DNA of 64,000 bases from a virus. This document shows positions 1 through 64,000 of this stretch, piece by piece. Each line of letters starts with the position of its first letter. Positions within the stretch are counted from its first letter, which is position 1. The stretch lies in IMG/VR virus record IMGVR_UViG_3300020420_000009, positions 1-64,000 of that record. One strand, written 5' to 3'. The notes beneath the pieces were generated by a model, which made no database searches, was not told the origin of the DNA, and saw only the letters and a program-made list of their open reading frames with translations. A program made the translations under genes and the position numbers.

Positions 1-2
1 GT

Positions 3-785
3 AATGGGTTTGCAATAGTTCGTTTCTTACCAACACCAACAGACGAAGAGATGCCTTGGGTGTCTTACTTCGACCATGGTTTTCAAGGCCCTGGCGGTTG
101 GTATATAGAGAAGTCTTTGACTACTCTTAGTAAAAAAGACCCTGTGTCTGAATATAATACTCAGTTATGGAACACTGGGATTGAAGCAAACAAAGACCAA
201 GCAAGGAAACAGAAGCGTAGACTTCATTATGTTTCTAATGTCTATGTGGTTTCAGACCCTAAGAATCCTGCCAACGAAGGTAAAGTATTCAAATATAGAT
301 ACGGTAAAAAAATCTTCGAACAGTTGAAAGAAGCTATCTCACCTCAATTTGAGGACGAGGCTGCAATCAATCCTTTTGACTTGAGAGGAGAAGGTGCTAA
401 CTTCAAAATCAAGATTAGAAAAGTTGACGGTTATTGGAACTATGACAAGTCAGAGTTCGATACACCAGCACCACTTTTTGACGATGAAAATAAGTTAAAT
501 GAGATAAATACTCAAACATATTCATTGTCAGATGTGATATCACCAAATGAGTTCAAGTCTTACGAAGAACTCAAAGAGAAACTAGATAGAGTTCTAGGTC
601 TCACTGGTGGTGTAAGTAATTCTACAGCAGAATCAATTGCAGAAGACCAAGACGAAGTGCCTTGGGCAAATGTAAACACTGAGACTGTTGCAGAAGAACC
701 CGTAATCGCATCAGCAGAAGCTTCAGTTGGTGAAACCGAAGATGACGCGATGGATTACTTTAAGAAGTTAGCTTCAGATAGTTAA
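3..785 (+). CDS. 32: gp32-like single-stranded DNA-binding protein (5' truncated)
   Basis: The frame is open from base 3, so the start lies upstream of the window. The first visible residues, NGFAIVRFLP followed by HGF..PGGWYIEKS, match the core OB-fold of T4 gp32. The last 60 residues are acidic (many E and D), like the gp32 C-terminal tail that recruits replication and recombination proteins. The role in T4 is to coat ssDNA during replication, recombination and repair. The Cys/His zinc cluster of T4 gp32 is not obvious in the visible part. A structured intergenic region and a DNA methyltransferase follow, rather than T4 genes 59 and 33. Confidence 0.9.
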   Translation, partial: NGFAIVRFLPTPTDEEMPWVSYFDHGFQGPGGWYIEKSLTTLSKKDPVSEYNTQLWNTGIEANKDQARKQKRRLHYVSNVYVVSDPKNPANEGKVFKYRYGKKIFEQLKEAISPQFEDEAAINPFDLRGEGANFKIKIRKVDGYWNYDKSEFDTPAPLFDDENKLNEINTQTYSLSDVISPNEFKSYEELKEKLDRVLGLTGGVSNSTAESIAEDQDEVPWANVNTETVAEEPVIASAEASVGETEDDAMDYFKKLASDS

Positions 786-962
786 TTTCTAATTTGGGGT
801 GGTCGTGTTTTATAATGTGTCTTTGAAACAGACGACCACAACACTAAGACCGTGGAAAACAATGGGGGTGCTTAGTAAGGGAAAGGGAGATAGCAATAGT
901 GCGGGTCTCTCGGTTAAGAACGGGTTGCTGTAAAGCGTGGGGTGACTTAACACTTTATTATT
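786..962 (+). ncRNA. structured intergenic region (candidate leader RNA of the methyltransferase gene)
   Basis: This 177-base gap is G-rich for this genome and holds two foldable elements. The first is an 8-bp perfect stem, 799-806 with 832-839, extended by 807-810 with 826-829 across a 2-nt bulge. The second is a 6-bp stem GTTAAG (913-918) with CTTAAC (946-951), which encloses a 3-bp GCT/AGC stem closed by a GUAA (GNRA) tetraloop (927-936). No open frame of note and no T-tract terminator is present. The downstream ATG at 963 has no Shine-Dalgarno sequence, so a regulatory leader is plausible. I do not recognise a known riboswitch class. Confidence 0.35.
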
Positions 963-1844
963 ATGAAGAGTGAATACTACAAAAACATATTACCATTCAA
1001 CGAGAACGAAAGAGTGGTTGACCAATTTGGTTGGAATCCTCAATCAGTAATAACACCAAGTAAAGCTTCTAAGTCTAATTGGGAACACGCATATCTAACT
1101 GCATACGAAGAGAAGAGAGGGATATGTGAAAGACTTCCTAATGGATTAATGATGTCTGAGTTCCATGCTGGTCTAGCAGAGAACTTAATACATTACTGGA
1201 GTATGGTTGGTGATACTATTGTTGACCCTTTTGCTGGAAGATTGACAAGAGCATTTGTCACACAGTCACTAGGAAGACAATACTTTGGATATGATGTTTC
1301 ACCTACAACAGTTCAGAAGGTTAGAGAAGAATTAAAGAGACATGATTTAGATGCAATCATTCACGAAGAAGACGGTTGTGAAATGAATGCAACACCTGAT
1401 GATTTTGCACATATGATTCTTACATGTCCACCATACGGTGACATAGAAAAGTATGAGAGTGCAACAGGTCAGTTATCAGACATAAGAGATTACAAGAAGT
1501 TCTGTGAAAGAATACAAGTATGTGGTGATAACATGCAAAGAGTTTTAGTCCCAGGCGGGTTTTGTGTTTGGGTATGTGGAGACTGGAGAAGAGGTGGAGA
1601 GTATAGACCATTCCATTCTGATTGTATAAATATGTTCACTAAATCGGGACTCATATTACATGATATTATTGTTATGAAGAACGATACTATCTTTGCAGCT
1701 TTACAAATGGGTAAATGTGCAAGTAAAAGATATACCAGTAAGGTTCATGAATTCATTTTAGTATTCAGAAAAGAAGGAGAACTTGTTTCAAGTTCAGATA
1801 AGATTAAAAACAGAGAGGAAGCTCTAGAACAATTTTTTAAATAA
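963..1844 (+). CDS. DNA N6-adenine/N4-cytosine methyltransferase
   Basis: The protein (293 aa) has a Rossmann-type SAM methyltransferase core. Motif I is DPFAG at residues 88-92, followed by YFGYD (107-111), and catalytic motif IV is TCPPYGD at 154-160. The PPY signature belongs to enzymes that methylate exocyclic amino groups of adenine or cytosine. Motif I precedes motif IV, and a conserved PGGF segment follows. No restriction partner is adjacent, so it looks like an orphan phage methyltransferase. Its target is unknown; the phage genome shows striking GATC avoidance, but nothing links this enzyme to GATC. The stop overlaps the ATG of the bS21 gene (TAATG). Confidence 0.8.
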
Positions 1845-2092
1845 TGCCAAGTGTAAAACCAAGAATTAATCCGAAGAATAAGAATGTCGAACCATTTGAT
1901 AGAATGCTTCGTAGATTTAAAAAACAATGTGAGAGAGCCAACATTGTGAACGAGGTTCGTGACAGACAATACTATGAAAAACCGAATCAAAAGAAACACA
2001 AAAAGAATCAAGATATTGCACGGAGAAAAAAACTCAATGCAAAACGAGATGCACTCGCACAATCTAGAAGGAAATGGGGCCCACTTGGGTAA
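1844..2092 (+). CDS. rpsU: bS21-like ribosomal protein
   Basis: This 82-aa, very basic protein contains the bS21 core: [18 protein letters not shown], then [20 protein letters not shown], close to cellular bS21 (EPFD.ALRRFKR.CE..G...EVR.REFYEKP). Cellular bS21 is about 70 aa and sits at the 30S platform near the anti-Shine-Dalgarno, where it promotes initiation. Phage copies of bS21 are known from aquatic viruses and may bias host ribosomes toward phage mRNA. Here there are about 15 extra N-terminal residues. The ATG overlaps the preceding stop, so it is translationally coupled to the methyltransferase. Confidence 0.88.
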
Positions 2093-2267
2093 AGGTTCGA
2101 AGAGACGACCTCAAGTTGTCTCTGAAAAAAACTTTCAAGAAGCTTGGGATAAGATATTCCCTAGAAAAGTCACACCTAAACATGGACTAACTTCTGTCCA
2201 TAAAGATAAAACCAAATATAATAGAAAGGTATCTAAGCAGGAACTGCTGAAAGACGAGTCCCAGTAG
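2085..2267 (+). CDS. small conserved phage protein starting MGKGSKRRP (TTG start)
   Basis: I assign a TTG start at 2085, because the product then begins MGKGSKRRP, a start shared by many small T4-like marine phage proteins, and continues with a WDKIF segment. It is 60 aa and strongly basic. The start overlaps the last 8 bases of the bS21 gene (TTGGGTAA), implying coupled translation; a purine-rich AGAAGGAA lies upstream. An in-frame ATG exists at 1959, but it would read through bS21 coding sequence out of frame, so the short form is preferred. Function unknown. The 3' end overlaps the convergent tape measure gene by 35 bases. Confidence 0.65.
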
Positions 2268-4197
2268 GTTCGTTGTTTTGTGGATTAGGTCTAGTCTGCA
2301 TGAAAGTATTACTATTATTACTTACATTCTGTTGAAGTGTATTAGTGTTTACTGCAACTTGACCCGCAACCTGTTCTGCAGCTTCTTCTGCTTGGTCTCT
2401 TGAATCTTTAATTCTATCACCAGTCATTCTTTCTCTTTCAGCAAAATATGCATCGACATTGTCGTCTGTTCCAGAGGTTAACATCTCTGGAGATAGGTCG
2501 TCTTCTGTGACACCAAACTTCTTCATGAGTGCAGCGTCCTCTTCTTCTGAAATGTTTCGACCTTGAACAAAATCACTTCTACCTCTTAGTTCTGATTCCA
2601 TTCTAAATGCGTCCATGGTTGCATCGTCTGAAGCTGCTCTATACTCATCTGAACTAACTCCCCCTGTTTGATTAGGGTCAAAGTCACCAACATCTTGTTG
2701 TGCATAAACGAAATTATCCATTTCACCAGCTCTAACTTTTGCAGCCCCTGCGTCTGAGAGTTCTCTATCTGCAATATATTCTTCTCTATCTGCAACTATC
2801 TTATCCATTTGTTCAGACTTCTTATATGATTCATCTCTTCTATCTAAGAGTTCTTGAGAACCAGTTGCATCAAGTTGTTCTTGTTCTTCTATTCTTGCAA
2901 GTTCAGCCTTTTCTAATTCTTTTCTTTTCTTTCTTTTCTCTCTACGAGACATACCGTCAAGTTCACCACTTTCTTCTAGTGCAGCCATTTGTTCTTTTGC
3001 AGATTCTTTTGCTTGGTCTTCTCTTGCTTTTTGTTCTGCCTTTCTTTGTTTGATTTGAGCTAATTCTTCTTCCTCTGCATCAGAAGTTAACCCTAAGAAT
3101 GATTTAATTTTTAAGAATTTTTCTCGTATGAAATCTGATATACCTTGCCATATGTTTGTAAAGAAACCTGTTATCGAACCAATAACAGAAGCAATCTTTT
3201 CTTTCATTGCAGTAAATTTTGCAACTATGAGGTCTTTGTTTTCTATAAACTTATCATAGATAAATTTTGCAGCCAATACAACGGCTGCAACTGCAAGACC
3301 TATTAGTAGTGCAATACCTATGAACGGTGCAGCTGCCAGTAATAATGAGGCACCAGTTGCAATAAGACCACCAACAAATGCAGCCGAGGCAACAATAAAT
3401 GGGCCGATTGCAGCTAAAATACTAACACCCATTGCAAGAAATTGTCTAGCAAGTGTTGTTATTCCAGTCATTAACATTGTAAATCCTGACCTGAGTGCTG
3501 TCACAGCAGTGGTGCCTATGGCTTTAGCTCCAGCAATTATACTTACTTTAAAGTTTTGTATTCCATCAGAGAACTTACCTAACAGACCTTTATCAATTTC
3601 ACCTGATTCTTCGTCTATTTTCTCACCTGTTCCAACAAAGACTTTTTTTAGTTTATCACCTAGGTCTACTTCTTTACCTGTAAAGAACTTTGTAGTTTTT
3701 GCAACTGCTGTATTTGCAAGTTTGAAAGGAGTTGTAAGTATTGTTCCAAAAGCTTGAATAGATTTAGCTGCGTCATCATACATGTCTTGTAAATCAAGAA
3801 GACCCCCAGTCAAGGTTTTCAACGCACTTGAACCTTCACCAAAGATTGAACTATATGACTTTGCAGTTGACTCTACTTCCTTTTCAGCATTTTCAATATA
3901 TTTACTTTTCTCAGTTTTAAAGGTTGCACCAAAACTTGAGAATGCACCTATAAATTCAGACGAGGCTTTGTTGAATGCAGCTTTATTAGCCTCACCACCT
4001 TCTCTGATTTCATTTGCTGTTTGAGTGAGACTTGCACTTTGTTCTTTAGCTGCACTAAGAACACCTGATGCCATATCCTTTAGTTGACCACCTGAGTTTG
4101 CGAGTTGGCTTGCAGAATTCGAAAGTATATCTTTAAATTTACTTCCTGCGTTTGATACATCATTTTCTAATGATGCAGTGATATCTGCTAACGCCAT
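2233..4197 (-). CDS. 29: tail tape measure protein (gp29-like)
   Basis: The 654-aa product has the layout of a tape measure: an N-terminal amphipathic alpha-helical part (1-200), a strongly hydrophobic Ala/Gly/Ile/Leu-rich stretch (about 255-313), then a highly charged Lys/Glu coiled coil (about 372-480) and a polar disordered tail. T4 gp29 (about 590 aa) sets tail length and probably leaves the tube with the DNA. It is the last gene of the leftward block and lies downstream of the frameshifting gp26-like gene, the usual position for a tape measure after its assembly chaperones. Identification rests on architecture and position more than on motifs. Confidence 0.75.
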   Translation of the reverse strand: MALADITASLENDVSNAGSKFKDILSNSASQLANSGGQLKDMASGVLSAAKEQSASLTQTANEIREGGEANKAAFNKASSEFIGAFSSFGATFKTEKSKYIENAEKEVESTAKSYSSIFGEGSSALKTLTGGLLDLQDMYDDAAKSIQAFGTILTTPFKLANTAVAKTTKFFTGKEVDLGDKLKKVFVGTGEKIDEESGEIDKGLLGKFSDGIQNFKVSIIAGAKAIGTTAVTALRSGFTMLMTGITTLARQFLAMGVSILAAIGPFIVASAAFVGGLIATGASLLLAAAPFIGIALLIGLAVAAVVLAAKFIYDKFIENKDLIVAKFTAMKEKIASVIGSITGFFTNIWQGISDFIREKFLKIKSFLGLTSDAEEEELAQIKQRKAEQKAREDQAKESAKEQMAALEESGELDGMSRREKRKKRKELEKAELARIEEQEQLDATGSQELLDRRDESYKKSEQMDKIVADREEYIADRELSDAGAAKVRAGEMDNFVYAQQDVGDFDPNQTGGVSSDEYRAASDDATMDAFRMESELRGRSDFVQGRNISEEEDAALMKKFGVTEDDLSPEMLTSGTDDNVDAYFAERERMTGDRIKDSRDQAEEAAEQVAGQVAVNTNTLQQNVSNNSNTFMQTRPNPQNNEPTGTRLSAVPA

Positions 4198-4200
4198 TTA

Positions 4201-4407
4201 CTATTCCTCTTCTTCTACAGCTTCTTCAACTAGAACTTCTTTACCGTCTATTCTATCTTGAAGATTTTGAACTTGAGATTCCCAAATTTCAAGTGCATTT
4301 TGATAAGACTGTTTTGCTAATTCTAGCTGTAATTCGTCTAATCCTTCTGCAACTAATTCAGGTTTCATGTTCTGTAGACTTTCCATTTTCTCTACTAAAT
4401 CTGCCAT
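4201..4407 (-). CDS. small acidic coiled-coil protein upstream of the tape measure
   Basis: A 68-aa protein that is mostly predicted helix with heptad-like spacing (LQLELAKQSYQNALEIWESQ) and a Glu-rich C-terminus. It ends 3 bases before the tape measure start, so the two are co-translated. By position it could be a tape-measure chaperone or hub assembly factor, but I recognise no family. Confidence 0.65.
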   Translation of the reverse strand: MADLVEKMESLQNMKPELVAEGLDELQLELAKQSYQNALEIWESQVQNLQDRIDGKEVLVEEAVEEEE

Positions 4408-4418
4408 GGTTTTTCTCC

Positions 4419-4802
4419 CTATTTTTTGTTGTTATCTGAATCATGTTCCTTGGCTGCACTGTTAACATACAGTCCAAACCAAGCAGCTCCTGCCCCAACT
4501 AGAATTGAAATTAATCCTGATTGTTCCATGGTAGGTGCTTCTAAATCTAGAAACCACATAACCACAAAGTAAATTAAGAATATGTAAACACTTAAAAATG
4601 CTCTTGGCCATATTCTCCATGCATCGACTGCCTTTGCAAGAAATATATATTTCTGCCAAGGATTCTTTTTGTCATCATGTTCTAACTCAAATATCTTTTG
4701 TTTGAGGTCATTGTTTTCTGTCACCATTTCCATAAACTTGCTTAAGTCTATTTCTACTTCATTCCTACTCATGTCACCTGAAAATCTTTCTCTATCTGAC
4801 AT
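4419..4802 (-). CDS. two-helix membrane protein, holin candidate
   Basis: The 127-aa protein has a charged N-terminal half (coiled-coil-like MVTENNDLKQKIFELEH) and two membrane segments: about 68-87 (AFLSVYIFLIYFVVMWFLDL) and about 96-112 (LISILVGAGAAWFGLYV). The C-terminus is polar with several Asp and Lys residues. A good Shine-Dalgarno (AGAAGGAG) precedes the ATG. The GAGAAWFGLYV segment resembles the last helix of small phage holins, so a lysis role is possible. A membrane-associated tail assembly factor is the alternative given the neighbours. Confidence 0.6.
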   Translation of the reverse strand: MSDRERFSGDMSRNEVEIDLSKFMEMVTENNDLKQKIFELEHDDKKNPWQKYIFLAKAVDAWRIWPRAFLSVYIFLIYFVVMWFLDLEAPTMEQSGLISILVGAGAAWFGLYVNSAAKEHDSDNNKK

Positions 4803-4823
4803 TATTATCTCCTTCTATTAAAA

Positions 4824-5012
4824 TTAACGGTTCTTGCGTTGTCTCGCCTTCTCCTTTTCTTCTTCTAGATGGTTGAGTAGTAAGTTAATGTATATTTCCC
4901 TTTCCCAAGGTATCATATCATCTAACTCCGTTAATGAATACTTGTGGTGTTGCATTAACTGAAAGTTTGTGCTATAATAATTTAGTAGACTATCATGCGA
5001 AAGGGCTATTAA
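4824..5012 (-). CDS. -1 frameshift extension of the gp26-like protein (gp51-like/chaperone GT part)
   Basis: The gp26-like frame ends in a run of eight T (5018-5011 on the minus strand) directly before its TAA. A -1 slip on TTT TTT enters a frame that stays open for 62 residues to a TAA at 4824. The extension includes MQHHKYSLTELDDMIPWERE, reminiscent of the C-terminal part of frameshifted tail chaperones in other phages, so the fused product would be 300 aa. Independent initiation is possible at the ATG at 4955 (43 aa), but no Shine-Dalgarno precedes it and the coding-like sequence upstream of it favours frameshifting. The position, just before the tape measure region, matches the G/GT arrangement of long-tailed phages. 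Confidence 0.65.
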   Translation of the reverse strand, partial: LIALSHDSLLNYYSTNFQLMQHHKYSLTELDDMIPWEREIYINLLLNHLEEEKEKARQRKNR

Positions 5013-5725
5013 AAAAAATTTTGTAATCCAATTAGATTCTTTTTAATTTCTTTCCCACATAGTTTACAATCAGCAACGACTTCCTTTTCTAATCGCGGTA
5101 TTTCGTTAAAGAACACTGTGACATCTTCTAACTGTTGAACTGTTAAGTTTTCTACAAACTCATGAAGTTCTTTGTCAGTTTGTTCACTAGCTAAATATAC
5201 ATTTTCTGAATCAAATACAGATTGTATACTTCTCTTTAACACTTCAATGGTTTGAGACCCTTGGTCTAAATCATTTAAACCTTGGATATCTTTAACCTTT
5301 GGGTATTTTAATTCAATACCCACTTCATCATTAATCATAATCTTGTTTTCAGGTTCGTCACCCACTACTTCAACATCATCTAAATTAACGACTACTTCAC
5401 CCGACCCTTTCTGGCCACTGCCATCACATTCAGGGTCATTGCAGCCTATACTGATTTTTGCAGTTTCACCAACAGACCTTGCTCTTATTTTAAGGAACAA
5501 ATATTCCATATCAATAAGAGGTAATTCGTTTGGTTCAATCTCTTCAAAAGTCACACTTCTGATTAAATCTTTAACCGCTTCAAATATCTTTGCTTCGTCA
5601 TTCTCTTCCTGTGCAATTAACAACATTTTTTGTTCTTTGACAAGAAAAGGACGATACTTCACTTCCTTTCCGTCACTTGGAAGTATACAACTATACTTCG
5701 GTGCCGTTTGTATTGGTAAAGCCAT
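5009..5725 (-). CDS. 26: gp26-like baseplate hub assembly protein (T4_baseplate family)
   Basis: The 238-aa protein begins PKYSCILPSDGKEVKYRPFLVKEQK and carries LPLIDMEYLFLKIRARSVGE, the signature of the T4 gp26 family (PF12322). Two Cys pairs, CNDPEC near residue 98 and CKLC near 223, could bind a zinc ion. In T4, gp26 takes part in hub assembly; by analogy with other tails this family probably acts as the tape-measure chaperone. The C-terminus ends GLQNFF on a T8 slippery run, and a -1 shift adds 62 residues (separate entry). Confidence 0.8.
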   Translation of the reverse strand: MALPIQTAPKYSCILPSDGKEVKYRPFLVKEQKMLLIAQEENDEAKIFEAVKDLIRSVTFEEIEPNELPLIDMEYLFLKIRARSVGETAKISIGCNDPECDGSGQKGSGEVVVNLDDVEVVGDEPENKIMINDEVGIELKYPKVKDIQGLNDLDQGSQTIEVLKRSIQSVFDSENVYLASEQTDKELHEFVENLTVQQLEDVTVFFNEIPRLEKEVVADCKLCGKEIKKNLIGLQNFF

Positions 5726-5748
5726 AATATATTTCCTCTATCGAGGTG

Positions 5749-6624
5749 TTAACCACCTCTTCTTCTTTCTGTTATAAAGTTGGGATTTATGTCCCGACCT
5801 ATAGTTCCAGCACGAGTTATAAAACTGTCTACTCTAGATAGATTTCTTAATATATCTCCTGCTTTCGAATTAAATCTAGATGCAACCGTGAGACCCTCAA
5901 GAATTGCATCAAACATTCTTCTCCCTTTATTTAGTCCACTCAACGAGAAGTTTCCGTCCAGTGGTTGATTCATTTCTAATTCATTGAATGCTGTTGGATA
6001 CTCAACACTAAAATATCTGTATGACATATCAAAACTAAATTTCATTAAAGTGTTTTCTGATTCTGCATCTAAGTCCATTGAGTCATACGAACTTGGATAA
6101 CATTCATGAAATGTATAAATTAGTGAAGCACTTCCGTCTTTTTTTAGAACATGGATTCTGAATTTACAATCCTGTGCATATTCTTTATAGAATCTCATGA
6201 CACTGTTTCCAGCACTGTTATCTAATTCACTAAATGTATCTATGTTTGAGGAGTGAACCATTTTTAACCATTCCTCTATTATGAATCTATCCATAAATGT
6301 TGGGTCACAGTAAAAACTTAAGTTTACTGAACTTCCATAGTCAACTCCACCTGTAGGGTATTGTCTCTCTGGGCCAAAGGTAGCATAACCAGTTGTCTCT
6401 AATGATTTAGCTGGTAAACTTGCACCATGACATAAGACATTTAATTGGTCTTGGTCTCCTGATATGTTTAAATGTTCTTGAAACATTTTGGGTAAGTTTA
6501 AAAACTCAACAAAGAATCTATTGTTCACCATAGGTGATGCAATCTTAGCTTTTATTCTGTCTATACCTGTGTCTTTTGAATTATAATCTTCTACTGGAAC
6601 TGGGTCTTTATATTTGTTTGCCAT
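5749..6624 (-). CDS. 54: gp54-like baseplate tail-tube initiator
   Basis: This 291-aa protein has the tube-type pattern NNRFFVEFLNLPK, then a gap, CHGASLPAKSLETT, a YGSSVNLSFYCDPTFMDRFIIEEWLKMVH segment and later HECYPSSYDSMDLDAE. This is the beta-barrel fold shared by gp19, gp54 and gp48, in which a loop before the GP(E/D) segment is followed by a strand ending in a Trp-bearing helix. T4 gp54 (320 aa) polymerises on gp48 and nucleates the tail tube. gp48 is encoded divergently at 9777, which fits. The start overlaps the stop of the next gene upstream on this strand. Confidence 0.7.
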   Translation of the reverse strand: MANKYKDPVPVEDYNSKDTGIDRIKAKIASPMVNNRFFVEFLNLPKMFQEHLNISGDQDQLNVLCHGASLPAKSLETTGYATFGPERQYPTGGVDYGSSVNLSFYCDPTFMDRFIIEEWLKMVHSSNIDTFSELDNSAGNSVMRFYKEYAQDCKFRIHVLKKDGSASLIYTFHECYPSSYDSMDLDAESENTLMKFSFDMSYRYFSVEYPTAFNELEMNQPLDGNFSLSGLNKGRRMFDAILEGLTVASRFNSKAGDILRNLSRVDSFITRAGTIGRDINPNFITERRRGG

Positions 6625-7202
6625 TAAAATTTCTTCCTACTATCTGAATATACTGAATTTGCATTTGCATTTTGGAATCTAGTAGAAGGCAACATAGCCA
6701 CTAAACTAAAATGTTCAGGTAATACCTGACATATCCTACTATCTATATTCGAATACACATATTGTTTTACACATGGTCTTGCACGATTCAAACGACTTAT
6801 ATTTTTTACCATATCATAAACAAGTTTGAATCTAGTGTCTTCGGGTTGGTCTTCATTCTCGTCTAGAAAATCATACATTTCATTTAATAATATTGACCTA
6901 TCTGAGGGTGAAATGTAATGTAGATTCAAACCTAAGAATCCAGTTCCATACCTTTTTAAAACTATTACTAATGGAAAGTAATCCCAGTATTTTAATTTTG
7001 AAGCTGTCTTAGGTAAGTAATGAAACATATACATTCTACCTAGTTCAGGTCTTGCAACAAAATTTTGATTTTCGTTTTGAAGTTGGTCTGAACTTCTTTT
7101 AATATACCTTACATTTTCCCTAAACCATTCTAGAGAATTTAGAGATAAGTCCTCAATATTATCGGGTCTCTCAATTTTGATTTCTTCGAATAAACTTGCC
7201 AT
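6624..7202 (-). CDS. conserved T4-like phage protein of unknown function
   Basis: The 192-aa protein contains GRMYMFHYLPK, DYFPLVIVLKRYGTGFLGLNLHYISPSDR and a later SNIDSRICQVLPEHF. This set resembles a conserved protein of marine T4-like phages, but I cannot give a firm T4 gene name (tail completion or DNA-end protection proteins have been suggested for genes at similar positions). A CATAAATA box on the same strand ends 7 nt before the ATG, so it may have its own late promoter. It sits between baseplate genes, so a virion or tail assembly role is likely. Confidence 0.6.
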   Translation of the reverse strand: MASLFEEIKIERPDNIEDLSLNSLEWFRENVRYIKRSSDQLQNENQNFVARPELGRMYMFHYLPKTASKLKYWDYFPLVIVLKRYGTGFLGLNLHYISPSDRSILLNEMYDFLDENEDQPEDTRFKLVYDMVKNISRLNRARPCVKQYVYSNIDSRICQVLPEHFSLVAMLPSTRFQNANANSVYSDSRKKF

Positions 7203-7208
7203 TGTCTA

Positions 7209-8030
7209 TTATTTATGATAATTGTTGTATAAAGTGAAGTTTTCTTTTTCAATTATTTTCTTATTAGGCATAAAATCTAGGAAGTGTCTACAGTCTTCTA
7301 CACCAACATGACCTACTATTTTGATATTTGACCCCTTGTCAGTAAATAAATCCTCTAGAATCGGGTCACAGGTGCCTTCTAGGGTGGCTTTCTCGCCACC
7401 AAAACACTTAATAGTCTCTTTAACTTGGCTGTGGAGTTGGTCTCTCTCCTCACCAACATGGACTTCTAACTTATCGTCATACTTTGCAAAGAAAAGAGAC
7501 TCTTCTCTAGGGTATCCGTATAGTTTCCACCAGTCCTCGAAGGATAATTTAGGAAAATCTAACCTATCTCCGATATCCCATACAACAAAATCCTCGTTGC
7601 AATCGGTATATTCTATAGCATGAACTCTAAACTGGCCTGGGTGAGCAAACCAAAACTCTTTTCCTTCTTTTAGAATAGCTTGAGGCACAGAATAGAGACC
7701 TTGAGTCTTTATGTTATGCACTAACCATTGAAGTTTTACCCCATGGAAGAAACAATTCCTATGGTGGTCTTCCATAAACTCAAGAAATTTGCTTTCGTGA
7801 TACTCTAAGTTCCAACCATATAAAAAATATAGTCCATAATAATCTATAACAGTCATTCTATGTTTATCAAGATACATTGCCATGCCGTCATACAGACCTT
7901 CTTCCTTTGCACGGTCAAAGGGTATTAGTTTTGGATTGAACTTTTCGTAGGGTGTAAAGATTTCTTTGACTTCTTCGTCTGTTAACTTTCGTCCTTCATG
8001 GTCTTGGACAAAGACATGTTCCATAGGCAT
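7209..8030 (-). CDS. uncharacterised protein with a ParB/sulfiredoxin-like domain
   Basis: The 273-aa protein has a central domain (about 98-170) with WLVHNIKTQGLYSVP, then FAHPGQFRVHAIEYTD and FPKLSFEDWWKLYG. The order (helix ending in .GL..P, a strand, then HPG.. R) resembles the ParB N-terminal/sulfiredoxin fold. The same domain occurs in the N-terminal half of the glycosyltransferase fusion at 40895-42556. Its gene follows kdsB directly with a 1-base overlap, so a role in sugar or surface modification is possible. The activity is unknown. Confidence 0.6.
   Translation of the reverse strand: MPMEHVFVQDHEGRKLTDEEVKEIFTPYEKFNPKLIPFDRAKEEGLYDGMAMYLDKHRMTVIDYYGLYFLYGWNLEYHESKFLEFMEDHHRNCFFHGVKLQWLVHNIKTQGLYSVPQAILKEGKEFWFAHPGQFRVHAIEYTDCNEDFVVWDIGDRLDFPKLSFEDWWKLYGYPREESLFFAKYDDKLEVHVGEERDQLHSQVKETIKCFGGEKATLEGTCDPILEDLFTDKGSNIKIVGHVGVEDCRHFLDFMPNKKIIEKENFTLYNNYHK
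7210..7217 (-). promoter_or_regulatory. possible late promoter (CATAAATA)
   Basis: CATAAATA on the minus strand within the last codons of the 273-aa gene, ending 7 nt before the ATG of the next gene (7202). Single variant box; no functional evidence. Confidence 0.35.
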
Positions 8031-8758
8031 TAGTTATAACTCTTAATTTTTAATTCAACTAGCTTTAAATCGTCAGGGGTGTCTACGGATAACCCTTCGT
8101 CTTCTACTTCAATCATTTTTATATTGAATCCGTTCTCTAGATATCTTAACATTTCAACATTCTCTTCTATTTCGTTTTCATGTCTATCCATATGTGGAAA
8201 GACATCTAACATACCTCTCTTATATGCATACAATCCTAATTGTTGATACCTTGATATGGGAAGTCTACTATAATATAATGCATGGTTATCTTTATCCATG
8301 ACAACCTTAACAACATTAGGGTCAGTTAGTTTATATTCTTGGTCAACTCTAACATATGCATTTACAATATCAGTCTCATCGTCAAAGTCTGTAATCATTT
8401 TATCTATGGCTTCAGGATTTATCAAGGGTTCGTCCCCTTGAATGTTTACAAAGATATCTCCGTCCAATAAACTTAAAGCTTTTGCACACCTGTCTGTTCC
8501 AGTTGAACATTCGTCTTCAATAACAATACACCTCATCTCATGTTTTGAACAGTAATTAGATATTCTTGAATCGTCTGTAAGAACTACAACGGTATCAAGT
8601 TCTTTTGACATACATGCACGGTCATATACTCTCTTAATCATAGGTATACCCGATATATCTACAAGAGGTTTACCCTCAAATCTAGTTGAACCCCACCTTG
8701 CTGGTATTAGTCCAACAACAAGTTCAGATTCGTAATCGATTCTAGCGACACTTCGCAT
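8030..8758 (-). CDS. kdsB: CMP-KDO synthetase (3-deoxy-manno-octulosonate cytidylyltransferase)
   Basis: KdsB couples CTP and KDO to give CMP-KDO, the donor for the inner core of lipopolysaccharide. The 242-aa product shows IPARWGSTRFEGKPL (18-32), STGTDR (85-90) and NIQGDEPLI (105-113), the nucleotide- and metal-binding motifs of the family, with a normal length. The only in-frame ATG before the IPAR motif is at 8758, giving a 52-base overlap with the HAD gene and about 15 extra N-terminal residues. It sits inside a baseplate/tail block, so it is expressed with late genes. It may alter host LPS or supply KDO-like sugar for virion glycosylation; the purpose is inference. Confidence 0.88.
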   Translation of the reverse strand: MRSVARIDYESELVVGLIPARWGSTRFEGKPLVDISGIPMIKRVYDRACMSKELDTVVVLTDDSRISNYCSKHEMRCIVIEDECSTGTDRCAKALSLLDGDIFVNIQGDEPLINPEAIDKMITDFDDETDIVNAYVRVDQEYKLTDPNVVKVVMDKDNHALYYSRLPISRYQQLGLYAYKRGMLDVFPHMDRHENEIEENVEMLRYLENGFNIKMIEVEDEGLSVDTPDDLKLVELKIKSYN

Positions 8759-9297
8759 TCAACTTCTCCATAACCATATTTTGCATGTATAAAATCAACA
8801 CCAGCTCTCTTTGCACATTCGTAATCAGTCTGCATGTCTCCTATGTAAACTGTTTCACTTGGTTCTGTATTACAGAATGCCATAGTATATAGTAATTGGT
8901 CGGGAGCTGGTTTACCTCGTAGACCCATTGTGGGTGGACAAACAAAATCGAACTCAGGTAATTGTTCTAAAAGTAAATTAGTTCGTCTTTCACTCTTAGA
9001 AGTGCAAATTGCAGTCTTATAATTTTGTTTTAAGTCGGTAAGTGTATCAAATACACCGTCATATAGGTCTATCATATTTAGATTTTGTTCAGAAGTCTCT
9101 TCATAAGTCGTTTGGACATCTCTAGAGACACCTAATGCGTCCATTATTTGAACAAAAGGTTTTCCAATGTGTTTTTTATATGATTCAAAGGGTGTTTCTA
9201 TATTATGTGTGAGTCTAACTGCGTTCCAAGACAATTTCATGTTAGGTAATGAGTCAATAAGGACTCCGTCTAAATCAAATACTATTAATTTCTTCAC
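8707..9297 (-). CDS. HAD-superfamily phosphatase (phosphoglycolate-phosphatase-like)
   Basis: The 196-aa protein has HAD motif I DLDGVLIDS (8-16) with both catalytic Asp residues, motif II CTSKS, a GKPAPDQLL lysine motif and motif IV GDMQTDYECAKRAG. A helical cap lies between motifs I and II, as in Gph/PpaX-type enzymes; KDO-8-phosphate phosphatase (KdsC) lacks such a cap. It overlaps kdsB, so it may act on a sugar phosphate in the same pathway, but the substrate cannot be read from the sequence. Confidence 0.82.
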   Translation of the reverse strand: MKKLIVFDLDGVLIDSLPNMKLSWNAVRLTHNIETPFESYKKHIGKPFVQIMDALGVSRDVQTTYEETSEQNLNMIDLYDGVFDTLTDLKQNYKTAICTSKSERRTNLLLEQLPEFDFVCPPTMGLRGKPAPDQLLYTMAFCNTEPSETVYIGDMQTDYECAKRAGVDFIHAKYGYGEVECEVSLESITNLNLLLD

Positions 9298-9740
9298 TTT
9301 TTCTTTTTTGGGACTAAATGGTCTTCTGTTAAAATACGAAATCCCATTTTTCGGTCTTTACAGAACTCTTCAGCTGCCTCAAATTTTGCTTGGTTAATTA
9401 TATATGTCAAAACTTTCTGTTTAAACTTCCTAGTCTGTCGTTTTGGCACAGGTGGAGGCTTACATTGAGACTTTGGTTTAACCTCAATGATTTCTCTTAT
9501 TGCTTGACCCTTAGAATTTACATATTTTATGTAAAAATCGGGGAAATACCTATGAATTTTCTTATCAAGAGGCGATTTGTAAGGAATTATGATTTCTTCA
9601 CTTCCCCATTCAACAATACTAGGGTTATTATCACAGTAAACCATGAATCTTCTCTCCCACAAAGACCTATAATAGATTTTTGTAGGGTCTCCCTTGTATT
9701 TTTTGTAATTCTTCGGTTTAAACTTACCACTGTATGACAT
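9294..9740 (-). CDS. 4: gp4-like head completion nuclease-fold protein
   Basis: The 148-aa product contains YYRSLWERRFMVYCDNN, then RYFPDFYIKY, and IIEVKPKSQ, a TnsA/PD-(D/E)XK-type arrangement (E, D, ExK) matching T4 gp4 (gp50/65). gp4 is needed for head completion before tail joining. It is the first gene of the leftward block and overlaps the HAD gene by 4 bases. A minus-strand TATAAATA lies at 9777-9770, giving a leader of about 24 nt. Confidence 0.85.
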   Translation of the reverse strand: MSYSGKFKPKNYKKYKGDPTKIYYRSLWERRFMVYCDNNPSIVEWGSEEIIIPYKSPLDKKIHRYFPDFYIKYVNSKGQAIREIIEVKPKSQCKPPPVPKRQTRKFKQKVLTYIINQAKFEAAEEFCKDRKMGFRILTEDHLVPKKKK

Positions 9741-9745
9741 AAATA
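9738..9745 (+). promoter_or_regulatory. T4-type late promoter (CATAAATA) for gp48
   Basis: CATAAATA, one base from the T4 late consensus, lies 31 nt before the gp48 ATG and overlaps the start codon of the divergent gp4 gene. AGGAT just before the gp48 start can serve as a weak Shine-Dalgarno. Confidence 0.55.
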
Positions 9746-9769
9746 GAATTAAAGACCTTTATTTTAGGA

Positions 9770-9777
9770 TATTTATA
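9770..9777 (-). promoter_or_regulatory. T4-type late promoter (TATAAATA) for the leftward block
   Basis: A perfect TATAAATA on the minus strand, about 30 nt before the gp4 ATG. It overlaps the gp48 start codon, so the two divergent late promoters each sit on the edge of the opposite gene. Confidence 0.65.
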
Positions 9778-10898
9778 TGCCAAATATTAATAAGTTATTA
9801 AACAAAGTAAACCAAGCCACTCAAGCAATTAAATCAGTCAAGGGAATCAAATCTAAGATTGAAAGTATAGGATATAAGGGTGGAGTCAATACAGAAGAAG
9901 TAGACCAACTACAATCTATTGCAGAAGACAACAGAAGAAAATTAGAAGAGAGAGCAAACCTACTCCAATCACAATTATCATCAGTAAATTCAGGTAAAAA
10001 GAAAACTAAAAAACCACCACCAAAGCCAGACGAGGATTTACAATATCCACTTGATTTAGAAGGTGATAATTATATTGTTTTTACAATGAGAGCAAGAAAA
10101 TCTAGGGGTGGTGATTCAGAAGGTGGTGGAAATTATTTTTCTGATGCAGAACAACTGACACATATTGCACTTTACATTCCTGATGACATTACACAAGCTA
10201 GTGCAGTATCATATAAAGAAGAAGGTGTGGGTTCTTTCCAAAGGGGAATGTCTGATATAAGTAATGCTGAGTTTGGAGGTGGTGCAAAAGTAGATGCAAC
10301 AATAGACACTATCAAAAATGTTGTTGGTGAAATAGGAAATAAAATTATGGGTGGTCTTGGAGGTAGTGCTAGAAACCTCAAACAAGGTATGGCTGTAAAT
10401 CCAATGCAAGAACAAATGTTAGAGGGAGTTGCTTTCAGAGAACATACTTTTGCATATGACTTTTATCCAAAGTCAGAAGAAGAAGCAAAAGTTGTTATGA
10501 ATATAATCAGAACATTTAGACTTGCTTCTCTCCCTGATACATTTGCTTCTTTCGAAGGTGATTCACCTAACGAAAACTTCTTTAATTATCCTAATGTTTT
10601 TGATGTCACTTTAGAAGGCCCTATTGCAGCTCAAGTAGAAGGGTTCTTACCTATGGTTTTAAAAGACATAACTGTAGATACATTCGGAGGAAACTCCAAA
10701 GGATTGATTGCTCAAGAAGAAGAGGGTTCAGGTGATTTAGTTGCATATTATCCAGCTCATAGTAGTATGTCTTTAACCTTCACAGAGATTAGAATATTAA
10801 CTCAAGAAACTTATGATACACATGTTGGTGCAAGGTCTCTTGCTGGTGACTTGACAGGTGGTTCACCAAGTATCTTAGATAATAATACAGGAGGATAA
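9777..10898 (+). CDS. 48: gp48-like baseplate tail-tube cap
   Basis: The 373-aa protein has a coiled-coil N-terminus (1-75), then HIALYIPDDITQASAVSYKEEGVG, FREHTFAYDFYPKSEEEAKVVMNIIRTFR, NYPNVFDVTLEGP and SSMSLTFTEIRILT. This order matches T4 gp48 (364 aa), which caps the baseplate hub and binds gp54. It is the first gene of the long rightward baseplate operon and is followed after 1 base by gp53. Confidence 0.88.
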   Translation: MPNINKLLNKVNQATQAIKSVKGIKSKIESIGYKGGVNTEEVDQLQSIAEDNRRKLEERANLLQSQLSSVNSGKKKTKKPPPKPDEDLQYPLDLEGDNYIVFTMRARKSRGGDSEGGGNYFSDAEQLTHIALYIPDDITQASAVSYKEEGVGSFQRGMSDISNAEFGGGAKVDATIDTIKNVVGEIGNKIMGGLGGSARNLKQGMAVNPMQEQMLEGVAFREHTFAYDFYPKSEEEAKVVMNIIRTFRLASLPDTFASFEGDSPNENFFNYPNVFDVTLEGPIAAQVEGFLPMVLKDITVDTFGGNSKGLIAQEEEGSGDLVAYYPAHSSMSLTFTEIRILTQETYDTHVGARSLAGDLTGGSPSILDNNTGG

Positions 10899-10899
10899 T

Positions 10900-11643
10900 A
10901 TGGCACAAGAATATTTTAAAAATTTTCCTGAAATGCAATATACCTTATCAGACGGTAAGATTATTACTATTAAAGATTTTTTTAGAAAATCAAAAATAGA
11001 ACAAGAGGCAGTCACAGGGTTAATCGATTATACTCTATATGAATTGCAAGAGGGTGATAGACCCGATACTGTTGCAACAAGGTTATACGGTCAAGGTGAT
11101 TTACACTGGACATTCTATCTTGTAAATGATTTTGATAATTATTTTGACTGGTTTAAAAGTAGTTTAGAGTTTGAAACATATATGGGTAAAAAATATGAAG
11201 GAGTGTATTGTATTGCACCAAACTCTACAGATTTAGTAAACTATTCAAGTGGAGTATCCTATAAGTTTTTATTGGGTGAAACAGTCACGACTTCTGATTC
11301 AGAAGGAATTGTGACAGAGGTTGACCCCCTACATAAAAGATTGGGAATCAAAGTATTAAAAGGAGACTTTCAAACAGGTGTTGTGTCTTCTGCACAATCA
11401 GTAAAAGATACTTCAAATAATCCCATGTCATTTACTCCAACCTCTACAATAGATAAGAAGGACGGAGTTTGTTATTATTATAAAGACGATATAAAGAAAA
11501 ATCAATTTGAGAATGGATACACTGCAAAATCTTTTTATGAGGAAGAATGGGAAAAGAATGAAGAGAAAAGAAAAATAAAAATAATCAAACCTTCTAGAAT
11601 TGGAAAAATTGTATCAGAGTTTGAGCGTGTAATGAAATCATGA
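10900..11643 (+). CDS. 53: gp53-like baseplate wedge protein
   Basis: The segment GDRPDTVATRLYGQGDLHWTFYLVNDFDNYFDWF matches the T4 gp53 signature (placement of an ALAxxxYGxxxLWW-type motif in the N-terminal half). The length is 247 aa compared with 196 in T4; the extra part is a beta-rich insertion (about 100-160). gp53 joins wedges to each other at the baseplate periphery. The stop overlaps the next ATG (ATGA). Confidence 0.85.
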   Translation: MAQEYFKNFPEMQYTLSDGKIITIKDFFRKSKIEQEAVTGLIDYTLYELQEGDRPDTVATRLYGQGDLHWTFYLVNDFDNYFDWFKSSLEFETYMGKKYEGVYCIAPNSTDLVNYSSGVSYKFLLGETVTTSDSEGIVTEVDPLHKRLGIKVLKGDFQTGVVSSAQSVKDTSNNPMSFTPTSTIDKKDGVCYYYKDDIKKNQFENGYTAKSFYEEEWEKNEEKRKIKIIKPSRIGKIVSEFERVMKS

Positions 11644-13091
11644 GTGGAAACTATGCAGCGGGTGAATTCTTTATAGATTCATTCACCCTAGTAAATCAAT
11701 ATAACGAATCAATTGACCTCCAGCAAATGGTGAGTAATTTTCAATTGTATGAATCCATATACAATAAATTTGTCACAGGTGAAGTTCATGTTATGGACGG
11801 TTTAAATGTTTTAAAAAACTTTAGAATGACTGGTCAAGAGTTTATAAGAATATCAATCAAACAAAAAGAAGGAACTGATGAAAAGTCAGAAGACCAATTT
11901 TCTATAGATAAAACTTTTAGAGTTTATAAGATAGATAACATTCAGAGACCTCAAGAATTAACACAAACTTTTGTTATGAGAATATGTGACCCTAAAATGT
12001 TTACTGTTCGAAGACAAAGAATAAGTCAAACCCTAAGAGGAAGATACGACCAAATATTACAAAATGTTTTGATAGACTTAGGTAAGTTTAGAATTGGAGA
12101 GTTTGACGCATGGGAACAAACTGTTCCTGAAAACAAACAATTTATTTGTCCTAACTGGACTATATCAGAGTTAATGGATTACATAGTTAACAATTCACAA
12201 ACAGGTGAAACTGGTGCATATAAAAATGGTATGTTCTTTTTTCAAACATTGAATGGTGGATTTAGATTTCAAAGCTTTGACCAAATGTGTAAGTTAGAGT
12301 TTCCAATAGAATTCAATGATAGACCAAAAAATGTGACCGTAGGTAATGAGGAAGAAAATATAAATGCACCTGACGGATTAAACACTACAATTATACATTA
12401 TGAAAAACCACAATTATTTGACACATTACAAGGGACAGTTGGTGGTGCATATGCTTCAACATTAAAGGTATATGACCCAGTAAGAAAATTAGAAGAGGAA
12501 GAGTTATACGATTTAGAGTCAACAATGAATAAGGGTAATCATGTATCGGGTGGGAATCCAATGTTGTATGTGGACGATTATGAAAGAGTATTACAACCAG
12601 GCCTTATAGTTGACCCCGAAGTTTCACCGACCATAGACGAAATATCTGTAGAACTACAACCTACTAAAGAACCTAATACATTAATAATAAACGACTATCA
12701 TTCTATCCACCCTTTTGATAATGCAACAAGTCTAACAGACCCCGAGGTTTTTGAAGCAAGAAAATTAAAAGACAGTGGTATATTACAAAGAAGAGCATTA
12801 TTAGAAATACTACAACAACATAGAATAGTTGTGACAATACCCCTAAGAACAGATTTATCAGCAGGTTTAATTATAAAACTAAATATCAAGTCACCTGAAT
12901 TAGCAGGAGACGGTGTGATAGAAGATAAAGTAAACGACAATAGATATCTGATAACAGACTTGTCTATAACAGCTGACCCTTTAACAAAAAGAGGTGTTTG
13001 TCATTTAGAATGTGTAAAAGAAAGTTATGCAACAAAAATTGAAACCTTTGAACCCCTTACACAATCACCTTCAGCTGAGGATATAAGTTAA
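11640..13091 (+). CDS. 27: gp27-like baseplate hub protein
   Basis: The 483-aa product starts with FFIDSFTLVNQYNESIDLQQ, contains VTGEVHVMDGLNVLKNFRMTGQEFI and a later DLSAGLIIKLNI. This is the hub-domain pattern of gp27, whose trimer forms the torus that binds the gp5 spike. T4 gp27 is 391 aa; this copy is longer, as in marine relatives. Its neighbours gp53 and gp5 support the assignment. It ends on the ATG of gp5. Confidence 0.78.
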   Translation: MSGNYAAGEFFIDSFTLVNQYNESIDLQQMVSNFQLYESIYNKFVTGEVHVMDGLNVLKNFRMTGQEFIRISIKQKEGTDEKSEDQFSIDKTFRVYKIDNIQRPQELTQTFVMRICDPKMFTVRRQRISQTLRGRYDQILQNVLIDLGKFRIGEFDAWEQTVPENKQFICPNWTISELMDYIVNNSQTGETGAYKNGMFFFQTLNGGFRFQSFDQMCKLEFPIEFNDRPKNVTVGNEEENINAPDGLNTTIIHYEKPQLFDTLQGTVGGAYASTLKVYDPVRKLEEEELYDLESTMNKGNHVSGGNPMLYVDDYERVLQPGLIVDPEVSPTIDEISVELQPTKEPNTLIINDYHSIHPFDNATSLTDPEVFEARKLKDSGILQRRALLEILQQHRIVVTIPLRTDLSAGLIIKLNIKSPELAGDGVIEDKVNDNRYLITDLSITADPLTKRGVCHLECVKESYATKIETFEPLTQSPSAEDIS

Positions 13092-14266
13092 TGGAATATT
13101 TTTACGGAGTAGTCGAAGATAGACAAGACCCATTAAAGATTGGAAGAGTTCGTGTTCGTATACATGGTATTCATACAGACGAAAAGATTCTAATTGCAAC
13201 ACCCGATTTACCATGGTGTCAAGTTATATTACCTACAACCTCTGCTGGTCTTTCGGGATTAGGAACAGGTCATGGACTCGTAGAAGGGTCTACGGTATTT
13301 GGATATTTTAGAGACAAAGCAAAACAAGACCCAATAGTATTAGGAGTATCAGCAGGTATCCCACAAGCAGGATATAAAGAATCTATAACAGACGAACTTA
13401 TTACTAGGTCAGTAGAGAAAGGATTCAATGACCCAAGACAATTAACAGTTGCAGATTATGACGATACACCTGACGGCCCAAACCCAGTTCAAGATTCTAG
13501 AAGAGGTTTCGGTCTTTCTACTGCAATGGATACTGCACCAAAGACACCAAAGTCTATAACTGTAAATTATGATGCAACAGGTTCTACAATAGAAGAACTT
13601 ACACTTACAAAAGAAATGTTGCCTTACTATCCTTTGTATACAGACGATTCAGATTACTCAACCCTTGCAAGAGGTTCAGTGTTAGACCACAAAGTATCTG
13701 ATAAGGTGACTGGATTTTTAGATTCTGTAGCTGCACCTGTGTATCCATATAATAAAGTTTATCAATCAGAATCAGGTCATGTATTTCAAGTAGACGATAC
13801 ACCAACAAAAGAAAGAATAGATTTACACCATAGGTCAGGAACATTTCATGAGATTCACCCTGACGGCTCACAAGTTTCTAGAATTGTAAACGACAAGTAT
13901 GAGATAGTTGCAAAAGACGATAAAGTTTTTATAGCTGGAAATGCAGACTTAACAGTAGAAAAAGGTAATGTGACTATCAATGTAAATACAGGAAATGTAA
14001 TTGCAAATGTCATGAAAGGAACAACAGATATAACTTCGGAAGGAAAGATAACAATAACAGGTAAAAATACAACAGAGATTATCTCAGATACAACAGTCAA
14101 AGGAACATTACATGTGACTGGAGCTCAAACAAATGATTCAACGATTCATGCGAAAGGAGATATTTCAACTGACGCTGGAAATGCACCAACACTTGCAACA
14201 CACAAACACAAAACTAAGTTAGTTAAGTCAGGAACTTCTACAAAGACTTCTGAAAAAGGTGAATAG
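13091..14266 (+). CDS. 5: gp5-like central spike without a lysozyme domain
   Basis: The N-terminal OB-fold is recognisable (YFYGVVEDRQDPLKIGRVRVRIHG, then DLPWCQVI and VFGYFRDKAKQDPIVLG). The C-terminal half (about 250-360) is a repetitive beta-helix (KGNVTINVNTGNVIANV, KGTTDITSEGKITITGK). T4 gp5 (575 aa) carries a lysozyme between these parts; here the protein is 391 aa and the region in between (about 100-200) is short and Asp/Pro-rich with no lysozyme motif. The spike therefore probably punctures mechanically, or a separate enzyme degrades peptidoglycan. The tail end has THKHKTKL, a likely metal-binding tip. Confidence 0.85.
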   Translation: MEYFYGVVEDRQDPLKIGRVRVRIHGIHTDEKILIATPDLPWCQVILPTTSAGLSGLGTGHGLVEGSTVFGYFRDKAKQDPIVLGVSAGIPQAGYKESITDELITRSVEKGFNDPRQLTVADYDDTPDGPNPVQDSRRGFGLSTAMDTAPKTPKSITVNYDATGSTIEELTLTKEMLPYYPLYTDDSDYSTLARGSVLDHKVSDKVTGFLDSVAAPVYPYNKVYQSESGHVFQVDDTPTKERIDLHHRSGTFHEIHPDGSQVSRIVNDKYEIVAKDDKVFIAGNADLTVEKGNVTINVNTGNVIANVMKGTTDITSEGKITITGKNTTEIISDTTVKGTLHVTGAQTNDSTIHAKGDISTDAGNAPTLATHKHKTKLVKSGTSTKTSEKGE

Positions 14267-14270
14267 GTTG

Positions 14271-14278
14271 TATAAATA
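14271..14278 (+). promoter_or_regulatory. late promoter (TATAAATA) predicting a leaderless gp25 mRNA
   Basis: A perfect TATAAATA ends 5 nt before the gp25 ATG at 14284. T4 late transcripts start about 6 nt after the box, so the mRNA would begin at or next to the A of ATG. There is no Shine-Dalgarno in the gap (GTATT). Confidence 0.65.
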
Positions 14279-14283
14279 GTATT

Positions 14284-14700
14284 ATGGTCGACTATGTAGT
14301 TAATAAAAGTAAGAATGTTGCAATCAAGGAAGCATACAAAGACCTTGATATAAATTTCTTGGCACACCCCATTACTGGTGATGTCACGACTAAGACAGAT
14401 TCAGACGCAGTTAAAAGAGCAGTAAAAAATATTGTTCTTACTAACTATTATGAAAGACCTTTCAAACCAAGTTTAGGTGGAAACATTCGAGGTTTACTTT
14501 TCGAATTAGATACCGATAGAAAATTAAATAGAGCAAGGAAAAGACTTGCAGAAACAATTTCAGATTTGGAACCAAGAGTCGAAAATGTCAGATGTAAATT
14601 TGATACTTCGGGTAATAGTCTCAATGTTGTTATCTTTTATAACATTAAAAATGGTATAACAGGACAAGAAGTTGAATTCAATATAACAAGGGCACGATAA
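14284..14700 (+). CDS. 25: gp25-like baseplate wedge protein
   Basis: The 138-aa protein is typical of the GPW/gp25 family: NFLAHPITGDV, AVKRAVKNIVLTNYYERPFKPSLGGNIRGLLFEL and a C-terminal EVEFNITR. gp25 starts sheath assembly on the baseplate by handshaking with gp6 and sheath subunits. The gene lies in the expected place before gp6, and the stop overlaps the gp6 ATG (TAATG). Confidence 0.92.
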   Translation: MVDYVVNKSKNVAIKEAYKDLDINFLAHPITGDVTTKTDSDAVKRAVKNIVLTNYYERPFKPSLGGNIRGLLFELDTDRKLNRARKRLAETISDLEPRVENVRCKFDTSGNSLNVVIFYNIKNGITGQEVEFNITRAR

Positions 14701-16574
14701 TGGCAGTAAACAGTTCACAAATAAATGTCACAGATTTAGACTTTGACAATATATCAGATAACCTTAAGAACTATCTTAAAGGACAAGAAATTTTTAAAGA
14801 CTATAATTTTGAAGGTGCAACACTTTCAATTCTTATAGACTTACTTGCATATGCTTCACACATAGGTGCAGTCAATACAAACATAGCAGCTTCAGAGTTG
14901 TTCTTAGATTCAGCACAAATAAGAAAGAATGTTGTGTCCCGTGCAAAGGATTTAGGATTTACTCCAGCTTCTGAAACAGCTTCTTCTGCAAATATGACTA
15001 TGGTCGTAAATAATGTAAGAAGTGCAGACGGTTCAGTTCCTTCTATAACTTCTATGATTATGCCTAGAGGAACTATCTTTAGAACAAATTATGAAGGAAG
15101 TAATTATGAGTTTGTCACTGCAAGTTCATATACACCAACCGTAGATTCAAATAAGTTTACATATTCAAATGTAGAATTAGTTCAAGGAACTTATTCTCAA
15201 GACCAATTTATAAATGATAATCAAATCAAGAATGCAAAATATGTTTTATCAAATTCAAGAGTAGATAAAAACAGAATGACTGTCACTGTTAATTCAGGTG
15301 GAACAAGTTCTTCATATGCATTGTCTACAGATATATCAACAATTACAACTACCTCAAAAGTTTATTACACTCAAGAAAATGAAGACGGATATTTAGAAAT
15401 ATATTTTGGTGACGGAACACTTGGTGCAAAACTATTAGACGGAGATATAATAACAGTTGACTATGTTATAGTTGACGATACTCACGCTGACGGTGCAAAT
15501 AGATTTACTCAAGTATCTGCAATCAACGGATTCTCTGATTCTTCAATTGTAGTATCTGCAAATGCTTCAGGTGGTGCAGAAAAAGAAAGTATGGAATCAA
15601 TCAAATTCAAAGCAACAAAATTCTATACTTCACAAAATAGATTAGTCACATTAAATGACTACAAAGCAAAAGTTCAAGAATACTATCCGAATGCAGATGC
15701 AGTTGCAGTGTGGGGTGGAGAAGATAACAACCCACCTCAATATGGTAAAGTATTCATTGCATTAAAACCACAAAATGCAGACTACTTATCAGAGACAGAA
15801 AAAAGTTCTGTTTTAAGTAATCTAAATAAATTAAATATGTTGACAGTTCGTCCACAAATAGTAGACGCAGATATTGTAAAGATATTAATATCCTCAACAT
15901 TCAAATACAATCCAAGTTTAACCACATTGACAGGTGGTGAACTTGAAACATTGGTAAAAAATACTATTGTGAAGTTCGATACAGACAATCTAAATGGGTT
16001 CGATGCAATCTTTAGACATTCGAATCTAACTAAAACTATTGACGAATCAGATAGTTCTATTTTATCAAACACAACAAACATACGATTGAAGAAAAAATTA
16101 AAACCAACCATTTCTTCAAACGCAAAAGGTTATACAGTTTCTTTAGGTAATGCATTATACAATCCACATTCAGGACACAATACTGAAAGTGGTGGTATTA
16201 CCCAAACAACAGGCTTTTATGTCCAAGGAGACTCCGTCAATATAAATTATTTTGACGATGACGGTAAAGGTGTCTTAAGAAGATACTACTTATCAGGGTC
16301 GACTAGGATTTATCAGGATAGTGCAGCTGGAACAGTAGATTATTCCACTGGACTAATTACTATCAATGCTATCACTTTAACCTCTACGGTTAATACTGAT
16401 ACTTCGATAGACTTCACAGTTATACCTTCGGGTCTAGATGTTGTTGCAGAGAGAGGCAATCTAATTGACATCTCTGTTGACGATATTAAAACAACTGGTG
16501 AAGTAGACACCATTGCAAGTGGTGAATCGAGTGCTGGTGTAGGTTTTAATACAACCTCTACCAGTTCATATTAA
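14700..16574 (+). CDS. 6: gp6-like baseplate wedge protein
   Basis: The 624-aa product (T4 gp6 is 660 aa) has the conserved N-terminal INVTDLDFDNISDNLKNYLKGQEIF and the segment STLIDLLAYA-like ATLSILIDLLAYASHIGAVNTN, then a central domain with YTSQNRLVTLNDYKAKVQEYYPNADAVAVWGGED. gp6 dimers form the inner baseplate ring that joins wedges. It is fused translationally to gp25 and followed by a short leader. Confidence 0.9.
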   Translation: MAVNSSQINVTDLDFDNISDNLKNYLKGQEIFKDYNFEGATLSILIDLLAYASHIGAVNTNIAASELFLDSAQIRKNVVSRAKDLGFTPASETASSANMTMVVNNVRSADGSVPSITSMIMPRGTIFRTNYEGSNYEFVTASSYTPTVDSNKFTYSNVELVQGTYSQDQFINDNQIKNAKYVLSNSRVDKNRMTVTVNSGGTSSSYALSTDISTITTTSKVYYTQENEDGYLEIYFGDGTLGAKLLDGDIITVDYVIVDDTHADGANRFTQVSAINGFSDSSIVVSANASGGAEKESMESIKFKATKFYTSQNRLVTLNDYKAKVQEYYPNADAVAVWGGEDNNPPQYGKVFIALKPQNADYLSETEKSSVLSNLNKLNMLTVRPQIVDADIVKILISSTFKYNPSLTTLTGGELETLVKNTIVKFDTDNLNGFDAIFRHSNLTKTIDESDSSILSNTTNIRLKKKLKPTISSNAKGYTVSLGNALYNPHSGHNTESGGITQTTGFYVQGDSVNINYFDDDGKGVLRRYYLSGSTRIYQDSAAGTVDYSTGLITINAITLTSTVNTDTSIDFTVIPSGLDVVAERGNLIDISVDDIKTTGEVDTIASGESSAGVGFNTTSTSSY

Positions 16575-16591
16575 TAAAATGTATAAAGTGG

Positions 16592-16606
16592 TCGGGAGTC
16601 CCCCGA
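16592..16606 (+). promoter_or_regulatory. leader hairpin before the 155-aa gene
   Basis: TCGGG (16592-16596) pairs with CCCGA (16602-16606) across a 5-nt loop in the 71-base gap after gp6. A perfect AGGAGG Shine-Dalgarno follows before the ATG at 16646. A variant box TATAAAGT precedes the hairpin, too weak to call a late promoter. Confidence 0.4.
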
Positions 16607-16645
16607 GTAGTTTCCCATTCAATTGGATTATAGGAGGAAAAGAGA

Positions 16646-17113
16646 ATGGCAGATAAGAAAATAACGGCTTTGACCGTAATGAATAAGTCAGAAGTTGGTG
16701 CAGCCGACATTCTGCATGTTGTAGACGACCCAAGTGGGTCACCTGTAAATAAAAGACTTGCAATTTCAAGTCTTTTCGAAGCAATTCCAACTCACTTGGC
16801 AATTAACGATGTTAATGTCGTGACTGCAAACGGTTCGATTGCAGACGGTGGTATTATTGCAGCTGACGCTGATTCAGTATCAGCAGACCTTGCATTATCA
16901 TTACCTGATTCAAGTGATACAGGCGAAATAAAAATCGTTGTTGCTTCAACAGAACCAGCAGGTTCACATAATGTTGTTATAACACCTACAACTTTAGCAG
17001 GTCACTCAACTATTACATTGAGCACAATTGGTGAATCAGTGGTATTAGTATGGGCAGGCTCTTCTAACGGTGGATGGCATATTCTTGCTAACAACGGAGC
17101 AGTAATTGCTTAA
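16646..17113 (+). CDS. conserved virion-type protein of unknown function (155 aa)
   Basis: The protein starts [23 protein letters not shown] and its second half is a small beta-sandwich-like stretch rich in Ser, Thr, Val and Ala ([25 protein letters not shown]). The KITALT start and the [20 protein letters not shown] segment are seen in fibre or decoration proteins of marine phages. It sits between gp6 and gp7 with an excellent Shine-Dalgarno (AGGAGG), so strong late expression is expected. The exact role is unknown. Confidence 0.6.
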
Positions 17114-17119
17114 TAAGAT

Positions 17120-20100
17120 ATGGCAAAGAACTTTGAGATAGACAGGTTAACGGATAGATTACCAAATCTATTACCCGACTTCGTCATGGACGAAGCACCA
17201 GTCTTTGAGCAGTTCTTAAAAGCATACTTCGAATTCCTTGAGACAGAGATATTAACTCTCTCGTCTCAAGGTGATTTGGACGAAATTTTATTAGAAGACG
17301 GACAAGGTTTTCTATTAGTAGAAGAAAAGACTGTAGAACCAACTCCCGATGTATCGACATCGAGACTTCTACATGAACAAGCAAAAACTCCTTTTGAAGT
17401 AGGAGATTATATTGTAGGTTCAAAGACTGGTTCAGTCGCAGAAATTAAAATAATAAATGGTAATACATTTTATATTGAAACCATATCAGGAAATGGTTTT
17501 GATAGTGGAGAAACAGTCTCCAAAAGATATAGAAGAGACTTAGGAGAAGAAACACAAACAGGTGTAGTCTCTACTTACAAACACAATACAATCCTTGCAA
17601 ACAATCAATTATTAAATTATTCTGATGTCGATAATACAACAGAAGAGTTTTTAGATTATTTCCAAAAAGATTTTATTCCGTCACTAGACATTGACGATAC
17701 AAAAGACGCAAGGTTAACAATCAAGAACATAGGTGACTTATACCAAAAGAAAGGAACAGCTGAGTCACTACAATTTTTATTAAGAGTTTTATTTGGTCAA
17801 GACGCAGAGATTACATATCCGATAGACCAAACTATATTTGCTTCAGAGTCAGATTACAGTGACAAGAGAAGACTTACAGTTGTAATGGATAATGTAAACA
17901 CCCTACCCTCTGCAACAGATAAAATAATTCAATATCAAGACGATGGAGTCACAACTCTTGCTGAAGCAATTGTTGAAAATATATTTGAAATAAATGCTGT
18001 TAATGGACAATACTCATTAGAAATATCTAATAATCATTTTGGAACATTTGAAGAAGAGAGACCATGCAATCTAGTTGATAGAGATGGAGTCACAACAGTA
18101 AGTGCAAGAGTTAAAGGTATATTAAGTGATATACTTGAAACAGAATCTTCTATATACATGGCACAGGAAGATAATGATAGTATATTATTAGAACCACCAG
18201 CACTTTCAGGTAATATAACAGTCACAACCAGTTCTACTGCACTTGTAGGTGCAAGTTCAAAATTCTTAAGAGAACTTTCAGTTGGTGATGTGATATCTTA
18301 CAAGGTTGGAAGCACAACTTATACAGATACTATTGCAAGTATAACTGATGATAATAATGCAGTCTTAACTGCAAGTGGTAGTGCAGCTGCAAGTAATGTC
18401 ACCTACTATAATAATTCAATATCAGGAGGACTGTTATTAGAAGAACAATCTTTCGGTTCTATGTATTCTCTTAATGACCCACTATTCTTTGAAGGTGGTA
18501 AAGGAGATAGGAATGAACTAAATGCAAAAGGTGTTATTGACGGTCTTAAGAAAGGTGGTGTAGAAAAAATATACATTGAAGACGGTGGAACAGGATATAA
18601 CGGAGGTGATATTCTTGTTTTTGATAATTCAGGTGCAGACGGAAACGCTGCAGAGGGTGTTATTGGTGCAATAGAAGATGTTGTTATACTAGAAAATAGA
18701 ACAGATATAGGACAGTTTGAAATAACTGCAACAGCAGGTCAAACAATTTTCAATGGCATAGACAATAACGGTAAAAGAATATTCTTCAATGATAATAGTG
18801 TAAGAGTATTTGTAAACGGTGTAGAGAAAACACCTTATACTGATTACACATTCAAAAATGATAGAGTCACATTTACAAGTGGACAAACATCAGGTCACCT
18901 AATAGAAATATACACAGACTTTAACCACCTATTAATGGAAGACGGAGATAGAATACAATTATCTACTACAGATTCTAAAATTAGAAACACAACAATAACA
19001 TCGCCAGGAACAGGTTATACAAAATTACCTCAAGTATTTCCAGGCGGATACATTTACTTAAGTGACCTATCAGGTTATTCAGTAGGTGAGGTAGTGACTG
19101 GTGGAACTTCAAGTGCAACAGCAGTTGTAGTTAGAAAAGAAGAAAAAGACGGTAAGAAAAGATTAGTAGTAAAAAGAAGGTCAACAGACTCAAATCAATT
19201 TACAACAGCAGGTGAACTTATAACTGGTGGAACAAGTGGGACTGCAAGAACAGCTGACTTAATTAAGGTATCTAGTGGAACAGGTGCAAAACTTTTTGCA
19301 TATTCAGACGAGATTGGTGGTGTAGGACATATAAATGTAAAAGACCAAGGATTCAATTTCAAAGAGAATCCAGCATTGTCTAGTTTATCACATTACAAAG
19401 CTTTGATTACCGCTCCTACTGCTTCACTTACAGCAGATTTAACATTTACAGGAAGGATAACAGGTTCAACAGGTAAAGTAATTTCTTTTGACCCTAATAC
19501 TCAAGTATTAACATTTACAAATCTAGACGGACACTTCTTAGATAATGAGCAAGTATTATTCAATAGTGTAGATACATTTAAAGTTTTAAAATTCAATCCT
19601 TATCAAGCAAGAGGTAAATTAGGTGGTGAGGGTATTATTGAAAGACAACTATTGACAGACAAAGGAACAATAGATTCTTCTGCTGTAAATGTCCAAGACG
19701 GTTTTGTATATCAATCACATTCATATATTGTTAAGGTTGGAGAATCCATTAACAAATGGAGGTCTGTAGTTAAAGACCTTGTTCACCCTTCGGGTCATAT
19801 ATTCTTTGGTGAGGTTGCAATTAAACAATTCGTAAACCCATTTGATTCAATTATACTTGATAGTGGAGAACCTAGAAACGAAGTAGGAATTGAAACAGAA
19901 ACAAGGTTTAATTTTATACCAACTATAATAATGCAAGCCTTCCCAACATATCATTTTGATTTAGAAGGTGCTGATTCACTTTACAGAGATGACGAATCTA
20001 ATATTATTATGGAAGACGGATTCCATTTAATACTAGAAGAAGCTCCTGATATAAATGCAATCACAGAGTTCCTCACAACATTAATGTTATATACAAATGC

Positions 20101-21379
20101 TTCAGACTTAAATACTGCATTAATAGTTCACCAACCATTTAATGAATCCTCTATAGGTTCAACAACACCAACAATAGCAGGTGGCGCAGATATTGTATTA
20201 CCTAACAACCATGGATTAAGTCCTTCTTCATTAGGAGAAAACTTCAAACAGAGAACATTCAATATTGAAATGATTAAGAGTGTTGTTGATGCAAAAGTTA
20301 GAAAAACAACAAGAACAATTACAAATCCTGATAGACAAGGTAAAGATGTATCAGTTGAGAATAACGGAAGTCAAAATGTTTATAAGATAAATGGATTAAG
20401 ACAATCTTCTCTAGTATTACAAAGAGGATTTACATATGACTTCGGTTATCCAAATTCTCACCCACTAAGATTCTCAACAACATCAGACGGAACACATAAT
20501 AGTGGTAGTGCATATACAACAGGTGTAGTGACAAGCACATATGTCACCAGTATAACAGTTGATTCAAATACACCAAACACTTTATATTATTATTGTCAAA
20601 ATCATAGTGGTATGGGTGGACAGGTCACTGTAGTGGATAATAATAGAAACACAACAATTAGTATAGACAATGTAAATAATCCTTCTCACAGTCCATATGA
20701 GAGACGAGCAGAGTTATATCGTATGGCAGAATCAGGTATAGTATTACCAGTGGTTCAAATGGAAGAAGAGAGTATTGTATTGGAAACAGGTGGTCTCATG
20801 CAATTGGAAGCTGAACATTCACATTTCAGAATGGAAGCACCTTTTGGAGACGGACTTGGTGGGACATTTATAACGGAGGACGGATTCAATTTAACATTAG
20901 AAGACGGTTCCTTTATGTCCGAACCTCTAGGAAGTATATTATCGGAGAGAGTTATTACTCTTCACCAAGCTTCTTTAATGACAGAAGATAACTTCCAAAT
21001 AACATTAGAGGACGGAGGAGTTATGTTAGACGAGTCAACTCAAGGTTCTACATTAACTTCATATGCACCTATGAGTTATAAAATAGGTGACATAAATAAT
21101 CTTGTAAACCAAAATATTTACAAGATATCTCATTACTTGTTGGACGAAGCTGTATCAGATGATGCATTTGAAGACCACATAGTATTAGAGGACGGGTATG
21201 GTTCAGTATTATTAGAAGATTCAGACCCAAGTGGATTGACATTTAATTCATTACAAAGCTTATTGCCAAGCATAAGAATGAAGAATTTTGATATCCAAAG
21301 TAAGAAAAGAAGTAGTATAGCACATAGTGCATATGTAAAATCATCAAAAATAACGAATTCTACATTGAGTTCTTTATAA
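17120..21379 (+). CDS. 7: gp7-like baseplate wedge protein with extra domains
   Basis: The 1419-aa protein (T4 gp7 is 1032 aa) starts with LPNLLPDFVMDEAPVFEQFLKAYFEFLE and has FLDYFQKDFIPSL and DLYQKKGTAESLQFLLRVLFGQDAEITYP, the N-terminal set seen in gp7 of marine T4-like phages. A later region has a cupredoxin-like motif: H1114, C1159, H1162 and M1165 (YYYCQNHSGMGG). The last 300 residues repeat short EDG motifs (ITEDGFNLTLEDGSF, MTEDNFQITLEDGGV). gp7 links the central hub to the periphery of the wedge. The size and neighbours (gp6, gp8) support the call. Confidence 0.78.
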   Translation: MAKNFEIDRLTDRLPNLLPDFVMDEAPVFEQFLKAYFEFLETEILTLSSQGDLDEILLEDGQGFLLVEEKTVEPTPDVSTSRLLHEQAKTPFEVGDYIVGSKTGSVAEIKIINGNTFYIETISGNGFDSGETVSKRYRRDLGEETQTGVVSTYKHNTILANNQLLNYSDVDNTTEEFLDYFQKDFIPSLDIDDTKDARLTIKNIGDLYQKKGTAESLQFLLRVLFGQDAEITYPIDQTIFASESDYSDKRRLTVVMDNVNTLPSATDKIIQYQDDGVTTLAEAIVENIFEINAVNGQYSLEISNNHFGTFEEERPCNLVDRDGVTTVSARVKGILSDILETESSIYMAQEDNDSILLEPPALSGNITVTTSSTALVGASSKFLRELSVGDVISYKVGSTTYTDTIASITDDNNAVLTASGSAAASNVTYYNNSISGGLLLEEQSFGSMYSLNDPLFFEGGKGDRNELNAKGVIDGLKKGGVEKIYIEDGGTGYNGGDILVFDNSGADGNAAEGVIGAIEDVVILENRTDIGQFEITATAGQTIFNGIDNNGKRIFFNDNSVRVFVNGVEKTPYTDYTFKNDRVTFTSGQTSGHLIEIYTDFNHLLMEDGDRIQLSTTDSKIRNTTITSPGTGYTKLPQVFPGGYIYLSDLSGYSVGEVVTGGTSSATAVVVRKEEKDGKKRLVVKRRSTDSNQFTTAGELITGGTSGTARTADLIKVSSGTGAKLFAYSDEIGGVGHINVKDQGFNFKENPALSSLSHYKALITAPTASLTADLTFTGRITGSTGKVISFDPNTQVLTFTNLDGHFLDNEQVLFNSVDTFKVLKFNPYQARGKLGGEGIIERQLLTDKGTIDSSAVNVQDGFVYQSHSYIVKVGESINKWRSVVKDLVHPSGHIFFGEVAIKQFVNPFDSIILDSGEPRNEVGIETETRFNFIPTIIMQAFPTYHFDLEGADSLYRDDESNIIMEDGFHLILEEAPDINAITEFLTTLMLYTNASDLNTALIVHQPFNESSIGSTTPTIAGGADIVLPNNHGLSPSSLGENFKQRTFNIEMIKSVVDAKVRKTTRTITNPDRQGKDVSVENNGSQNVYKINGLRQSSLVLQRGFTYDFGYPNSHPLRFSTTSDGTHNSGSAYTTGVVTSTYVTSITVDSNTPNTLYYYCQNHSGMGGQVTVVDNNRNTTISIDNVNNPSHSPYERRAELYRMAESGIVLPVVQMEEESIVLETGGLMQLEAEHSHFRMEAPFGDGLGGTFITEDGFNLTLEDGSFMSEPLGSILSERVITLHQASLMTEDNFQITLEDGGVMLDESTQGSTLTSYAPMSYKIGDINNLVNQNIYKISHYLLDEAVSDDAFEDHIVLEDGYGSVLLEDSDPSGLTFNSLQSLLPSIRMKNFDIQSKKRSSIAHSAYVKSSKITNSTLSSL

Positions 21380-21393
21380 ATAGTATATAAATA
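21375..21393 (+). promoter_or_regulatory. tandem late promoters (two TATAAATA) for gp8
   Basis: Two perfect TATAAATA boxes at 21375-21382 and 21386-21393 overlap the end of gp7 and lie 20-31 nt before the gp8 ATG. CGGAG before the ATG is the Shine-Dalgarno. Confidence 0.65.
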
Positions 21394-21412
21394 CCAATAA
21401 CGGAGATTTAAA

Positions 21413-22855
21413 ATGGCAGCAATTATAACCGAAAAGTTTAGAACACATAGTGCTAAACAATTCATAGAAGACTTTGGGGAATCAGCTTCCTCAACATACA
21501 TGTTCATAGGGAAATCTTTCCCATGGACAGACGACACGGCACCACCTTCACCAGCAAATTCAGTAAGTGAAGAAATGGATGCATATTCAGATATGGTCGC
21601 AATGAAGAAAGTATCTAATTCAGATGTTTCTCATGCACTAACACGAAGAAATTGGGATACTACTCAAAATACAATTTACGACCAGTATGACCACGAAATA
21701 TCAGCTTCTTCAACTTCGAATGCAAGTTCCTCTAGTAATCTATACGATTCAAATTTTTATGTAATAACAGACGAATATAATGTCTACAAATGCATTAGAA
21801 CTGGTATGGACGAAAATGGAGTTTTAAAGAAGTCAACAGTCAAACCGACAGGAACAAGTTCAACTACTTTAGTTGCAACCAGTGATACTGGAACTGCTGT
21901 TGGACGAGGTTATCTTTGGAAGTATATGTATACTGTATCAGCTGCCGATACAATTAAATTTACTACTTCTGATTTTATGCCCGTTAAAACTATTGGTGCA
22001 AAGACTCAATTAGGTGGAGTTTCAGATGATGGAAGTTCACAATGGAATGTTGAATCTGACGCAATAGACGGTGGTATTTTACATGTTAAAGTTGTAAGTG
22101 GTGGAGCTGGTTATACAGCCTCTACAGATTTTGCATCGACAGCAATTAATGGTGACGGTTCTTCTGCACAATGCACAGTTCATACAAATGCATCAGGACA
22201 GGTTTCACATGTCACAGTCACAAACAATGGAACTGCATATCGAAGAGCAACAATTAATATTGACGGTATCTCAGGAATCGGAACTCCTTCAACAAGTGCA
22301 GTGGTCACTCCAATCATATCACCTTTATATGGACACGGTGCAAACCCAGTTGAAGAACTAGGTGGAAATCTTGTCATGGTAAACTCAAGACTTGAGTTTG
22401 CAGAAGGTTCAGGTGACTTTCCAACAGATAATGATTTTAGACGAATAGGTTTAATCCAAGACCCATTCTCTAGTGGAACTACAGTTGCAACAGACGCTAA
22501 CTATGCAGCTTATCACAAAATGACATTGTCATCTGTCACAGGTCTTTCAGTAGACGACATTATCCGTGATGCGAATGCAGACGGAGCTGGTGTGGCAGTT
22601 TCTAGAATTGTATCAATAACTGGAAATGTAGTTTCTCATATTCCCCAAGCAAATAGTGGTGGAACATATGTAGACTTCTCAGCAACAGATACAGTTTATC
22701 AAGGGAGTTCAAGTATCGGAACAGTAAGTTCAGTTGATTCTACATTCCCTGAAATAGTAAAATACTCAGGTAATATCATGTATGTCGAAAATAGGGGTGC
22801 AGTGACAAGAGCTGCAGACCAAATCGAGGATATTAAACTGATTATTCAGATGTAA
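21413..22855 (+). CDS. 8: gp8-like baseplate wedge protein
   Basis: The protein starts with AAIITEKFRTHSAKQFIEDF and contains STYMFIGKSFPWTDD, SHALTRRNWDTTQNTIYDQYDH, GYLWKYMYTVS and a C-terminal IMYVENRGAVTRAADQIEDIKLIIQM. These correspond one by one to T4 gp8 (ITSKFRTEKM, FGRSEPWS, IPRRDWGDTRY, YVWEYLFEI, MIYMENRPPI...Q). It is longer (480 versus 334 aa) because of a beta-rich central insertion. gp8 is a dimer in the outer wedge. Confidence 0.9.
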   Translation: MAAIITEKFRTHSAKQFIEDFGESASSTYMFIGKSFPWTDDTAPPSPANSVSEEMDAYSDMVAMKKVSNSDVSHALTRRNWDTTQNTIYDQYDHEISASSTSNASSSSNLYDSNFYVITDEYNVYKCIRTGMDENGVLKKSTVKPTGTSSTTLVATSDTGTAVGRGYLWKYMYTVSAADTIKFTTSDFMPVKTIGAKTQLGGVSDDGSSQWNVESDAIDGGILHVKVVSGGAGYTASTDFASTAINGDGSSAQCTVHTNASGQVSHVTVTNNGTAYRRATINIDGISGIGTPSTSAVVTPIISPLYGHGANPVEELGGNLVMVNSRLEFAEGSGDFPTDNDFRRIGLIQDPFSSGTTVATDANYAAYHKMTLSSVTGLSVDDIIRDANADGAGVAVSRIVSITGNVVSHIPQANSGGTYVDFSATDTVYQGSSSIGTVSSVDSTFPEIVKYSGNIMYVENRGAVTRAADQIEDIKLIIQM

Positions 22856-22868
22856 TTAGATTACATCT
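22848..22868 (+). other. 9-bp perfect hairpin at the gp8 stop codon
   Basis: AGATGTAAT (22848-22856) pairs with ATTACATCT (22860-22868) across a 3-nt loop. The stem contains the gp8 TAA stop. No T tract follows, so it is more likely an RNA processing or attenuation element than a full terminator. Confidence 0.45.
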
Positions 22869-22888
22869 TAACAACATAAGAGTAAAAT

Positions 22889-25800
22889 ATGGCAGAGAAG
22901 ACTGATTTAAACATATCACCCTATTACGATGATTATTCGGAATCAAAACAGTTTCATAAACTGTTATACAGAGCTGGTCGTCCTTTACAAGCAAGGGAAC
23001 TAACACAAACACAATCTGTATTACAAAATCAAATAGAAAGGTTTGGTGACCATTTCTTCAAAGAAGGTTCAATTGTCACTGGAGCCCAGTCAGATATTGA
23101 CTTTGATTTATATTTTGTTAAAGTTTTAGCTGCAAATCCAAATTCAAGTGGTGACGCTGCAGTCGAATCATATAGAACTTCTTACCATGGTCAGTTTATA
23201 AAAGGACAAACAACAGGTGTTGTTGCAAAAGTAATCAATTCAGACGCAGAAACAAGCACAGATTACATAACTCTTTATGTTAGATTAGAAAGACAAGGAA
23301 CTGATACTAGCAATTCCTTTGCATTTAGTGGAGACGAGACTCTAGTTAAGTGTGGATTCGATTCAAGTGGAGCAGTATCAGAAGATTCAACAAGTAATAA
23401 CGATTTTAAAGTTGCACCTACTTCAACTACTCCAGTTGGAAGAACTTCTATTGCAAATATATCAGAAGGTGTAGTATTTTGTAGAGGATTCTTTGTAAAA
23501 GTAGAAGCTCAACAGTTAGTTTTAGAAAAATATAACCCAAAACCTTCATATAGAGTTGGTCTTGCAATCAAAGAAGAGTTTATATCGGTTGCAGAGGATA
23601 GTTCTCTATACGATAATGCACAGGGAACTTCAAACGAGAATGCAGCTGGTGCTGATAGACTCAAATTTTCATTAACTCTATCAAAATATTCACTTACTTC
23701 AACAGAAGACGCAAACTTTATAGAAATAGTTAGAGTTAATCAAGGTCAGATTGAACTTCATACCAATCGACCAATGTATACAGAGATTGAAAACACTCTT
23801 GCACGAAGAACTTTCGATGCAAATGGTGACTTCATAGTAAATCAGTTTACACATAGTCTAAGAGAACACTTAGACGACTCAACAAACAGAGGTTTTTATC
23901 TCAAAGCAAATGGTGGTGACGAATCTAAATTTGTATTCCAAGTATCGCCAGGAAAAGCATATGTCAAAGGATATGAGATTGATAAAATTGGAACTTCAAA
24001 TCTTAATATCAAAAAAGCAAGACAATCAGTCACATTAAATACTGCAAATACTCCAACTAGGTTAGGACAATATATCAAAATCAAAAATGGTTTTGGATTC
24101 CCTGACTTTGGTAATGAAAGTGGTAGTTCAGGTATAGTTCCATTTGCAATATGTAAATTATTCCCAAGTGTCACAGCAGTAGCAGGAACACTAAACAGTG
24201 AAGACCATATTGGTTTTGCAAGAGTTAGACACATAGACAATTACGGAACTACTAATGATAATACAGGTTTATATCTCTTTGATATAAAAATGTTTACTAA
24301 ATTAAAAGCAGGTGGTTCAATTACTAATTCAAATGTTGGTGATAAGGTCACAGGGTCACTTTCAGGTGCAACAGGTATCATAGGTCATGTCAACGGTGCA
24401 AACATGTATGTTCATGATGTTGTAGGAACATTTGTGCATAATGATGTAATTACATCAGAAGGTGACGGAACTGCAACATTCACTGTAGTCGGAGAAAACT
24501 TTAGAGGCATTGCAGACCAAGTTAGAACATTTAACATAGACAGAGTTAGAGGTATAGGACAAGAAAGAAGTGGTTCAGGTGATGCAGACTTTACAGCAGA
24601 TGCAGTTGCAGACGGTGATAACACATTAACAGGAAGTGTATCAATTGCAGCCAATGGTAATATCACTGGTTTTGGAACAAGATTTACAGCTGAACTTAAA
24701 GAAGGTGATATCATTATAGACGGTAGTGGAAATGAACAAGTAATTTCTGCCGTCACAGATTCAGTCACAGCTCAAACAGTTGCTTCAAGTGGGGTCGGTG
24801 CGTTTAGTGTTAACCCTTCTGCAACAAGACGAAGAGTTAAAATATTTGACCAAGACCAAGCAGTATCAATATATTCATGGCCAAGAGATTTTATTAAGAG
24901 TCATACACCTGATAGAATAACTATCAGAAGACAAAAAGTAATTTCAGTATCAAGTAGTAAAGTCACAATCACAACAGGGACAGGTGAAACTTTCTCAACA
25001 GTTGACAGAGATAACTTCCAATTATCAATCATAAATTTAGACGGTAATTCAGGTGGTGGAAATGTATTAGGTGCAGAATTAGATTTTGCAAGTGCGCCTC
25101 CAAGTGCTTCTAACCTCGGTGGTGGAGGACAACAAATACAATTCTCTACTACTGCTTCAGACGGTGTAAAATATCTAGTATCATATACAGTTATTGACGA
25201 TTCTCCTGAACATAGAAATAAAGTTTTAAACAGGTCTCGTTGTGCAATTGTAAACACTGCTTATGTCGCAGGTGCTTCTGATTACGGAACATGTTATGAT
25301 AATAAAGATATATCACTAGGTGTTGCAGATGTATTAAAGGTTCGTGCAATATATGAGGGTATCGGAGGTTCAACACCTTTACCTCCAAGTGGTAGATTAG
25401 GTGGTGCTGGATATTCAGGAACAGACTTTGTAAGAGACGAAGTAATCATAGGTCAAACATCAGGTGCCCAAGCAAGAATTATTAAATATGCAAATTCAGG
25501 TGCAACATTTTTCTATTACTTAAACGACTTTGTATTTACAAGTGGAGAAACAGCTGTAGGACAAACTACAAATGCAAGTGCAGCTATCGACCAAATAACA
25601 ACAGGTTCAGATAATATCACAGCAAGATATTTCTTTGACGATGGTCAGAGAGACGGTTTTTATGATATTGCAAAAATTACATTGAAGCCTGGTGAACCTA
25701 CACCAAACAATTCAATTCTTATAGTCTTTGATAACTTTACTTCAAATGGTGGTGAGTTTTATGATGTAAATTCATACACAGACGCAGGTTTAGACTATAA

Positions 25801-28800
25801 AGAAATACCAGTATATACACCAAACAGAATAGATATGGGTGGATTAGAACCTGATGGTGAATACGAACTATCAGATGCAGTAGACTATAGACCTACAGTT
25901 GCACAATTATATTCAGATTCAAACTTCTCTACTGCAAATCCCGACCCTCAGAGTCCAGCTAATATATCAACTGGATTAAGTGGTGACCCATTCAAATACG
26001 AAAACAAGGTATTCACAGGAACAGGTTCAGCTGCATTAGATACACCTATGAAAGGTGGTGCAACAGTTGGAGACATAGAGTTCTATACTTCAAGAATAGA
26101 TAGAATCTATTTAGGTAAAGACGGATTATTTGAAATATCAACAGGTATCCCGTCTATATCACCAACTAGACCTAAGGCAATTGACGATTCAATCGAAATG
26201 TTTGAATTGTTCATTCCAGCATATACAAAAAAATTAGAAAATATTAGAGTAAGAAGTTTTGACCATAGAAGATACACTATGAAAGATATAGGTCGTATCA
26301 ATAACAGAGTCACAAATTTAGAAAGAGTCACTTCATTATCTCTATTAGAAAAAGATACACAATCAAAACAAATATTAGATGCAGACGGATTCGATAGGTT
26401 TAAATCAGGTTTCTTAGTAGATAACTTTAGAGGTCATAAGATTGGTGATGTTAACCACCCCGATTATAAATGTGGTATAGACACAAAAATGGGTATGTTA
26501 AGACCTCAAAACATGCAACAATTCTTTGATTTGAATTTAGATACAACAAATTCAACAAATTATCAACAGACTGGTGACTTAATTACTTTACCATTCTCAG
26601 AAGTAAACTATATCAATCAAGATAAAGCTTCAAGACATATTAATGTTAACCCATATCATGTCTTTGCATTTATTGGTAATGTAAAACTAACGCCAGGCAC
26701 AGACATATGGAATGATACAGAAAGACTACCTGATGTCAGAGTTAATAGAGAAGGAAACTTTGACGCTGTTAGAGCGTCAACAGGTAATGCATTAGGAACA
26801 GTTTGGAACTCATGGCAATCTACATGGGTTGGAGAACCTTCAACTGTATCAACAGAAGTTCAATCAACATCATCAGGTTCATGGTCAGGAGACCCAGCTC
26901 AAGGTGGTCAATGGCAATCAGGTCAAGAGGTCACTAGAGAAATTACAGAGTCACCTGAAATACAAACAAGAACAGGTATCTCAACAAGTGTTGTCGAAGA
27001 CTTTGTAGAAACAAGAAACGATAGAATAGTATCTGTTTCAATTATTCCTTTCATGAGAGCAAGGACTATTGAAGTAGACGCAACAAATTTAAAACCAAAC
27101 ACAAACCATTTCTTCTTCTTTGACGGAATTAGAGTTGATAAGTTTGTGAGACCACAAGCATCTGCATATTCACAGGACGGTGGAACTACAGTTTCTTCCA
27201 ATTTAAAATCAGATGGTAATGGTAGATTAAGAGGATTCTTTGAATTACCAAATACTGAAACTCAAAGATTCCCTACAGGACAAAGAGAGTTAAAATTAAC
27301 CTCTTCATTCCATAACTTGTCTAATCCACCAAGTTCAGGTTCAGCAGTATACCAAGCTCAAGGATTATTGTCAAGTTCACAAACAGAAATTGTTTCAACA
27401 AGAAATGGAAGAGTTATAACACAATTAGTAGAAGGTGAAAGACAAATACAAAGGAGAGGTGAAAGATTAAATATATCTCCAGTAGATAATAACCCACCTG
27501 CTATACCTATTGATACAATACCAATTGCTGAACCTATAGTAGCAGACCCAATAATTGCATTCCCAATAGAGGTGCCAGAACCACCAGCAATACCAACTCC
27601 TGAATTACCTAGTGTATTAGATTTCAGAATTGGTTCAAGATTAGAAAGAGGTTGGGGAGACCCACTTGCACAATCATTCTTATGTGAAGCAAGTGGAGGT
27701 ATGTTTATATCTTCTGTAGATGTATTCTTCCAAGCAAAAGATACCCACATGCCTGTTTCTGTAGAAATAAGAAACATGGTGAATGGATATCCAGGCCAAA
27801 TAGTATTACCTTTCTCAACAGTCACAAAGAATCCAAGTGATGTAAATATATCTGCTGACGGTTCGACTGCAACAACATTCTCATTCGAATCACCAGTATA
27901 TGTTGAAGAAAAGAAAGAGTATGCATTAATAGTATACTCAAACTCAAACGAATACGAACAATGGATATCAAGAATGGGTGAAACTGATTTAATATCAGGA
28001 CAACAAATTTCAGGACAACCATACGCAGGTTCACTATTCTTATCACAGAATGCTTCAACTTGGACTGCTGAACAGACAGACGATATGAAGTTTACTATGA
28101 AAATATGTAAATTTGATACTACAAAGATACCAGCTATTCATTTTGAAAACAAAGACCTTGAAATGGATACATTAGGAAAGAACCCATTATTAACAACATC
28201 AGGAAGTAATACTGTTAAAGTATCTGCATACAATCATGGTTTATATGACCCGAGTTCAAATGTAAAAATCTCAGGTGTCGTTGGTGATAGAGTAGGTTCT
28301 GTATTAGAAGTAGGAAGTCCAAACATATCAGGTTCACCTAGTGATAGCACATATACATCACAAACTGCTGATTCCACAACAGGAAGTGGAACAGGTATGA
28401 TAATAAATGTAGAAATAGCAAGTGGTGCAATAGGAACAACAACTGGTATAAGAATTGTAAACCCAGGCCAAGGATATGCAGCTGGTGATACAGTCACATT
28501 TGATGACTTTGACGGTGGAACAGCTGATTTAACAGTCACAGTTGTGACAATTGGTGATACTTTAGGAGGTATTCCAGTAAATGCAATTGGTGGTAGTTCA
28601 GAAATCACATATGGTGATGCTTCAAATGACGGTGTATCAAATATAGGTATCGATTCATTTAATGTTGCACCTAACTTAACAAATTTTATTGCAAATAGTA
28701 AATTAGTAAGTGGATATACTGCATTAGAATCAACAACAGGTGGTGGTTCAGCAGTCAAAGTTTCTAGAAACTATATCTTCGATGCATTACATACAATGAT

Positions 28801-29560
28801 TCCTTCAACACAGGTTGGAAGTTGTAAAGTGGTATCAAGTATTAATACAACTGCAATGAAATCGGTAGAAGGATTTATAAGTTCAGGTGATACAGTTTAC
28901 AATAGAAGAACAACAAATAACTTTATTACATTAAATGACAATACTTTCTTAGACGCTCCAGGCATAGTTGCTTCAGTGGTCAATGAAACAAATAAAATGC
29001 AATCACAAAGGTCATTTAGATTGATAACACAAATGTTATCTAGAAATCCAAATATATCACCAGTGATAGATGTAGGAACTATTGGTTGTATTGCAATATC
29101 AAACAGAATTAATAATATAGATAGTCAAGCTGGTAAGAAACTAGACGGAACATTAACTTCATTACCAACAGACATTACATTTATACCTTCAACAGAACCC
29201 GAAGGTGACCAAAATGCATTTATATATGTGACAAGAAAGGTAAATCTCAAAACTCCAGCAACTTCAATCAAGGTTATTGCAGATAACTTTAGACCACCAA
29301 CAACTGAATTGAAGTATATGTATAAGATTGTCAAGACAGATGAACAAACACCTTTAGACGATATTGGTTTTGAATTCTTTAATACAGACGGTTCACCCGA
29401 TGTTGCAGTTGAAAATGATTCAAGAAACTTTAAGGAATATGAATATACAGTAAATGATTTACCCGAGTTCTCTTCCGTTATAATTAAAATTGTAGGTCAA
29501 GGAACCAACTCTAGTGTAATACCAATGGTATCTGCATTGAGAGTCATGGCATTAGCATAA
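22889..29560 (+). CDS. giant DUF4815-type virion structural protein
   Basis: The 2223-aa protein starts with NISPYYDDYSESKQFHKLLYRAGRPLQARELTQTQSVLQNQIERFGDHFF-like sequence, the signature of DUF4815, found in large tail/baseplate proteins of marine T4-like phages. The middle holds many beta-rich modules (TGSLSGATGIIGHV type). A Pro-rich hinge lies at about 1530-1580 (repeated PIP, PEP and PPAIP), followed by GWGDPLAQSFLCEASGGMFISSVDVFFQAKD, another conserved part. It probably is a baseplate-attached peripheral or fibre-base protein replacing gp10. The gene ends on the ATG of the next gene (TAATG). Confidence 0.82.
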   Translation: MAEKTDLNISPYYDDYSESKQFHKLLYRAGRPLQARELTQTQSVLQNQIERFGDHFFKEGSIVTGAQSDIDFDLYFVKVLAANPNSSGDAAVESYRTSYHGQFIKGQTTGVVAKVINSDAETSTDYITLYVRLERQGTDTSNSFAFSGDETLVKCGFDSSGAVSEDSTSNNDFKVAPTSTTPVGRTSIANISEGVVFCRGFFVKVEAQQLVLEKYNPKPSYRVGLAIKEEFISVAEDSSLYDNAQGTSNENAAGADRLKFSLTLSKYSLTSTEDANFIEIVRVNQGQIELHTNRPMYTEIENTLARRTFDANGDFIVNQFTHSLREHLDDSTNRGFYLKANGGDESKFVFQVSPGKAYVKGYEIDKIGTSNLNIKKARQSVTLNTANTPTRLGQYIKIKNGFGFPDFGNESGSSGIVPFAICKLFPSVTAVAGTLNSEDHIGFARVRHIDNYGTTNDNTGLYLFDIKMFTKLKAGGSITNSNVGDKVTGSLSGATGIIGHVNGANMYVHDVVGTFVHNDVITSEGDGTATFTVVGENFRGIADQVRTFNIDRVRGIGQERSGSGDADFTADAVADGDNTLTGSVSIAANGNITGFGTRFTAELKEGDIIIDGSGNEQVISAVTDSVTAQTVASSGVGAFSVNPSATRRRVKIFDQDQAVSIYSWPRDFIKSHTPDRITIRRQKVISVSSSKVTITTGTGETFSTVDRDNFQLSIINLDGNSGGGNVLGAELDFASAPPSASNLGGGGQQIQFSTTASDGVKYLVSYTVIDDSPEHRNKVLNRSRCAIVNTAYVAGASDYGTCYDNKDISLGVADVLKVRAIYEGIGGSTPLPPSGRLGGAGYSGTDFVRDEVIIGQTSGAQARIIKYANSGATFFYYLNDFVFTSGETAVGQTTNASAAIDQITTGSDNITARYFFDDGQRDGFYDIAKITLKPGEPTPNNSILIVFDNFTSNGGEFYDVNSYTDAGLDYKEIPVYTPNRIDMGGLEPDGEYELSDAVDYRPTVAQLYSDSNFSTANPDPQSPANISTGLSGDPFKYENKVFTGTGSAALDTPMKGGATVGDIEFYTSRIDRIYLGKDGLFEISTGIPSISPTRPKAIDDSIEMFELFIPAYTKKLENIRVRSFDHRRYTMKDIGRINNRVTNLERVTSLSLLEKDTQSKQILDADGFDRFKSGFLVDNFRGHKIGDVNHPDYKCGIDTKMGMLRPQNMQQFFDLNLDTTNSTNYQQTGDLITLPFSEVNYINQDKASRHINVNPYHVFAFIGNVKLTPGTDIWNDTERLPDVRVNREGNFDAVRASTGNALGTVWNSWQSTWVGEPSTVSTEVQSTSSGSWSGDPAQGGQWQSGQEVTREITESPEIQTRTGISTSVVEDFVETRNDRIVSVSIIPFMRARTIEVDATNLKPNTNHFFFFDGIRVDKFVRPQASAYSQDGGTTVSSNLKSDGNGRLRGFFELPNTETQRFPTGQRELKLTSSFHNLSNPPSSGSAVYQAQGLLSSSQTEIVSTRNGRVITQLVEGERQIQRRGERLNISPVDNNPPAIPIDTIPIAEPIVADPIIAFPIEVPEPPAIPTPELPSVLDFRIGSRLERGWGDPLAQSFLCEASGGMFISSVDVFFQAKDTHMPVSVEIRNMVNGYPGQIVLPFSTVTKNPSDVNISADGSTATTFSFESPVYVEEKKEYALIVYSNSNEYEQWISRMGETDLISGQQISGQPYAGSLFLSQNASTWTAEQTDDMKFTMKICKFDTTKIPAIHFENKDLEMDTLGKNPLLTTSGSNTVKVSAYNHGLYDPSSNVKISGVVGDRVGSVLEVGSPNISGSPSDSTYTSQTADSTTGSGTGMIINVEIASGAIGTTTGIRIVNPGQGYAAGDTVTFDDFDGGTADLTVTVVTIGDTLGGIPVNAIGGSSEITYGDASNDGVSNIGIDSFNVAPNLTNFIANSKLVSGYTALESTTGGGSAVKVSRNYIFDALHTMIPSTQVGSCKVVSSINTTAMKSVEGFISSGDTVYNRRTTNNFITLNDNTFLDAPGIVASVVNETNKMQSQRSFRLITQMLSRNPNISPVIDVGTIGCIAISNRINNIDSQAGKKLDGTLTSLPTDITFIPSTEPEGDQNAFIYVTRKVNLKTPATSIKVIADNFRPPTTELKYMYKIVKTDEQTPLDDIGFEFFNTDGSPDVAVENDSRNFKEYEYTVNDLPEFSSVIIKIVGQGTNSSVIPMVSALRVMALA

Positions 29561-29769
29561 TGGCAGATTTAAAGGTAGAAGGACATACTCACTTAGTTAG
29601 AGACGAGGAGTCCCATGCAATTATCAATACTGATGTTGAACAGTATAGATTAACAATGAGACGAAGAGAAGTTATGAGAAGTCAACGAGAAGACATAAAT
29701 AATTTAAAGAATGAGTTAGGTGATATAAAAGGACTATTGAAGGAACTTATAGAGAAGACACATGGCTAA
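29560..29769 (+). CDS. small conserved structural protein with coiled coil (69 aa)
   Basis: Contains GHTHLVRDEESHAIINTD and then a coiled-coil C-terminal half (REDINNLKNELGDIKGLLKELIE). Short proteins of this type follow the DUF4815 gene in marine T4-like phages, where they may connect a fibre to the baseplate. It overlaps its neighbours at both ends (1 and 8 bases). Confidence 0.65.
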   Translation: MADLKVEGHTHLVRDEESHAIINTDVEQYRLTMRRREVMRSQREDINNLKNELGDIKGLLKELIEKTHG

Positions 29770-31024
29770 TACAGTAAATGATAACAATACTTTAAACGAA
29801 TTTAGAAGTTCGTATAACACACTTGCAAATGAAGTGGGAACACTTACAGGTTTAAGAGGGTCATTAAAAAGTCCAAATACATTAGTAGATGCAATCAATG
29901 TCATTGAAGATAAAACATTCTTCTTTCAACAATTTGAATATGTTGCAACAGCTGGACAACAAGCATTCTCAGGTGCAGACTCAAATGGAAATGTTTTACA
30001 ATACAGACAAGGTAAAATACAAGTATATCTAAACGGAGTTCACCTTGTAGAAGGTGGGTCAGGAACAGCAGGTTATTCTGCACAGAACTTTGTATCACCA
30101 TTCCATACTGGTATATTAGTTAACGGTGCTACAAGTGCAAATGATGTTCTTACAATATATGCATATACTGGTTCTGCAACAGGAGTCGCTGCAGACGGTG
30201 GTGGCGGTGGAGGTAAGTTTACCGAAACAGCTGCAAATACAATCTACAATACTAATTCAGCAGGAGTGATTCTAAATGGAACATTAGCTGCAGCCACCTC
30301 ATTACAATCAGGATACCAAATACAGAATGAGGGTAATACTTTTATAAATGGTAATGTTAAAATAGATACAGGACATACCTTTGAGTCACCTTCCATGACA
30401 GACGGAACTGCAACAATTACAGGTGGAGTTGGAACAGGATTTAGTTCTATAACTTCAACAAGTTTTGTTGGTAATATAACAGGTAATGTCGTTGGAGATG
30501 TCACTGGTAATGTATCAGGAAGTGCTGGAACAGTATCTTCAATAACATCACATAATATTGAAAACTTAAGTAATGTCGATAATTCCACACCGTCAGACGG
30601 ACAAATATTAGTATATAATGCAAGTGGAAGTAAATATGTCCCAACAAACCAACAAACATCTGATACAGTCACAGAGGGTGGAACTAATCTCTATTTTACA
30701 GGAGAGAGAGTATTAGATTATCTATCAGGAACTACTACAGGTGGTGAAGGATTAATCGGTGGAACAGGTATATCTTTGTCATATGATGATGACAATAATC
30801 AATTGACTATTAACGGTTCTGCACAATATGGTAATTCAGATGTTCAATCATACTTAAGTGGTGGAGCTGGACTTGCAATGAGTGGTTCAGGTGCATTTAG
30901 TGTGAATACTTCAAACGGAGTGAAAATCGATGGTGACGATGTCGAATTAGATTATGAAATAGTATCTTCTGCACCAACTGGTGTCGGCTCGACAAGCGTA
31001 GGTCACCTTTGGTTAGTAGTATGA
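29762..31024 (+). CDS. modular tail fibre/baseplate-attached fibre protein (420 aa)
   Basis: The N-terminal part (NNTLNEFRSSYNTLANEVGTL) resembles the attachment domain of fibres in marine phages. A segment KTFFFQQFEYVATAGQQAFSG..VYLNGVHLVEG is a small receptor-type beta domain that also appears in gp7. The remainder is a repetitive low-complexity shaft with TVTEGGTNLYFTGERVLDYLSG, a short motif common in fibre shafts. It ends VGSTSVGHLWLVV, similar to the GAVGDLWILYS end of the 742-aa fibre. Receptor binding is inferred, not shown. Confidence 0.65.
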   Translation: MANTVNDNNTLNEFRSSYNTLANEVGTLTGLRGSLKSPNTLVDAINVIEDKTFFFQQFEYVATAGQQAFSGADSNGNVLQYRQGKIQVYLNGVHLVEGGSGTAGYSAQNFVSPFHTGILVNGATSANDVLTIYAYTGSATGVAADGGGGGGKFTETAANTIYNTNSAGVILNGTLAAATSLQSGYQIQNEGNTFINGNVKIDTGHTFESPSMTDGTATITGGVGTGFSSITSTSFVGNITGNVVGDVTGNVSGSAGTVSSITSHNIENLSNVDNSTPSDGQILVYNASGSKYVPTNQQTSDTVTEGGTNLYFTGERVLDYLSGTTTGGEGLIGGTGISLSYDDDNNQLTINGSAQYGNSDVQSYLSGGAGLAMSGSGAFSVNTSNGVKIDGDDVELDYEIVSSAPTGVGSTSVGHLWLVV

Positions 31025-31025
31025 T

Positions 31026-32621
31026 ATGGCTGATGAAATATACATAAATCAAGGTTCCCAAGTTCAACAACCCTATCAGGGACAGATTGCCTATCAAGCA
31101 TTTGAAACAACTCAAAGAACTACACAACTTGGAGTAAACAGACAAGGACAACAACCTTTTCCTTTTATTGCTCAAAGTCCTTTTACATATAGAAACCCTG
31201 TTAATCAGCAACAACCTAATATTAGAGATGGACAGAACCCATTTACATATACAAGACAAGGTCAGTCACCGTTTACATACGACCACCAATCACCCTTTAC
31301 ATATAATAGTCAAAATGTTGCTAAGCAATCTTCGTATATTGCAAATGCACAACAACCATATCCGTATATTGCAAATGTTCAAGAACCTAATATCAGAAAT
31401 GCACAAACTACTATTCAAAATGTAAGTAAACAAAGTCCTTTTACATATGATTATCAATCGCCAGGCACTACACCTGTTCAAGGACAACAACCAGTAATTA
31501 GAGATAAACAAATAACTTACGGGAATAATGCAACAGGTCAAAGACCTCTTGCTCAAGGTGGGGTTCAAGCACCAAATAATATTCAAACACCATTTACATA
31601 TCAACATTTACAACCAAGAATGGGTGGATATCAAACTATACCTCAAGCATATCCAGGCCGATTCTATGATGATGATTCGCCAGGCTTTGCAACATATCAA
31701 TATCAGGTTCCAATTATTGCTCAGGCGAGACAACCAAGTCAATTCCAAGCAGCTAATGTGCAAACTCCAACTCCAGCAATTGCAAATTCACAGGCACCAT
31801 ATCCGTATATTGGTCAAGCACAACATTTAACATTTTATTTTAGTCCTAATACTGGTGAGGATTATCCATACAGAACACCAACACAAGCACAGGCTCAAGG
31901 AAGAACACCTTCTACATATCAAGTGCAGGCTAGAACACCGTCATTTACAACACAACAACCGTATCCTTACATACAATATTCTCAAGGCCCTACTACATAT
32001 GAACATAGGTCTCCGTTTACATATCAAACACCGACACAGGAACCTAATATTAGAGATGCAAGACAACCTGTAATATATCAACACCAACAACCAAGCACAT
32101 ATGATTATCAATCACCTAATACATATGCAAGACAAGGACAGACTCCTTTCACATATACTGCAAGACAACCTGTGATATATCAGAATGTTGGTGCAAGCGC
32201 ACAAGAACCAAACATTAGGTCAGGACAACAACCTTATCCATATATTGCACAGGGTAGACAACCATTTACATATAATTATAGGTCACCTTCAACATATCAG
32301 AGTCCTGTAAGTGGGCAACAACCAATTAATTCAACTGGTAGAAATCCATTTCCTTATATACACCAACAACCACAACCGTATATTTACAATTCACCATATA
32401 TTGCAAGACAACCATATACTACAACTAGAAATATAGGTGCTGTTGCAAAAGTTAAAGGTATATTTGTAAATAATCAAGGTGTAGTTGCAAAAGCACAAGA
32501 AGTATATGTGAATGCACCTCAAGGATTAGAAAAAGTTCACCAAGCAGTTCCAAATGCACAATTCTTAAAAGGAACAGAAGGTGACGGTGGACAAACACCA
32601 TATCAACCTGGCCCCGGCTAA
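31026..32621 (+). CDS. Tyr/Pro/Gln-rich octapeptide-repeat protein 1
   Basis: The 531-aa protein is built almost wholly of short units of about 8-10 residues with consensus [QR]-[SQNE]-P-[FYVS]-[TPI]-[YIR]: for example QSPFTYDHQ, AQQPYPYIAN, QEPNIRNA, ARQPVIYQ. Pro, Tyr, Gln, Asn and Arg dominate and hydrophobic residues are rare. Two related proteins are encoded downstream (38668 and 40073). The last 70 residues change to a more ordered segment (VKGIFVNNQGVVAKAQEVYVNAPQG), similar to the N-terminus of the second repeat protein. It may be an extended adhesive fibre or shaft. No known domain is recognised. Confidence 0.6.
   Translation: MADEIYINQGSQVQQPYQGQIAYQAFETTQRTTQLGVNRQGQQPFPFIAQSPFTYRNPVNQQQPNIRDGQNPFTYTRQGQSPFTYDHQSPFTYNSQNVAKQSSYIANAQQPYPYIANVQEPNIRNAQTTIQNVSKQSPFTYDYQSPGTTPVQGQQPVIRDKQITYGNNATGQRPLAQGGVQAPNNIQTPFTYQHLQPRMGGYQTIPQAYPGRFYDDDSPGFATYQYQVPIIAQARQPSQFQAANVQTPTPAIANSQAPYPYIGQAQHLTFYFSPNTGEDYPYRTPTQAQAQGRTPSTYQVQARTPSFTTQQPYPYIQYSQGPTTYEHRSPFTYQTPTQEPNIRDARQPVIYQHQQPSTYDYQSPNTYARQGQTPFTYTARQPVIYQNVGASAQEPNIRSGQQPYPYIAQGRQPFTYNYRSPSTYQSPVSGQQPINSTGRNPFPYIHQQPQPYIYNSPYIARQPYTTTRNIGAVAKVKGIFVNNQGVVAKAQEVYVNAPQGLEKVHQAVPNAQFLKGTEGDGGQTPYQPGPG
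31150..32430 (+). repeat. degenerate in-frame repeats of the 24-30 bp type
   Basis: Repeats encode SPFTY, EPNIR, PYPYIAN and similar octapeptides. The DNA copies share CCTTTTACATAT, CCTAATATTAGA and CCATATCCGTATATTGC blocks, so copy-number change by recombination is likely. The repeats are coding, so this is not a CRISPR array. Confidence 0.8.
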
Positions 32622-32628
32622 TAAAATA

Positions 32629-32636
32629 TATAAATA
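32629..32636 (+). promoter_or_regulatory. late promoter (TATAAATA), leaderless spacing
   Basis: A perfect TATAAATA ends 5 nt before the ATG at 32642 with no Shine-Dalgarno between (GTTTT), the same geometry as at gp25. Confidence 0.65.
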
Positions 32637-32641
32637 GTTTT

Positions 32642-32974
32642 ATGGCTATTATTGCAAACTTATTCATTGACCAAGGAACAGATTTTTCTATTACGGTAGA
32701 TGTGACTGATTCAGCGGGAACAGCATTAAATCTTACAGGATATTCTGCAGCTGCACAAATCAGAAAGACATATAGTTCTTCAACTGCCTCTGCAACATTC
32801 ACAACAAATATTGCAGCTGCAACTGGACAAGTGACTTTAAGTTTGACAGATACCGAAACTACTAATTTAGAAGCAGGTCGGTATGTATATGACCTAAATA
32901 TAAATAGTTCAGGTGGTCAAAAGACTAGAGTAGTCGAAGGACAAGCAACAGTGACCCCAGGCGTGACGAGGTAA
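32642..32974 (+). CDS. small beta-sandwich phage protein (110 aa), fibre-region
   Basis: The sequence IANLFIDQGTDFSITVDVTDSAGTALNLTGYSAAAQIRKTYSS resembles the common phage beta-sandwich with D.G..F...V....G...dLtgy.a.aqiR, as seen in baseplate/upper-protein and fibre-attachment domains. The C-terminal end (YVYDLNINSSGGQKTRVVEGQATVTPGVTR) completes it. It likely attaches to fibres or the capsid; the partner is unknown. Confidence 0.6.
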   Translation: MAIIANLFIDQGTDFSITVDVTDSAGTALNLTGYSAAAQIRKTYSSSTASATFTTNIAAATGQVTLSLTDTETTNLEAGRYVYDLNINSSGGQKTRVVEGQATVTPGVTR

Positions 32975-32976
32975 GT

Positions 32977-33189
32977 ATGGCAACAATTAAAGCAAGAGTA
33001 TTAAACAACAGTAATATCAGAGCAAAACAGGTCGCAATCGGTAATACCGATACGGTGAACTTATCAACAAAATCTATACAAGAACTTTCAGATGTCAATG
33101 CAACAGAGACAGATAAAGGAGTTCTTCAATATAACGCTTCTACAGATAAGTGGGAAACCACTAATGTTTTAGACGGCGGAACATTCTAA
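32977..33189 (+). CDS. small protein ending in DGGTF (70 aa)
   Basis: Contains IQELSDVNATETDKGVLQYNASTDKWE, a fragment typical of phage fibre shafts (LSDV..T...G.VL.YN..T.KWE), and ends LDGGTF. It follows the 110-aa gene after 2 bases. The same C-terminal GG[TS]F end occurs in the 478-aa and 86-aa proteins nearby. It is probably a small fibre accessory. Confidence 0.55.
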   Translation: MATIKARVLNNSNIRAKQVAIGNTDTVNLSTKSIQELSDVNATETDKGVLQYNASTDKWETTNVLDGGTF

Positions 33190-33192
33190 AAG

Positions 33193-33200
33193 TATAAATA
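33193..33200 (+). promoter_or_regulatory. late promoter (TATAAATA) for the 478-aa fibre
   Basis: A perfect TATAAATA just after the previous stop. The start site would be about 33206, giving a leader of about 130 nt with three hairpins. Confidence 0.65.
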
Positions 33201-33214
33201 CTTATACAATCAAG

Positions 33215-33302
33215 GTGTCATTCAGTGAGACACGACCCTCATAGTGAGAGGATTGGTATATTATAATCTTTCTCGAATAGTGCAGAGAAAAATTTGCAAA
33301 TT
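33215..33302 (+). ncRNA. leader with three tandem hairpins carrying AGTG loops
   Basis: Hairpin 1: GTGTC (33215-33219) with GACAC (33229-33233). Hairpin 2: CCTC (33237-33240) with GAGG (33248-33251). Hairpin 3: TTTCTC (33269-33274) with GAGAAA (33285-33290). All three loops include AGTG. A perfect palindrome AAATTTGCAAATTT follows, up to 33302, and a Shine-Dalgarno (CAGGAG) then precedes the ATG at 33338. Confidence 0.45.
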
Positions 33303-33337
33303 TTTAATATAAACAACTATTTTTTCAGGAGAAAAAA

Positions 33338-34774
33338 ATGGCAACAGTAATTCAGATTAAACGAAGCACAGGAGTGTCCGCCCCCGCAGTCTCAGACTTG
33401 TCGGAAGGCGAATTAGCTTATGTGCAAGATAGGTCTAATTCGGGTGCTGGAGCAAAACTTTACATAGAATCCGTAGATTCTGATAATTCAACTCCATTGA
33501 TTCATGCAATCGGTGGTAAATACTTTACTGATATTTTATCAGGTTCAACTGCAACACCAGCCAACTTTAAAGTTGGTAATAGTGCAACGCAGGGAGCTGA
33601 GATTCAGTTATTAGAAGATTCAGATAACGGTTCACATTATGTTGCATTGAAAGCACCTAACAGTGTGGCTGGAAATGTGACATTAACCTTGCCGGGCGCA
33701 GACGGTTCTAATGGACAAGTTTTGGGAACAGACGGAAGTGGAACCCTATCATTTATTTCGACAACCTCGACTCTTGCTGGTGCGTCAGACACAGATATAT
33801 CCTCACCTAGTGGTGGACATATCCTAGTCTACGATGGAAGTAATTCCTTCGACAATGTCGCAGTATCAGGAGACGCAACAATTGCATCTAACGGTGCATT
33901 AACAATAGCAAACACTGCTGTGGAAACAGCAATGATTGCAAATGACGCAGTCACACTAGACAAGATTGCAGATGCAGTTATCATTACAGAAGGAGAAGGT
34001 ATTTCTTCTAATGATGTGGACACAGGATTCCCAACAGCAGCTGCAGTTAAAGATTATGTTGATTCACAGGACACTGCTCAAGACTTGGATTTCCAAGCTG
34101 ATTCAGGTGGTGCCTTATCAATTGATTTAGACAGTGAAACCATGGTATTTGCTGGAACAGCAAATGAGATTACAACAACTGCATCAGGTAATACCGTCAC
34201 AATCGGTATGCCAGATAATGTCACTATCGCAGGAAACCTAACAGTAAGTGGAACAACTACTACAGTTAACTCTACAACAGTTAGTATTGCTGACCCAGTT
34301 TTTGAAATTGGTGACGATAGTTCAGACGACAACCTAGACAGAGGTATTAAATTCAAATACAACAGTTCAGGTGCAAAAGTTGGTTTCTTCGGTTTCGATG
34401 ATTCAACAGGTAAGTTCATAGCATTAGGAGCTGCAACAGACTCTTCTTCAACATTCTCAGGAACAGCATTAGGTGCAGTTTTTGGTGGATTAGAAGCTTC
34501 AGGTCTTGCTCTTTCAGGTTCTATTACTTCTATTGACGGGTCTGCTCCAACAGCAGGTCAGTTGTTAATTGGTCACGGTTCAAACGGTGACTTTGCAGCT
34601 GGAACCCTAACAGCAGGAGAAGGTATAGATGTGACTAATGCAGACGGTAGTATCACAATCGCAGGTGAAGATGCATCAACCTCTAATAAAGGTATAGCAA
34701 GTTTTGCAAGTGCAAACTTTACAGTGAGTAGTGGTGCAGTATCAATAACTGCTATTGACGGCGGAACATTTTAA
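33338..34774 (+). CDS. modular tail fibre protein (478 aa)
   Basis: The N-terminus ([28 protein letters not shown]) is the fibre-tip or fibre-base domain found in many marine phages, including a KRS..P....L.EGELAYN pattern. The C-terminal part carries [31 protein letters not shown], a module shared with the 742-aa fibre (LTVSGTTSTVSSTNTTISDALIELGNG). It ends AIDGGTF. It has a strong Shine-Dalgarno (CAGGAG) and its own late promoter and structured leader. Confidence 0.7.
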
Positions 34775-34800
34775 TTAACCGTTTATAGGAGGAAAACGAT

Positions 34801-35628
34801 ATGGCAACTCAGATACAGTTTAAGCGTTCATCAACTCAGAATGAAGTGCCCGCAACAAGTGATTTAGCACTTGGTGAAGTGGCAATCAATACCTATCATG
34901 GTAGAATGTATACAGAGAAAAATGATGGAAGTGCAGCTATAGTTCAGATTGGGTCTAACCCAACTTCACTAACTGTTAATGATGCATATTCTTTTCCAAC
35001 CGCTGACGGTTCTAGTGGTCAAGTCTTAAAAACTGACGGTTCAGGAACATTAAGTTTCGGAGCTGCAAGTAGTGGAGCTGGTATATCTATTTTTAAATAT
35101 ACTATATCTTCAAACACTACTTCGATAACTGGTAATGACGATGACGGAAACTCTCTATCCTACACAGTAGGTTCAGAGCAAGTTTACCTCAACGGTGTTA
35201 AACTGGTTGACGCAGGAACAGACTATACTGCCACAAATACATCAACCGTCACTTTGGCACAGAATGCTATAAGTGGAGATGTAGTAGAAGTTGTATCCGT
35301 GACTGCAACTGATTTAGTTCAAGGGAACTATACAGAAAGTTCATTCTCGGCAACAACTGCAAACCAAGTATTATCAGCAAACGCGGTTGCCAATAAGGCA
35401 ATCAAGTATGTGATAGTCGCAACACATGCTTCTGCAGGCACACATGCTTGTGAAGTGTTAATAGTAAACAATGGAAGTAATTCATATTTCGTTCAATACG
35501 GTGATGTGATTTCAAGTTCCAGTTTGTTTTCACTGAGTTCAGATATTAATTCAGGAAACATGAGATTACTCATTACTCCAGTTAATACAAATACTACAGT
35601 GGATACATTCCAAATCAGACTTACATAG
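34801..35628 (+). CDS. modular tail fibre protein (275 aa)
   Basis: Begins IQFKRSSTQNEVPATSDLALGEVAINTYHGRMYTEKNDG, the same KRS/LGE.AINT.. motif set (MtdN-like) of phage fibre proteins. A SYTVGSEQVYLNGVKLVDAGTDYT segment is a receptor-like beta module found also in gp7 and the 420-aa fibre. The C-terminal 95 residues (KYVIVATHASAGTHACEVLIVNNG..YVQYGDV..) are related to the whole 136-aa protein next to it. Shine-Dalgarno: AGGAGG. Confidence 0.65.
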   Translation: MATQIQFKRSSTQNEVPATSDLALGEVAINTYHGRMYTEKNDGSAAIVQIGSNPTSLTVNDAYSFPTADGSSGQVLKTDGSGTLSFGAASSGAGISIFKYTISSNTTSITGNDDDGNSLSYTVGSEQVYLNGVKLVDAGTDYTATNTSTVTLAQNAISGDVVEVVSVTATDLVQGNYTESSFSATTANQVLSANAVANKAIKYVIVATHASAGTHACEVLIVNNGSNSYFVQYGDVISSSSLFSLSSDINSGNMRLLITPVNTNTTVDTFQIRLT

Positions 35629-35638
35629 GGGGATATAA

Positions 35639-36049
35639 ATGGCAATAACTAAAGCTTTTAAACTTGCAGAACTTATCCGACATATAGAGTATGATTCTAC
35701 AGACGATGTAATTAAAACGAGTAAACCAACTCAAGATAAAAATACAAAGAAAGGAAGTGATACTAAAACTTCTACTTCTCAATTTAGTCTTGATACATTT
35801 GCTCATGCAACCTACAGGGCTGCAAGATACATAGTTGCAATGTCAGAAGGAACTAATTTCCATTCTACTGAAATCATGTTGATTCATGACGGAACAACAG
35901 TGACAATCACACAGTATGGTATACTCAAGGATACTACACTTGCCACATTTGATGCAGACATTAATGGCTCAAATGTTAGACTATTATGCACTCCTGCTTC
36001 TACAAACTCGACAGTAATCAAGTTTGACAGAACAGTAGTGGACGCATAA
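35639..36049 (+). CDS. short fibre-tip-type protein (136 aa)
   Basis: The C-terminal 90 residues (YRAARYIVAMSEGTNFHSTEIMLIHDGTTVTITQYGILKD...ADINGSNVRLLCTPASTNSTV) are homologous to the C-terminus of the preceding 275-aa fibre (YVIVATHA..THACEVLIVNNG..YGDV..SSDINSGNMRLLITPVNTNTTV). It therefore looks like a free-standing receptor-type domain. The N-terminal 45 residues are Lys/Thr-rich. A terminator follows its stop. Confidence 0.55.
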   Translation: MAITKAFKLAELIRHIEYDSTDDVIKTSKPTQDKNTKKGSDTKTSTSQFSLDTFAHATYRAARYIVAMSEGTNFHSTEIMLIHDGTTVTITQYGILKDTTLATFDADINGSNVRLLCTPASTNSTVIKFDRTVVDA

Positions 36050-36055
36050 GTTCTT

Positions 36056-36083
36056 AAGGGGGTCAATCGACCCCCTTTTTTTC
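36056..36083 (+). terminator. rho-independent terminator
   Basis: AAGGGGGTC (36056-36064) pairs with GACCCCCTT (36069-36077) with a 4-nt loop, and a T tract follows. It ends the unit that includes the 275-aa and 136-aa fibre genes. Confidence 0.92.
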
Positions 36084-36114
36084 ATATTTCTTTTTTCTTT
36101 AGACACCCCAATCT

Positions 36115-36122
36115 CATAAATA
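36115..36122 (+). promoter_or_regulatory. late promoter (CATAAATA)
   Basis: CATAAATA 30 nt before the ATG at 36153, right after the terminator; restarts late transcription. A weak Shine-Dalgarno (TTGAGGA) is present. Confidence 0.55.
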
Positions 36123-36152
36123 ATCAAGTAAAACTTAAATTGAGGACACTAA

Positions 36153-36413
36153 ATGGCAACTACAAATACTTTTGTTATTGAATACGGGATAAGTGTCGGG
36201 TCAACAGAGGTTATCAATAGCTCAGGTAAATTACAAGCGAGTGCAATCAGCACTCTAGATACGGATAATCTTTCAGAGGGTTCGACAAATCAATATTTCA
36301 CGAATGCAAGAGCAAGAGGAGCAATCTCACTTGCAAGTGGAGAAACTAATTTATCATATAATTCTTCAAATGGAGAATTGAGTTTGCCAACAGTTAATGG
36401 AGGCTCGTTCTAA
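36153..36413 (+). CDS. small fibre-type protein ending in NGGSF (86 aa)
   Basis: The N-terminal IEYGISVGSTEVINSSGKLQASA is similar to the start of the next protein (IKNGLSVGDTEVLDSSGDLTAAA), so the two share a domain. A NLSEGSTNQYFTNARARGAISL segment is the fibre-shaft motif repeated in the 420- and 742-aa proteins. It ends TVNGGSF, and its stop overlaps the next ATG (TAATG). Confidence 0.6.
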   Translation: MATTNTFVIEYGISVGSTEVINSSGKLQASAISTLDTDNLSEGSTNQYFTNARARGAISLASGETNLSYNSSNGELSLPTVNGGSF

Positions 36414-38641
36414 TGGCAGATGTAAACTTTAAAATTAAAAATGGTCTATCCGTAGGGGATACCGAGGTATTAGACAGCTCAGGTGATTTAACTGCAGCTG
36501 CATTCGGAACTGCAGCCCTAGAAAAAATAGATGACCAAGTAAACTCTTTACTAACAGCAGGTTCAGGAATATCATTATCATATGATGATTCAGCAGGAAC
36601 ATTAACAGTCACGAGAGACGCAGAGACAGGAGACATTGAAGGAGTCACTGCTGGAGACGGACTTTCAGGTGGTGGAACAAGTGGAACAGTATCACTTGCA
36701 TTAGACCTAAACGAATTAACAGCTGCAACAGTAGATGTATCTGCCGATAGTATACCATTCATAGATGGCACTGCAACAAGAAAAGAAAGTATTTCAGATT
36801 TAGTATCAGGAATGGCTGGAACAAATTTAACTGCAAGTTCAGGAACATTAGGAATTGCAGATTCAGTTATTAGAGGAAAGATTAGTGCAAGTGGAGATTT
36901 ATCATATAACTCTTCAACTGGTGTAATATCATTTACAAATGACGCTGGTGACATAGAAAGTGTTGTTGCTGGTTCAGGTTTAACAGGCGGTGGCACATCA
37001 GGAGATGTCACACTAAATGTTATAGGTGGTGACGGTATTACTGCAAATGCAAACGATATTGCATTATCTTCATCAGTTGCAGGCGACAATCTTTCATATA
37101 GTTCAGGTGTCCTAGCAGTAGAACAAAATTTAACAAATTCTTCTGCACCATATTATCATAGGTCAATAGTCACCGTATCAAGTGGTAAATTCTTATTTGA
37201 CGGTCAATCGTCCTCACAAGCTTTAAGACTAACACCAAATGTAGTCTATAGATTTGACCAATCAGATAGTTCAAACGGTTCACACCCATTAAGATTCTCT
37301 GAATCAGCAGACGGTTCAGAAATGACAGACGGTTATTTAATCTATAACAAAGTTGGAACTCCAGGCTCTAGTGGTTCATATACAGAAGTTGCATTCGACC
37401 AAGAATCAAACAATCCTATGTATTTCTACTGTTCAAATCACAGTGGAATGGGTAATACAGTTATACTTGGTGGTGCAGAGAATACAGATTCATTAGACGA
37501 AGGTTCGAGTAATCTTTATCATACCACTGCAAGAGCAAGAGCAGCTATAAGTGCTGGTGGTGACTTATCATACAACAGCACAACTGGTGTAATGAGTTTC
37601 ACAAACGATGCTGGAGACATATCATCAGTCGTTGCTGGAGACGGTTTAACAGGTGGTGGAACAACAGGAGATGTCACACTTGCAGTTCAAGTAGATGATA
37701 GTTCTATAGAAACAGATTCAGATACATTAAGAGTAAAAGCAAGTGGTATAACAAATGCCATGTTAGCAGGTTCGATTGCAAATGATAAACTTGCTGGTTC
37801 GATTGCAAACGCAAAACTTGCAAATAGTTCTATAACTCTAAACTCTAATACAGTTGCATTAGGTAATTCACTTACATTAGATACAGACGATATCGGTGAG
37901 GGTTCAAGTGCCCAATATCATACAACAGAAAGAGTTCAAGATGTAGTTGGAGCTCAGATTGCAACTAATGGTTCACATACAAATATTACTGCAAGTTATG
38001 ACGACGCTGGAGACGGTGCAGTCGACTTATCAATCACAGATGCAGTAATCAGAGGTAAAATATCTGTCACAGATTCAGGTGGAGACGGTTCACTTGCATA
38101 TAATAACTCTACTGGTGTAATAACATATACTGGCCCAAGTGCTTCAGAAGTAAGAGCTCACATAAGTGCTGGAACTGGTGTAGGATTCTCAGGTGGTGCA
38201 GTTAGTATTGGACAGGCAGTTGGAACAAGTGATAATGTGACCTTTAACAATTTGGTTGTAGGTGGAAACCTAACAGTCAGTGGAACTACTTCAACAGTTA
38301 GTTCTACAAATACAACAATTTCAGATGCACTTATAGAATTAGGAAATGGAACATCAGGTTCTCCTTCAAATGACGCAGGTTTGGTTATTGAAAGAGGAAG
38401 TTCAGATAATGTGTTTATAGGTTGGGACGAAAGTGCAGACGCAATCACATTCGGAACAGGTTCATTTACTGGTGCTTCAACAGGTAATTTAACAATTACC
38501 CCAAGTGCAGTTAACACTGGTGCAGTCACAATTACAAATGCAACAAATAATGGTGGAACTGCAAGAAACATATATCAGTCAACCTCTGCACCTAGTGGTT
38601 CAGACGGAGCAGTTGGTGATTTATGGATTCTATACTCCTAA
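36413..38641 (+). CDS. long modular tail fibre with a cupredoxin-like domain (742 aa)
   Basis: N-terminal NGLSVGDTEVLDSSG, then several shaft repeats (GSGISLSYDDSAGTLTV, GDGLSGGGTSGTVSLAL, LDEGSSNLYHTTARARAAI). Near the middle is a cupredoxin-type motif: H291, C340, H343, M346 (FYCSNHSGMGN), like the one in gp7. The distal part has LTVSGTTSTVSSTNTTISDALIELGNG. It ends SGSDGAVGDLWILYS. This is the largest fibre in the window and a likely receptor-binding protein; the host receptor is unknown. Confidence 0.7.
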   Translation: MADVNFKIKNGLSVGDTEVLDSSGDLTAAAFGTAALEKIDDQVNSLLTAGSGISLSYDDSAGTLTVTRDAETGDIEGVTAGDGLSGGGTSGTVSLALDLNELTAATVDVSADSIPFIDGTATRKESISDLVSGMAGTNLTASSGTLGIADSVIRGKISASGDLSYNSSTGVISFTNDAGDIESVVAGSGLTGGGTSGDVTLNVIGGDGITANANDIALSSSVAGDNLSYSSGVLAVEQNLTNSSAPYYHRSIVTVSSGKFLFDGQSSSQALRLTPNVVYRFDQSDSSNGSHPLRFSESADGSEMTDGYLIYNKVGTPGSSGSYTEVAFDQESNNPMYFYCSNHSGMGNTVILGGAENTDSLDEGSSNLYHTTARARAAISAGGDLSYNSTTGVMSFTNDAGDISSVVAGDGLTGGGTTGDVTLAVQVDDSSIETDSDTLRVKASGITNAMLAGSIANDKLAGSIANAKLANSSITLNSNTVALGNSLTLDTDDIGEGSSAQYHTTERVQDVVGAQIATNGSHTNITASYDDAGDGAVDLSITDAVIRGKISVTDSGGDGSLAYNNSTGVITYTGPSASEVRAHISAGTGVGFSGGAVSIGQAVGTSDNVTFNNLVVGGNLTVSGTTSTVSSTNTTISDALIELGNGTSGSPSNDAGLVIERGSSDNVFIGWDESADAITFGTGSFTGASTGNLTITPSAVNTGAVTITNATNNGGTARNIYQSTSAPSGSDGAVGDLWILYS

Positions 38642-38647
38642 TAAATA
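38640..38647 (+). promoter_or_regulatory. weak late promoter-like box (AATAAATA)
   Basis: AATAAATA overlapping the previous stop, 20 nt before the ATG at 38668; ACAGGA serves as Shine-Dalgarno. A variant box with low certainty. Confidence 0.3.
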
Positions 38648-38667
38648 GGAGACATACAGGATAATTT

Positions 38668-40071
38668 ATGGCGTCAGGTTCACAGAAAGTTAAAACCCCA
38701 TCAGGTTGGAATGCAACTCAAGGTGCATGGGTCAAGACAGGCCCGTCTACTTGGAAAGCAGTTGACCAAATTTATATTAAAGCTCCAGGCGGGTGGAATA
38801 ATGCTTCAGGTCAAGAGGCAGTGCAACAACCTTATCCATATATTGCACAGGGTGGTTCTCCATATATTGCAAATGCACAGAACCCATATCCCTATATTGC
38901 AAATGCACAGGAACCAAACATTAGGTCAGCACAACAACCTTATCCTTACATTGCAGACGGTGGGTCACCTTATATTGCAAATGGACAGGAACCTAATATT
39001 AGAAACCAACAGGAACCAAATATTCGTTCTGCACAGCAACCGTATCCATATATTGCAAATGCACAGGAACCTAATATAAGAAACAGACAAAATCCGTTTA
39101 CATACGACCATAGGTCACCTTTTACATATAATCACAGAAGTCCTTTTACATATGACCATAGGTCACCTTTTACATATCGTAATCCGTTTACTTACAATCA
39201 TAGGTCACCATTTACATATAACTATAGGTCACCGTTTACATACAGAAGTCCTGTGAGTGCTCAGGAACCTAATATTAGGAATGGACAGAACCCATTTACA
39301 TATCCAGCAAATATTCAACAACCGAATATTCGTTCTGCACAACAACCGTTTACATATCCAGCAAATATTCAACAACCAAATATTAGGAGTGCTCAACAAC
39401 CGTTCACATATCCTGCGAATATTCAGCAACCTAATATAAGAGACGCTAGGACACCGTTTACCTATCATGCAAGACAGCCGGGCAGTGCAAGACAACCAGT
39501 TCCTTTCTCATATCAAAGTCCATATATCGGAACTGCAAGACAACCAGTTTACTACCCAGGCGGTGGTTCACCAGGCTTCGGTGGTGGTTGTTTCGCAATG
39601 GGAACTATGATATGGATGAGCGACAATACATACAGACCAATCGAAACTATAGAAATTGGAATGTCAGTAATGACATTCGGAGAATCAATAGAGGTTGGAG
39701 TGGTCGAAGAACTTATGCAGCCTAGAGTGTGTGGGTTATACGATATAGAAGTCAACGGTAAAATTACTGGTGTGACTGGAGGACACCCATTCTTAGTTCA
39801 AGATAAAGGGTGGTGTGTTATAAACATGGAAGACTGGGAGCAAGAAGTTGCTGACGGTGTTGCTTGGGGTGGAGAAGTCTCAGGTGTAATTGAAGAGGGT
39901 GATATCCTTGTAGATTCATTATCATTGATTTTAAATAATCAATCGAATGCAAAGGTATCTAATATTAACAAATTGGAAGGAGAACATGAGGTCTATCACT
40001 TGGCTCGTGTAAGTGATAATGCGAACTTCTTTGCAAATGACTTTGTAGTCCATAACTTACAGAAGAGATAA
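38668..40071 (+). CDS. Tyr/Pro/Gln-rich repeat protein 2 with a C-terminal Hint (intein-like) domain
   Basis: The N-terminal 50 residues (GWNATQGAWVKTGPSTWKAVDQIYIKAPGGW) have a fibre-tip style. Residues about 55-295 are repeats such as AQQPYPYIAN, QEPNIRN and RSPFTYNH. After a Gly-rich linker, residue C308 starts a Hint domain: CFAMGTMIWMSDNTYRPIE, the block-B type TGGH (T370, H373), and a C-terminal VVHN (H462, N463) followed only by LQKR. These are the catalytic positions of inteins and hedgehog-type self-cleaving domains. The likely reaction is self-cleavage at C308 or ligation to a nucleophile; it does not interrupt a host protein, so it is not a classical intein. Confidence 0.75.
   Translation: MASGSQKVKTPSGWNATQGAWVKTGPSTWKAVDQIYIKAPGGWNNASGQEAVQQPYPYIAQGGSPYIANAQNPYPYIANAQEPNIRSAQQPYPYIADGGSPYIANGQEPNIRNQQEPNIRSAQQPYPYIANAQEPNIRNRQNPFTYDHRSPFTYNHRSPFTYDHRSPFTYRNPFTYNHRSPFTYNYRSPFTYRSPVSAQEPNIRNGQNPFTYPANIQQPNIRSAQQPFTYPANIQQPNIRSAQQPFTYPANIQQPNIRDARTPFTYHARQPGSARQPVPFSYQSPYIGTARQPVYYPGGGSPGFGGGCFAMGTMIWMSDNTYRPIETIEIGMSVMTFGESIEVGVVEELMQPRVCGLYDIEVNGKITGVTGGHPFLVQDKGWCVINMEDWEQEVADGVAWGGEVSGVIEEGDILVDSLSLILNNQSNAKVSNINKLEGEHEVYHLARVSDNANFFANDFVVHNLQKR
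38830..39550 (+). repeat. in-frame DNA repeats of the octapeptide protein 2
   Basis: Tandem units of about 24-30 bp. The unit AGGTCACC(T/G)TTTACATA recurs many times between 39110 and 39250, and CAACAACCG followed by TTTACATATCC or similar recurs up to 39410. The repeats are coding. Confidence 0.8.
39589..40071 (+). other. Hint domain (self-processing) of repeat protein 2
   Basis: Codons for residues 308-467. The catalytic positions Cys (first residue), TxxH and a terminal His-Asn are all present. The residue after Asn is Leu, not Cys, Ser or Thr, so splicing to a C-terminal extein is not expected; N-terminal cleavage or trans-ligation, as proposed for A-type bacterial intein-like domains, is more likely. 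Confidence 0.7.
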
Positions 40072-40072
40072 T

Positions 40073-40867
40073 ATGCCATTTTATCAAAGTGTATATGCAA
40101 CTCAAGCAAGACAACCAGTTCCTGCGAGTTATCAGAGCCCATACGGAACTCAGAATCCTTACATTGCAAATGCAAGACAACCGTTTACCTATAATTATAG
40201 GTCACCGTTTACATATCAAGCACCTGCTAGAAACCCTTTCACTTATCATTATAGGTCACCCTTTACATATCAAGCACCCGCTAGAAACCCTTTCACCTAT
40301 AATTACAGGTCACCATTCACCTATCAGGCACCTGCGAGACAGCCTTTTACTTATCACTATAGGTCACCGTTCACTTATAGAAATCCAGTATCAGCACAAG
40401 AACCAAATATCAGGTCAGCACAACAACCGAATATTAGAGATGCACAATCACCAAGTAATGCACAACAACCTACTATTAAGTCAGCACAAGAACCAAACAT
40501 TAGGTCAGCACAGGAACCTAATATTAGGGACGCAAGACAACCTTCTACATATGATTATCGTTCACCTTCAACATACGAAAGACAGGGTCAAACACCTTTC
40601 ACATATGACCATAGGTCACCTTTAACATATTCACATAGAAGTCCGTTTACATATAGTAATCAGAACCCTACAACTTATGCAAGACAGGGTCAGACACCAT
40701 TTACTTACAACTATAGAAGTCCTTCGACATATGCAAGACAAGGTCAGACACCTACTACATACAGTAATCAAAACCCGACTACTTATGCAAGACAAGGTAG
40801 AACACCAGTTATTAGGTGGGACGGAGTCTTACAACAACAATGGCCTGGAACACCGATATCTAGTTAA
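40073..40867 (+). CDS. Tyr/Pro/Gln-rich repeat protein 3 (264 aa)
   Basis: Almost entirely repeats: NYRSPFTYQAPARNPFTYHY, QEPNIRSA, RQGQTPFTYNY and similar. It starts 2 bases after the stop of protein 2 and shares its consensus. The very short N-terminus and the terminal RTPVIRWDGVLQQQWPGTPISS are non-repetitive. No Hint or other domain is present. It may be a partner subunit of protein 2. Confidence 0.55.
   Translation: MPFYQSVYATQARQPVPASYQSPYGTQNPYIANARQPFTYNYRSPFTYQAPARNPFTYHYRSPFTYQAPARNPFTYNYRSPFTYQAPARQPFTYHYRSPFTYRNPVSAQEPNIRSAQQPNIRDAQSPSNAQQPTIKSAQEPNIRSAQEPNIRDARQPSTYDYRSPSTYERQGQTPFTYDHRSPLTYSHRSPFTYSNQNPTTYARQGQTPFTYNYRSPSTYARQGQTPTTYSNQNPTTYARQGRTPVIRWDGVLQQQWPGTPISS
40165..40800 (+). 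repeat. in-frame DNA repeats of octapeptide protein 3
   Basis: A 48-bp-type unit (TATAGGTCACC(G/C)TTTACATATCAAGCACC..) repeats at about 40195, 40250 and 40305, followed by single octapeptide repeats. Arg is coded AGG before Ser TCA here, which avoids GATC. Confidence 0.8.
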
Positions 40868-40876
40868 TTTTAGTCA

Positions 40877-40884
40877 ACTAAATA
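40877..40884 (+). promoter_or_regulatory. weak late promoter-like box (ACTAAATA)
   Basis: ACTAAATA 10 nt before the ATG of the glycosyltransferase gene; variant box, no Shine-Dalgarno in between. Confidence 0.3.
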
Positions 40885-40894
40885 CATTTATATT

Positions 40895-42556
40895 ATGGAT
40901 ACTTTTGAATATATACAAACCCTAGACCGAGCAAAAGAGTTATTCAAACCCTATACTTCTTATGAGGATATGCCTACAAAGCAAGTTCAATTAGGTCAAC
41001 TCCCTGTTCCAAAACATAGAAAAGATACAGACGAAACAGAAGAAGTGTGGAGATACATTATAGATGAATGTATGCCTCCAATTAGATTAGTCACTTGGAA
41101 AGATATAAAACCTTTAATGGATAGTAAAGAGATTATGTCATGGGGTGGATTAGACCACAACGCATATCAATACTTAAATTATCTACATAAAGGTTGGACA
41201 GAAGAAAATAGACCCGACCACCCTCTCAAAGGTGGTTCTATGGATTATATGAATGCAGACGGTGAATACGAATGTCTTACTCAACCTACAATAAAAACAG
41301 CTTATGATAGGATAAAGTTTGCAGACAAATATGGATATGTAGAAGGAACTCAAGAATATGAAGACTTAATGAATGGAGTTATAGATATAACTCTTGATTC
41401 TGAAAAAGAAAATACAATATGTTCTATTTACTATCACGCTGCAAAAGCTCATTGGTTAATAAATGATATACAAAAGAATGGTCTCTGGCAACCTATTCAA
41501 GGTCTTACACACTACACAGGAAATCCAGGCGGTAAACATTCTTTATCTATACACCCTGGCTCAATGAGAAGTAGGTCTTTTCAATCAATGGATTATCCCG
41601 ATAATACTTGTCTTGTCACTGATTATAGTAATTGTTTTCCTAATCACCCTCGTTTAAGTATGGAAAATATAAGAGATTATTGGTTCTCTCTAATACCTAA
41701 AGAGGGTAGAAATGTAAATGCAATTTATACAGACCAAAGAAAAATAGAGTTTAGTCCCTCTTTAGTTCAAGGTGGTGGAACTGATTTTAGAAAATATGTT
41801 TATGCATATAATAAGAAAGTGACAAAGTTATGTAAAAAGAAACCTTTAAACATATACATTGGTTATGATTCTTCTCACGATAATATTATACATGAAGTTT
41901 GTGAAAAGTCAATACATGATAGCATAGAAAGGTCAAAAAGTAAAGGCGCAGGAGCGGATTACTTTAACGATTTTGAAATAGAAACTAAATTACTTGACAT
42001 AAGCAAAATAAAAGATTATAATAGAGACTATGCAAATCAATCTACTGAATTTACATATAGTAGATTTTTAATTCCATATCTAGAAAACTATGAGGGGTTT
42101 AGTATCTTTATAGATAATGATTACATATGGAAGAGAACTCCTTTACCATTTTTCTATTTTCTTGACCCCGACCATGCTGTTGCTTGTGTGCAATATGATT
42201 TTGAACACCATGACAGTGTAAAAATGGGTGGAGAAGTAAATATATCATATCCTAAAAAACTATGGTCTAGTATGATGATATTTAATAATGGACACGAAGA
42301 TTGTAAAAAGTTAACACCCGAAGTTGTTAATAATCAGTCAGGTAAATATTTACATCAGTTTGAATGGACAGATAAAATTAGTAAAATACCTCATGGAAAA
42401 ATTGCAACAGAAGGATTTGAAACAGAATGTCTTGATTCACACCATGCAGTCCATTATACAAGGGGTGGGCCATGGATAAAAGGCATGGATTGTTCAAACA
42501 TAAATATGTTAGAACAATTTTATAAAGTGAAAAGCACCTTGCCAACAAACAAATAA
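40895..42556 (+). CDS. bifunctional-looking protein: ParB-fold-like domain plus GT8-like glycosyltransferase
   Basis: The N-terminal half holds a domain (about 180-262) with HWLINDIQKNGLWQP, SIHPGSMRSRS and HPRLSMENIRDYW, which matches the 273-aa protein at 7209 (WLVHNIKTQGLY, AHPGQFRVHA, FPKLSFEDWW). The C-terminal half (about 317-550) looks like a GT-A glycosyltransferase: IYIGYDSSHDN at the start of the Rossmann-like fold, FTYSRFLIPYLENYEGFSIFIDND with a DxD-like DND at 407-409, and HAVHYTRGGPW near the end. Its placement between repeat proteins and hydroxylase genes suggests that it modifies a virion protein. The sugar and acceptor are unknown. Confidence 0.65.
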   Translation: MDTFEYIQTLDRAKELFKPYTSYEDMPTKQVQLGQLPVPKHRKDTDETEEVWRYIIDECMPPIRLVTWKDIKPLMDSKEIMSWGGLDHNAYQYLNYLHKGWTEENRPDHPLKGGSMDYMNADGEYECLTQPTIKTAYDRIKFADKYGYVEGTQEYEDLMNGVIDITLDSEKENTICSIYYHAAKAHWLINDIQKNGLWQPIQGLTHYTGNPGGKHSLSIHPGSMRSRSFQSMDYPDNTCLVTDYSNCFPNHPRLSMENIRDYWFSLIPKEGRNVNAIYTDQRKIEFSPSLVQGGGTDFRKYVYAYNKKVTKLCKKKPLNIYIGYDSSHDNIIHEVCEKSIHDSIERSKSKGAGADYFNDFEIETKLLDISKIKDYNRDYANQSTEFTYSRFLIPYLENYEGFSIFIDNDYIWKRTPLPFFYFLDPDHAVACVQYDFEHHDSVKMGGEVNISYPKKLWSSMMIFNNGHEDCKKLTPEVVNNQSGKYLHQFEWTDKISKIPHGKIATEGFETECLDSHHAVHYTRGGPWIKGMDCSNINMLEQFYKVKSTLPTNK

Positions 42557-42577
42557 TATGGTATACTGGAGATTATT

Positions 42578-43153
42578 ATGAATGCATTAACTTATTGTGA
42601 GTTTGGAAATCTACAAATTAGAAAACCAAACGGATTAGAATATCGATTTGAAAATGTCGATAAGCCTGAATTAGGTTTTGATTATGAGGTTTTAATATAC
42701 GACCAAATAGAAGTCAAAGTATTAAAATGGGAAGAAGGAAAACCTTTAGAAGAACAGGAAACATTACCTTTATCTGAGACAGATAGAGATAGTATTGAAA
42801 AATATATTTCAAATTCAGAACCACCTATGGGTGTAAATTTGAATAATCAATTTATCGGTGAAATTAATAGAGCTGCACGAGAGAATATACAATTACAATC
42901 ACAGAAACATGGTTTTGATGATTTCTTTGAATGTATATATGCTGGAAGAGAAGGTTCTGCTCACCCTTATAGGTCAGACGCAAGACGAGTATTAGAATAT
43001 GCAGATGCAACTAATAATGTTCTTGACGGTCTTTTCAGAGAAATATCTGTCACTAGAGAAGATACTTTAAAACCTATAGAAGAATATCTTTTGGCTTTAC
43101 CTACTCCCTCAAATTTGAAGGACGGAGGATTTAATGCCGAACATAAACTTTGA
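42578..43153 (+). CDS. uncharacterised protein, possible tail-fibre assembly factor (191 aa)
   Basis: The N-terminal half (LTYCEFGNLQIRKPNGLEYRFENVDK...VLKWEEGKPL) is beta-rich. The C-terminal half (FDDFFECIYAGREGSAHPYRSDARRVLEYADATNNVLDGLFREI) is helical and resembles the last part of small phage tail-fibre assembly proteins, but the match is not strong. A Shine-Dalgarno (CTGGAG) precedes the ATG. It overlaps the next gene by 20 bases. Confidence 0.55.
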   Translation: MNALTYCEFGNLQIRKPNGLEYRFENVDKPELGFDYEVLIYDQIEVKVLKWEEGKPLEEQETLPLSETDRDSIEKYISNSEPPMGVNLNNQFIGEINRAARENIQLQSQKHGFDDFFECIYAGREGSAHPYRSDARRVLEYADATNNVLDGLFREISVTREDTLKPIEEYLLALPTPSNLKDGGFNAEHKL

Positions 43154-43871
43154 TTCAATCGAACAGGTTGATTTAGACTCACCTTTTTATATTACCGAGG
43201 CACCTCTTGGTAATAAAATATATGTAATAGACAATTATCTTGATTCGTCTCTACACCATGCAATAGACCAATACCTAAATCACTCTACCTCATGGTTAAA
43301 AGGTAATGAGGTTAGTGGTGGAAAGGGAAGAGGTGGATTACCTAATCACCAACTATGGGGAGCTTCATATTTTAGAGGAAGAGATATTGGTGACGGCAGA
43401 AAAGAAAAAGTTATATGTGAATCTCATAGACATGGTATCCCTCATTTAATGAATTGGTTTGATAGAAAGATTAGAACAGATTTTGGTTTTGAATGGGTTA
43501 GGTTTCAGTATATGGGAACTAATTCACAAACACATGGTTTAGACGGAAGTAGTCATTCAGATTGTAGTCCTCATGATAATTATAATCTCTCTTTTTTATA
43601 TTACACTAATACCTTTTGGAATGATAATTGGGGTGGTGATTTGAGATTTTACGATAGACATGTTCCTACAGGTGCAAGAGAATTAATGAACAAATATGAA
43701 ATAGGAAGAGTTGCATTCAAACCAAATAGGTTATTAATGTTTGACGGAAGAATAGAACATGGTGCAGAATCCCCTTCTAAAGAAGCAAGATATATAGATA
43801 GGAAGTCTATCGTTTTGAGAGGAGACGAGATTAGACTATTAGACGAGAAACAAAGATATGCCAACTGTTGA
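43134..43871 (+). CDS. 2-oxoglutarate/Fe(II)-dependent oxygenase (P4H-like)
   Basis: The 245-aa protein has the double-stranded beta-helix iron site: HSD (H141, D143), a distal H209 in EHGAE, and R223 in YIDRKSIVL as the 2-oxoglutarate anchor. A WGGDLRFYD segment and FKPNRLLMFDGR further match prolyl-4-hydroxylase-type enzymes, which hydroxylate peptide residues (commonly Pro). It lies in an overlapping cassette with the neighbouring genes and follows three Pro-rich repeat proteins, so those repeats are attractive substrates (inference). Confidence 0.8.
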   Translation: MPNINFDSIEQVDLDSPFYITEAPLGNKIYVIDNYLDSSLHHAIDQYLNHSTSWLKGNEVSGGKGRGGLPNHQLWGASYFRGRDIGDGRKEKVICESHRHGIPHLMNWFDRKIRTDFGFEWVRFQYMGTNSQTHGLDGSSHSDCSPHDNYNLSFLYYTNTFWNDNWGGDLRFYDRHVPTGARELMNKYEIGRVAFKPNRLLMFDGRIEHGAESPSKEARYIDRKSIVLRGDEIRLLDEKQRYANC

Positions 43872-44802
43872 ATTTAGAACATATAATCCCGAAGCTTTTC
43901 AAAGATTTAAACCAGTCGTTGCAAAAAGTTATATGCCAGAATGGTGGAAGACTGCAAAGATTAAAATAGACCATAGAGGTTTAGCTGCTCAAACTATAAG
44001 GTCTTGTCCAGCAATGGACGATTATTTAAAAACTGGTTGGTATATTATTACTGCATGTGACATTCCTGTTATGAATGGTGAAACTTGGGATTGGCCAGAC
44101 GGTGGAGAAAGTTTTACAACAAGAGTAGAAAACTTAGACGGAACTGATAATTTACAATATTCTCCAACTCACCCAGCTGCACAGTTTCAAGATTCATTTG
44201 AATATATGGGTGACGAAGGGCCTGTAAAAGATGCATTCAAAATGGGAAATTTTTGGAACATAACTACACCTCCAGGCTATTCAGTTTTTTTCATAGACCC
44301 ATTCTTATTTCAAAATAAATTTTTTGCAGTATGGCAAGGTATAATTGATACAGATACTTTTAACTTAGGTATGGATAACGCACAAATTATTTTTTATCCA
44401 AAGGTAAATCATTCTTTTGTGATACCAAAAGGAACTCCTATATTACAAATAGTTCCTTTTAAAAGAGACGAGTGGAAGTCAACATTTATATACGGTAAAT
44501 CTAAAGATTGGTATAACACACATGGTGTAGTAGAAGAGTCAATGCAAAAATGGCAAAAGGATTTTGGTTTACAAGACCCTTATACAGGACAAACTGTGCC
44601 AGTCGAAGATAGATTAAATATCGGTGGATATAGAAAGGCTGGGTTTAAAAGTAATAAAGCTACTTTATATAATGAAGGTGACAATCCACCACCTGAATGT
44701 CCTATGCATAGAAAAGAAGAGGTTCAGTTGGAAATGGATTTTAAAGAAAAACAAAGAAGTATGACAGACTTAAATTGGGACGGACATGAAGAAAGGGATT
44801 AG
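43858..44802 (+). CDS. uncharacterised DUF6065-like protein
   Basis: The 314-aa protein contains MPEWWKTAK, CPAMDDYLKTGWYI, NFWNITTPPGYSVFFIDPF, GIIDTDTFN and VIPKGTPILQIVPFKRDEW. This run of TPPGYS, GI.DTD and I..GTPI.Q..PF.R is shared by a family of marine phage and bacterial proteins (DUF6065, from memory). It may be a jelly-roll/cupin-like fold. It overlaps both oxygenase genes, so it likely works in the same modification process. Confidence 0.6.
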   Translation: MPTVEFRTYNPEAFQRFKPVVAKSYMPEWWKTAKIKIDHRGLAAQTIRSCPAMDDYLKTGWYIITACDIPVMNGETWDWPDGGESFTTRVENLDGTDNLQYSPTHPAAQFQDSFEYMGDEGPVKDAFKMGNFWNITTPPGYSVFFIDPFLFQNKFFAVWQGIIDTDTFNLGMDNAQIIFYPKVNHSFVIPKGTPILQIVPFKRDEWKSTFIYGKSKDWYNTHGVVEESMQKWQKDFGLQDPYTGQTVPVEDRLNIGGYRKAGFKSNKATLYNEGDNPPPECPMHRKEEVQLEMDFKEKQRSMTDLNWDGHEERD

Positions 44803-45475
44803 ATTATTATTTCCAACCATTGTATACGAGGAGAACCTTGTAGAAAGTGGAAGGATTACAGCAGAACATTGTGGTATTTTAAAAGATGCAATAGACGGAA
44901 TGAGAAAGAATGACCCAGTAGGTCGACAAATATCAAATGCATATACAGGTTGGCAATCTAATGACGGTTGTGAATCCAACCCAGCTTTTAGTAAGTTAAT
45001 GAGAATATTGAGAGATATTTTTAATAATGAAATAGGTGGGTTCCATGGTATTGATAGAGGAAGAGTTCAGATATCTGTAGGTAATTGTTGGGCAAATGTA
45101 AATGACCACCTTGCATGGAATAGACCTCATTTACATAATGGTTGTTGGTATAGTGGTGCTTTTTATGTGCATTCAGAAGGAGACGAAGGTTCATTTATTG
45201 CAGTTAATACAGACCCCAAAGTTGTAGCTGATTATCCCCCTAACGCAAGGTCAATAGAGAGTTGGGAAGTAAAACCAGTGACAGGTAGTTTAATTTTGTT
45301 TCCGAGTGCTATGATGCATATGGTTGAACCTAATAGAACACATAAAGATAGATACTCTATTTCATTTAATGTGAATACAGATAGGATAGGACACCAAAGA
45401 GAACACCAAGTTAAAAGAATAGATGAAGATTGGAACTTATTTAATTTAGACGAAGATTTTGAATTGACTAAGTAA
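44786..45475 (+). CDS. 2OG-Fe(II) oxygenase-like protein (TIGR02466 type)
   Basis: The 229-aa protein has RPHLHNGCWYSGAFYVHSEGDEGSFI, SWEVKPVTGSLILFPSAMMHMVEPN and KDRYSISFN, the pattern of the TIGR02466 putative 2OG-Fe(II) oxygenases. The usual HxD is HLH here (H115, H117), with H178 as distal ligand and R189 as a likely 2OG anchor, so the metal site departs from the textbook HxD. It overlaps the preceding gene by 17 bases. The substrate is unknown. Confidence 0.72.
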   Translation: MKKGIRLLFPTIVYEENLVESGRITAEHCGILKDAIDGMRKNDPVGRQISNAYTGWQSNDGCESNPAFSKLMRILRDIFNNEIGGFHGIDRGRVQISVGNCWANVNDHLAWNRPHLHNGCWYSGAFYVHSEGDEGSFIAVNTDPKVVADYPPNARSIESWEVKPVTGSLILFPSAMMHMVEPNRTHKDRYSISFNVNTDRIGHQREHQVKRIDEDWNLFNLDEDFELTK

Positions 45476-45479
45476 TTTT

Positions 45480-45487
45480 CATAAATA
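45480..45487 (+). promoter_or_regulatory. late promoter (CATAAATA), leaderless spacing
   Basis: CATAAATA ends 5 nt before the ATG at 45493 (gap AGTGT, no Shine-Dalgarno). Confidence 0.55.
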
Positions 45488-45492
45488 AGTGT

Positions 45493-45753
45493 ATGGAAAT
45501 CACTATATCACCTTACATTCTGTGGAACCTCGTAATGACAATTGTCATTTTACCGTTAGGTTTTCTCATTAGAAATCTTCTTTCAGAACAAAAAAGATTA
45601 GATATTCTTGTTAATAAAACAAGAGAAGAGATAGCAAAAGACTATGTCACTAGAGAACAAATAGAAGCAGATTTCGACAAACTTATGGCCTCTATCAATA
45701 AAATTGATGAGAAGTTAGACCGTTTACAATCTAAAACTTATTTCCAAGAATAG
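45493..45753 (+). CDS. small membrane-anchored coiled-coil protein (86 aa)
   Basis: One N-terminal membrane segment (about 7-30, ILWNLVMTIVILPLGFLIRNLL) and a coiled-coil remainder (LVNKTREEIAKDYVTREQIEADFDKLMASINKIDEKLDRLQ). This shape suits a lysis accessory, membrane-linked assembly factor or DNA-injection component. There is no lipobox and no known family that I recognise. Confidence 0.6.
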   Translation: MEITISPYILWNLVMTIVILPLGFLIRNLLSEQKRLDILVNKTREEIAKDYVTREQIEADFDKLMASINKIDEKLDRLQSKTYFQE

Positions 45754-45759
45754 AATAAG

Positions 45760-45767
45760 TATAAATA
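45760..45767 (+). promoter_or_regulatory. late promoter (TATAAATA) for the neck/terminase operon
   Basis: A perfect TATAAATA 25 nt before the gp13 ATG; a weaker TATAAACA lies at 45772-45779. Confidence 0.6.
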
Positions 45768-45792
45768 GTAGTATAAACAGGATTATACTATT

Positions 45793-46608
45793 ATGGCAAT
45801 ACCAAACTCTAAAACTACACTTAAAGAATACATAAAGAGAAAACTGGGAGCTCCAGTTTTAGAAATTAATGTAGACGATGACCAGTTTGACGATAGGTTA
45901 GACGAAGCAATTCAATACTTCCAAGAGTATCATTATGACGGTTCTATGCGTGTTTATCTGAAACACAAACTAACTTCAGCAAATTTAGCAACTATGAAGA
46001 CAAACGAAACCTTCATAGAAAGTTCAGCTGGAACACATGATTACAATAATCAAGAAGTTCAACAACAAAAAAATTACATAGTATTACCTGAGTTTGTATT
46101 AGCAGTAAATAGAATCTTTCCGTTCAATGATAAAAGTAATCTTAATATGTTTGACCTTAGATATCAATTAAGGTTAAACGATTTATATGACCTAACCTCA
46201 ACAAACATATTACATTATGAAATGGTTCAACAACATATTTCTATGATGGATATGATATTGACAGGTCAAACTCCTATCAGATATAAACAAAATATGAATA
46301 GATTATATCTAGATGCAGATATCGAATCATTCTCAGCAGACGAATACATAATCATAGAGTGTCATAGAAAAATAGACCCAACAGATTTTACAGATATATT
46401 TAACGATATGTGGTTAAAAAGATATGCAACTGCATTAGTTAAGTATCAATGGTCAGAGAATTTATCTAAATTTGACGGTATTGCATTGCCAGGCGGAGTG
46501 ACATTGAGTGCAGCTGAAATGAAATCTCAAGCACAAGAGGAAATAACAAAATTAGAAGAAGAATCTAGACTGAATTATGAACTTCCAGTTATGGATTTAA
46601 TGGGATAA
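45793..46608 (+). CDS. 13: gp13-like neck protein
   Basis: The 271-aa protein starts KTTLKEYIKRKLGAPVLEINVDDDQFDDRLDEAIQYFQEYHYDG-like sequence and has QNMNRLYLD, characteristic of T4 gp13 homologues (T4: 309 aa). gp13 forms the first ring under the portal and joins gp14 to complete the head. The gene order 13-14-15-16-17 matches T4 apart from an inserted methyltransferase. Confidence 0.85.
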   Translation: MAIPNSKTTLKEYIKRKLGAPVLEINVDDDQFDDRLDEAIQYFQEYHYDGSMRVYLKHKLTSANLATMKTNETFIESSAGTHDYNNQEVQQQKNYIVLPEFVLAVNRIFPFNDKSNLNMFDLRYQLRLNDLYDLTSTNILHYEMVQQHISMMDMILTGQTPIRYKQNMNRLYLDADIESFSADEYIIIECHRKIDPTDFTDIFNDMWLKRYATALVKYQWSENLSKFDGIALPGGVTLSAAEMKSQAQEEITKLEEESRLNYELPVMDLMG

Positions 46609-46612
46609 GTAA

Positions 46613-47473
46613 ATGCCTACAAATGTATATTTTAACCATGCTGTTAACACAGAACAACACCTATATGAAGATTTAGTTGTTGAGTCTTTACGATTCTATG
46701 GTCATGATGTTTTATATCTTCCTAGACAGATTATAGAGGAAGATACTATTTTCACAGAAGATGTTCAATCTAGATATGGTGACGCATATTCTGTTGAAAT
46801 GTATTTAGAAAACACAGAAGGATTTGAAGGTGAAGGAGATTTAGTTTCAAAATTTGGTGTTCAAATTCAAGAAGAAGCTTCTTTTATAATCAGTTTAAGA
46901 ACATGGGAAAGATTTATTTCTCTTGATTCTAACCTTGCAACTTCATTAAGACCTAACGAGGGTGATTTAATTTATTTTCCTTTGTCAGGTTCTATGTTTG
47001 AGATTAGATTCGTAGAAGACCAAGACCCATTCTTTCAATTAGGAAAACTATTTGTTTTCAAACTAAAATGTTCATTGTTCGAATACAGTGGAGAAGATTT
47101 CGATACTGGAACAGCTGCAGACTTAGTAGAAGCAGACCAAGCTTACACAATAGAAATGACTATGAATACTGGTTCAGGAGACTATACAATCGGAGAGAAT
47201 GTGAAAGCTACAATCAGTGGAACAGAATATACTGTTGGTGAAGTATTACAATGGAACTCATCTACAAGAGTTCTTACAATCAAAGATAACACACGAACTC
47301 TATCTATTGGTGATACAATAGTCGGTGAGACTTCAACAACTTCAAGAACTATTCAGACTATCACAGATGTATTAACATTTAATAATCTATCCTCTGCACA
47401 GAACAAGGAGTTTGAAGATAAGGATACAAGTTATCTTGACCTATCTGAAATCAATCCGTTTGGAGAACCATAA
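46613..47473 (+). CDS. 14: gp14-like neck protein
   Basis: Contains LYEDLVVESLRFYGHDVLYLPRQ, RYGDAYSVEMYLEN and FISLDSNLATSLRPNEGDLIYFPLSGSMFEIRFVED, matching T4 gp14 (256 aa). It sits on the gp13 ring and accepts the tail. The stop overlaps the gp15 ATG (TAATG). Confidence 0.88.
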   Translation: MPTNVYFNHAVNTEQHLYEDLVVESLRFYGHDVLYLPRQIIEEDTIFTEDVQSRYGDAYSVEMYLENTEGFEGEGDLVSKFGVQIQEEASFIISLRTWERFISLDSNLATSLRPNEGDLIYFPLSGSMFEIRFVEDQDPFFQLGKLFVFKLKCSLFEYSGEDFDTGTAADLVEADQAYTIEMTMNTGSGDYTIGENVKATISGTEYTVGEVLQWNSSTRVLTIKDNTRTLSIGDTIVGETSTTSRTIQTITDVLTFNNLSSAQNKEFEDKDTSYLDLSEINPFGEP

Positions 47474-48528
47474 TGTTTGGAACTTTTTTTTACAATGAAA
47501 CTATCAAGAGGTCGATTTCAGTTTTCGGAACTTTGTTTAATCAAATCTATACCAGTAAAATACAAGCTGACGGAACTGTTTTATCTAAAAATTTAGTCCC
47601 GATTTCATATGGGCCTAAACAAAAGTTTCTACTAAGATTACAAGACGATTTAAAAGCAAGAGACGGAAGTGTGACTTCTATATCTTTACCTCGTATGGCT
47701 TTTGAAATGTCAGGACTAGAATACGATTCAACAAGACAACAAAACAAATTAATTAGAACAAGTAAAACTTCTCTAGAAACTTCTGATGTAGGGAAGAGAG
47801 GATTCCAATATCAACCAGCACCTTATAATCTAACATTCACATTGTCTATACTTGCAAAGAATGTTATAGATGCAATTCAAATAGTAGAACAAATACTTCC
47901 ATATTTCCAACCTGAATATACAGTCACAATGAAGTTAGTTGATTCTATGACAGAAACTAGAGATGTTCCTATTACTTTAAATAGTGTTTCAATGGAAGAC
48001 CAGTATGAAGGAACATTTGAAGAAAGAAGAGTTATAGAATATACTTTAGAATTTACTATGAAAACATACTTCTTCGGCCCTGTATATACAGGAGAAGTTA
48101 TTAAGAATGTTATTGAAAGAGATTATATTAATACAGATTTACAACCTGGCTTCACTACTTCACAAATAGAGGGAAGTGGTTTGGTCAAAGAAGTTAAACA
48201 TTATGAACCTGCGTTTGGTCAATCTAATACTAATGCAGTTTCTAATTCTACAAATATAACATTCTCAAGTGCAATAAATAGTAGTATAAGTGTAGGAGAC
48301 GAAGTGTTTGGAACAAACTTAACAACAAATCCAACTGTTTCGTCAATTGCAAGTAATAAATTATCATTAGACTTGAGTAATGCAATAACAATTACAGCTG
48401 GAACAACTTTAAAATTTGTTGGTTCAGTTCAACCAAGTGATACATTTGTTGTTGCAGAAACAGTGACATTTTATGATGAAGGTGTGACCTCTACATATTC
48501 AGAGGACAGAACCAGTGATAGTAGTTAA
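47473..48528 (+). CDS. 15: gp15-like tail completion/sheath stabiliser
   Basis: The 351-aa protein begins MFGTFFYNETIKRSISVFGTLFNQIY and contains VPISYGPKQKFLLRLQDDLKARDG, QPAPYNLTFTLSILAKN and VIEYTLEFTMKTYFFGP, the T4 gp15 pattern (272 aa). gp15 terminates the tail and binds the head neck. The last 90 residues are an extra Ser/Thr/Asn-rich domain absent from T4 gp15. Confidence 0.87.
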   Translation: MFGTFFYNETIKRSISVFGTLFNQIYTSKIQADGTVLSKNLVPISYGPKQKFLLRLQDDLKARDGSVTSISLPRMAFEMSGLEYDSTRQQNKLIRTSKTSLETSDVGKRGFQYQPAPYNLTFTLSILAKNVIDAIQIVEQILPYFQPEYTVTMKLVDSMTETRDVPITLNSVSMEDQYEGTFEERRVIEYTLEFTMKTYFFGPVYTGEVIKNVIERDYINTDLQPGFTTSQIEGSGLVKEVKHYEPAFGQSNTNAVSNSTNITFSSAINSSISVGDEVFGTNLTTNPTVSSIASNKLSLDLSNAITITAGTTLKFVGSVQPSDTFVVAETVTFYDEGVTSTYSEDRTSDSS

Positions 48529-48530
48529 TT

Positions 48531-48929
48531 ATGGCAAAAGAAATAGACGAAAAATTAGATAATCTTCTAGATATCAGTTCTGATATCAAACAAGAAACGA
48601 AGTTAGTTAAAGTTCCACAAAGAACAGAGAACATTGAAACTGACTACAAATATGCCCGTGAGAACCTCTATAACCTCGTAGAACGAGGACAAGACGCCAT
48701 AGACGGCATACTAGAACTATCCAAGGAAACAGAACACCCTCGTGCATATGAGGTTGCTGGTCAATTGATAAAAACTGTATCTGAAACAGCAGAGAAACTT
48801 ATCGATATACAAAAGAAATTAAAGGATTTAGAAAAAGAGGATAGTTCTATCAAGACTCAACACAACCATTTATATGTCGGTTCGACAAGTGAGTTGCAAA
48901 AGTTCTTGAAGAAAAGTAAAGATGAATAG
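48531..48929 (+). CDS. 16: gp16-like terminase small subunit
   Basis: The 132-aa protein has the central coiled-coil YKYARENLYNLVERGQDAIDGILELSKETEHPRAYEVAGQLIKTVSE pattern of T4 gp16, which forms rings that stimulate gp17. Its 3' end overlaps the ATG of the following methyltransferase by 8 bases. Confidence 0.85.
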   Translation: MAKEIDEKLDNLLDISSDIKQETKLVKVPQRTENIETDYKYARENLYNLVERGQDAIDGILELSKETEHPRAYEVAGQLIKTVSETAEKLIDIQKKLKDLEKEDSSIKTQHNHLYVGSTSELQKFLKKSKDE

Positions 48930-49821
48930 TGTTGAATCATACTTACAAAGATTAAAACAAGAAGTAGAAAACGATAAATGTCCTATTGCACCTATTCATG
49001 TGGACGAAGCACACCCAGCTTGGTTTATGTCAGTTGAAGCCTTAGGTAGAAGAGCAGGTGGATACTGGAGAATGTTCAAAGACTCACAGAGACAAAGAGC
49101 TTATGCAAACTTTCTAGCAGAAAATGCAGAAGGAAAAGTAGTATGTGATTTAGGTTGTGGGCCAGGAGCATTATTATATCTTGCAGAGTATTTTGGTGCA
49201 AAGAAATGTATCGGTATAGAACAACAGTTTCACCCAGTAGTATATCTAAGAGGAAGATTTAAACATTGGAATATAATACAGGGAGACTTTACAGAAGTAG
49301 ATTGGCCTGAAGCAGATATCTATATTCACGAAATGATTGCAAATAATGTATATGAAGAAGGACTTATAAGTTTGTGTGACGCTGCTAAAGAAAGAGGTGT
49401 CTACGATAAGTTATATCCAAATACAGTTAGACTATACGATATCACAATGAAAGAAGATAAGGATTTTTTAACTACAGATGGAGGCCCGATAGAGACTTAT
49501 ACGGAGGCCTTTTTAGACCGTATGACACCTATATTAGAAGGTAAGAGACAAGTAAGACAAAGATTTTTTGATTATAAAGATTGTCTAGAAGACATATCAC
49601 AAATATACAGTGGTGATTTTTACGGTGGATTACAATACGAATTCCATGGTGACCATAGTGAAGATTCATATTGTGGTTGGGAAGTAGGATTTAACCACAA
49701 ACATTTGTTTAGTAATTTTAGAGAACCAACTCATTGGGCTTTAACAAAGTATTGGGATTTCCATAATAAGTGGGAAGATTCACCTAATCCTTTTGCAATG
49801 TCAGAGGACAATTATGGTTAA
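48922..49821 (+). CDS. PRMT-like class I SAM methyltransferase between terminase genes
   Basis: The 299-aa protein has a SAM motif I (VVCDLGCGPG, with DLGCGPG at 76-82), the acidic E100 after it (KKCIGIEQ), and GDFTEVDWPEADIYIHEMIANNVYEEG (121-147). The last part resembles the double-E loop of protein arginine methyltransferases (SE.MG...E). It is embedded in the terminase operon with 8-base overlaps on both sides (ATGAATAG and ATGGTTAA), so it is produced with gp16 and gp17. A virion or host protein is the likely substrate; DNA is unlikely since no PPY motif is present. Confidence 0.68.
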   Translation: MNSVESYLQRLKQEVENDKCPIAPIHVDEAHPAWFMSVEALGRRAGGYWRMFKDSQRQRAYANFLAENAEGKVVCDLGCGPGALLYLAEYFGAKKCIGIEQQFHPVVYLRGRFKHWNIIQGDFTEVDWPEADIYIHEMIANNVYEEGLISLCDAAKERGVYDKLYPNTVRLYDITMKEDKDFLTTDGGPIETYTEAFLDRMTPILEGKRQVRQRFFDYKDCLEDISQIYSGDFYGGLQYEFHGDHSEDSYCGWEVGFNHKHLFSNFREPTHWALTKYWDFHNKWEDSPNPFAMSEDNYG

Positions 49822-51418
49822 ACCAACTAACGAAGGATATCTAGGAAACACCCTCATAAAAAGAGCTGGTGTTGATACTGCTTATACTTCTGAACAAATG
49901 GAGGAATATCTTAAATGTTCCAAAGACCCAGCACATTTCATAGAGAATTATACACAGATTATATCTCTTGATGAAGGTATGGTTCCATTTAAACTTCGTG
50001 GTTATCAAGAAGAACTTATAAATTTTTATAATGAAAATAGATTCAATGTAGTTCTTGCAAGTAGACAGAGTGGTAAGTCAATTACTTCATGTGCATATTT
50101 ACTATGGTATCTATTATTTCACCCCGAAGTCACAGTGGCAGTTCTTGCAAACAAAGGTGCAATTGCAAGAGAAATGATTGCAAGAGTCGTGACCATGTTA
50201 GAGTCCGTTCCATTCTTTTTACAACCTGGCGTTAAGATTCTTAACAAAGGGTCGATAGAATTTTCAAATGATTCGAAAGTAGTTGCAGCTGCAACAAGTT
50301 CAAGTTCGATTCGTGGTATGTCAATCAATTTACTATACTTGGACGAGTTTGCATTCGTGGACGATGCAGAGACATTCTATACTGCAACATATCCCGTTAT
50401 TACCTCGGGTAAAGATTCAAAGGTTATTATAACCTCAACTGCAAATGGTGTGGGTAATATGTTCCATAAGATATATGAAAGTGCAGTTCATGAACAGTCA
50501 GAATACAAAAGCTTTATAATAAACTGGTATGATGTGCCGGGCCGTGATGAGAAATGGAAGGAAATGACCATTGCTAACACCTCAGAGGCACAGTTTGAAC
50601 AGGAGTATGGTAATAGTTTCTTAGGAACAGGTAATACATTAATTAATTCAAATACATTATTAGGAATGATGGCAGTAGACCCCGAGTGGTCAAAAGAGGG
50701 TATAAGTCTATATGAGAAACCTATAGAAGGACATAACTATGTTTGCACAGTAGATGTTGCAAAAGGAAGAGGTATGGATTACTCAACTTTCAGTATATTT
50801 GATGTGACAAGTAAACCTTTTAAACAAGTTTGCACATTTAGAGATGACATGATAAGTCCCATGCTGTTTCCTGATATTATAAATAAGTATGCAAGACCTT
50901 ATAATGAGGCTCTTGTAATAATAGAGAATAATGCAGAAGGTGGAATTGTTGCAACTCAGTTGCATTATGATATAGAGTATCCTAATGTTTTCACTCAAGG
51001 ACAATTGAAAGCAGAAGATATAGGTATATCGGTCAATAAAAAAATTAAGAGGATAGGTTGTTCTACTCTAAAAGAATTACTAGAGGAGAACCGATTAACC
51101 GTAATAGACCGACCTACTATAACAGAGCTTATGACTTTTGTCAATAAAGGTAATTCTTTTGAAGCAGACAGAGGATATCATGACGATATGGTTATGAATT
51201 TAGTATTATTTTCATGGTTTATAACAACCGACTACTTTTATCATTTAACTGATACACAGGTAAAAGACTTATTGTATGCAGAACAACAGAAAATGATAGA
51301 AGACGATTTACTCCCAGCGGGAGTTTTTGGGGGACAAAAACCCGAAGAACAGAGTTTTGTAGATGATAAGGGTGACCGTTGGTTCTCAAATTCAAATGAT
51401 GTGGAGATTAAATGGTAA
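49814..51418 (+). CDS. 17: gp17-like terminase large subunit
   Basis: I place the start at 49814 (MVKPTNEGYLG), overlapping the methyltransferase stop, rather than at the upstream ATG at 49793. The 534-aa protein has Walker A ASRQSGKS (82-89), Walker B LLYLDE (173-178) and a C-terminal RNase H-like nuclease (VDVAKGRGMDYS and HDDMVMNLVLFSW). It matches T4 gp17 (610 aa), the DNA packaging motor and headful nuclease. Confidence 0.94.
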   Translation: MVKPTNEGYLGNTLIKRAGVDTAYTSEQMEEYLKCSKDPAHFIENYTQIISLDEGMVPFKLRGYQEELINFYNENRFNVVLASRQSGKSITSCAYLLWYLLFHPEVTVAVLANKGAIAREMIARVVTMLESVPFFLQPGVKILNKGSIEFSNDSKVVAAATSSSSIRGMSINLLYLDEFAFVDDAETFYTATYPVITSGKDSKVIITSTANGVGNMFHKIYESAVHEQSEYKSFIINWYDVPGRDEKWKEMTIANTSEAQFEQEYGNSFLGTGNTLINSNTLLGMMAVDPEWSKEGISLYEKPIEGHNYVCTVDVAKGRGMDYSTFSIFDVTSKPFKQVCTFRDDMISPMLFPDIINKYARPYNEALVIIENNAEGGIVATQLHYDIEYPNVFTQGQLKAEDIGISVNKKIKRIGCSTLKELLEENRLTVIDRPTITELMTFVNKGNSFEADRGYHDDMVMNLVLFSWFITTDYFYHLTDTQVKDLLYAEQQKMIEDDLLPAGVFGGQKPEEQSFVDDKGDRWFSNSNDVEIKW

Positions 51419-51437
51419 TTGTTAGGGAAGGTTTGGT

Positions 51438-51445
51438 TATAAATA
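51438..51445 (+). promoter_or_regulatory. late promoter (TATAAATA) for gp18
   Basis: A perfect TATAAATA 38 nt before the gp18 ATG, followed by an ACAGGAG Shine-Dalgarno. Confidence 0.7.
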
Positions 51446-51483
51446 AAACAGTAAACAACTTTTTACATTAACAGGAGAAAAGT

Positions 51484-53454
51484 ATGGCATTTCAAGTATC
51501 ACCAGGCGTTCAGGTCAAAGAAATAGACTTGACAAATGTTGTGCCTGCAGTTTCCAGTGTCACTGGAGCATTCGCGGGTGCATTTCGATGGGGCCCTGTT
51601 GATGAAGTAGTATCGGTTTCAGACGCTGTTGGTTTAGTAGACCACTTCTACTCACCTGCTAACACAGACGCAGGTGCAGAAGACTTCTATGCAGCAGAAA
51701 GTTTCTTAAGATATGGTTCATCACTCAAAGTTGTTCGTGTTGCAAGTGCAACAACCTATAATGCAAATTCAGGTTCAGATACCGACGCAAGTATCAAAAA
51801 CCTAGATGCTTACCAATCAGGTTTTGAGAATGGTGGAGCTGCTGCAGTTGTAGGTTCGTGGACTGCAAAATACCCAGGCGCACTAGGTAATTCATTAAAA
51901 GTATCAGTATGTGCAAGTTCAGATGCATACTTCAACGATAATGTGACTACTCTAAGTGCAAACGAAGCTGTGGGTCAGACAGTTATATCAGTCACTTCCG
52001 AAGCAGGATTCCAAATCAGAGACATAGTTAGATTTGGGTCTAATGTTCAAGAATACAGAGTGACTGCTACTGCAACAGGAACTATAACCATCGAAGCTTT
52101 AAACAAACCAGCAGGAACAGGTTTAGTCGCTGCAGCAAGTAGTGGAGACCAAGTTCACAGATATTGGGAGTTTTATCAACAGTTCGAAAAAGCTCCAGGC
52201 ACATCTGCATCAGCATCAGCTGCTTCAGGAAGTGCAGACGAAATTCATGTAGTGGTTGTAGACGAAGACGGAGCAATATCAGGAAAACAACACGAAGTTC
52301 TAGAAACTTACGGATTTGTTTCAAGTGCTTCAGACGCAAAAGATTCACAGGGTGGGTCTAACTACTACAAACAAGTAATTAACAATCAATCCAAATGGAT
52401 ATGGTGGACAGGTCATAGCACCTCAACTCATGCAGCTACAAATAGTGTGACAACACACGCTGCTTCAGGGTCAGTTGCTTTCGGAAGACCTTCTGCACCA
52501 ATTAACACTTCACTTGCAGACGGTGCTGACGGAGGTCAACACACAGCAGGGCAGAAGTATGGTGCATATGTAGACCTATTCGGAGATAGTGAGACACAAG
52601 ATGTTTCATTCTTAATTGTAGGTTCAACTAGAACAGACAATTCAAATGAGGCAGACCACAACACTATTGTTAATCAAATTATACAAGTAGCAGAAAGTCG
52701 AAAAGATTGTATGGTTGTTGCTTCACCTAAGAAAGTATCAGTCGTTAATGTTGCATCAGAATCAGCTCAATCAGTAAATGTGATTGCTGACTTCGCAAGT
52801 GTGACAAGTTCTTCATATGCAGTATTAGACTCAGGTTGGGTCTATCAATATGACAGATATAACGATAAGTATTGTTGGGTGCCAGGCAATGGTCACACAG
52901 CAGGAATTATGGCAAGAAGTGACTTACTAAGAGACCCATGGTTCTCACCAGCAGGATTCTCTAGAGGTCAATACTTGGGTATAAATAAACTTGCATTCAA
53001 CCCATCACAAGCGTCTAGAGACGACTTATACAGTGCAAGAATCAACCCAATCGTCACATTCCCAGGCCAAGGAACAATCCTTTTCGGAGACAAAACTGCA
53101 TTATCAACACCTTCAGCATTCGATAGAATCAATGTAAGAAGGTTGTTCATAGTCTTAGAGAAAGCAATTTCAACAGCTGCAAAAGCACAACTCTTTGAAT
53201 TCAACGATGCATTCACTAGAGCACAGTTTAGAGCTGCAGTAGAACCTTTCTTAAGAGATGTTAAGAACAGAAGGGGTCTAGTAGACTTCTCAGTATTATG
53301 TGATGAGACTAACAACACTGATACTGTAATAGATAGAAACGAATTCGTATGTTCTATCTTTGTGAAACCTGCTAGAAGTATTAACTTTATCACTCTCAAC
53401 TTTGTGGCTGCAAGGTCAGGAGTAGAGTTTGAAGAAATCTACGGAGCAGTTTAA
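51484..53454 (+). CDS. 18: gp18-like contractile tail sheath protein
   Basis: The 656-aa protein (T4 gp18: 659 aa) starts FQVSPGVQVKEIDLTNVVPAVSSVTGAFAGAFRWGPV and has a C-terminal ISTAAKAQLFEFND...FRAAVEPFLRDVKNRRGLVDFSVLCDE and FVAARSGVEFEEI, conserved in sheath proteins. Strong Shine-Dalgarno (ACAGGAG) and a late promoter precede it. Confidence 0.95.
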   Translation: MAFQVSPGVQVKEIDLTNVVPAVSSVTGAFAGAFRWGPVDEVVSVSDAVGLVDHFYSPANTDAGAEDFYAAESFLRYGSSLKVVRVASATTYNANSGSDTDASIKNLDAYQSGFENGGAAAVVGSWTAKYPGALGNSLKVSVCASSDAYFNDNVTTLSANEAVGQTVISVTSEAGFQIRDIVRFGSNVQEYRVTATATGTITIEALNKPAGTGLVAAASSGDQVHRYWEFYQQFEKAPGTSASASAASGSADEIHVVVVDEDGAISGKQHEVLETYGFVSSASDAKDSQGGSNYYKQVINNQSKWIWWTGHSTSTHAATNSVTTHAASGSVAFGRPSAPINTSLADGADGGQHTAGQKYGAYVDLFGDSETQDVSFLIVGSTRTDNSNEADHNTIVNQIIQVAESRKDCMVVASPKKVSVVNVASESAQSVNVIADFASVTSSSYAVLDSGWVYQYDRYNDKYCWVPGNGHTAGIMARSDLLRDPWFSPAGFSRGQYLGINKLAFNPSQASRDDLYSARINPIVTFPGQGTILFGDKTALSTPSAFDRINVRRLFIVLEKAISTAAKAQLFEFNDAFTRAQFRAAVEPFLRDVKNRRGLVDFSVLCDETNNTDTVIDRNEFVCSIFVKPARSINFITLNFVAARSGVEFEEIYGAV

Positions 53455-53464
53455 GGAGTAAAGA

Positions 53465-53962
53465 ATGGCAACAATAGATGAATTTAAAGCACAATTAATC
53501 GGTGGAGGCCCAAGACCTAACCGATTTAAAGTTTTCATTCCTCGTAGTGGTAATAGGATTGAATTCCTATGTAAAGCTGCACAGGTTCCAGCTGCTACCC
53601 TAGGTGAGATTTTAGTTCCTTTCAGAGGACACAATCTTAAATTAGCGGGAGACAGAACATTTGAAGATTGGTCAGTGACCATAATCAATGATTCAGAATT
53701 TTCTGCTAGGTCAGCATTAGAAGCTTGGCAACAAGACATTCAAGAGCTTGATTCAGGTGTAGGTATGGCAAGTAATGATTACTTACTATCTAGAGCTTTT
53801 GTGGAACAATTAGGTAAAGATGACTCAGTCCTTGCAAGATATGAATTCTTCAACATGTTCCCTAAAAACATCGCTGCTATCGACTTAAATTACGAAACAG
53901 TAGATGCATTAGAGGAGTTTACAGTTGACTTCACATATTCGCATTGGGAAAGAGTCGTTTAA
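53465..53962 (+). CDS. 19: gp19-like tail tube protein
   Basis: The 165-aa protein (T4 gp19: 163 aa) contains RPNRFKVFIPRSGNRIEFLCKAAQVPAATLGEI, FRGHNLKLAGDRTFEDWSVTIINDSEFSARSALEAWQ and a final DFTYSHWERVV. It forms the inner tube. It follows gp18 after a 10-base gap with AAGGAG as Shine-Dalgarno. Confidence 0.95.
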   Translation: MATIDEFKAQLIGGGPRPNRFKVFIPRSGNRIEFLCKAAQVPAATLGEILVPFRGHNLKLAGDRTFEDWSVTIINDSEFSARSALEAWQQDIQELDSGVGMASNDYLLSRAFVEQLGKDDSVLARYEFFNMFPKNIAAIDLNYETVDALEEFTVDFTYSHWERVV

Positions 53963-53994
53963 AACTTTAAGTGAAAAGACTCCTTTTAGGGGAG

Positions 53995-54002
53995 ACTAAA
54001 TA
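53995..54002 (+). promoter_or_regulatory. variant late promoter (ACTAAATA), leaderless spacing
   Basis: ACTAAATA ends 5 nt before the gp20 ATG (gap ATATT), with no close Shine-Dalgarno, the same geometry as four other genes. Confidence 0.4.
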
Positions 54003-54007
54003 ATATT

Positions 54008-55540
54008 ATGGAAATATTTGGGTTTGAAATAACTCGTAAGAAAGACGAGTTAAGAGTCAAGGAGACACAGACTGCAAAGTCATTTGTGCCTCCTGTTGAC
54101 GATGATGGCACTCCCGTCATTCAACAACAAGCTGGGTATATATCTGGCGGAGCATATGGTGCGTATGTTGATATGGAAGGTGGTATCAAGAATGAGGCAG
54201 AACTCATTCGTAGATACCGTGAGATATCATTAGTCCCCGAATGTGACTCTGCGATAGAAGATATCGTAAATGAGTGTATCACTGCTGATGTTTCAGATAA
54301 GATTGTGACACTCGATTTAAGAGATGTAAAACTCTCTGATAGTATCAAAACAAAGATACATAACGAGTTCAATCATATCTTATCCTTAATGAAGTTCAAT
54401 CAGAACTCTCATGAAATATTCAGAAAGTGGTATGTAGATGGAAGAATATACTTCCATAAGGTCGTTGATAGCAAACGACCTAATTTAGGTGTGGTAGATT
54501 TAAGAATCATTGACCCACTTAAGATAAAGAAGGTTAGGAATGTCGAGAAAGGTAAAGACCCTAAGACAGGTATAGAAAGAGTAGAGAAGATTGAAGAGTT
54601 CTATGTCTTTAACGACAAAGGATTTGACAAGTCTAGTGCAACAGACGGTAATGTCGTAAGAATTGCACCTGAGGCCGTCTCATACACTACTAGTGGCCTT
54701 CTAGACTACACAAAGAATGTTGTAGTCGGGTATCTGCATAAGGCATTGAAGACTGCAAACCAGTTATCAATGATGGAAGATGCACTTGTTATCTATAGGA
54801 TTTCAAGGGCTCCTGAAAGAAGAATCTTCTATATTGATGTTGGAAACTTGCCAAAGGCAAAAGCAGAACAATACTTATCAGATGTAATGAACAAGTATAG
54901 AAATAAACTTGTTTACAATGCACAGACAGGTGAAATCAAAGATGATAGAAAACACATGTCTATGCTTGAAGATTTTTGGTTGCCTAGAAGAGAAGGTGGT
55001 CGTGGAACAGAGATTACTACACTTCCAGGCGGACAGAACCTTGCAGATATTGACGATATAGAATACTTCAAGAAGAAACTATATCAGTCATTAAATGTGC
55101 CTGCAACGAGATTAGAAGCAGAAAATGGATTCAATATGGGTCGTGCTTCAGAAATCTCAAGAGACGAACTTAAATTTAATAAGTTCACTCAAAGATTACA
55201 GGCTAAGTTTGCAAGAACATTTATAGATATCCTTAAGACACAATTAGTTCTTAAGAATGTTGTAAATGGGGAGGAGTATGATAAGATAAAAGACTTCTTC
55301 TACTTTGATTTTGCAACTGACAACCATTTTACAGAGTTGAAAGATGCAGAAATTTTAAGAGAGAGGTTAGATACTCTCGGTGCAATAGGTGATTATGTAG
55401 GTAAATACTATTCAAATGAATATGTTAGAAAGTATATCCTACACCAGTCGGAAGACGAAATCAAAGTCATTGACCAACAGATACAAGACGAAGGTGGTGA
55501 CGAAGGTGGAGAAGAAGACGATAGCTTTGGAGGCTTTTAG
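54008..55540 (+). CDS. 20: gp20-like portal protein
   Basis: The 510-aa protein (T4: 524 aa) carries IRRYREISLVPECDSAIEDIVNE, WYVDGRIYFHKVVD, PERRIFYIDVGNLPKAKAEQYLSDVMNKYRNKLVYN and WLPRREGGRGTEITTLPGGQNLADI, highly conserved in portals of T4-like phages. The portal dodecamer starts head assembly and is the DNA gateway. Confidence 0.96.
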   Translation: MEIFGFEITRKKDELRVKETQTAKSFVPPVDDDGTPVIQQQAGYISGGAYGAYVDMEGGIKNEAELIRRYREISLVPECDSAIEDIVNECITADVSDKIVTLDLRDVKLSDSIKTKIHNEFNHILSLMKFNQNSHEIFRKWYVDGRIYFHKVVDSKRPNLGVVDLRIIDPLKIKKVRNVEKGKDPKTGIERVEKIEEFYVFNDKGFDKSSATDGNVVRIAPEAVSYTTSGLLDYTKNVVVGYLHKALKTANQLSMMEDALVIYRISRAPERRIFYIDVGNLPKAKAEQYLSDVMNKYRNKLVYNAQTGEIKDDRKHMSMLEDFWLPRREGGRGTEITTLPGGQNLADIDDIEYFKKKLYQSLNVPATRLEAENGFNMGRASEISRDELKFNKFTQRLQAKFARTFIDILKTQLVLKNVVNGEEYDKIKDFFYFDFATDNHFTELKDAEILRERLDTLGAIGDYVGKYYSNEYVRKYILHQSEDEIKVIDQQIQDEGGDEGGEEDDSFGGF

Positions 55541-55542
55541 AA

Positions 55543-55722
55543 ATGAGTAAGATAGCAGATAAGATAGTAGATAGTATAGAAGCAGGGAAACTTGAACAAG
55601 CAAAGAGTGAAATCTTTGACGGTATCAAGGAGAAAGCTGCAGAAACAGTAGACATGAAAAGAGTCGAACAGTCTGTGAATTGGATGAACAATAATACTAC
55701 TACAGGTGAAGTAGAAAAGTGA
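55543..55722 (+). CDS. 67: gp67-like prohead core protein (59 aa)
   Basis: MSKIADKIVDSIEAG then KLEQAKSEIFDGIKEKAAETVDMKR is the short helical style of gp67 (T4: LIEAIKSNDLVAARK.FAEAM). It is encoded right after gp20 and ends where gp68 begins, the T4 order 20-67-68-21. It shares its final bases with the GTG start of the next gene. Confidence 0.8.
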   Translation: MSKIADKIVDSIEAGKLEQAKSEIFDGIKEKAAETVDMKRVEQSVNWMNNNTTTGEVEK

Positions 55723-56012
55723 GAACCTTTTCTGAAATATCTCAAGAGTTGCATGAAGCAAAATTCATGATACCCTTGGGACACACAGAACTTAAAAGAG
55801 AAATCTTTTCGGTTGGTGGAGACAATATAAATATTGTATACACACAATGTGAAGAAGGTATAACAGTATTCTTAAACGGACAAGAAATACAAGAAACCTT
55901 CGAGGACGGAGAGTCCTTAAAAGTCGGTATGAATACAGTGAAGAATATGTTAAGAGACATGTCCGAAGAAGGTATATCGATAGAGGAAATAACAAATGAA
56001 ATTAATTTCTGA
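55719..56012 (+). CDS. 68: gp68-like prohead core protein
   Basis: The 97-aa product starts at GTG 55719, overlapping the gp67 TGA. It contains LHEAKFMIPLGHTELKREIFSVGGDNINIVYTQCEEGITVFLNGQEI, a compact alpha/beta protein located where T4 gp68 lies between gp67 and the protease gp21. Identity is by position; the sequence itself is divergent from T4 gp68. Confidence 0.65.
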   Translation: MRTFSEISQELHEAKFMIPLGHTELKREIFSVGGDNINIVYTQCEEGITVFLNGQEIQETFEDGESLKVGMNTVKNMLRDMSEEGISIEEITNEINF

Positions 56013-56649
56013 ATTTAATGACTACGGAGTTCAACCCGTAATAGTCGAAGAAAACGAGAACGGTAAAAAAGATTATTTTATCGAGGGTATCTTTATGCAA
56101 TCAGAGATTAAAAATCGAAATGGTCGTATATACCCAAAAGAAGTTATACAGAACGAAGTAAAAAGATATAATAAAGAGTTCGTTCAAAAAGATAGAGCAT
56201 TCGGAGAGTTAGGACACCCCGAAGGGCCAACAATCAATTTAGACAAAGTATCCCATTTAATTACGAAATTAGAAGAAGATGGAAACAATTTCGTTGGGAG
56301 AGCAAAGATTTTATCAACACCAAACGGTCAAATAGTAAAAAATTTGATAGACGATGGTGCCAAACTAGGTGTATCCTCTAGAGGTCTAGGTTCACTAGAA
56401 TCAAAAGGAAACGCACAGTATGTAAAAGACGATTTTCAACTTGCAACAGCAGGAGATATCGTCGCAGACCCCTCTGCACCTGAGGCTTTCGTAGAAGGCA
56501 TTATGGAAGGAGTAGAGTGGATATATGAAAACGGTAGATTGAAAGCATATGAAATCGACCAAATGCAGAAGGATTTAAAGTCTGCTAGGTTGCATAAACT
56601 TCAAGAAACCAAATTGAATCTATGGAAAAGGTTTGTTGAAAGCCTTTAG
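55996..56649 (+). CDS. 21: gp21-like prohead protease
   Basis: The 217-aa protein has the serine-protease motifs of T4 gp21: ELGHPEGPTINL with catalytic H74, and GAKLGVSSRGLGSLE with S127/S128. It matures the prohead by cleaving core and capsid precursors. It overlaps gp68 by 17 bases. Confidence 0.93.
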   Translation: MKLISEFNDYGVQPVIVEENENGKKDYFIEGIFMQSEIKNRNGRIYPKEVIQNEVKRYNKEFVQKDRAFGELGHPEGPTINLDKVSHLITKLEEDGNNFVGRAKILSTPNGQIVKNLIDDGAKLGVSSRGLGSLESKGNAQYVKDDFQLATAGDIVADPSAPEAFVEGIMEGVEWIYENGRLKAYEIDQMQKDLKSARLHKLQETKLNLWKRFVESL

Positions 56650-56651
56650 CA

Positions 56652-56659
56652 TATAAATA
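56652..56659 (+). promoter_or_regulatory. late promoter (TATAAATA) for gp22
   Basis: A perfect TATAAATA 28 nt before the gp22 ATG, followed by ACAGGAG. Confidence 0.7.
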
Positions 56660-56687
56660 AAAAAGTAATCATAAACAGGAGAAATTT

Positions 56688-58064
56688 ATGTCAGATTTAG
56701 AAAACCAAGTGGAAAACACCGAAGAAGTGCTTGACGAAGTTAAGCAACCTCATGACGGTGCAGAACAGGGCGATAAATCTGCTGTTAAACAAGGTTCATC
56801 CGATGCCGAGAAAATTGAATCCGGCAAGGCTGAAGTCGTCAAGCCTGAAGAAAATCCTGTTGACAAAGCCGTAGCATCTGTTAAAGCTGCTGAGAAAGCC
56901 CCTTCAAATGAAGGTGACGCTCAGAAGAAAGGTGCAGCACCTGCTGAAAAAGGTGACAAACTCAAAGAAGGAGAAGAGGAGTCTAAAGTAGACGAATCAA
57001 CTGTTTCCAAGATGGAAAATATCAAGGCAGTAGTCGACAAGATGAAAGGTCTCGACAAGGCAAGTATAAAAGAAATGCTTGCATCATTGTCAGAAGAGGA
57101 CGAAGAGGTCGATGAATCCTTGACTAAAGCAGAAGTCGCAAGAAAAGTAGTAGAAAGTTTAAAAGCAATGTCTCAAGAAGATGTCGCTAAATTCGTAGAA
57201 GGATACGGAATGGAAGACGAAGAAGAGGACGAAGATGAAGATGAAGAACATGAAGAGTCCAAAAATGTCAAAGAAGAATCCGTAGACGAAGAAACTTCTG
57301 CTGAACTCGAATCTTCCCTAGTAGAGATAGAAATAGATGACGACCTATCTAAAATCTCAGAAGCACTAGAACTATCAGAAGAGAATTCAGAAAAAGCAAA
57401 AACAATCTTCAAAGCTGCTGTCACAAGCAAAGTTGAAGAGATTAAAGAACAACTGGAATCTCAATATTCAGAAGAATTAAAAACCTCGGTAGAAAAAGTT
57501 AAAGGTGACCTTTCGGAAGCTGTAGACAAGTATCTATCATATGTTGCTGAGGAGTGGTCGAAAGAAAACGAACTCGCAATAGAAAGAGGTTTGAGGTCAG
57601 AAATGACAGAAAACTTTATCGAAGGATTAAAAACATTGTTCGTAGAACATTATGTTGAAGTTCCCGAAGATAAGTATAATGTTGTTGATGAACTCGCAAA
57701 TCGTCTCGAAGAGATGGAATCAAAACTCGACAACGAAGTCAGTAGAAATATGGACATCACAGAAGAGTTAGGTTCAATCAAGAGAGATAATGTTGTGAGA
57801 CAAGCAGGTGAAGACCTAACTGAATCACAACGAGAAAAATTGACATCACTATCTAAAGGGATAGACTTTACAGACGAAGCAGATTTCGAAGAGAAAGTTG
57901 CAGAAATCAAAGAAGCTTATTTCTCTGTAGACGGTGAGTCTATTGCCGAGGAAACCAAGCAAGAAGAAGGAACTGGAGACTTTGCTTCTAACGAAGAAAA
58001 AGTTTTAGACCCTTCAATTGCTAGGTATTCCGAAGCTTTAACTAAACTAAAACCATTAGGTTAA
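56688..58064 (+). CDS. 22: gp22-like scaffold (major prohead core) protein
   Basis: The 458-aa product is extremely acidic and helical, with runs of Glu and Asp (DEEEDEDEDEEHEES near residue 177) and a C-terminal half of coiled coil. T4 gp22 is 269 aa; marine relatives have long ones. It fills the prohead and is degraded by gp21. Gene order 21-22-23 supports the call. Confidence 0.85.
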   Translation: MSDLENQVENTEEVLDEVKQPHDGAEQGDKSAVKQGSSDAEKIESGKAEVVKPEENPVDKAVASVKAAEKAPSNEGDAQKKGAAPAEKGDKLKEGEEESKVDESTVSKMENIKAVVDKMKGLDKASIKEMLASLSEEDEEVDESLTKAEVARKVVESLKAMSQEDVAKFVEGYGMEDEEEDEDEDEEHEESKNVKEESVDEETSAELESSLVEIEIDDDLSKISEALELSEENSEKAKTIFKAAVTSKVEEIKEQLESQYSEELKTSVEKVKGDLSEAVDKYLSYVAEEWSKENELAIERGLRSEMTENFIEGLKTLFVEHYVEVPEDKYNVVDELANRLEEMESKLDNEVSRNMDITEELGSIKRDNVVRQAGEDLTESQREKLTSLSKGIDFTDEADFEEKVAEIKEAYFSVDGESIAEETKQEEGTGDFASNEEKVLDPSIARYSEALTKLKPLG

Positions 58065-58084
58065 TTTAAAGGGGAAACTGTAAA

Positions 58085-59389
58085 ATGTTTTTATCAGAAA
58101 ACTTACAAGAGAAGTGGGAGCCAATTCTAGAACACTCCGATTTACCAAAAATCGAAGACAACTACAAGAAGGCAGTCACAGCAGTAATACTTGAAAACCA
58201 AGAAAAAGCTCTAAACGAAGACAGAGCTGCTCTTGAGGAAGCTGCACCTTTAAACTCTACTGGTAGCTCAATATCTAACTGGGATCCGATTTTAATATCC
58301 CTAGTTCGAAGAGCTATGCCAAATCTCGTTGCTTACGACATTTGCGGTGTTCAACCAATGACAGGCCCTACAGGTCTTATCTTTGCTATGAAAGCAAGAT
58401 ACAATGACTACCCAACAGAAACAAGACTGAACAACTCAGAAGCTTTATTTAATGAAGCTCGTTCAGACTATTCAGGTAGTGCAGACCCAACAGCAGGCCC
58501 AGCAGGTTCCGACCCAATCGGTGACCCGTTTGATACATCTTCACCTTCATACTCAAGCACAACTGGTGCTGGTATGTCTACTGCATCAGCAGAGAGCTTA
58601 GGTGATGGAGCCTCAAACCATTTTGCACAGATGTCTTTCACTATTGAGAAAGCAACTGTCACAGCGAAATCAAGAGCACTCAAAGCAGAGTATACATTAG
58701 AATTAGCACAAGACCTCAAAGCAATCCACGGTCTTGATGCAGAATCAGAACTAGCAAATATTCTTTCATCAGAAATTCTTGCTGAAATCAACAGAGAAGT
58801 TGTAAGAAATGTTAATTTACAAGCTAAAACAGGTGCGTCAGCAACTGCTTCTAGTGGAACATTTAACTTAGATGTTGATGCAAACGGAAGATGGTCTGTA
58901 GAGAAATTCAAAGGTTTATTATTCCAAATTGAAAGAGAATCAAATGTAATTGCAAAAGAAACAAGAAGGGGTAAAGGAAACTTTATTCTTTGTTCTTCTG
59001 ATGTTGCATCTGCACTTTCAATGGCAGGCGTGTTAGATTACACTCCAGCTCTTAACACTAACATCAATGTTGATGACACAGGTAATACATTTGCTGGTGT
59101 CTTAAACGGAAGAGTAAAGGTCTACATTGACCCTTATGCATCTGTTGACTACATGACAGTTGGTTATAGAGGAAGTAATCCTTATGACGCAGGTATGTTC
59201 TATTGCCCATATGTTCCACTACAAATGGTGAGAGCAGTTGGCGAAAACACTTTCCAACCAAAAATCGGTTTCAAAACTAGATATGGTATGGTATCTAATC
59301 CATTCGTAGGTTCAACACCTTCTGACGGTTTAGCAAGTGCTGGAACAAACTTCTACTACAGAAAAATGGCTGTTAGCAATATTCTGTAA
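58085..59389 (+). CDS. 23: gp23-like major capsid protein
   Basis: The 434-aa protein contains SNWDPILISLVRRAMPNLVAYDICGVQPMTGPTGLIFAMK, AEYTLELAQDLKAIHGLDAESELANILS and KVYIDPYASVDYMTVGYRGSNPYDAGMFYCPYVPLQMVRA, unmistakable gp23 signatures. The N-terminal about 65 residues form the delta domain that gp21 removes. The Shine-Dalgarno is AAAGGGGA and a strong terminator follows. Confidence 0.97.
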   Translation: MFLSENLQEKWEPILEHSDLPKIEDNYKKAVTAVILENQEKALNEDRAALEEAAPLNSTGSSISNWDPILISLVRRAMPNLVAYDICGVQPMTGPTGLIFAMKARYNDYPTETRLNNSEALFNEARSDYSGSADPTAGPAGSDPIGDPFDTSSPSYSSTTGAGMSTASAESLGDGASNHFAQMSFTIEKATVTAKSRALKAEYTLELAQDLKAIHGLDAESELANILSSEILAEINREVVRNVNLQAKTGASATASSGTFNLDVDANGRWSVEKFKGLLFQIERESNVIAKETRRGKGNFILCSSDVASALSMAGVLDYTPALNTNINVDDTGNTFAGVLNGRVKVYIDPYASVDYMTVGYRGSNPYDAGMFYCPYVPLQMVRAVGENTFQPKIGFKTRYGMVSNPFVGSTPSDGLASAGTNFYYRKMAVSNIL

Positions 59390-59411
59390 TCGAATTCAAT
59401 TTCGAATTAAA

Positions 59412-59437
59412 AACCCTCCGATTGGAGGGTTTTTTTT
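59412..59437. terminator. bidirectional rho-independent terminator after gp23
   Basis: AACCCTCC (59412-59419) pairs with GGAGGGTT (59424-59431) over a 4-nt loop. A run of T follows on the plus strand, and A-rich bases precede it, so it also ends the leftward two-gene operon. Confidence 0.93.
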
Positions 59438-59543
59438 ATCTCAAATTTAACTTTTTGAGGGAGAGAACAATTTCTGTTAATTCGTCAATCTTCTCTTCTA
59501 CTCTTTTGATTTGATATTGAACTTCAAAAATTTCATTTTCCAT
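59436..59543 (-). CDS. tiny coiled-coil protein (35 aa)
   Basis: MENEIFEVQYQIKRVEEKI, continuing with DELTEIVLSLKKLNLR, is a single coiled-coil helix. AAGGAG lies 7 nt before the ATG. Its start is 1 base from the stop of the 73-aa gene on the same strand, so they form an operon. The stop lies within the terminator. Function unknown. Confidence 0.55.
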   Translation of the reverse strand: MENEIFEVQYQIKRVEEKIDELTEIVLSLKKLNLR

Positions 59544-59544
59544 A

Positions 59545-59766
59545 TTAACACTCCTTACCATATTCAAGAGTTTCACCTGTCATAGGGTCAAGACCTACAA
59601 ACTCAATTAAGAATCTAGTCTTAAGGTCTTCAACGAATCTCTTTTTGTTTTTTGTAAATTCATACCACCCGTCTTTGGTGATACCTTCTTCGAAGTCAAA
59701 GAACTTTTGAAGTCCTTCTTCGTATTTGTTTTCTGCATAAGCATTTGCAAGTTTGAAATAATTCAT
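59545..59766 (-). CDS. small early-type protein of unknown function (73 aa)
   Basis: The start at 59766 is set by a perfect AAGGAGGT Shine-Dalgarno; an earlier in-frame ATG at 59823 lies upstream of it and within the promoter region. The product (MNYFKLANAYAENKYEEGL, then DGWYEFTKNKKRF) is helical, with a C-terminal PMTGETLEYG. I recognise no family. It is read leftward against all neighbouring genes, from a sigma70-type promoter. Confidence 0.65.
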   Translation of the reverse strand: MNYFKLANAYAENKYEEGLQKFFDFEEGITKDGWYEFTKNKKRFVEDLKTRFLIEFVGLDPMTGETLEYGKEC

Positions 59767-59812
59767 TTTTACCTCCTTGGTTTTTTGTTTCATTTCTTTT
59801 TTCATCATGTAT

Positions 59813-59840
59813 ATTATACCCAATGTGCAAAAAATATCAA
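59813..59840 (-). promoter_or_regulatory. sigma70-type promoter for the leftward two-gene operon
   Basis: On the minus strand TTGATA (-35, at 59840-59835), a 16-nt spacer and TATAAT (-10, at 59818-59813). This is a host-type early promoter, unlike the late boxes nearby. Confidence 0.7.
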
Positions 59841-59931
59841 ATTTTTAAAAATCTATGGCACACAAATGTCACATAAGGGGTAGCAGTAGCAAGGGTTTTA
59901 TCTTAATGCCAAATAATCGGCCTTTTTTGGC

Positions 59932-59939
59932 TATAAATA
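59932..59939 (+). promoter_or_regulatory. late promoter (TATAAATA) before the 40-aa gene
   Basis: A perfect TATAAATA, with TATAAT at 59943-59948 directly after it, about 100 nt before the ATG. A structured leader follows. Confidence 0.6.
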
Positions 59940-59948
59940 TATTATAAT

Positions 59949-60033
59949 CGTTCATTCACTCTAAATGTAGCAGTGAACGGAAGTAGGCATGGGGCCGAAG
60001 GAACGCATTTTTGTTCAACATTTAAAAACGGAG
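59949..60033 (+). ncRNA. structured leader of the 40-aa protein gene
   Basis: CGTTCA (59949-59954) pairs with TGAACG (59974-59979). An alternative pairing is TTCACT with AGTGAA. A GGAAGTAGG..CCGAAGGAACGC segment follows, with a duplicated GAAG core. Recollected similar leaders in marine T4-like phages make this a conserved RNA candidate, but I could not check this. Confidence 0.4.
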
Positions 60034-60040
60034 AATGGAA

Positions 60041-60163
60041 ATGGCAAAACAAGATAAGGCTGACCTCAAGTTAGTATATCGTGGAACTCCTCACAATGGT
60101 GTTTCAGTTAAGTCCAAACCACTGGCCAAAGGTATATACCGTGGTCAGAAGTGGTCTGCTTAA
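60041..60163 (+). CDS. small YRG-motif protein, DUF4278-like (40 aa)
   Basis: The product is MAKQDKADLKLVYRGTPHNG, then VSVKSKPLAKGIYRGQKWSA. Two YRG motifs match the L.YRG..Y pattern of the DUF4278 family. GGAG lies 7 nt before this ATG; an in-frame ATG is 6 bases upstream. It is too short to judge function but is highly basic and likely well expressed. Confidence 0.6.
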   Translation: MAKQDKADLKLVYRGTPHNGVSVKSKPLAKGIYRGQKWSA

Positions 60164-60191
60164 TAACATATATACTATAGTCGAAAGGCAA

Positions 60192-60218
60192 GGGGGGTCT
60201 GGCATGTCAGATACCCCC
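60192..60218 (+). other. GGGGGT/ACCCCC hairpin between small genes
   Basis: GGGGGTCTG pairs with CAG-AT-ACCCCC (9 bp with a 2-nt bulge, 6-nt loop). It lacks a T tract, so processing or mRNA stabilisation is more likely than termination. Confidence 0.45.
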
Positions 60219-60261
60219 GTCTACTATTAACACACACATGCAAAACACACAGGAGAAAAAT

Positions 60262-60477
60262 ATGTCTCAAGGAAAATCAGGGTTCGAAATCAGAGCCGAC
60301 TTACTCAATCAAGCACAAGGTCTATTAGAAGGAAATATCTATAGAACCAATGAGGCGATTGGTATTCATAATGATAACTTTCCAAACGATAAGAAACCAT
60401 TAGGTGACCAGTTTGTGTCTACAGAAGAAGTAATATCTACTGCAAGACAGTTGAACGAGTTTGTAAACGAGAAATAA
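60262..60477 (+). CDS. small conserved protein of unknown function (71 aa)
   Basis: Starts MSQGKSGFEIRADLLNQAQGLLEGN and continues with VSTEEVISTARQLNEFVNEK. An earlier in-frame ATG at 60238 exists, but AGGAG 5-8 nt before 60262 fixes the start. Helical, with conserved style seen in marine T4-like phages next to gp23. Function unknown. Confidence 0.65.
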   Translation: MSQGKSGFEIRADLLNQAQGLLEGNIYRTNEAIGIHNDNFPNDKKPLGDQFVSTEEVISTARQLNEFVNEK

Positions 60478-60485
60478 CCTAAATA
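60478..60485 (+). promoter_or_regulatory. variant late promoter (CCTAAATA), leaderless spacing
   Basis: CCTAAATA ends 5 nt before the ATG at 60491 (gap GTTAT), no Shine-Dalgarno. Confidence 0.4.
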
Positions 60486-60490
60486 GTTAT

Positions 60491-61027
60491 ATGACAACTA
60501 TTAATAAATCATTATTAAGTAAGAATAATTTCAGACTTCTCATAGATAAAGTTCCAAATGTAGAATTTTTTGTGAAGTCTGTTAATATTCCAGGCCTTCA
60601 GTTTACTGAAACTGTTGCAGCTGCTGGTATTGGTTTAGATGCATTCTTTCCAGGCGATAAGATTTCGTTTGAAGCATTGAGTGTATCGTTTTTAGTTGAC
60701 GAAGATTTACAAAACTTCAAGGAAATATTTGACTGGATGGATTCTATTGTTCCAGTTTCAGACCCGTCTGATTTTAAACACTATGTGTCTGCAAAATCGA
60801 CAACTACAGGTGAATCAAGTGCAATTGATAATGACTTGAATCAGTATTCGGATATAACATTGGTCACAAATACTAATAAAAATATCCCTAATAAATACTT
60901 TAGATTCCATGATGCATTCCCTATATCCTTGAGTGGTATAGAATTGGAATCAGGTGCAGACGGTGAAACCGTCATTGCAACTGTGGAATTTAGATTTACA
61001 TATTACGACATAGAATCCACTTCCTAA
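60491..61027 (+). CDS. tail-tube-fold protein (gp3-position candidate)
   Basis: The 178-aa protein has the tube-type pattern NNFRLLIDKVPNVEFFVKSVNIPGL, then FFPGDKISFEALSVSFLVDEDLQNFKEIFDWMDSI. This resembles gp19 and gp54 of the same phage. In marine T4-like phages a tail completion protein named gp3 is often placed between gp23 and uvsY, so this could be that protein. The fold is supported; the T4 gene name is not certain. Confidence 0.6.
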   Translation: MTTINKSLLSKNNFRLLIDKVPNVEFFVKSVNIPGLQFTETVAAAGIGLDAFFPGDKISFEALSVSFLVDEDLQNFKEIFDWMDSIVPVSDPSDFKHYVSAKSTTTGESSAIDNDLNQYSDITLVTNTNKNIPNKYFRFHDAFPISLSGIELESGADGETVIATVEFRFTYYDIESTS

Positions 61028-61040
61028 AACCACACTTTTG

Positions 61041-61049
61041 TGATATAAT
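61041..61049 (+). promoter_or_regulatory. possible extended -10 promoter before uvsY
   Basis: TGATATAAT is an extended -10 (TG-n-TATAAT) ending 6 nt before the uvsY ATG; no clear -35 is present. If used, the mRNA would start at or near the ATG. Confidence 0.35.
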
Positions 61050-61055
61050 TATATT

Positions 61056-61499
61056 ATGACTTTAGAAGATTTAAAAGCAGAATGGAAAAGTGATTGTGAA
61101 ATTGACGATATCGAACTAGATAAGTCGTCTCTTGAAATCCCTAAACTACATGCAAAGTATTCAGAATATTTGACTGACGCTGTTGTTGCACAAAAAAATA
61201 TACAGTTTCAGTATAATACATTACTTAAAGACAAATGGTTATGGTTCAATGGTAAAATGGACGAAAACAGAATCAAAGAACTTGGTTGGTCAGACGACCC
61301 CTTTGACGGTCTTAAGATTATGAAAAACGATATGCAAGTATTTTTCAATGCAGATACAGACTTACAAAAATTATCTGCACAATTAGAACTTGCAAATATT
61401 AGAATAAACTTTCTCAAAGAGTGTATGCAAAATATCACTTGGAGACACCAAACAATTAAGAATACAATCGACTGGCGTAAGTTCATGGCGGGTTCATAA
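61056..61499 (+). CDS. uvsY: UvsY-like recombination mediator
   Basis: The 147-aa protein begins MTLEDLKAEWKSDCEIDDIELDKSSLEIPKLHAKY, aligned with T4 UvsY (MRLEDLQEELKKDVFID...KL..), and ends with a helical WRHQTIKNTIDWRKFMAGS like T4 IKHIQDMRAFEAG. UvsY loads UvsX onto gp32-coated ssDNA. It overlaps the next gene by 1 base. Confidence 0.85.
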   Translation: MTLEDLKAEWKSDCEIDDIELDKSSLEIPKLHAKYSEYLTDAVVAQKNIQFQYNTLLKDKWLWFNGKMDENRIKELGWSDDPFDGLKIMKNDMQVFFNADTDLQKLSAQLELANIRINFLKECMQNITWRHQTIKNTIDWRKFMAGS

Positions 61500-62176
61500 T
61501 GCTTTACAACAACTATTGCAGTATCACACCAAACTTTTTATCACAACAAGATATAGATTATATACATGGTTATTCAACTAATCTTGAAACTATAGATGCA
61601 AAGATTGGTTTTAAGAATGCAGATAGAGATTCACAGAGTGGTGACGGTAATACAGATAATAAAATAAGACAATCAACAAATAAATGGTTAGACCACAATG
61701 ACCCTAATTTTGACCAAGACTTAAAAAGAAAAATCTTTGACGGTATGATGGCTGCAAATCAAATGTCAGGTTGGAATTATGATATCAATGAAATGGAACA
61801 ATGGCAGTATACTTATTATAAACACCAACCCGATTTACCTACAGGTGATTTCTATACATGGCATACAGACGCAGGTGCAGAGCCATATCCAAATGGACAG
61901 ATAAGAAAGTTATCTGCTTCAATTCAATTGTCAGACCCAAATGATTATGAGGGTGGACATTTTCAGTGGATAGAAACTACAAGAGCTTTTGATAATTTAA
62001 AGTTTCAATCACAAATAATTCACTCAGACGACCTAGTTCAGACTGCACCTTTTAGTGGGAAAGAACTTGGTTCTCTATTGGTGTTCCCTTCATGGTTGCA
62101 CCACCAAGTGACACCCGTGACTAGAGGAGTCAGACAATCTCTAGTGATATGGAATACAGGATGGCCTCTGAAATAA
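61499..62176 (+). CDS. 2OG-Fe(II) oxygenase, PKHD/prolyl-hydroxylase type
   Basis: The 225-aa protein has FYTWHTDAG (iron ligands H and D), LSASIQLSDPNDYEGGHFQW, and LLVFPSWLHHQVTPVTRGVRQSLVIW with the distal His and 2OG-binding Arg. This is the PiuC/PKHD-type hydroxylase pattern common in marine T4-like phages. The substrate is unknown; a protein (possibly Pro) is likely. Its last bases overlap the uvsW start. Confidence 0.85.
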   Translation: MLYNNYCSITPNFLSQQDIDYIHGYSTNLETIDAKIGFKNADRDSQSGDGNTDNKIRQSTNKWLDHNDPNFDQDLKRKIFDGMMAANQMSGWNYDINEMEQWQYTYYKHQPDLPTGDFYTWHTDAGAEPYPNGQIRKLSASIQLSDPNDYEGGHFQWIETTRAFDNLKFQSQIIHSDDLVQTAPFSGKELGSLLVFPSWLHHQVTPVTRGVRQSLVIWNTGWPLK

Positions 62177-63582
62177 TTCTCAAGAAGATTGACGAAGTCT
62201 TCATGCAAGTTCAATGTGATGACGGTCTGGCAAGAGACCTCTTCGATTTCTTTTCGTTTACAGTTCCTAATGCAAAGTTTATGCCTTCGGTAAAGAATAG
62301 GTATTGGGACGGTAAGGTTCGTCTATTCTCAATCAAAACAAATAAAATTTACATAGGATTACTTCCATATGTAGACGAGTTTTGTAGAGAAAGAGGATAT
62401 GATATTATAGGTATAAATGATATCATTGGTAATAAAGAGAGACAACCTAACGAAGAGTTTATAGAAGAATTAGGTTTACCTTTTGAACCTAGAGATTATC
62501 AATTAGAAGCATTCAGAACTGCTGTGCAATACGGCAGACAACTATTACTCTCACCAACTGCAAGTGGTAAGTCACTTATCATTTATTTACTTGCAAGATA
62601 TTACAACAAGAAAACTGTTATAATTGTTCCTACAACTTCATTAGTAGAACAAATGACAAAGGATTTTAAAGATTATGGATATGATAAAAAGATTTGTAAA
62701 ATTTATTCGGGTCAGCCTGTATTTGATTCGGACATTACGATTACGACATGGCAGTCATTTAGTAAGGCTCCTAAGAATGTCTTGGAATCTTTCGAGGTCG
62801 TCTTCGGGGACGAAGCCCACCTCTTCAAGGCAACAGTCCTCAAAGGAATCCTTGAAAAAATGAAAAAGACTGCAATTAGATTTGGGACTACTGGAACTTT
62901 AGACGGTTCAGAGTGTCATAGATTGCAACTTGAAGGTATGTTTGGCCCAGTCAAAAAGGTCATAAGCACAAAACAATTAATGGACGAAGGAACAATTGCA
63001 AATTTATCCATAGATTGTGTCATACTAAGTCACACCAAACAAAAGAAATTGTCATACCAAGAAGAAATGGATTACCTTGTTTCTAATGATGCAAGAAATA
63101 TGTTTATTGTAAATCTTGTTAGAAGTCTAAAAGGTAATACTTTATGTTTATTTCAATATGTAGAAAAACATGGTGCAAAATTATTTGATATAATGTCTAA
63201 TACAGACATGGGTGGTAATTTACATTATGTGTATGGTGGAACAGACACAGAGGACAGAGAAGCTGTTAGAGAGATTGTAGAGAATAATAAGGACGATACT
63301 ATCCTTGCATCATATGGAACCTTCTCTACAGGTGTGAATATTAAAAGAATAGACAATATAGTATTTGCAAGTCCTTCTAAATCTAAGATACGGAACCTAC
63401 AATCGATTGGTAGGGGTCTTCGTAAGGTAGAAGGTAAAAGTAAAATGAGATTGTTTGACATTGCAGACGATTTGCAATATGATAATTATACTCTTGGTCA
63501 CCTCAAAGACCGTATAAATATATACAACGAGGAAAGATTCCAATATGAAATCAAACAATTCGAATTAAATGACAACACCTAA
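62161..63582 (+). CDS. uvsW: UvsW-like DNA/RNA helicase
   Basis: The protein has LFDFFSFTVPNAKFMPSVKNRYWDGKVRLF (UvsW N-terminal domain), motif I SPTASGKS, IVPTTSLVEQM, the GDEAH box, and SYGTFSTGVNIKRIDNIVFASPSKSKIRNLQSIGRGLRK. The length of 473 aa (477 from the alternative ATG at 62149) fits T4 UvsW (503 aa). It drives branch migration and removes R-loops at origins. The gene overlaps the hydroxylase by 16 bases and the next gene by 14. Confidence 0.94.
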   Translation: MASEIILKKIDEVFMQVQCDDGLARDLFDFFSFTVPNAKFMPSVKNRYWDGKVRLFSIKTNKIYIGLLPYVDEFCRERGYDIIGINDIIGNKERQPNEEFIEELGLPFEPRDYQLEAFRTAVQYGRQLLLSPTASGKSLIIYLLARYYNKKTVIIVPTTSLVEQMTKDFKDYGYDKKICKIYSGQPVFDSDITITTWQSFSKAPKNVLESFEVVFGDEAHLFKATVLKGILEKMKKTAIRFGTTGTLDGSECHRLQLEGMFGPVKKVISTKQLMDEGTIANLSIDCVILSHTKQKKLSYQEEMDYLVSNDARNMFIVNLVRSLKGNTLCLFQYVEKHGAKLFDIMSNTDMGGNLHYVYGGTDTEDREAVREIVENNKDDTILASYGTFSTGVNIKRIDNIVFASPSKSKIRNLQSIGRGLRKVEGKSKMRLFDIADDLQYDNYTLGHLKDRINIYNEERFQYEIKQFELNDNT

Positions 63583-64000
63583 AGACTTAATACCACAAAG
63601 ATACGAAGTTCTAAAATTAAGAACTGGTTCTGAAATTGTTGGAATGGTTAGAGACACAGAACAAGGTGTCGAAATAACCTTACCTATGATTTGTCAATTA
63701 GAAGTCGTTCCCGATAAAAGTGCAACTCTTGCTACTTTTTACCCATACTCACCTTTGAGTTCTGACCCAACAGTTCAAATACCTTATGATTTAATTGCAC
63801 ATAGAAATACTATGAATGACCAGTTTGTAAATTTCTATGACGAGGCAAGTTCAAAATGGTTTGACATGGTTGAGAATAAAAAGATACCATTGGTGACGAA
63901 TCCTAAAACAGCTCATAGAGATTATATCAAAAGAGTCGTTGACGAATTAATGAATGCAACAGGTGGCCCAATCACAGAAAGAGAAGAAAGAATGTTGAGA
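63569..64000 (+). CDS. conserved phage protein next to uvsW (3' truncated)
   Basis: The ATG overlaps the uvsW stop. At least 144 residues are visible: QRYEVLKLRTGSEIVGMVRDTEQGVEITLPM is an Sm-like or small beta-barrel start, and ITEREERMLR is at the window end. It is typical of a short conserved protein that follows uvsW in marine T4-like phages. Function unknown; the stop is beyond the window. Confidence 0.6.
   Translation, partial: MTTPKDLIPQRYEVLKLRTGSEIVGMVRDTEQGVEITLPMICQLEVVPDKSATLATFYPYSPLSSDPTVQIPYDLIAHRNTMNDQFVNFYDEASSKWFDMVENKKIPLVTNPKTAHRDYIKRVVDELMNATGGPITEREERMLR

Follow-up and report, generated by a model that had tools for sequence, protein, structure and literature searches.

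Plant extensins and mussel foot protein 1 are eukaryotic, Lys-rich proteins made of short Pro/Tyr-rich repeats that are hydroxylated, and the extensins are also glycosylated. To our knowledge, no even-spacing rule has been described for them. Among viruses, Mimivirus encodes collagens together with L230 and R699 (PMC9546862) and, like the locus described here, combines a gene for a repeat fibre protein with those for 2OG hydroxylase and glycosyltransferase. Phage collagen-like tail fibres also resemble this locus in having simple tandem repeats in fibre proteins (PMC3368898), and the beta-helices of T4 gp5 and gp12 have 8 and ~6 residues per turn, respectively (PMC3004832). The nearest precedent for the repeats is the C-terminal triple-stranded beta-helix of T4 gp5 (gp5C), a tail component composed of octapeptides with two-residue alternation. 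The chemical finishing of its own fibres by a phage may be new for a bacterial virus, as no report of it was found; likewise, our literature search, which covered papers available without subscription, returned no report of hydroxyproline in phage tails.

The window analysed here is a stretch of 64,000 nucleotides from an IMG/VR virus record (IMGVR_UViG_3300020420_000009), and its relevant features are listed in Table 1. We propose, at a probability of roughly one half, that the repeat proteins R1, R2 and R3 are virion fibres of an uncultured marine T4-like clade which are modified by the phage's own hydroxylase and glycosyltransferase (GT), some of them being trimmed by a Hint domain.

Table 1. 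Features of the repeat locus and its surroundings, with positions in the window.
Feature	Position	Strand	Description
R1	31026..32621	+	Pro/Tyr repeat protein, 531 aa; both termini conserved (N-terminal M-A/S-D/E-EIY); shorter parity runs than R2/R3
s110	32642..32974	+	small, phrog_3304-like (L-shaped tail fiber protein assembly); retained in sister clade
Octamer	33193..33200	+	T4-late-promoter-like, TATAAATA; last before R2, next on + strand at 45760
fib742	36413..38641	+	large fibre-type structural protein; directly 5' of R2 in relatives
R2	38668..40071	+	ORF of 467 aa with C-terminal Hint domain
R2 N-terminal domain	38668..38823	+	~52 aa (VKTPxGW...QIYIKTPxGW); conserved among 80 distinct R2 proteins
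R2 repeat shaft	38830..39558	+	aa 55-297; single unbroken even-spaced run, 39 prolines
R2 Hint domain	39586..40068	+	aa 307-467; Cys near start, TGGH block B, HN at end, +1 = Leu
R3	40073..40867	+	repeat protein, 264 aa; aa 15-245 with 33 prolines in one even-spaced run
GT	40895..42556	+	553 aa; predicted GT-A fold in C-terminal part (~aa 318-545); N-terminal half without recognised relative
D191	42578..43153	+	conserved protein, 191 aa
OXa	43134..43871	+	2OG-Fe(II) oxygenase, PF13640 6e-8; prolyl hydroxylases are closest solved relatives
M	43858..44802	+	314 aa, phrog_7084; very weak resemblance to DUF6065
OXb	44786..45475	+	2OG-Fe(II) oxygenase, PF13759 2.5e-17; H115, H117, H178, R189 invariant
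TM86	45493..45753	+	86 aa, one probable membrane segment as judged from the sequence; invariably flanked by OXb and gp13
gp13	45793..46608	+	head-tail adaptor, phrog_211; anchor for locus comparison

The three repeat ORFs named in the first-pass annotation (starting at 31026, 38668 and 40073) were confirmed on the + strand, and their products are Pro/Gln/Tyr-rich and periodic by autocorrelation. The repeat unit is 8 residues, also 6 or 10, with the form [QR]xP(FTY/NIR/YPYIA), and identity autocorrelation peaked at lag 8 and at combinations with 10 (lags 8, 18 and 26). R3 reached 0.32 and 0.34 at lags 8 and 18, respectively (0.09 expected), R2 reached 0.22 (0.06 expected), and the signal of R1 was weaker (0.16 vs 0.09 expected). 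Since equal peptide units are encoded by differing codons, the repeats are not merely a recent DNA tandem array. In composition they are rich in Q, Y, R, N and P and nearly devoid of Lys, Leu and Cys (Lys 0.4%, Cys 0.0%, Gly 2.8%).

No Pfam or PHROG family matched the repeats, and tblastn with R2, and with its N-terminal region plus the first units, found nothing in 50,697 phage records, a search in which the BLAST low-complexity filter may mask repeats. A pattern scan of 84,980 bacterial and archaeal genomes gave 5 matches, of which 4 lacked repeat genes and one was a phage contig (L209) that had been binned into a Sphingobacteriales MAG. Relatives of R1 were found at the same genomic place, and the C-terminus of R3 (RWDGxLxQQWPxTPI) is conserved. 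The loss of R3 in two loci (L199 and L202) was only apparent, being an ORF-calling artefact in which 42-45 units sit in another frame.

Among 137 non-redundant relatives, Pro-Pro distances were even in 5103 of 5213 cases, the commonest spacings being 8 and 6, and 99% of Tyr and 97% of Phe stood at odd positions. Counting distinct inter-Pro segments, 1926/2025 (95%) were even, and 98% were even when all were counted, compared with 2692 even to 3095 odd in the shuffled control. R1 departed from parity more often (12 of 62 spacings). In the positive control, T4 gp5C, all Val spacings were even (12/12), with a parity z of 4.9 against 27 for R2 and 22 for R3. A two-residue register of this kind points to extended beta strands with Pro/Gln/Arg/Thr on one face and aromatic residues and Ala on the other, and the repeats, judged from their sequences, imply an extended beta-stranded fibre with two faces. 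The first-pass annotation had described the repeats as lacking hydrophobic cores; the strict alternation of the two faces makes the absence of a core doubtful, and a coreless extensin-like coil is not supported, as even spacing favours an extended fibre of beta strands. The AlphaFold check it suggested was run on R3 alone (29 sequences) and was uninformative, the monomer of a possibly obligate oligomer giving a pLDDT of 40 and no secondary structure. From the sequence by itself, the parity rule also provides a fibre architecture that can be tested directly, in which the 6-, 8- and 10-residue units would be short beta strands of an extended, probably trimeric, beta-stranded shaft, with Pro, Gln/Arg and Thr/Ile on one face, Tyr/Phe/Ala/His on the other and a Pro at each corner or kink.

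The repeat locus lies in the tail-fibre block between the baseplate genes and gp13; in T4, the genes of the short fibre gp12 and the whisker wac are directly upstream of gp13. Given this position, R1, R2 and R3 are probably tail-fibre proteins of the virion. From R2 through OXb, neighbouring genes either overlap or are separated by 1-27 bases, and no late-promoter octamer occurs on the + strand between 33200 and 45760; the repeats would be expressed late, jointly with the downstream enzymes. Both 2OG-Fe(II) oxygenase genes noted earlier are real (PF13640 and PF13759; Table 1) and belong to the same operon as the repeats, but they are not directly downstream of them, as had been stated, because D191 and M intervene.

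In OXa, H141, D143, H209 and R223 were invariant among 31 sequences, giving the HxD...H...R motif within PF13640. In a profile search against PDB, the best match was prolyl 4-hydroxylase 6t8m (6.5e-5, weak in absolute terms), followed by HIF prolyl hydroxylase, TPA1 and EGLN1 with marginal E-values. OXa and the prolyl 4-hydroxylases (PF13640; PDB 6t8m) share the same motif and the best profile match, but the similarity is too low for substrate assignment, and the putative 2OG-binding Arg lies 14 residues past the distal His. An initial PHROG name for OXa, DNA endonuclease V, was dropped because the Pfam and PDB profiles indicate a 2OG oxygenase. 2OG-Fe(II) oxygenases rank among the commonest unexplained marine phage genes, and we know of no established substrates for them. 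The human protein most often matched by phage structures is the prolyl hydroxylase EGLN3 (PMC12774648). Here, an obvious candidate substrate of OXa lies beside the enzyme in each genome examined, and the one residue that never varies in its repeat unit is proline.

The gene described as GT8-like does encode a glycosyltransferase with a predicted GT-A fold, confined to the C-terminal ~230 of its 553 aa. Its structure model (pLDDT 86) had GT-A glycosyltransferases as best foldseek matches (WbbM, a PBCV-1 glycosyltransferase and LgtC), fold neighbours that span several GT families, and D407 and D409 of the DxD motif are invariant. No Pfam match was found for the window protein at E<=1. When PDB sequences were searched with profiles of GT, M and D191, no convincing match emerged, and family searches with D191 gave scattered weak matches only.

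The gene order R2-R3-GT-D191-OXa-M-OXb was observed in 22/22 gp13-anchored loci of the uncultured marine T4-like clade, and the same cassette of repeats and enzymes in 35/35 repeat-anchored loci, while 0/18 sister-clade loci carried any cassette gene (repeats, GT, D191, OXa, M or OXb); this clade-wide association is one evolutionary contrast. The expected co-occurrence of repeats with 2OG oxygenase and GT genes was thus borne out. A cyanophage with photosystem genes was rejected, PF00124 being absent from the record.

The Hint domain is also real, but it lies inside R2 and not beside the repeat proteins as first described. It matched PF14890 with E=2.9e-6, under the curated cut-off. The domain is optional: 20 of the 80 R2 proteins carry it, 7 are fused to R3, and 53 lack both features, a few of these being truncated at contig ends. 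Full-length relatives retain HN (26/27), TxxH (26/27) and, by a strict pattern, the start Cys (23/27), and at the +1 position 26 full-length cases had F, G, M, R, Y, I or K, none having Cys, Ser or Thr. An ordinary intein was rejected because the splice acceptor is absent. BIL Hint domains (2lwy; PMC7664689) have in common with the R2 Hint the start Cys, the T..H of block B, the C-terminal HN and a non-nucleophilic +1 residue, although 2lwy is a marginal match in sequence (E 0.063) and the R2 Hint ends a fibre-type protein. BIL-type domains chiefly cleave (PMC7664689), and the R2 Hint is predicted to cleave, not splice.

In the proposed maturation, OXa, as a prolyl-4-hydroxylase-like enzyme, would hydroxylate prolines on the exposed face, and OXb, GT, D191 and M would complete the shaft or put it together, with hydroxyproline, Ser or Thr receiving sugar from GT. 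The R2 Hint would cleave itself off after folding in ~1/4 of genomes, other R2 proteins having a Gly-rich tail or a different cap at their end. The extended, modified fibre suggested by the first-pass annotation is retained on the basis of the association of repeats, GT and 2OG oxygenases, the prolyl-4-hydroxylase-like OXa, the GT-A fold and the position in the tail-fibre block, but its adhesive character is unsupported, as is cross-linking (Lys 0.4%, Cys 0.0%); cross-linking through lysine was rejected on the Lys content.

The main rival, which we consider less likely, is that the repeats are fibres and the enzymes cargo that has nothing to do with them, the gap between gp10 and gp13 being a Kyanoviridae cargo hot spot and GT and the 2OG oxygenases acting on DNA, metabolites or glycans of the host surface. 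The repeat-less phages HTVC008M and Mosig have several 2OG oxygenases at this place, not orthologous to OXa, together with ferrochelatase and haem oxygenase; cyanophages often have several 2OG oxygenases, with DNA repair or 2OG metabolism proposed as their roles (PMC3037559); and the phage studied here bears further ones away from the repeats (61499, ~71748 and ~125004). However, the cargo of the relatives varies, yet the order and content of the cassette do not change across the 22 and 35 loci, whose proteins are roughly 40-60% identical, OXa and D191 had no tblastn match in the 50,697 phage records, and the stretch between repeats and enzymes has no late-promoter octamer. Cargo enzymes stay the main rival because of the single clade contrast and the other 2OG oxygenases in the phage.

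It is improbable that the repeats are disordered, sticky Arg/Tyr low-complexity brushes (a hydrogel or FUS-like 'stickers'), a reading to which their composition and the low pLDDT of the R3 monomer would lend themselves: disorder needs no two-residue register, yet nearly all inter-Pro segments are even, and a single-chain AlphaFold2 run on 29 sequences says little about an obligate oligomer. We give still less credence to the idea that enzymes and repeats yield a fibre closed or anchored covalently, with the Hint domain going beyond cleavage to join R2 to R3 or some other amine. The Hint-bearing R2 is immediately 5' of R3, and the two are fused in other genomes, but R3 has a separate start codon, most R2 proteins lack the domain, the +1 residue is never a nucleophile of the Cys, Ser or Thr type, and domains of the BIL type mainly cleave.

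Compared with known systems, the fibres proposed here share 8- and 6-residue units with the T4 gp5 and gp12 beta-helices (PMC3004832). The in/out alternation with short even-length strands typical of gp5C and gp12 is present in the repeats, whereas the VxGxxxxx consensus of gp5C and sequence homology to it are absent; the unit here is [QR]xP(F/Y/N)(T/I)(Y/R/A), in which Pro replaces Gly at the repeated position. We know of no modifying enzymes for gp5C. The likeness of R1-R3 to extensins and mussel foot protein 1 is in composition only. In Mimivirus, a Gly-X-Y collagen is modified on lysine by a lysyl hydroxylase/glycosyltransferase (PMC9546862), whereas here a bacterial virus has a period of 2/8, Lys 0.4%, Gly 2.8%, a prolyl-hydroxylase-like enzyme and separate genes. 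Phage collagen-like fibres consist of Gly-X-Y triplets, and the accessible part of their description mentions no hydroxylase or GT alongside (PMC3368898). A collagen-like reading of the repeats was rejected, as Gly-X-Y is absent, Gly is scarce and the spacings of 8, 6 and 10 are not multiples of 3. We tentatively suggest that a new 6/8/10-residue repeat with proline at its corners forms the beta-stranded fibres of a bacterial virus, which hydroxylates and glycosylates them with its own prolyl-4-hydroxylase-like enzyme and GT. If true, this would be the first phage fibre known to us with proline hydroxylated by phage enzymes, and a prokaryotic, beta-structured counterpart to collagen and extensin maturation.

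The three Pro/Gln/Tyr-rich repeat proteins (R1, R2 and R3) reported by the first-pass annotation were found at the positions it had given and are strongly periodic. Each unit consists of [QR]-x-P and, in most cases, a continuation FTY, NIR, YPYIA, STY or YIANA, spaced at 8 residues with variants of 6 and 10, and no Pfam or PHROG model matched these repeats. Codons vary among equal peptide units, identical 8-residue units differing on average by 2.5 of 24 bases in R3 and 3.5 of 24 in R2. The virus record comprises 129,718 bases, and its head-tail adaptor gp13 shows at best about 51% identity to those of cultured phages, among which Kyanoviridae (Melnitz, HTVC008M, Mosig, P-RSM6) come closest.

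Features of the repeat locus, in gene order from fib742 to gp13, and of other regions of the same phage
Feature	Position	Description
R1	31026	repeat protein
fib742	36413	fibre-type protein
R2	38668	repeat protein, C-terminal Hint domain
R3	40073	repeat protein
GT	40895	C-terminal GT-A domain
GT N-terminal part	40895-41840	~310 aa
D191	42578	191-aa protein
OXa	43134	2OG-Fe(II) oxygenase, PF13640
M	43858-44802	314-aa protein
OXb	44786	2OG-Fe(II) oxygenase, PF13759
TM86	45493	86-aa protein
gp13	45793	head-tail adaptor
Cytidylyltransferase	8030-8758 (-)	CMP-sugar type, PF02348 (3e-43), adjoining baseplate genes
Phosphatase	8707-9240 (-)	HAD type, adjoining baseplate genes
Further 2OG-Fe(II) oxygenases	61499-62176; record ~71748-72047, ~125004-125243	distant from repeats

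From R2 onward the genes overlap or are separated by 1-39 bases. The T4-late-promoter-like octamer TATAAATA was enriched (16 observed vs 6.3 expected), and since none occurs between 33200 and 45760, the R2/R3 repeats and the enzymes probably share one late transcript.

In OXa, the catalytic H141, D143, H209 and R223 were invariant among 31 sequences, and the top PDB match of its profile was prolyl 4-hydroxylase 6t8m (6.5e-5), followed with marginal E-values by HIF prolyl hydroxylase, ribosomal-protein prolyl hydroxylase TPA1 and EGLN1. H115, H117, H178 and R189 were invariant in OXb, whose nearest solved relatives are uncharacterised proteins. The GT-A domain of GT retains D407/D409 invariantly, and the AlphaFold2 model (pLDDT 86) matched the folds of WbbM, the PBCV-1 capsid glycosyltransferase, XXYLT1, LgtC, LARGE1 and LH3. 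The N-terminal part has a confident fold with invariant Y180, H181, H186, W187 and H220-P-G-S-x-R225; it gave no convincing match, and by eye perhaps carries a ParB/sulfiredoxin-like motif. The cytidylyltransferase/phosphatase pair could supply activated sugar. M resembles phrog_7084, one of its relatives weakly resembles DUF6065, and homologs (23-28% identity) are present in halophilic archaeal tailed viruses of the HF1/HF2 type.

Among 80 distinct R2 proteins, 20 end in Hint, 7 are fused to R3 and the remaining 53 are truncated or end in some other way. Hint almost always retains its initial Cys, the His of block B and the terminal His-Asn, and no case has Cys, Ser or Thr at position +1. Since Hint domains of this type mainly cleave (PMC7664689), the domain is predicted likely to trim the R2 C-terminus; most relatives do without the domain, so the fibre cannot depend on it. 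Some R2 proteins (among them L069 and L150) have a C-terminal end different from both Hint and the usual short tail; a small 85-100-aa ORF can come next (L182, L150, L219, L251), which perhaps encodes a chaperone dedicated to an exchangeable tip.

The first-pass annotation had named lack of genomic association between repeats and enzymes as refuting its modified-fibre proposal; such an association was found. In 22 distinct loci collected via gp13, a marker independent of the repeats, with at least 7 kb upstream each, GT, D191, OXa, M and OXb were found in 22/22 and repeats likewise in 22/22, including one locus whose 45 in-frame units were missed at first through ORF choice. All five genes also occurred in 35/35 distinct loci collected by repeat DNA pattern (at least 6 kb downstream each), while neither repeats nor any of the five were found in 18 distinct sister-clade loci collected via Melnitz gp13 (8 with at least 7 kb upstream, the rest at least 4 kb); thinning counts distinct proteins, not independent origins. 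OXa and D191 had no tblastn match among 50,697 phage records. This presence/absence contrast is strong, yet it is a single clade-level contrast. The alternative that the enzymes are unrelated cargo beside the repeats is considered less probable than the modified-fibre explanation. One relative's cassette lies on a phage contig (L209, 121 kb) that was assigned to the bin of a Sphingobacteriales MAG, a weak host hint.

In the repeat regions of 137 proteins (all fetched relatives, thinned to share fewer than half their 5-mers), consecutive Pro-Pro distances were even in 5103/5213. Counted from the preceding Pro, 99% of Tyr, 97% of Phe, 96% of His, 89% of Val and 88% of Ala occupy odd offsets, and 90% of Ile, 78% of Asp, 71% of Gln and 70% of Arg occupy even ones. 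An effect of copies is ruled out because distinct inter-Pro segments (1926/2025) and those seen only once (1372/1465) are also even; shuffling gave 2692 even vs 3095 odd. R2 and R3 each form a single unbroken even run (39 prolines, aa 55-297; 33 prolines, aa 15-245), and the runs of R1 are shorter and broken up. No comparable rule was found in other proteins of the loci (controls 26% to 57% even; GT z -0.3, fib742 z 2.5).

This two-residue register, running over more than 200 residues, fits extended beta strands, with proline as a possible kink between them. A disordered brush does not fit such a register, nor does a polyproline-II or collagen helix, for which threes would be expected; AlphaFold2 on a single R3 chain was uninformative. 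Given the parity rule, the coreless extensin-like chain proposed earlier should be replaced by a putative two-faced beta-stranded shaft. We infer that this shaft belongs to a fibre and is modified by the adjoining enzymes, a combined explanation to which we assign a probability of about 0.5. The T4 gp5C structure is a triple-stranded beta-helix, and its even-spacing signal is of the same kind as that of the repeats (Val spacings 12/12 even, z 4.9); a T4 gp12 stretch, chosen without exact boundaries, gave no such signal (z -0.1). Beta-helix turns contain 8 residues in T4 gp5 and about 6 in T4 gp12 (PMC3004832). In T4, the genes for gp12 (short fibre) and wac (whisker) lie immediately upstream of gp13.
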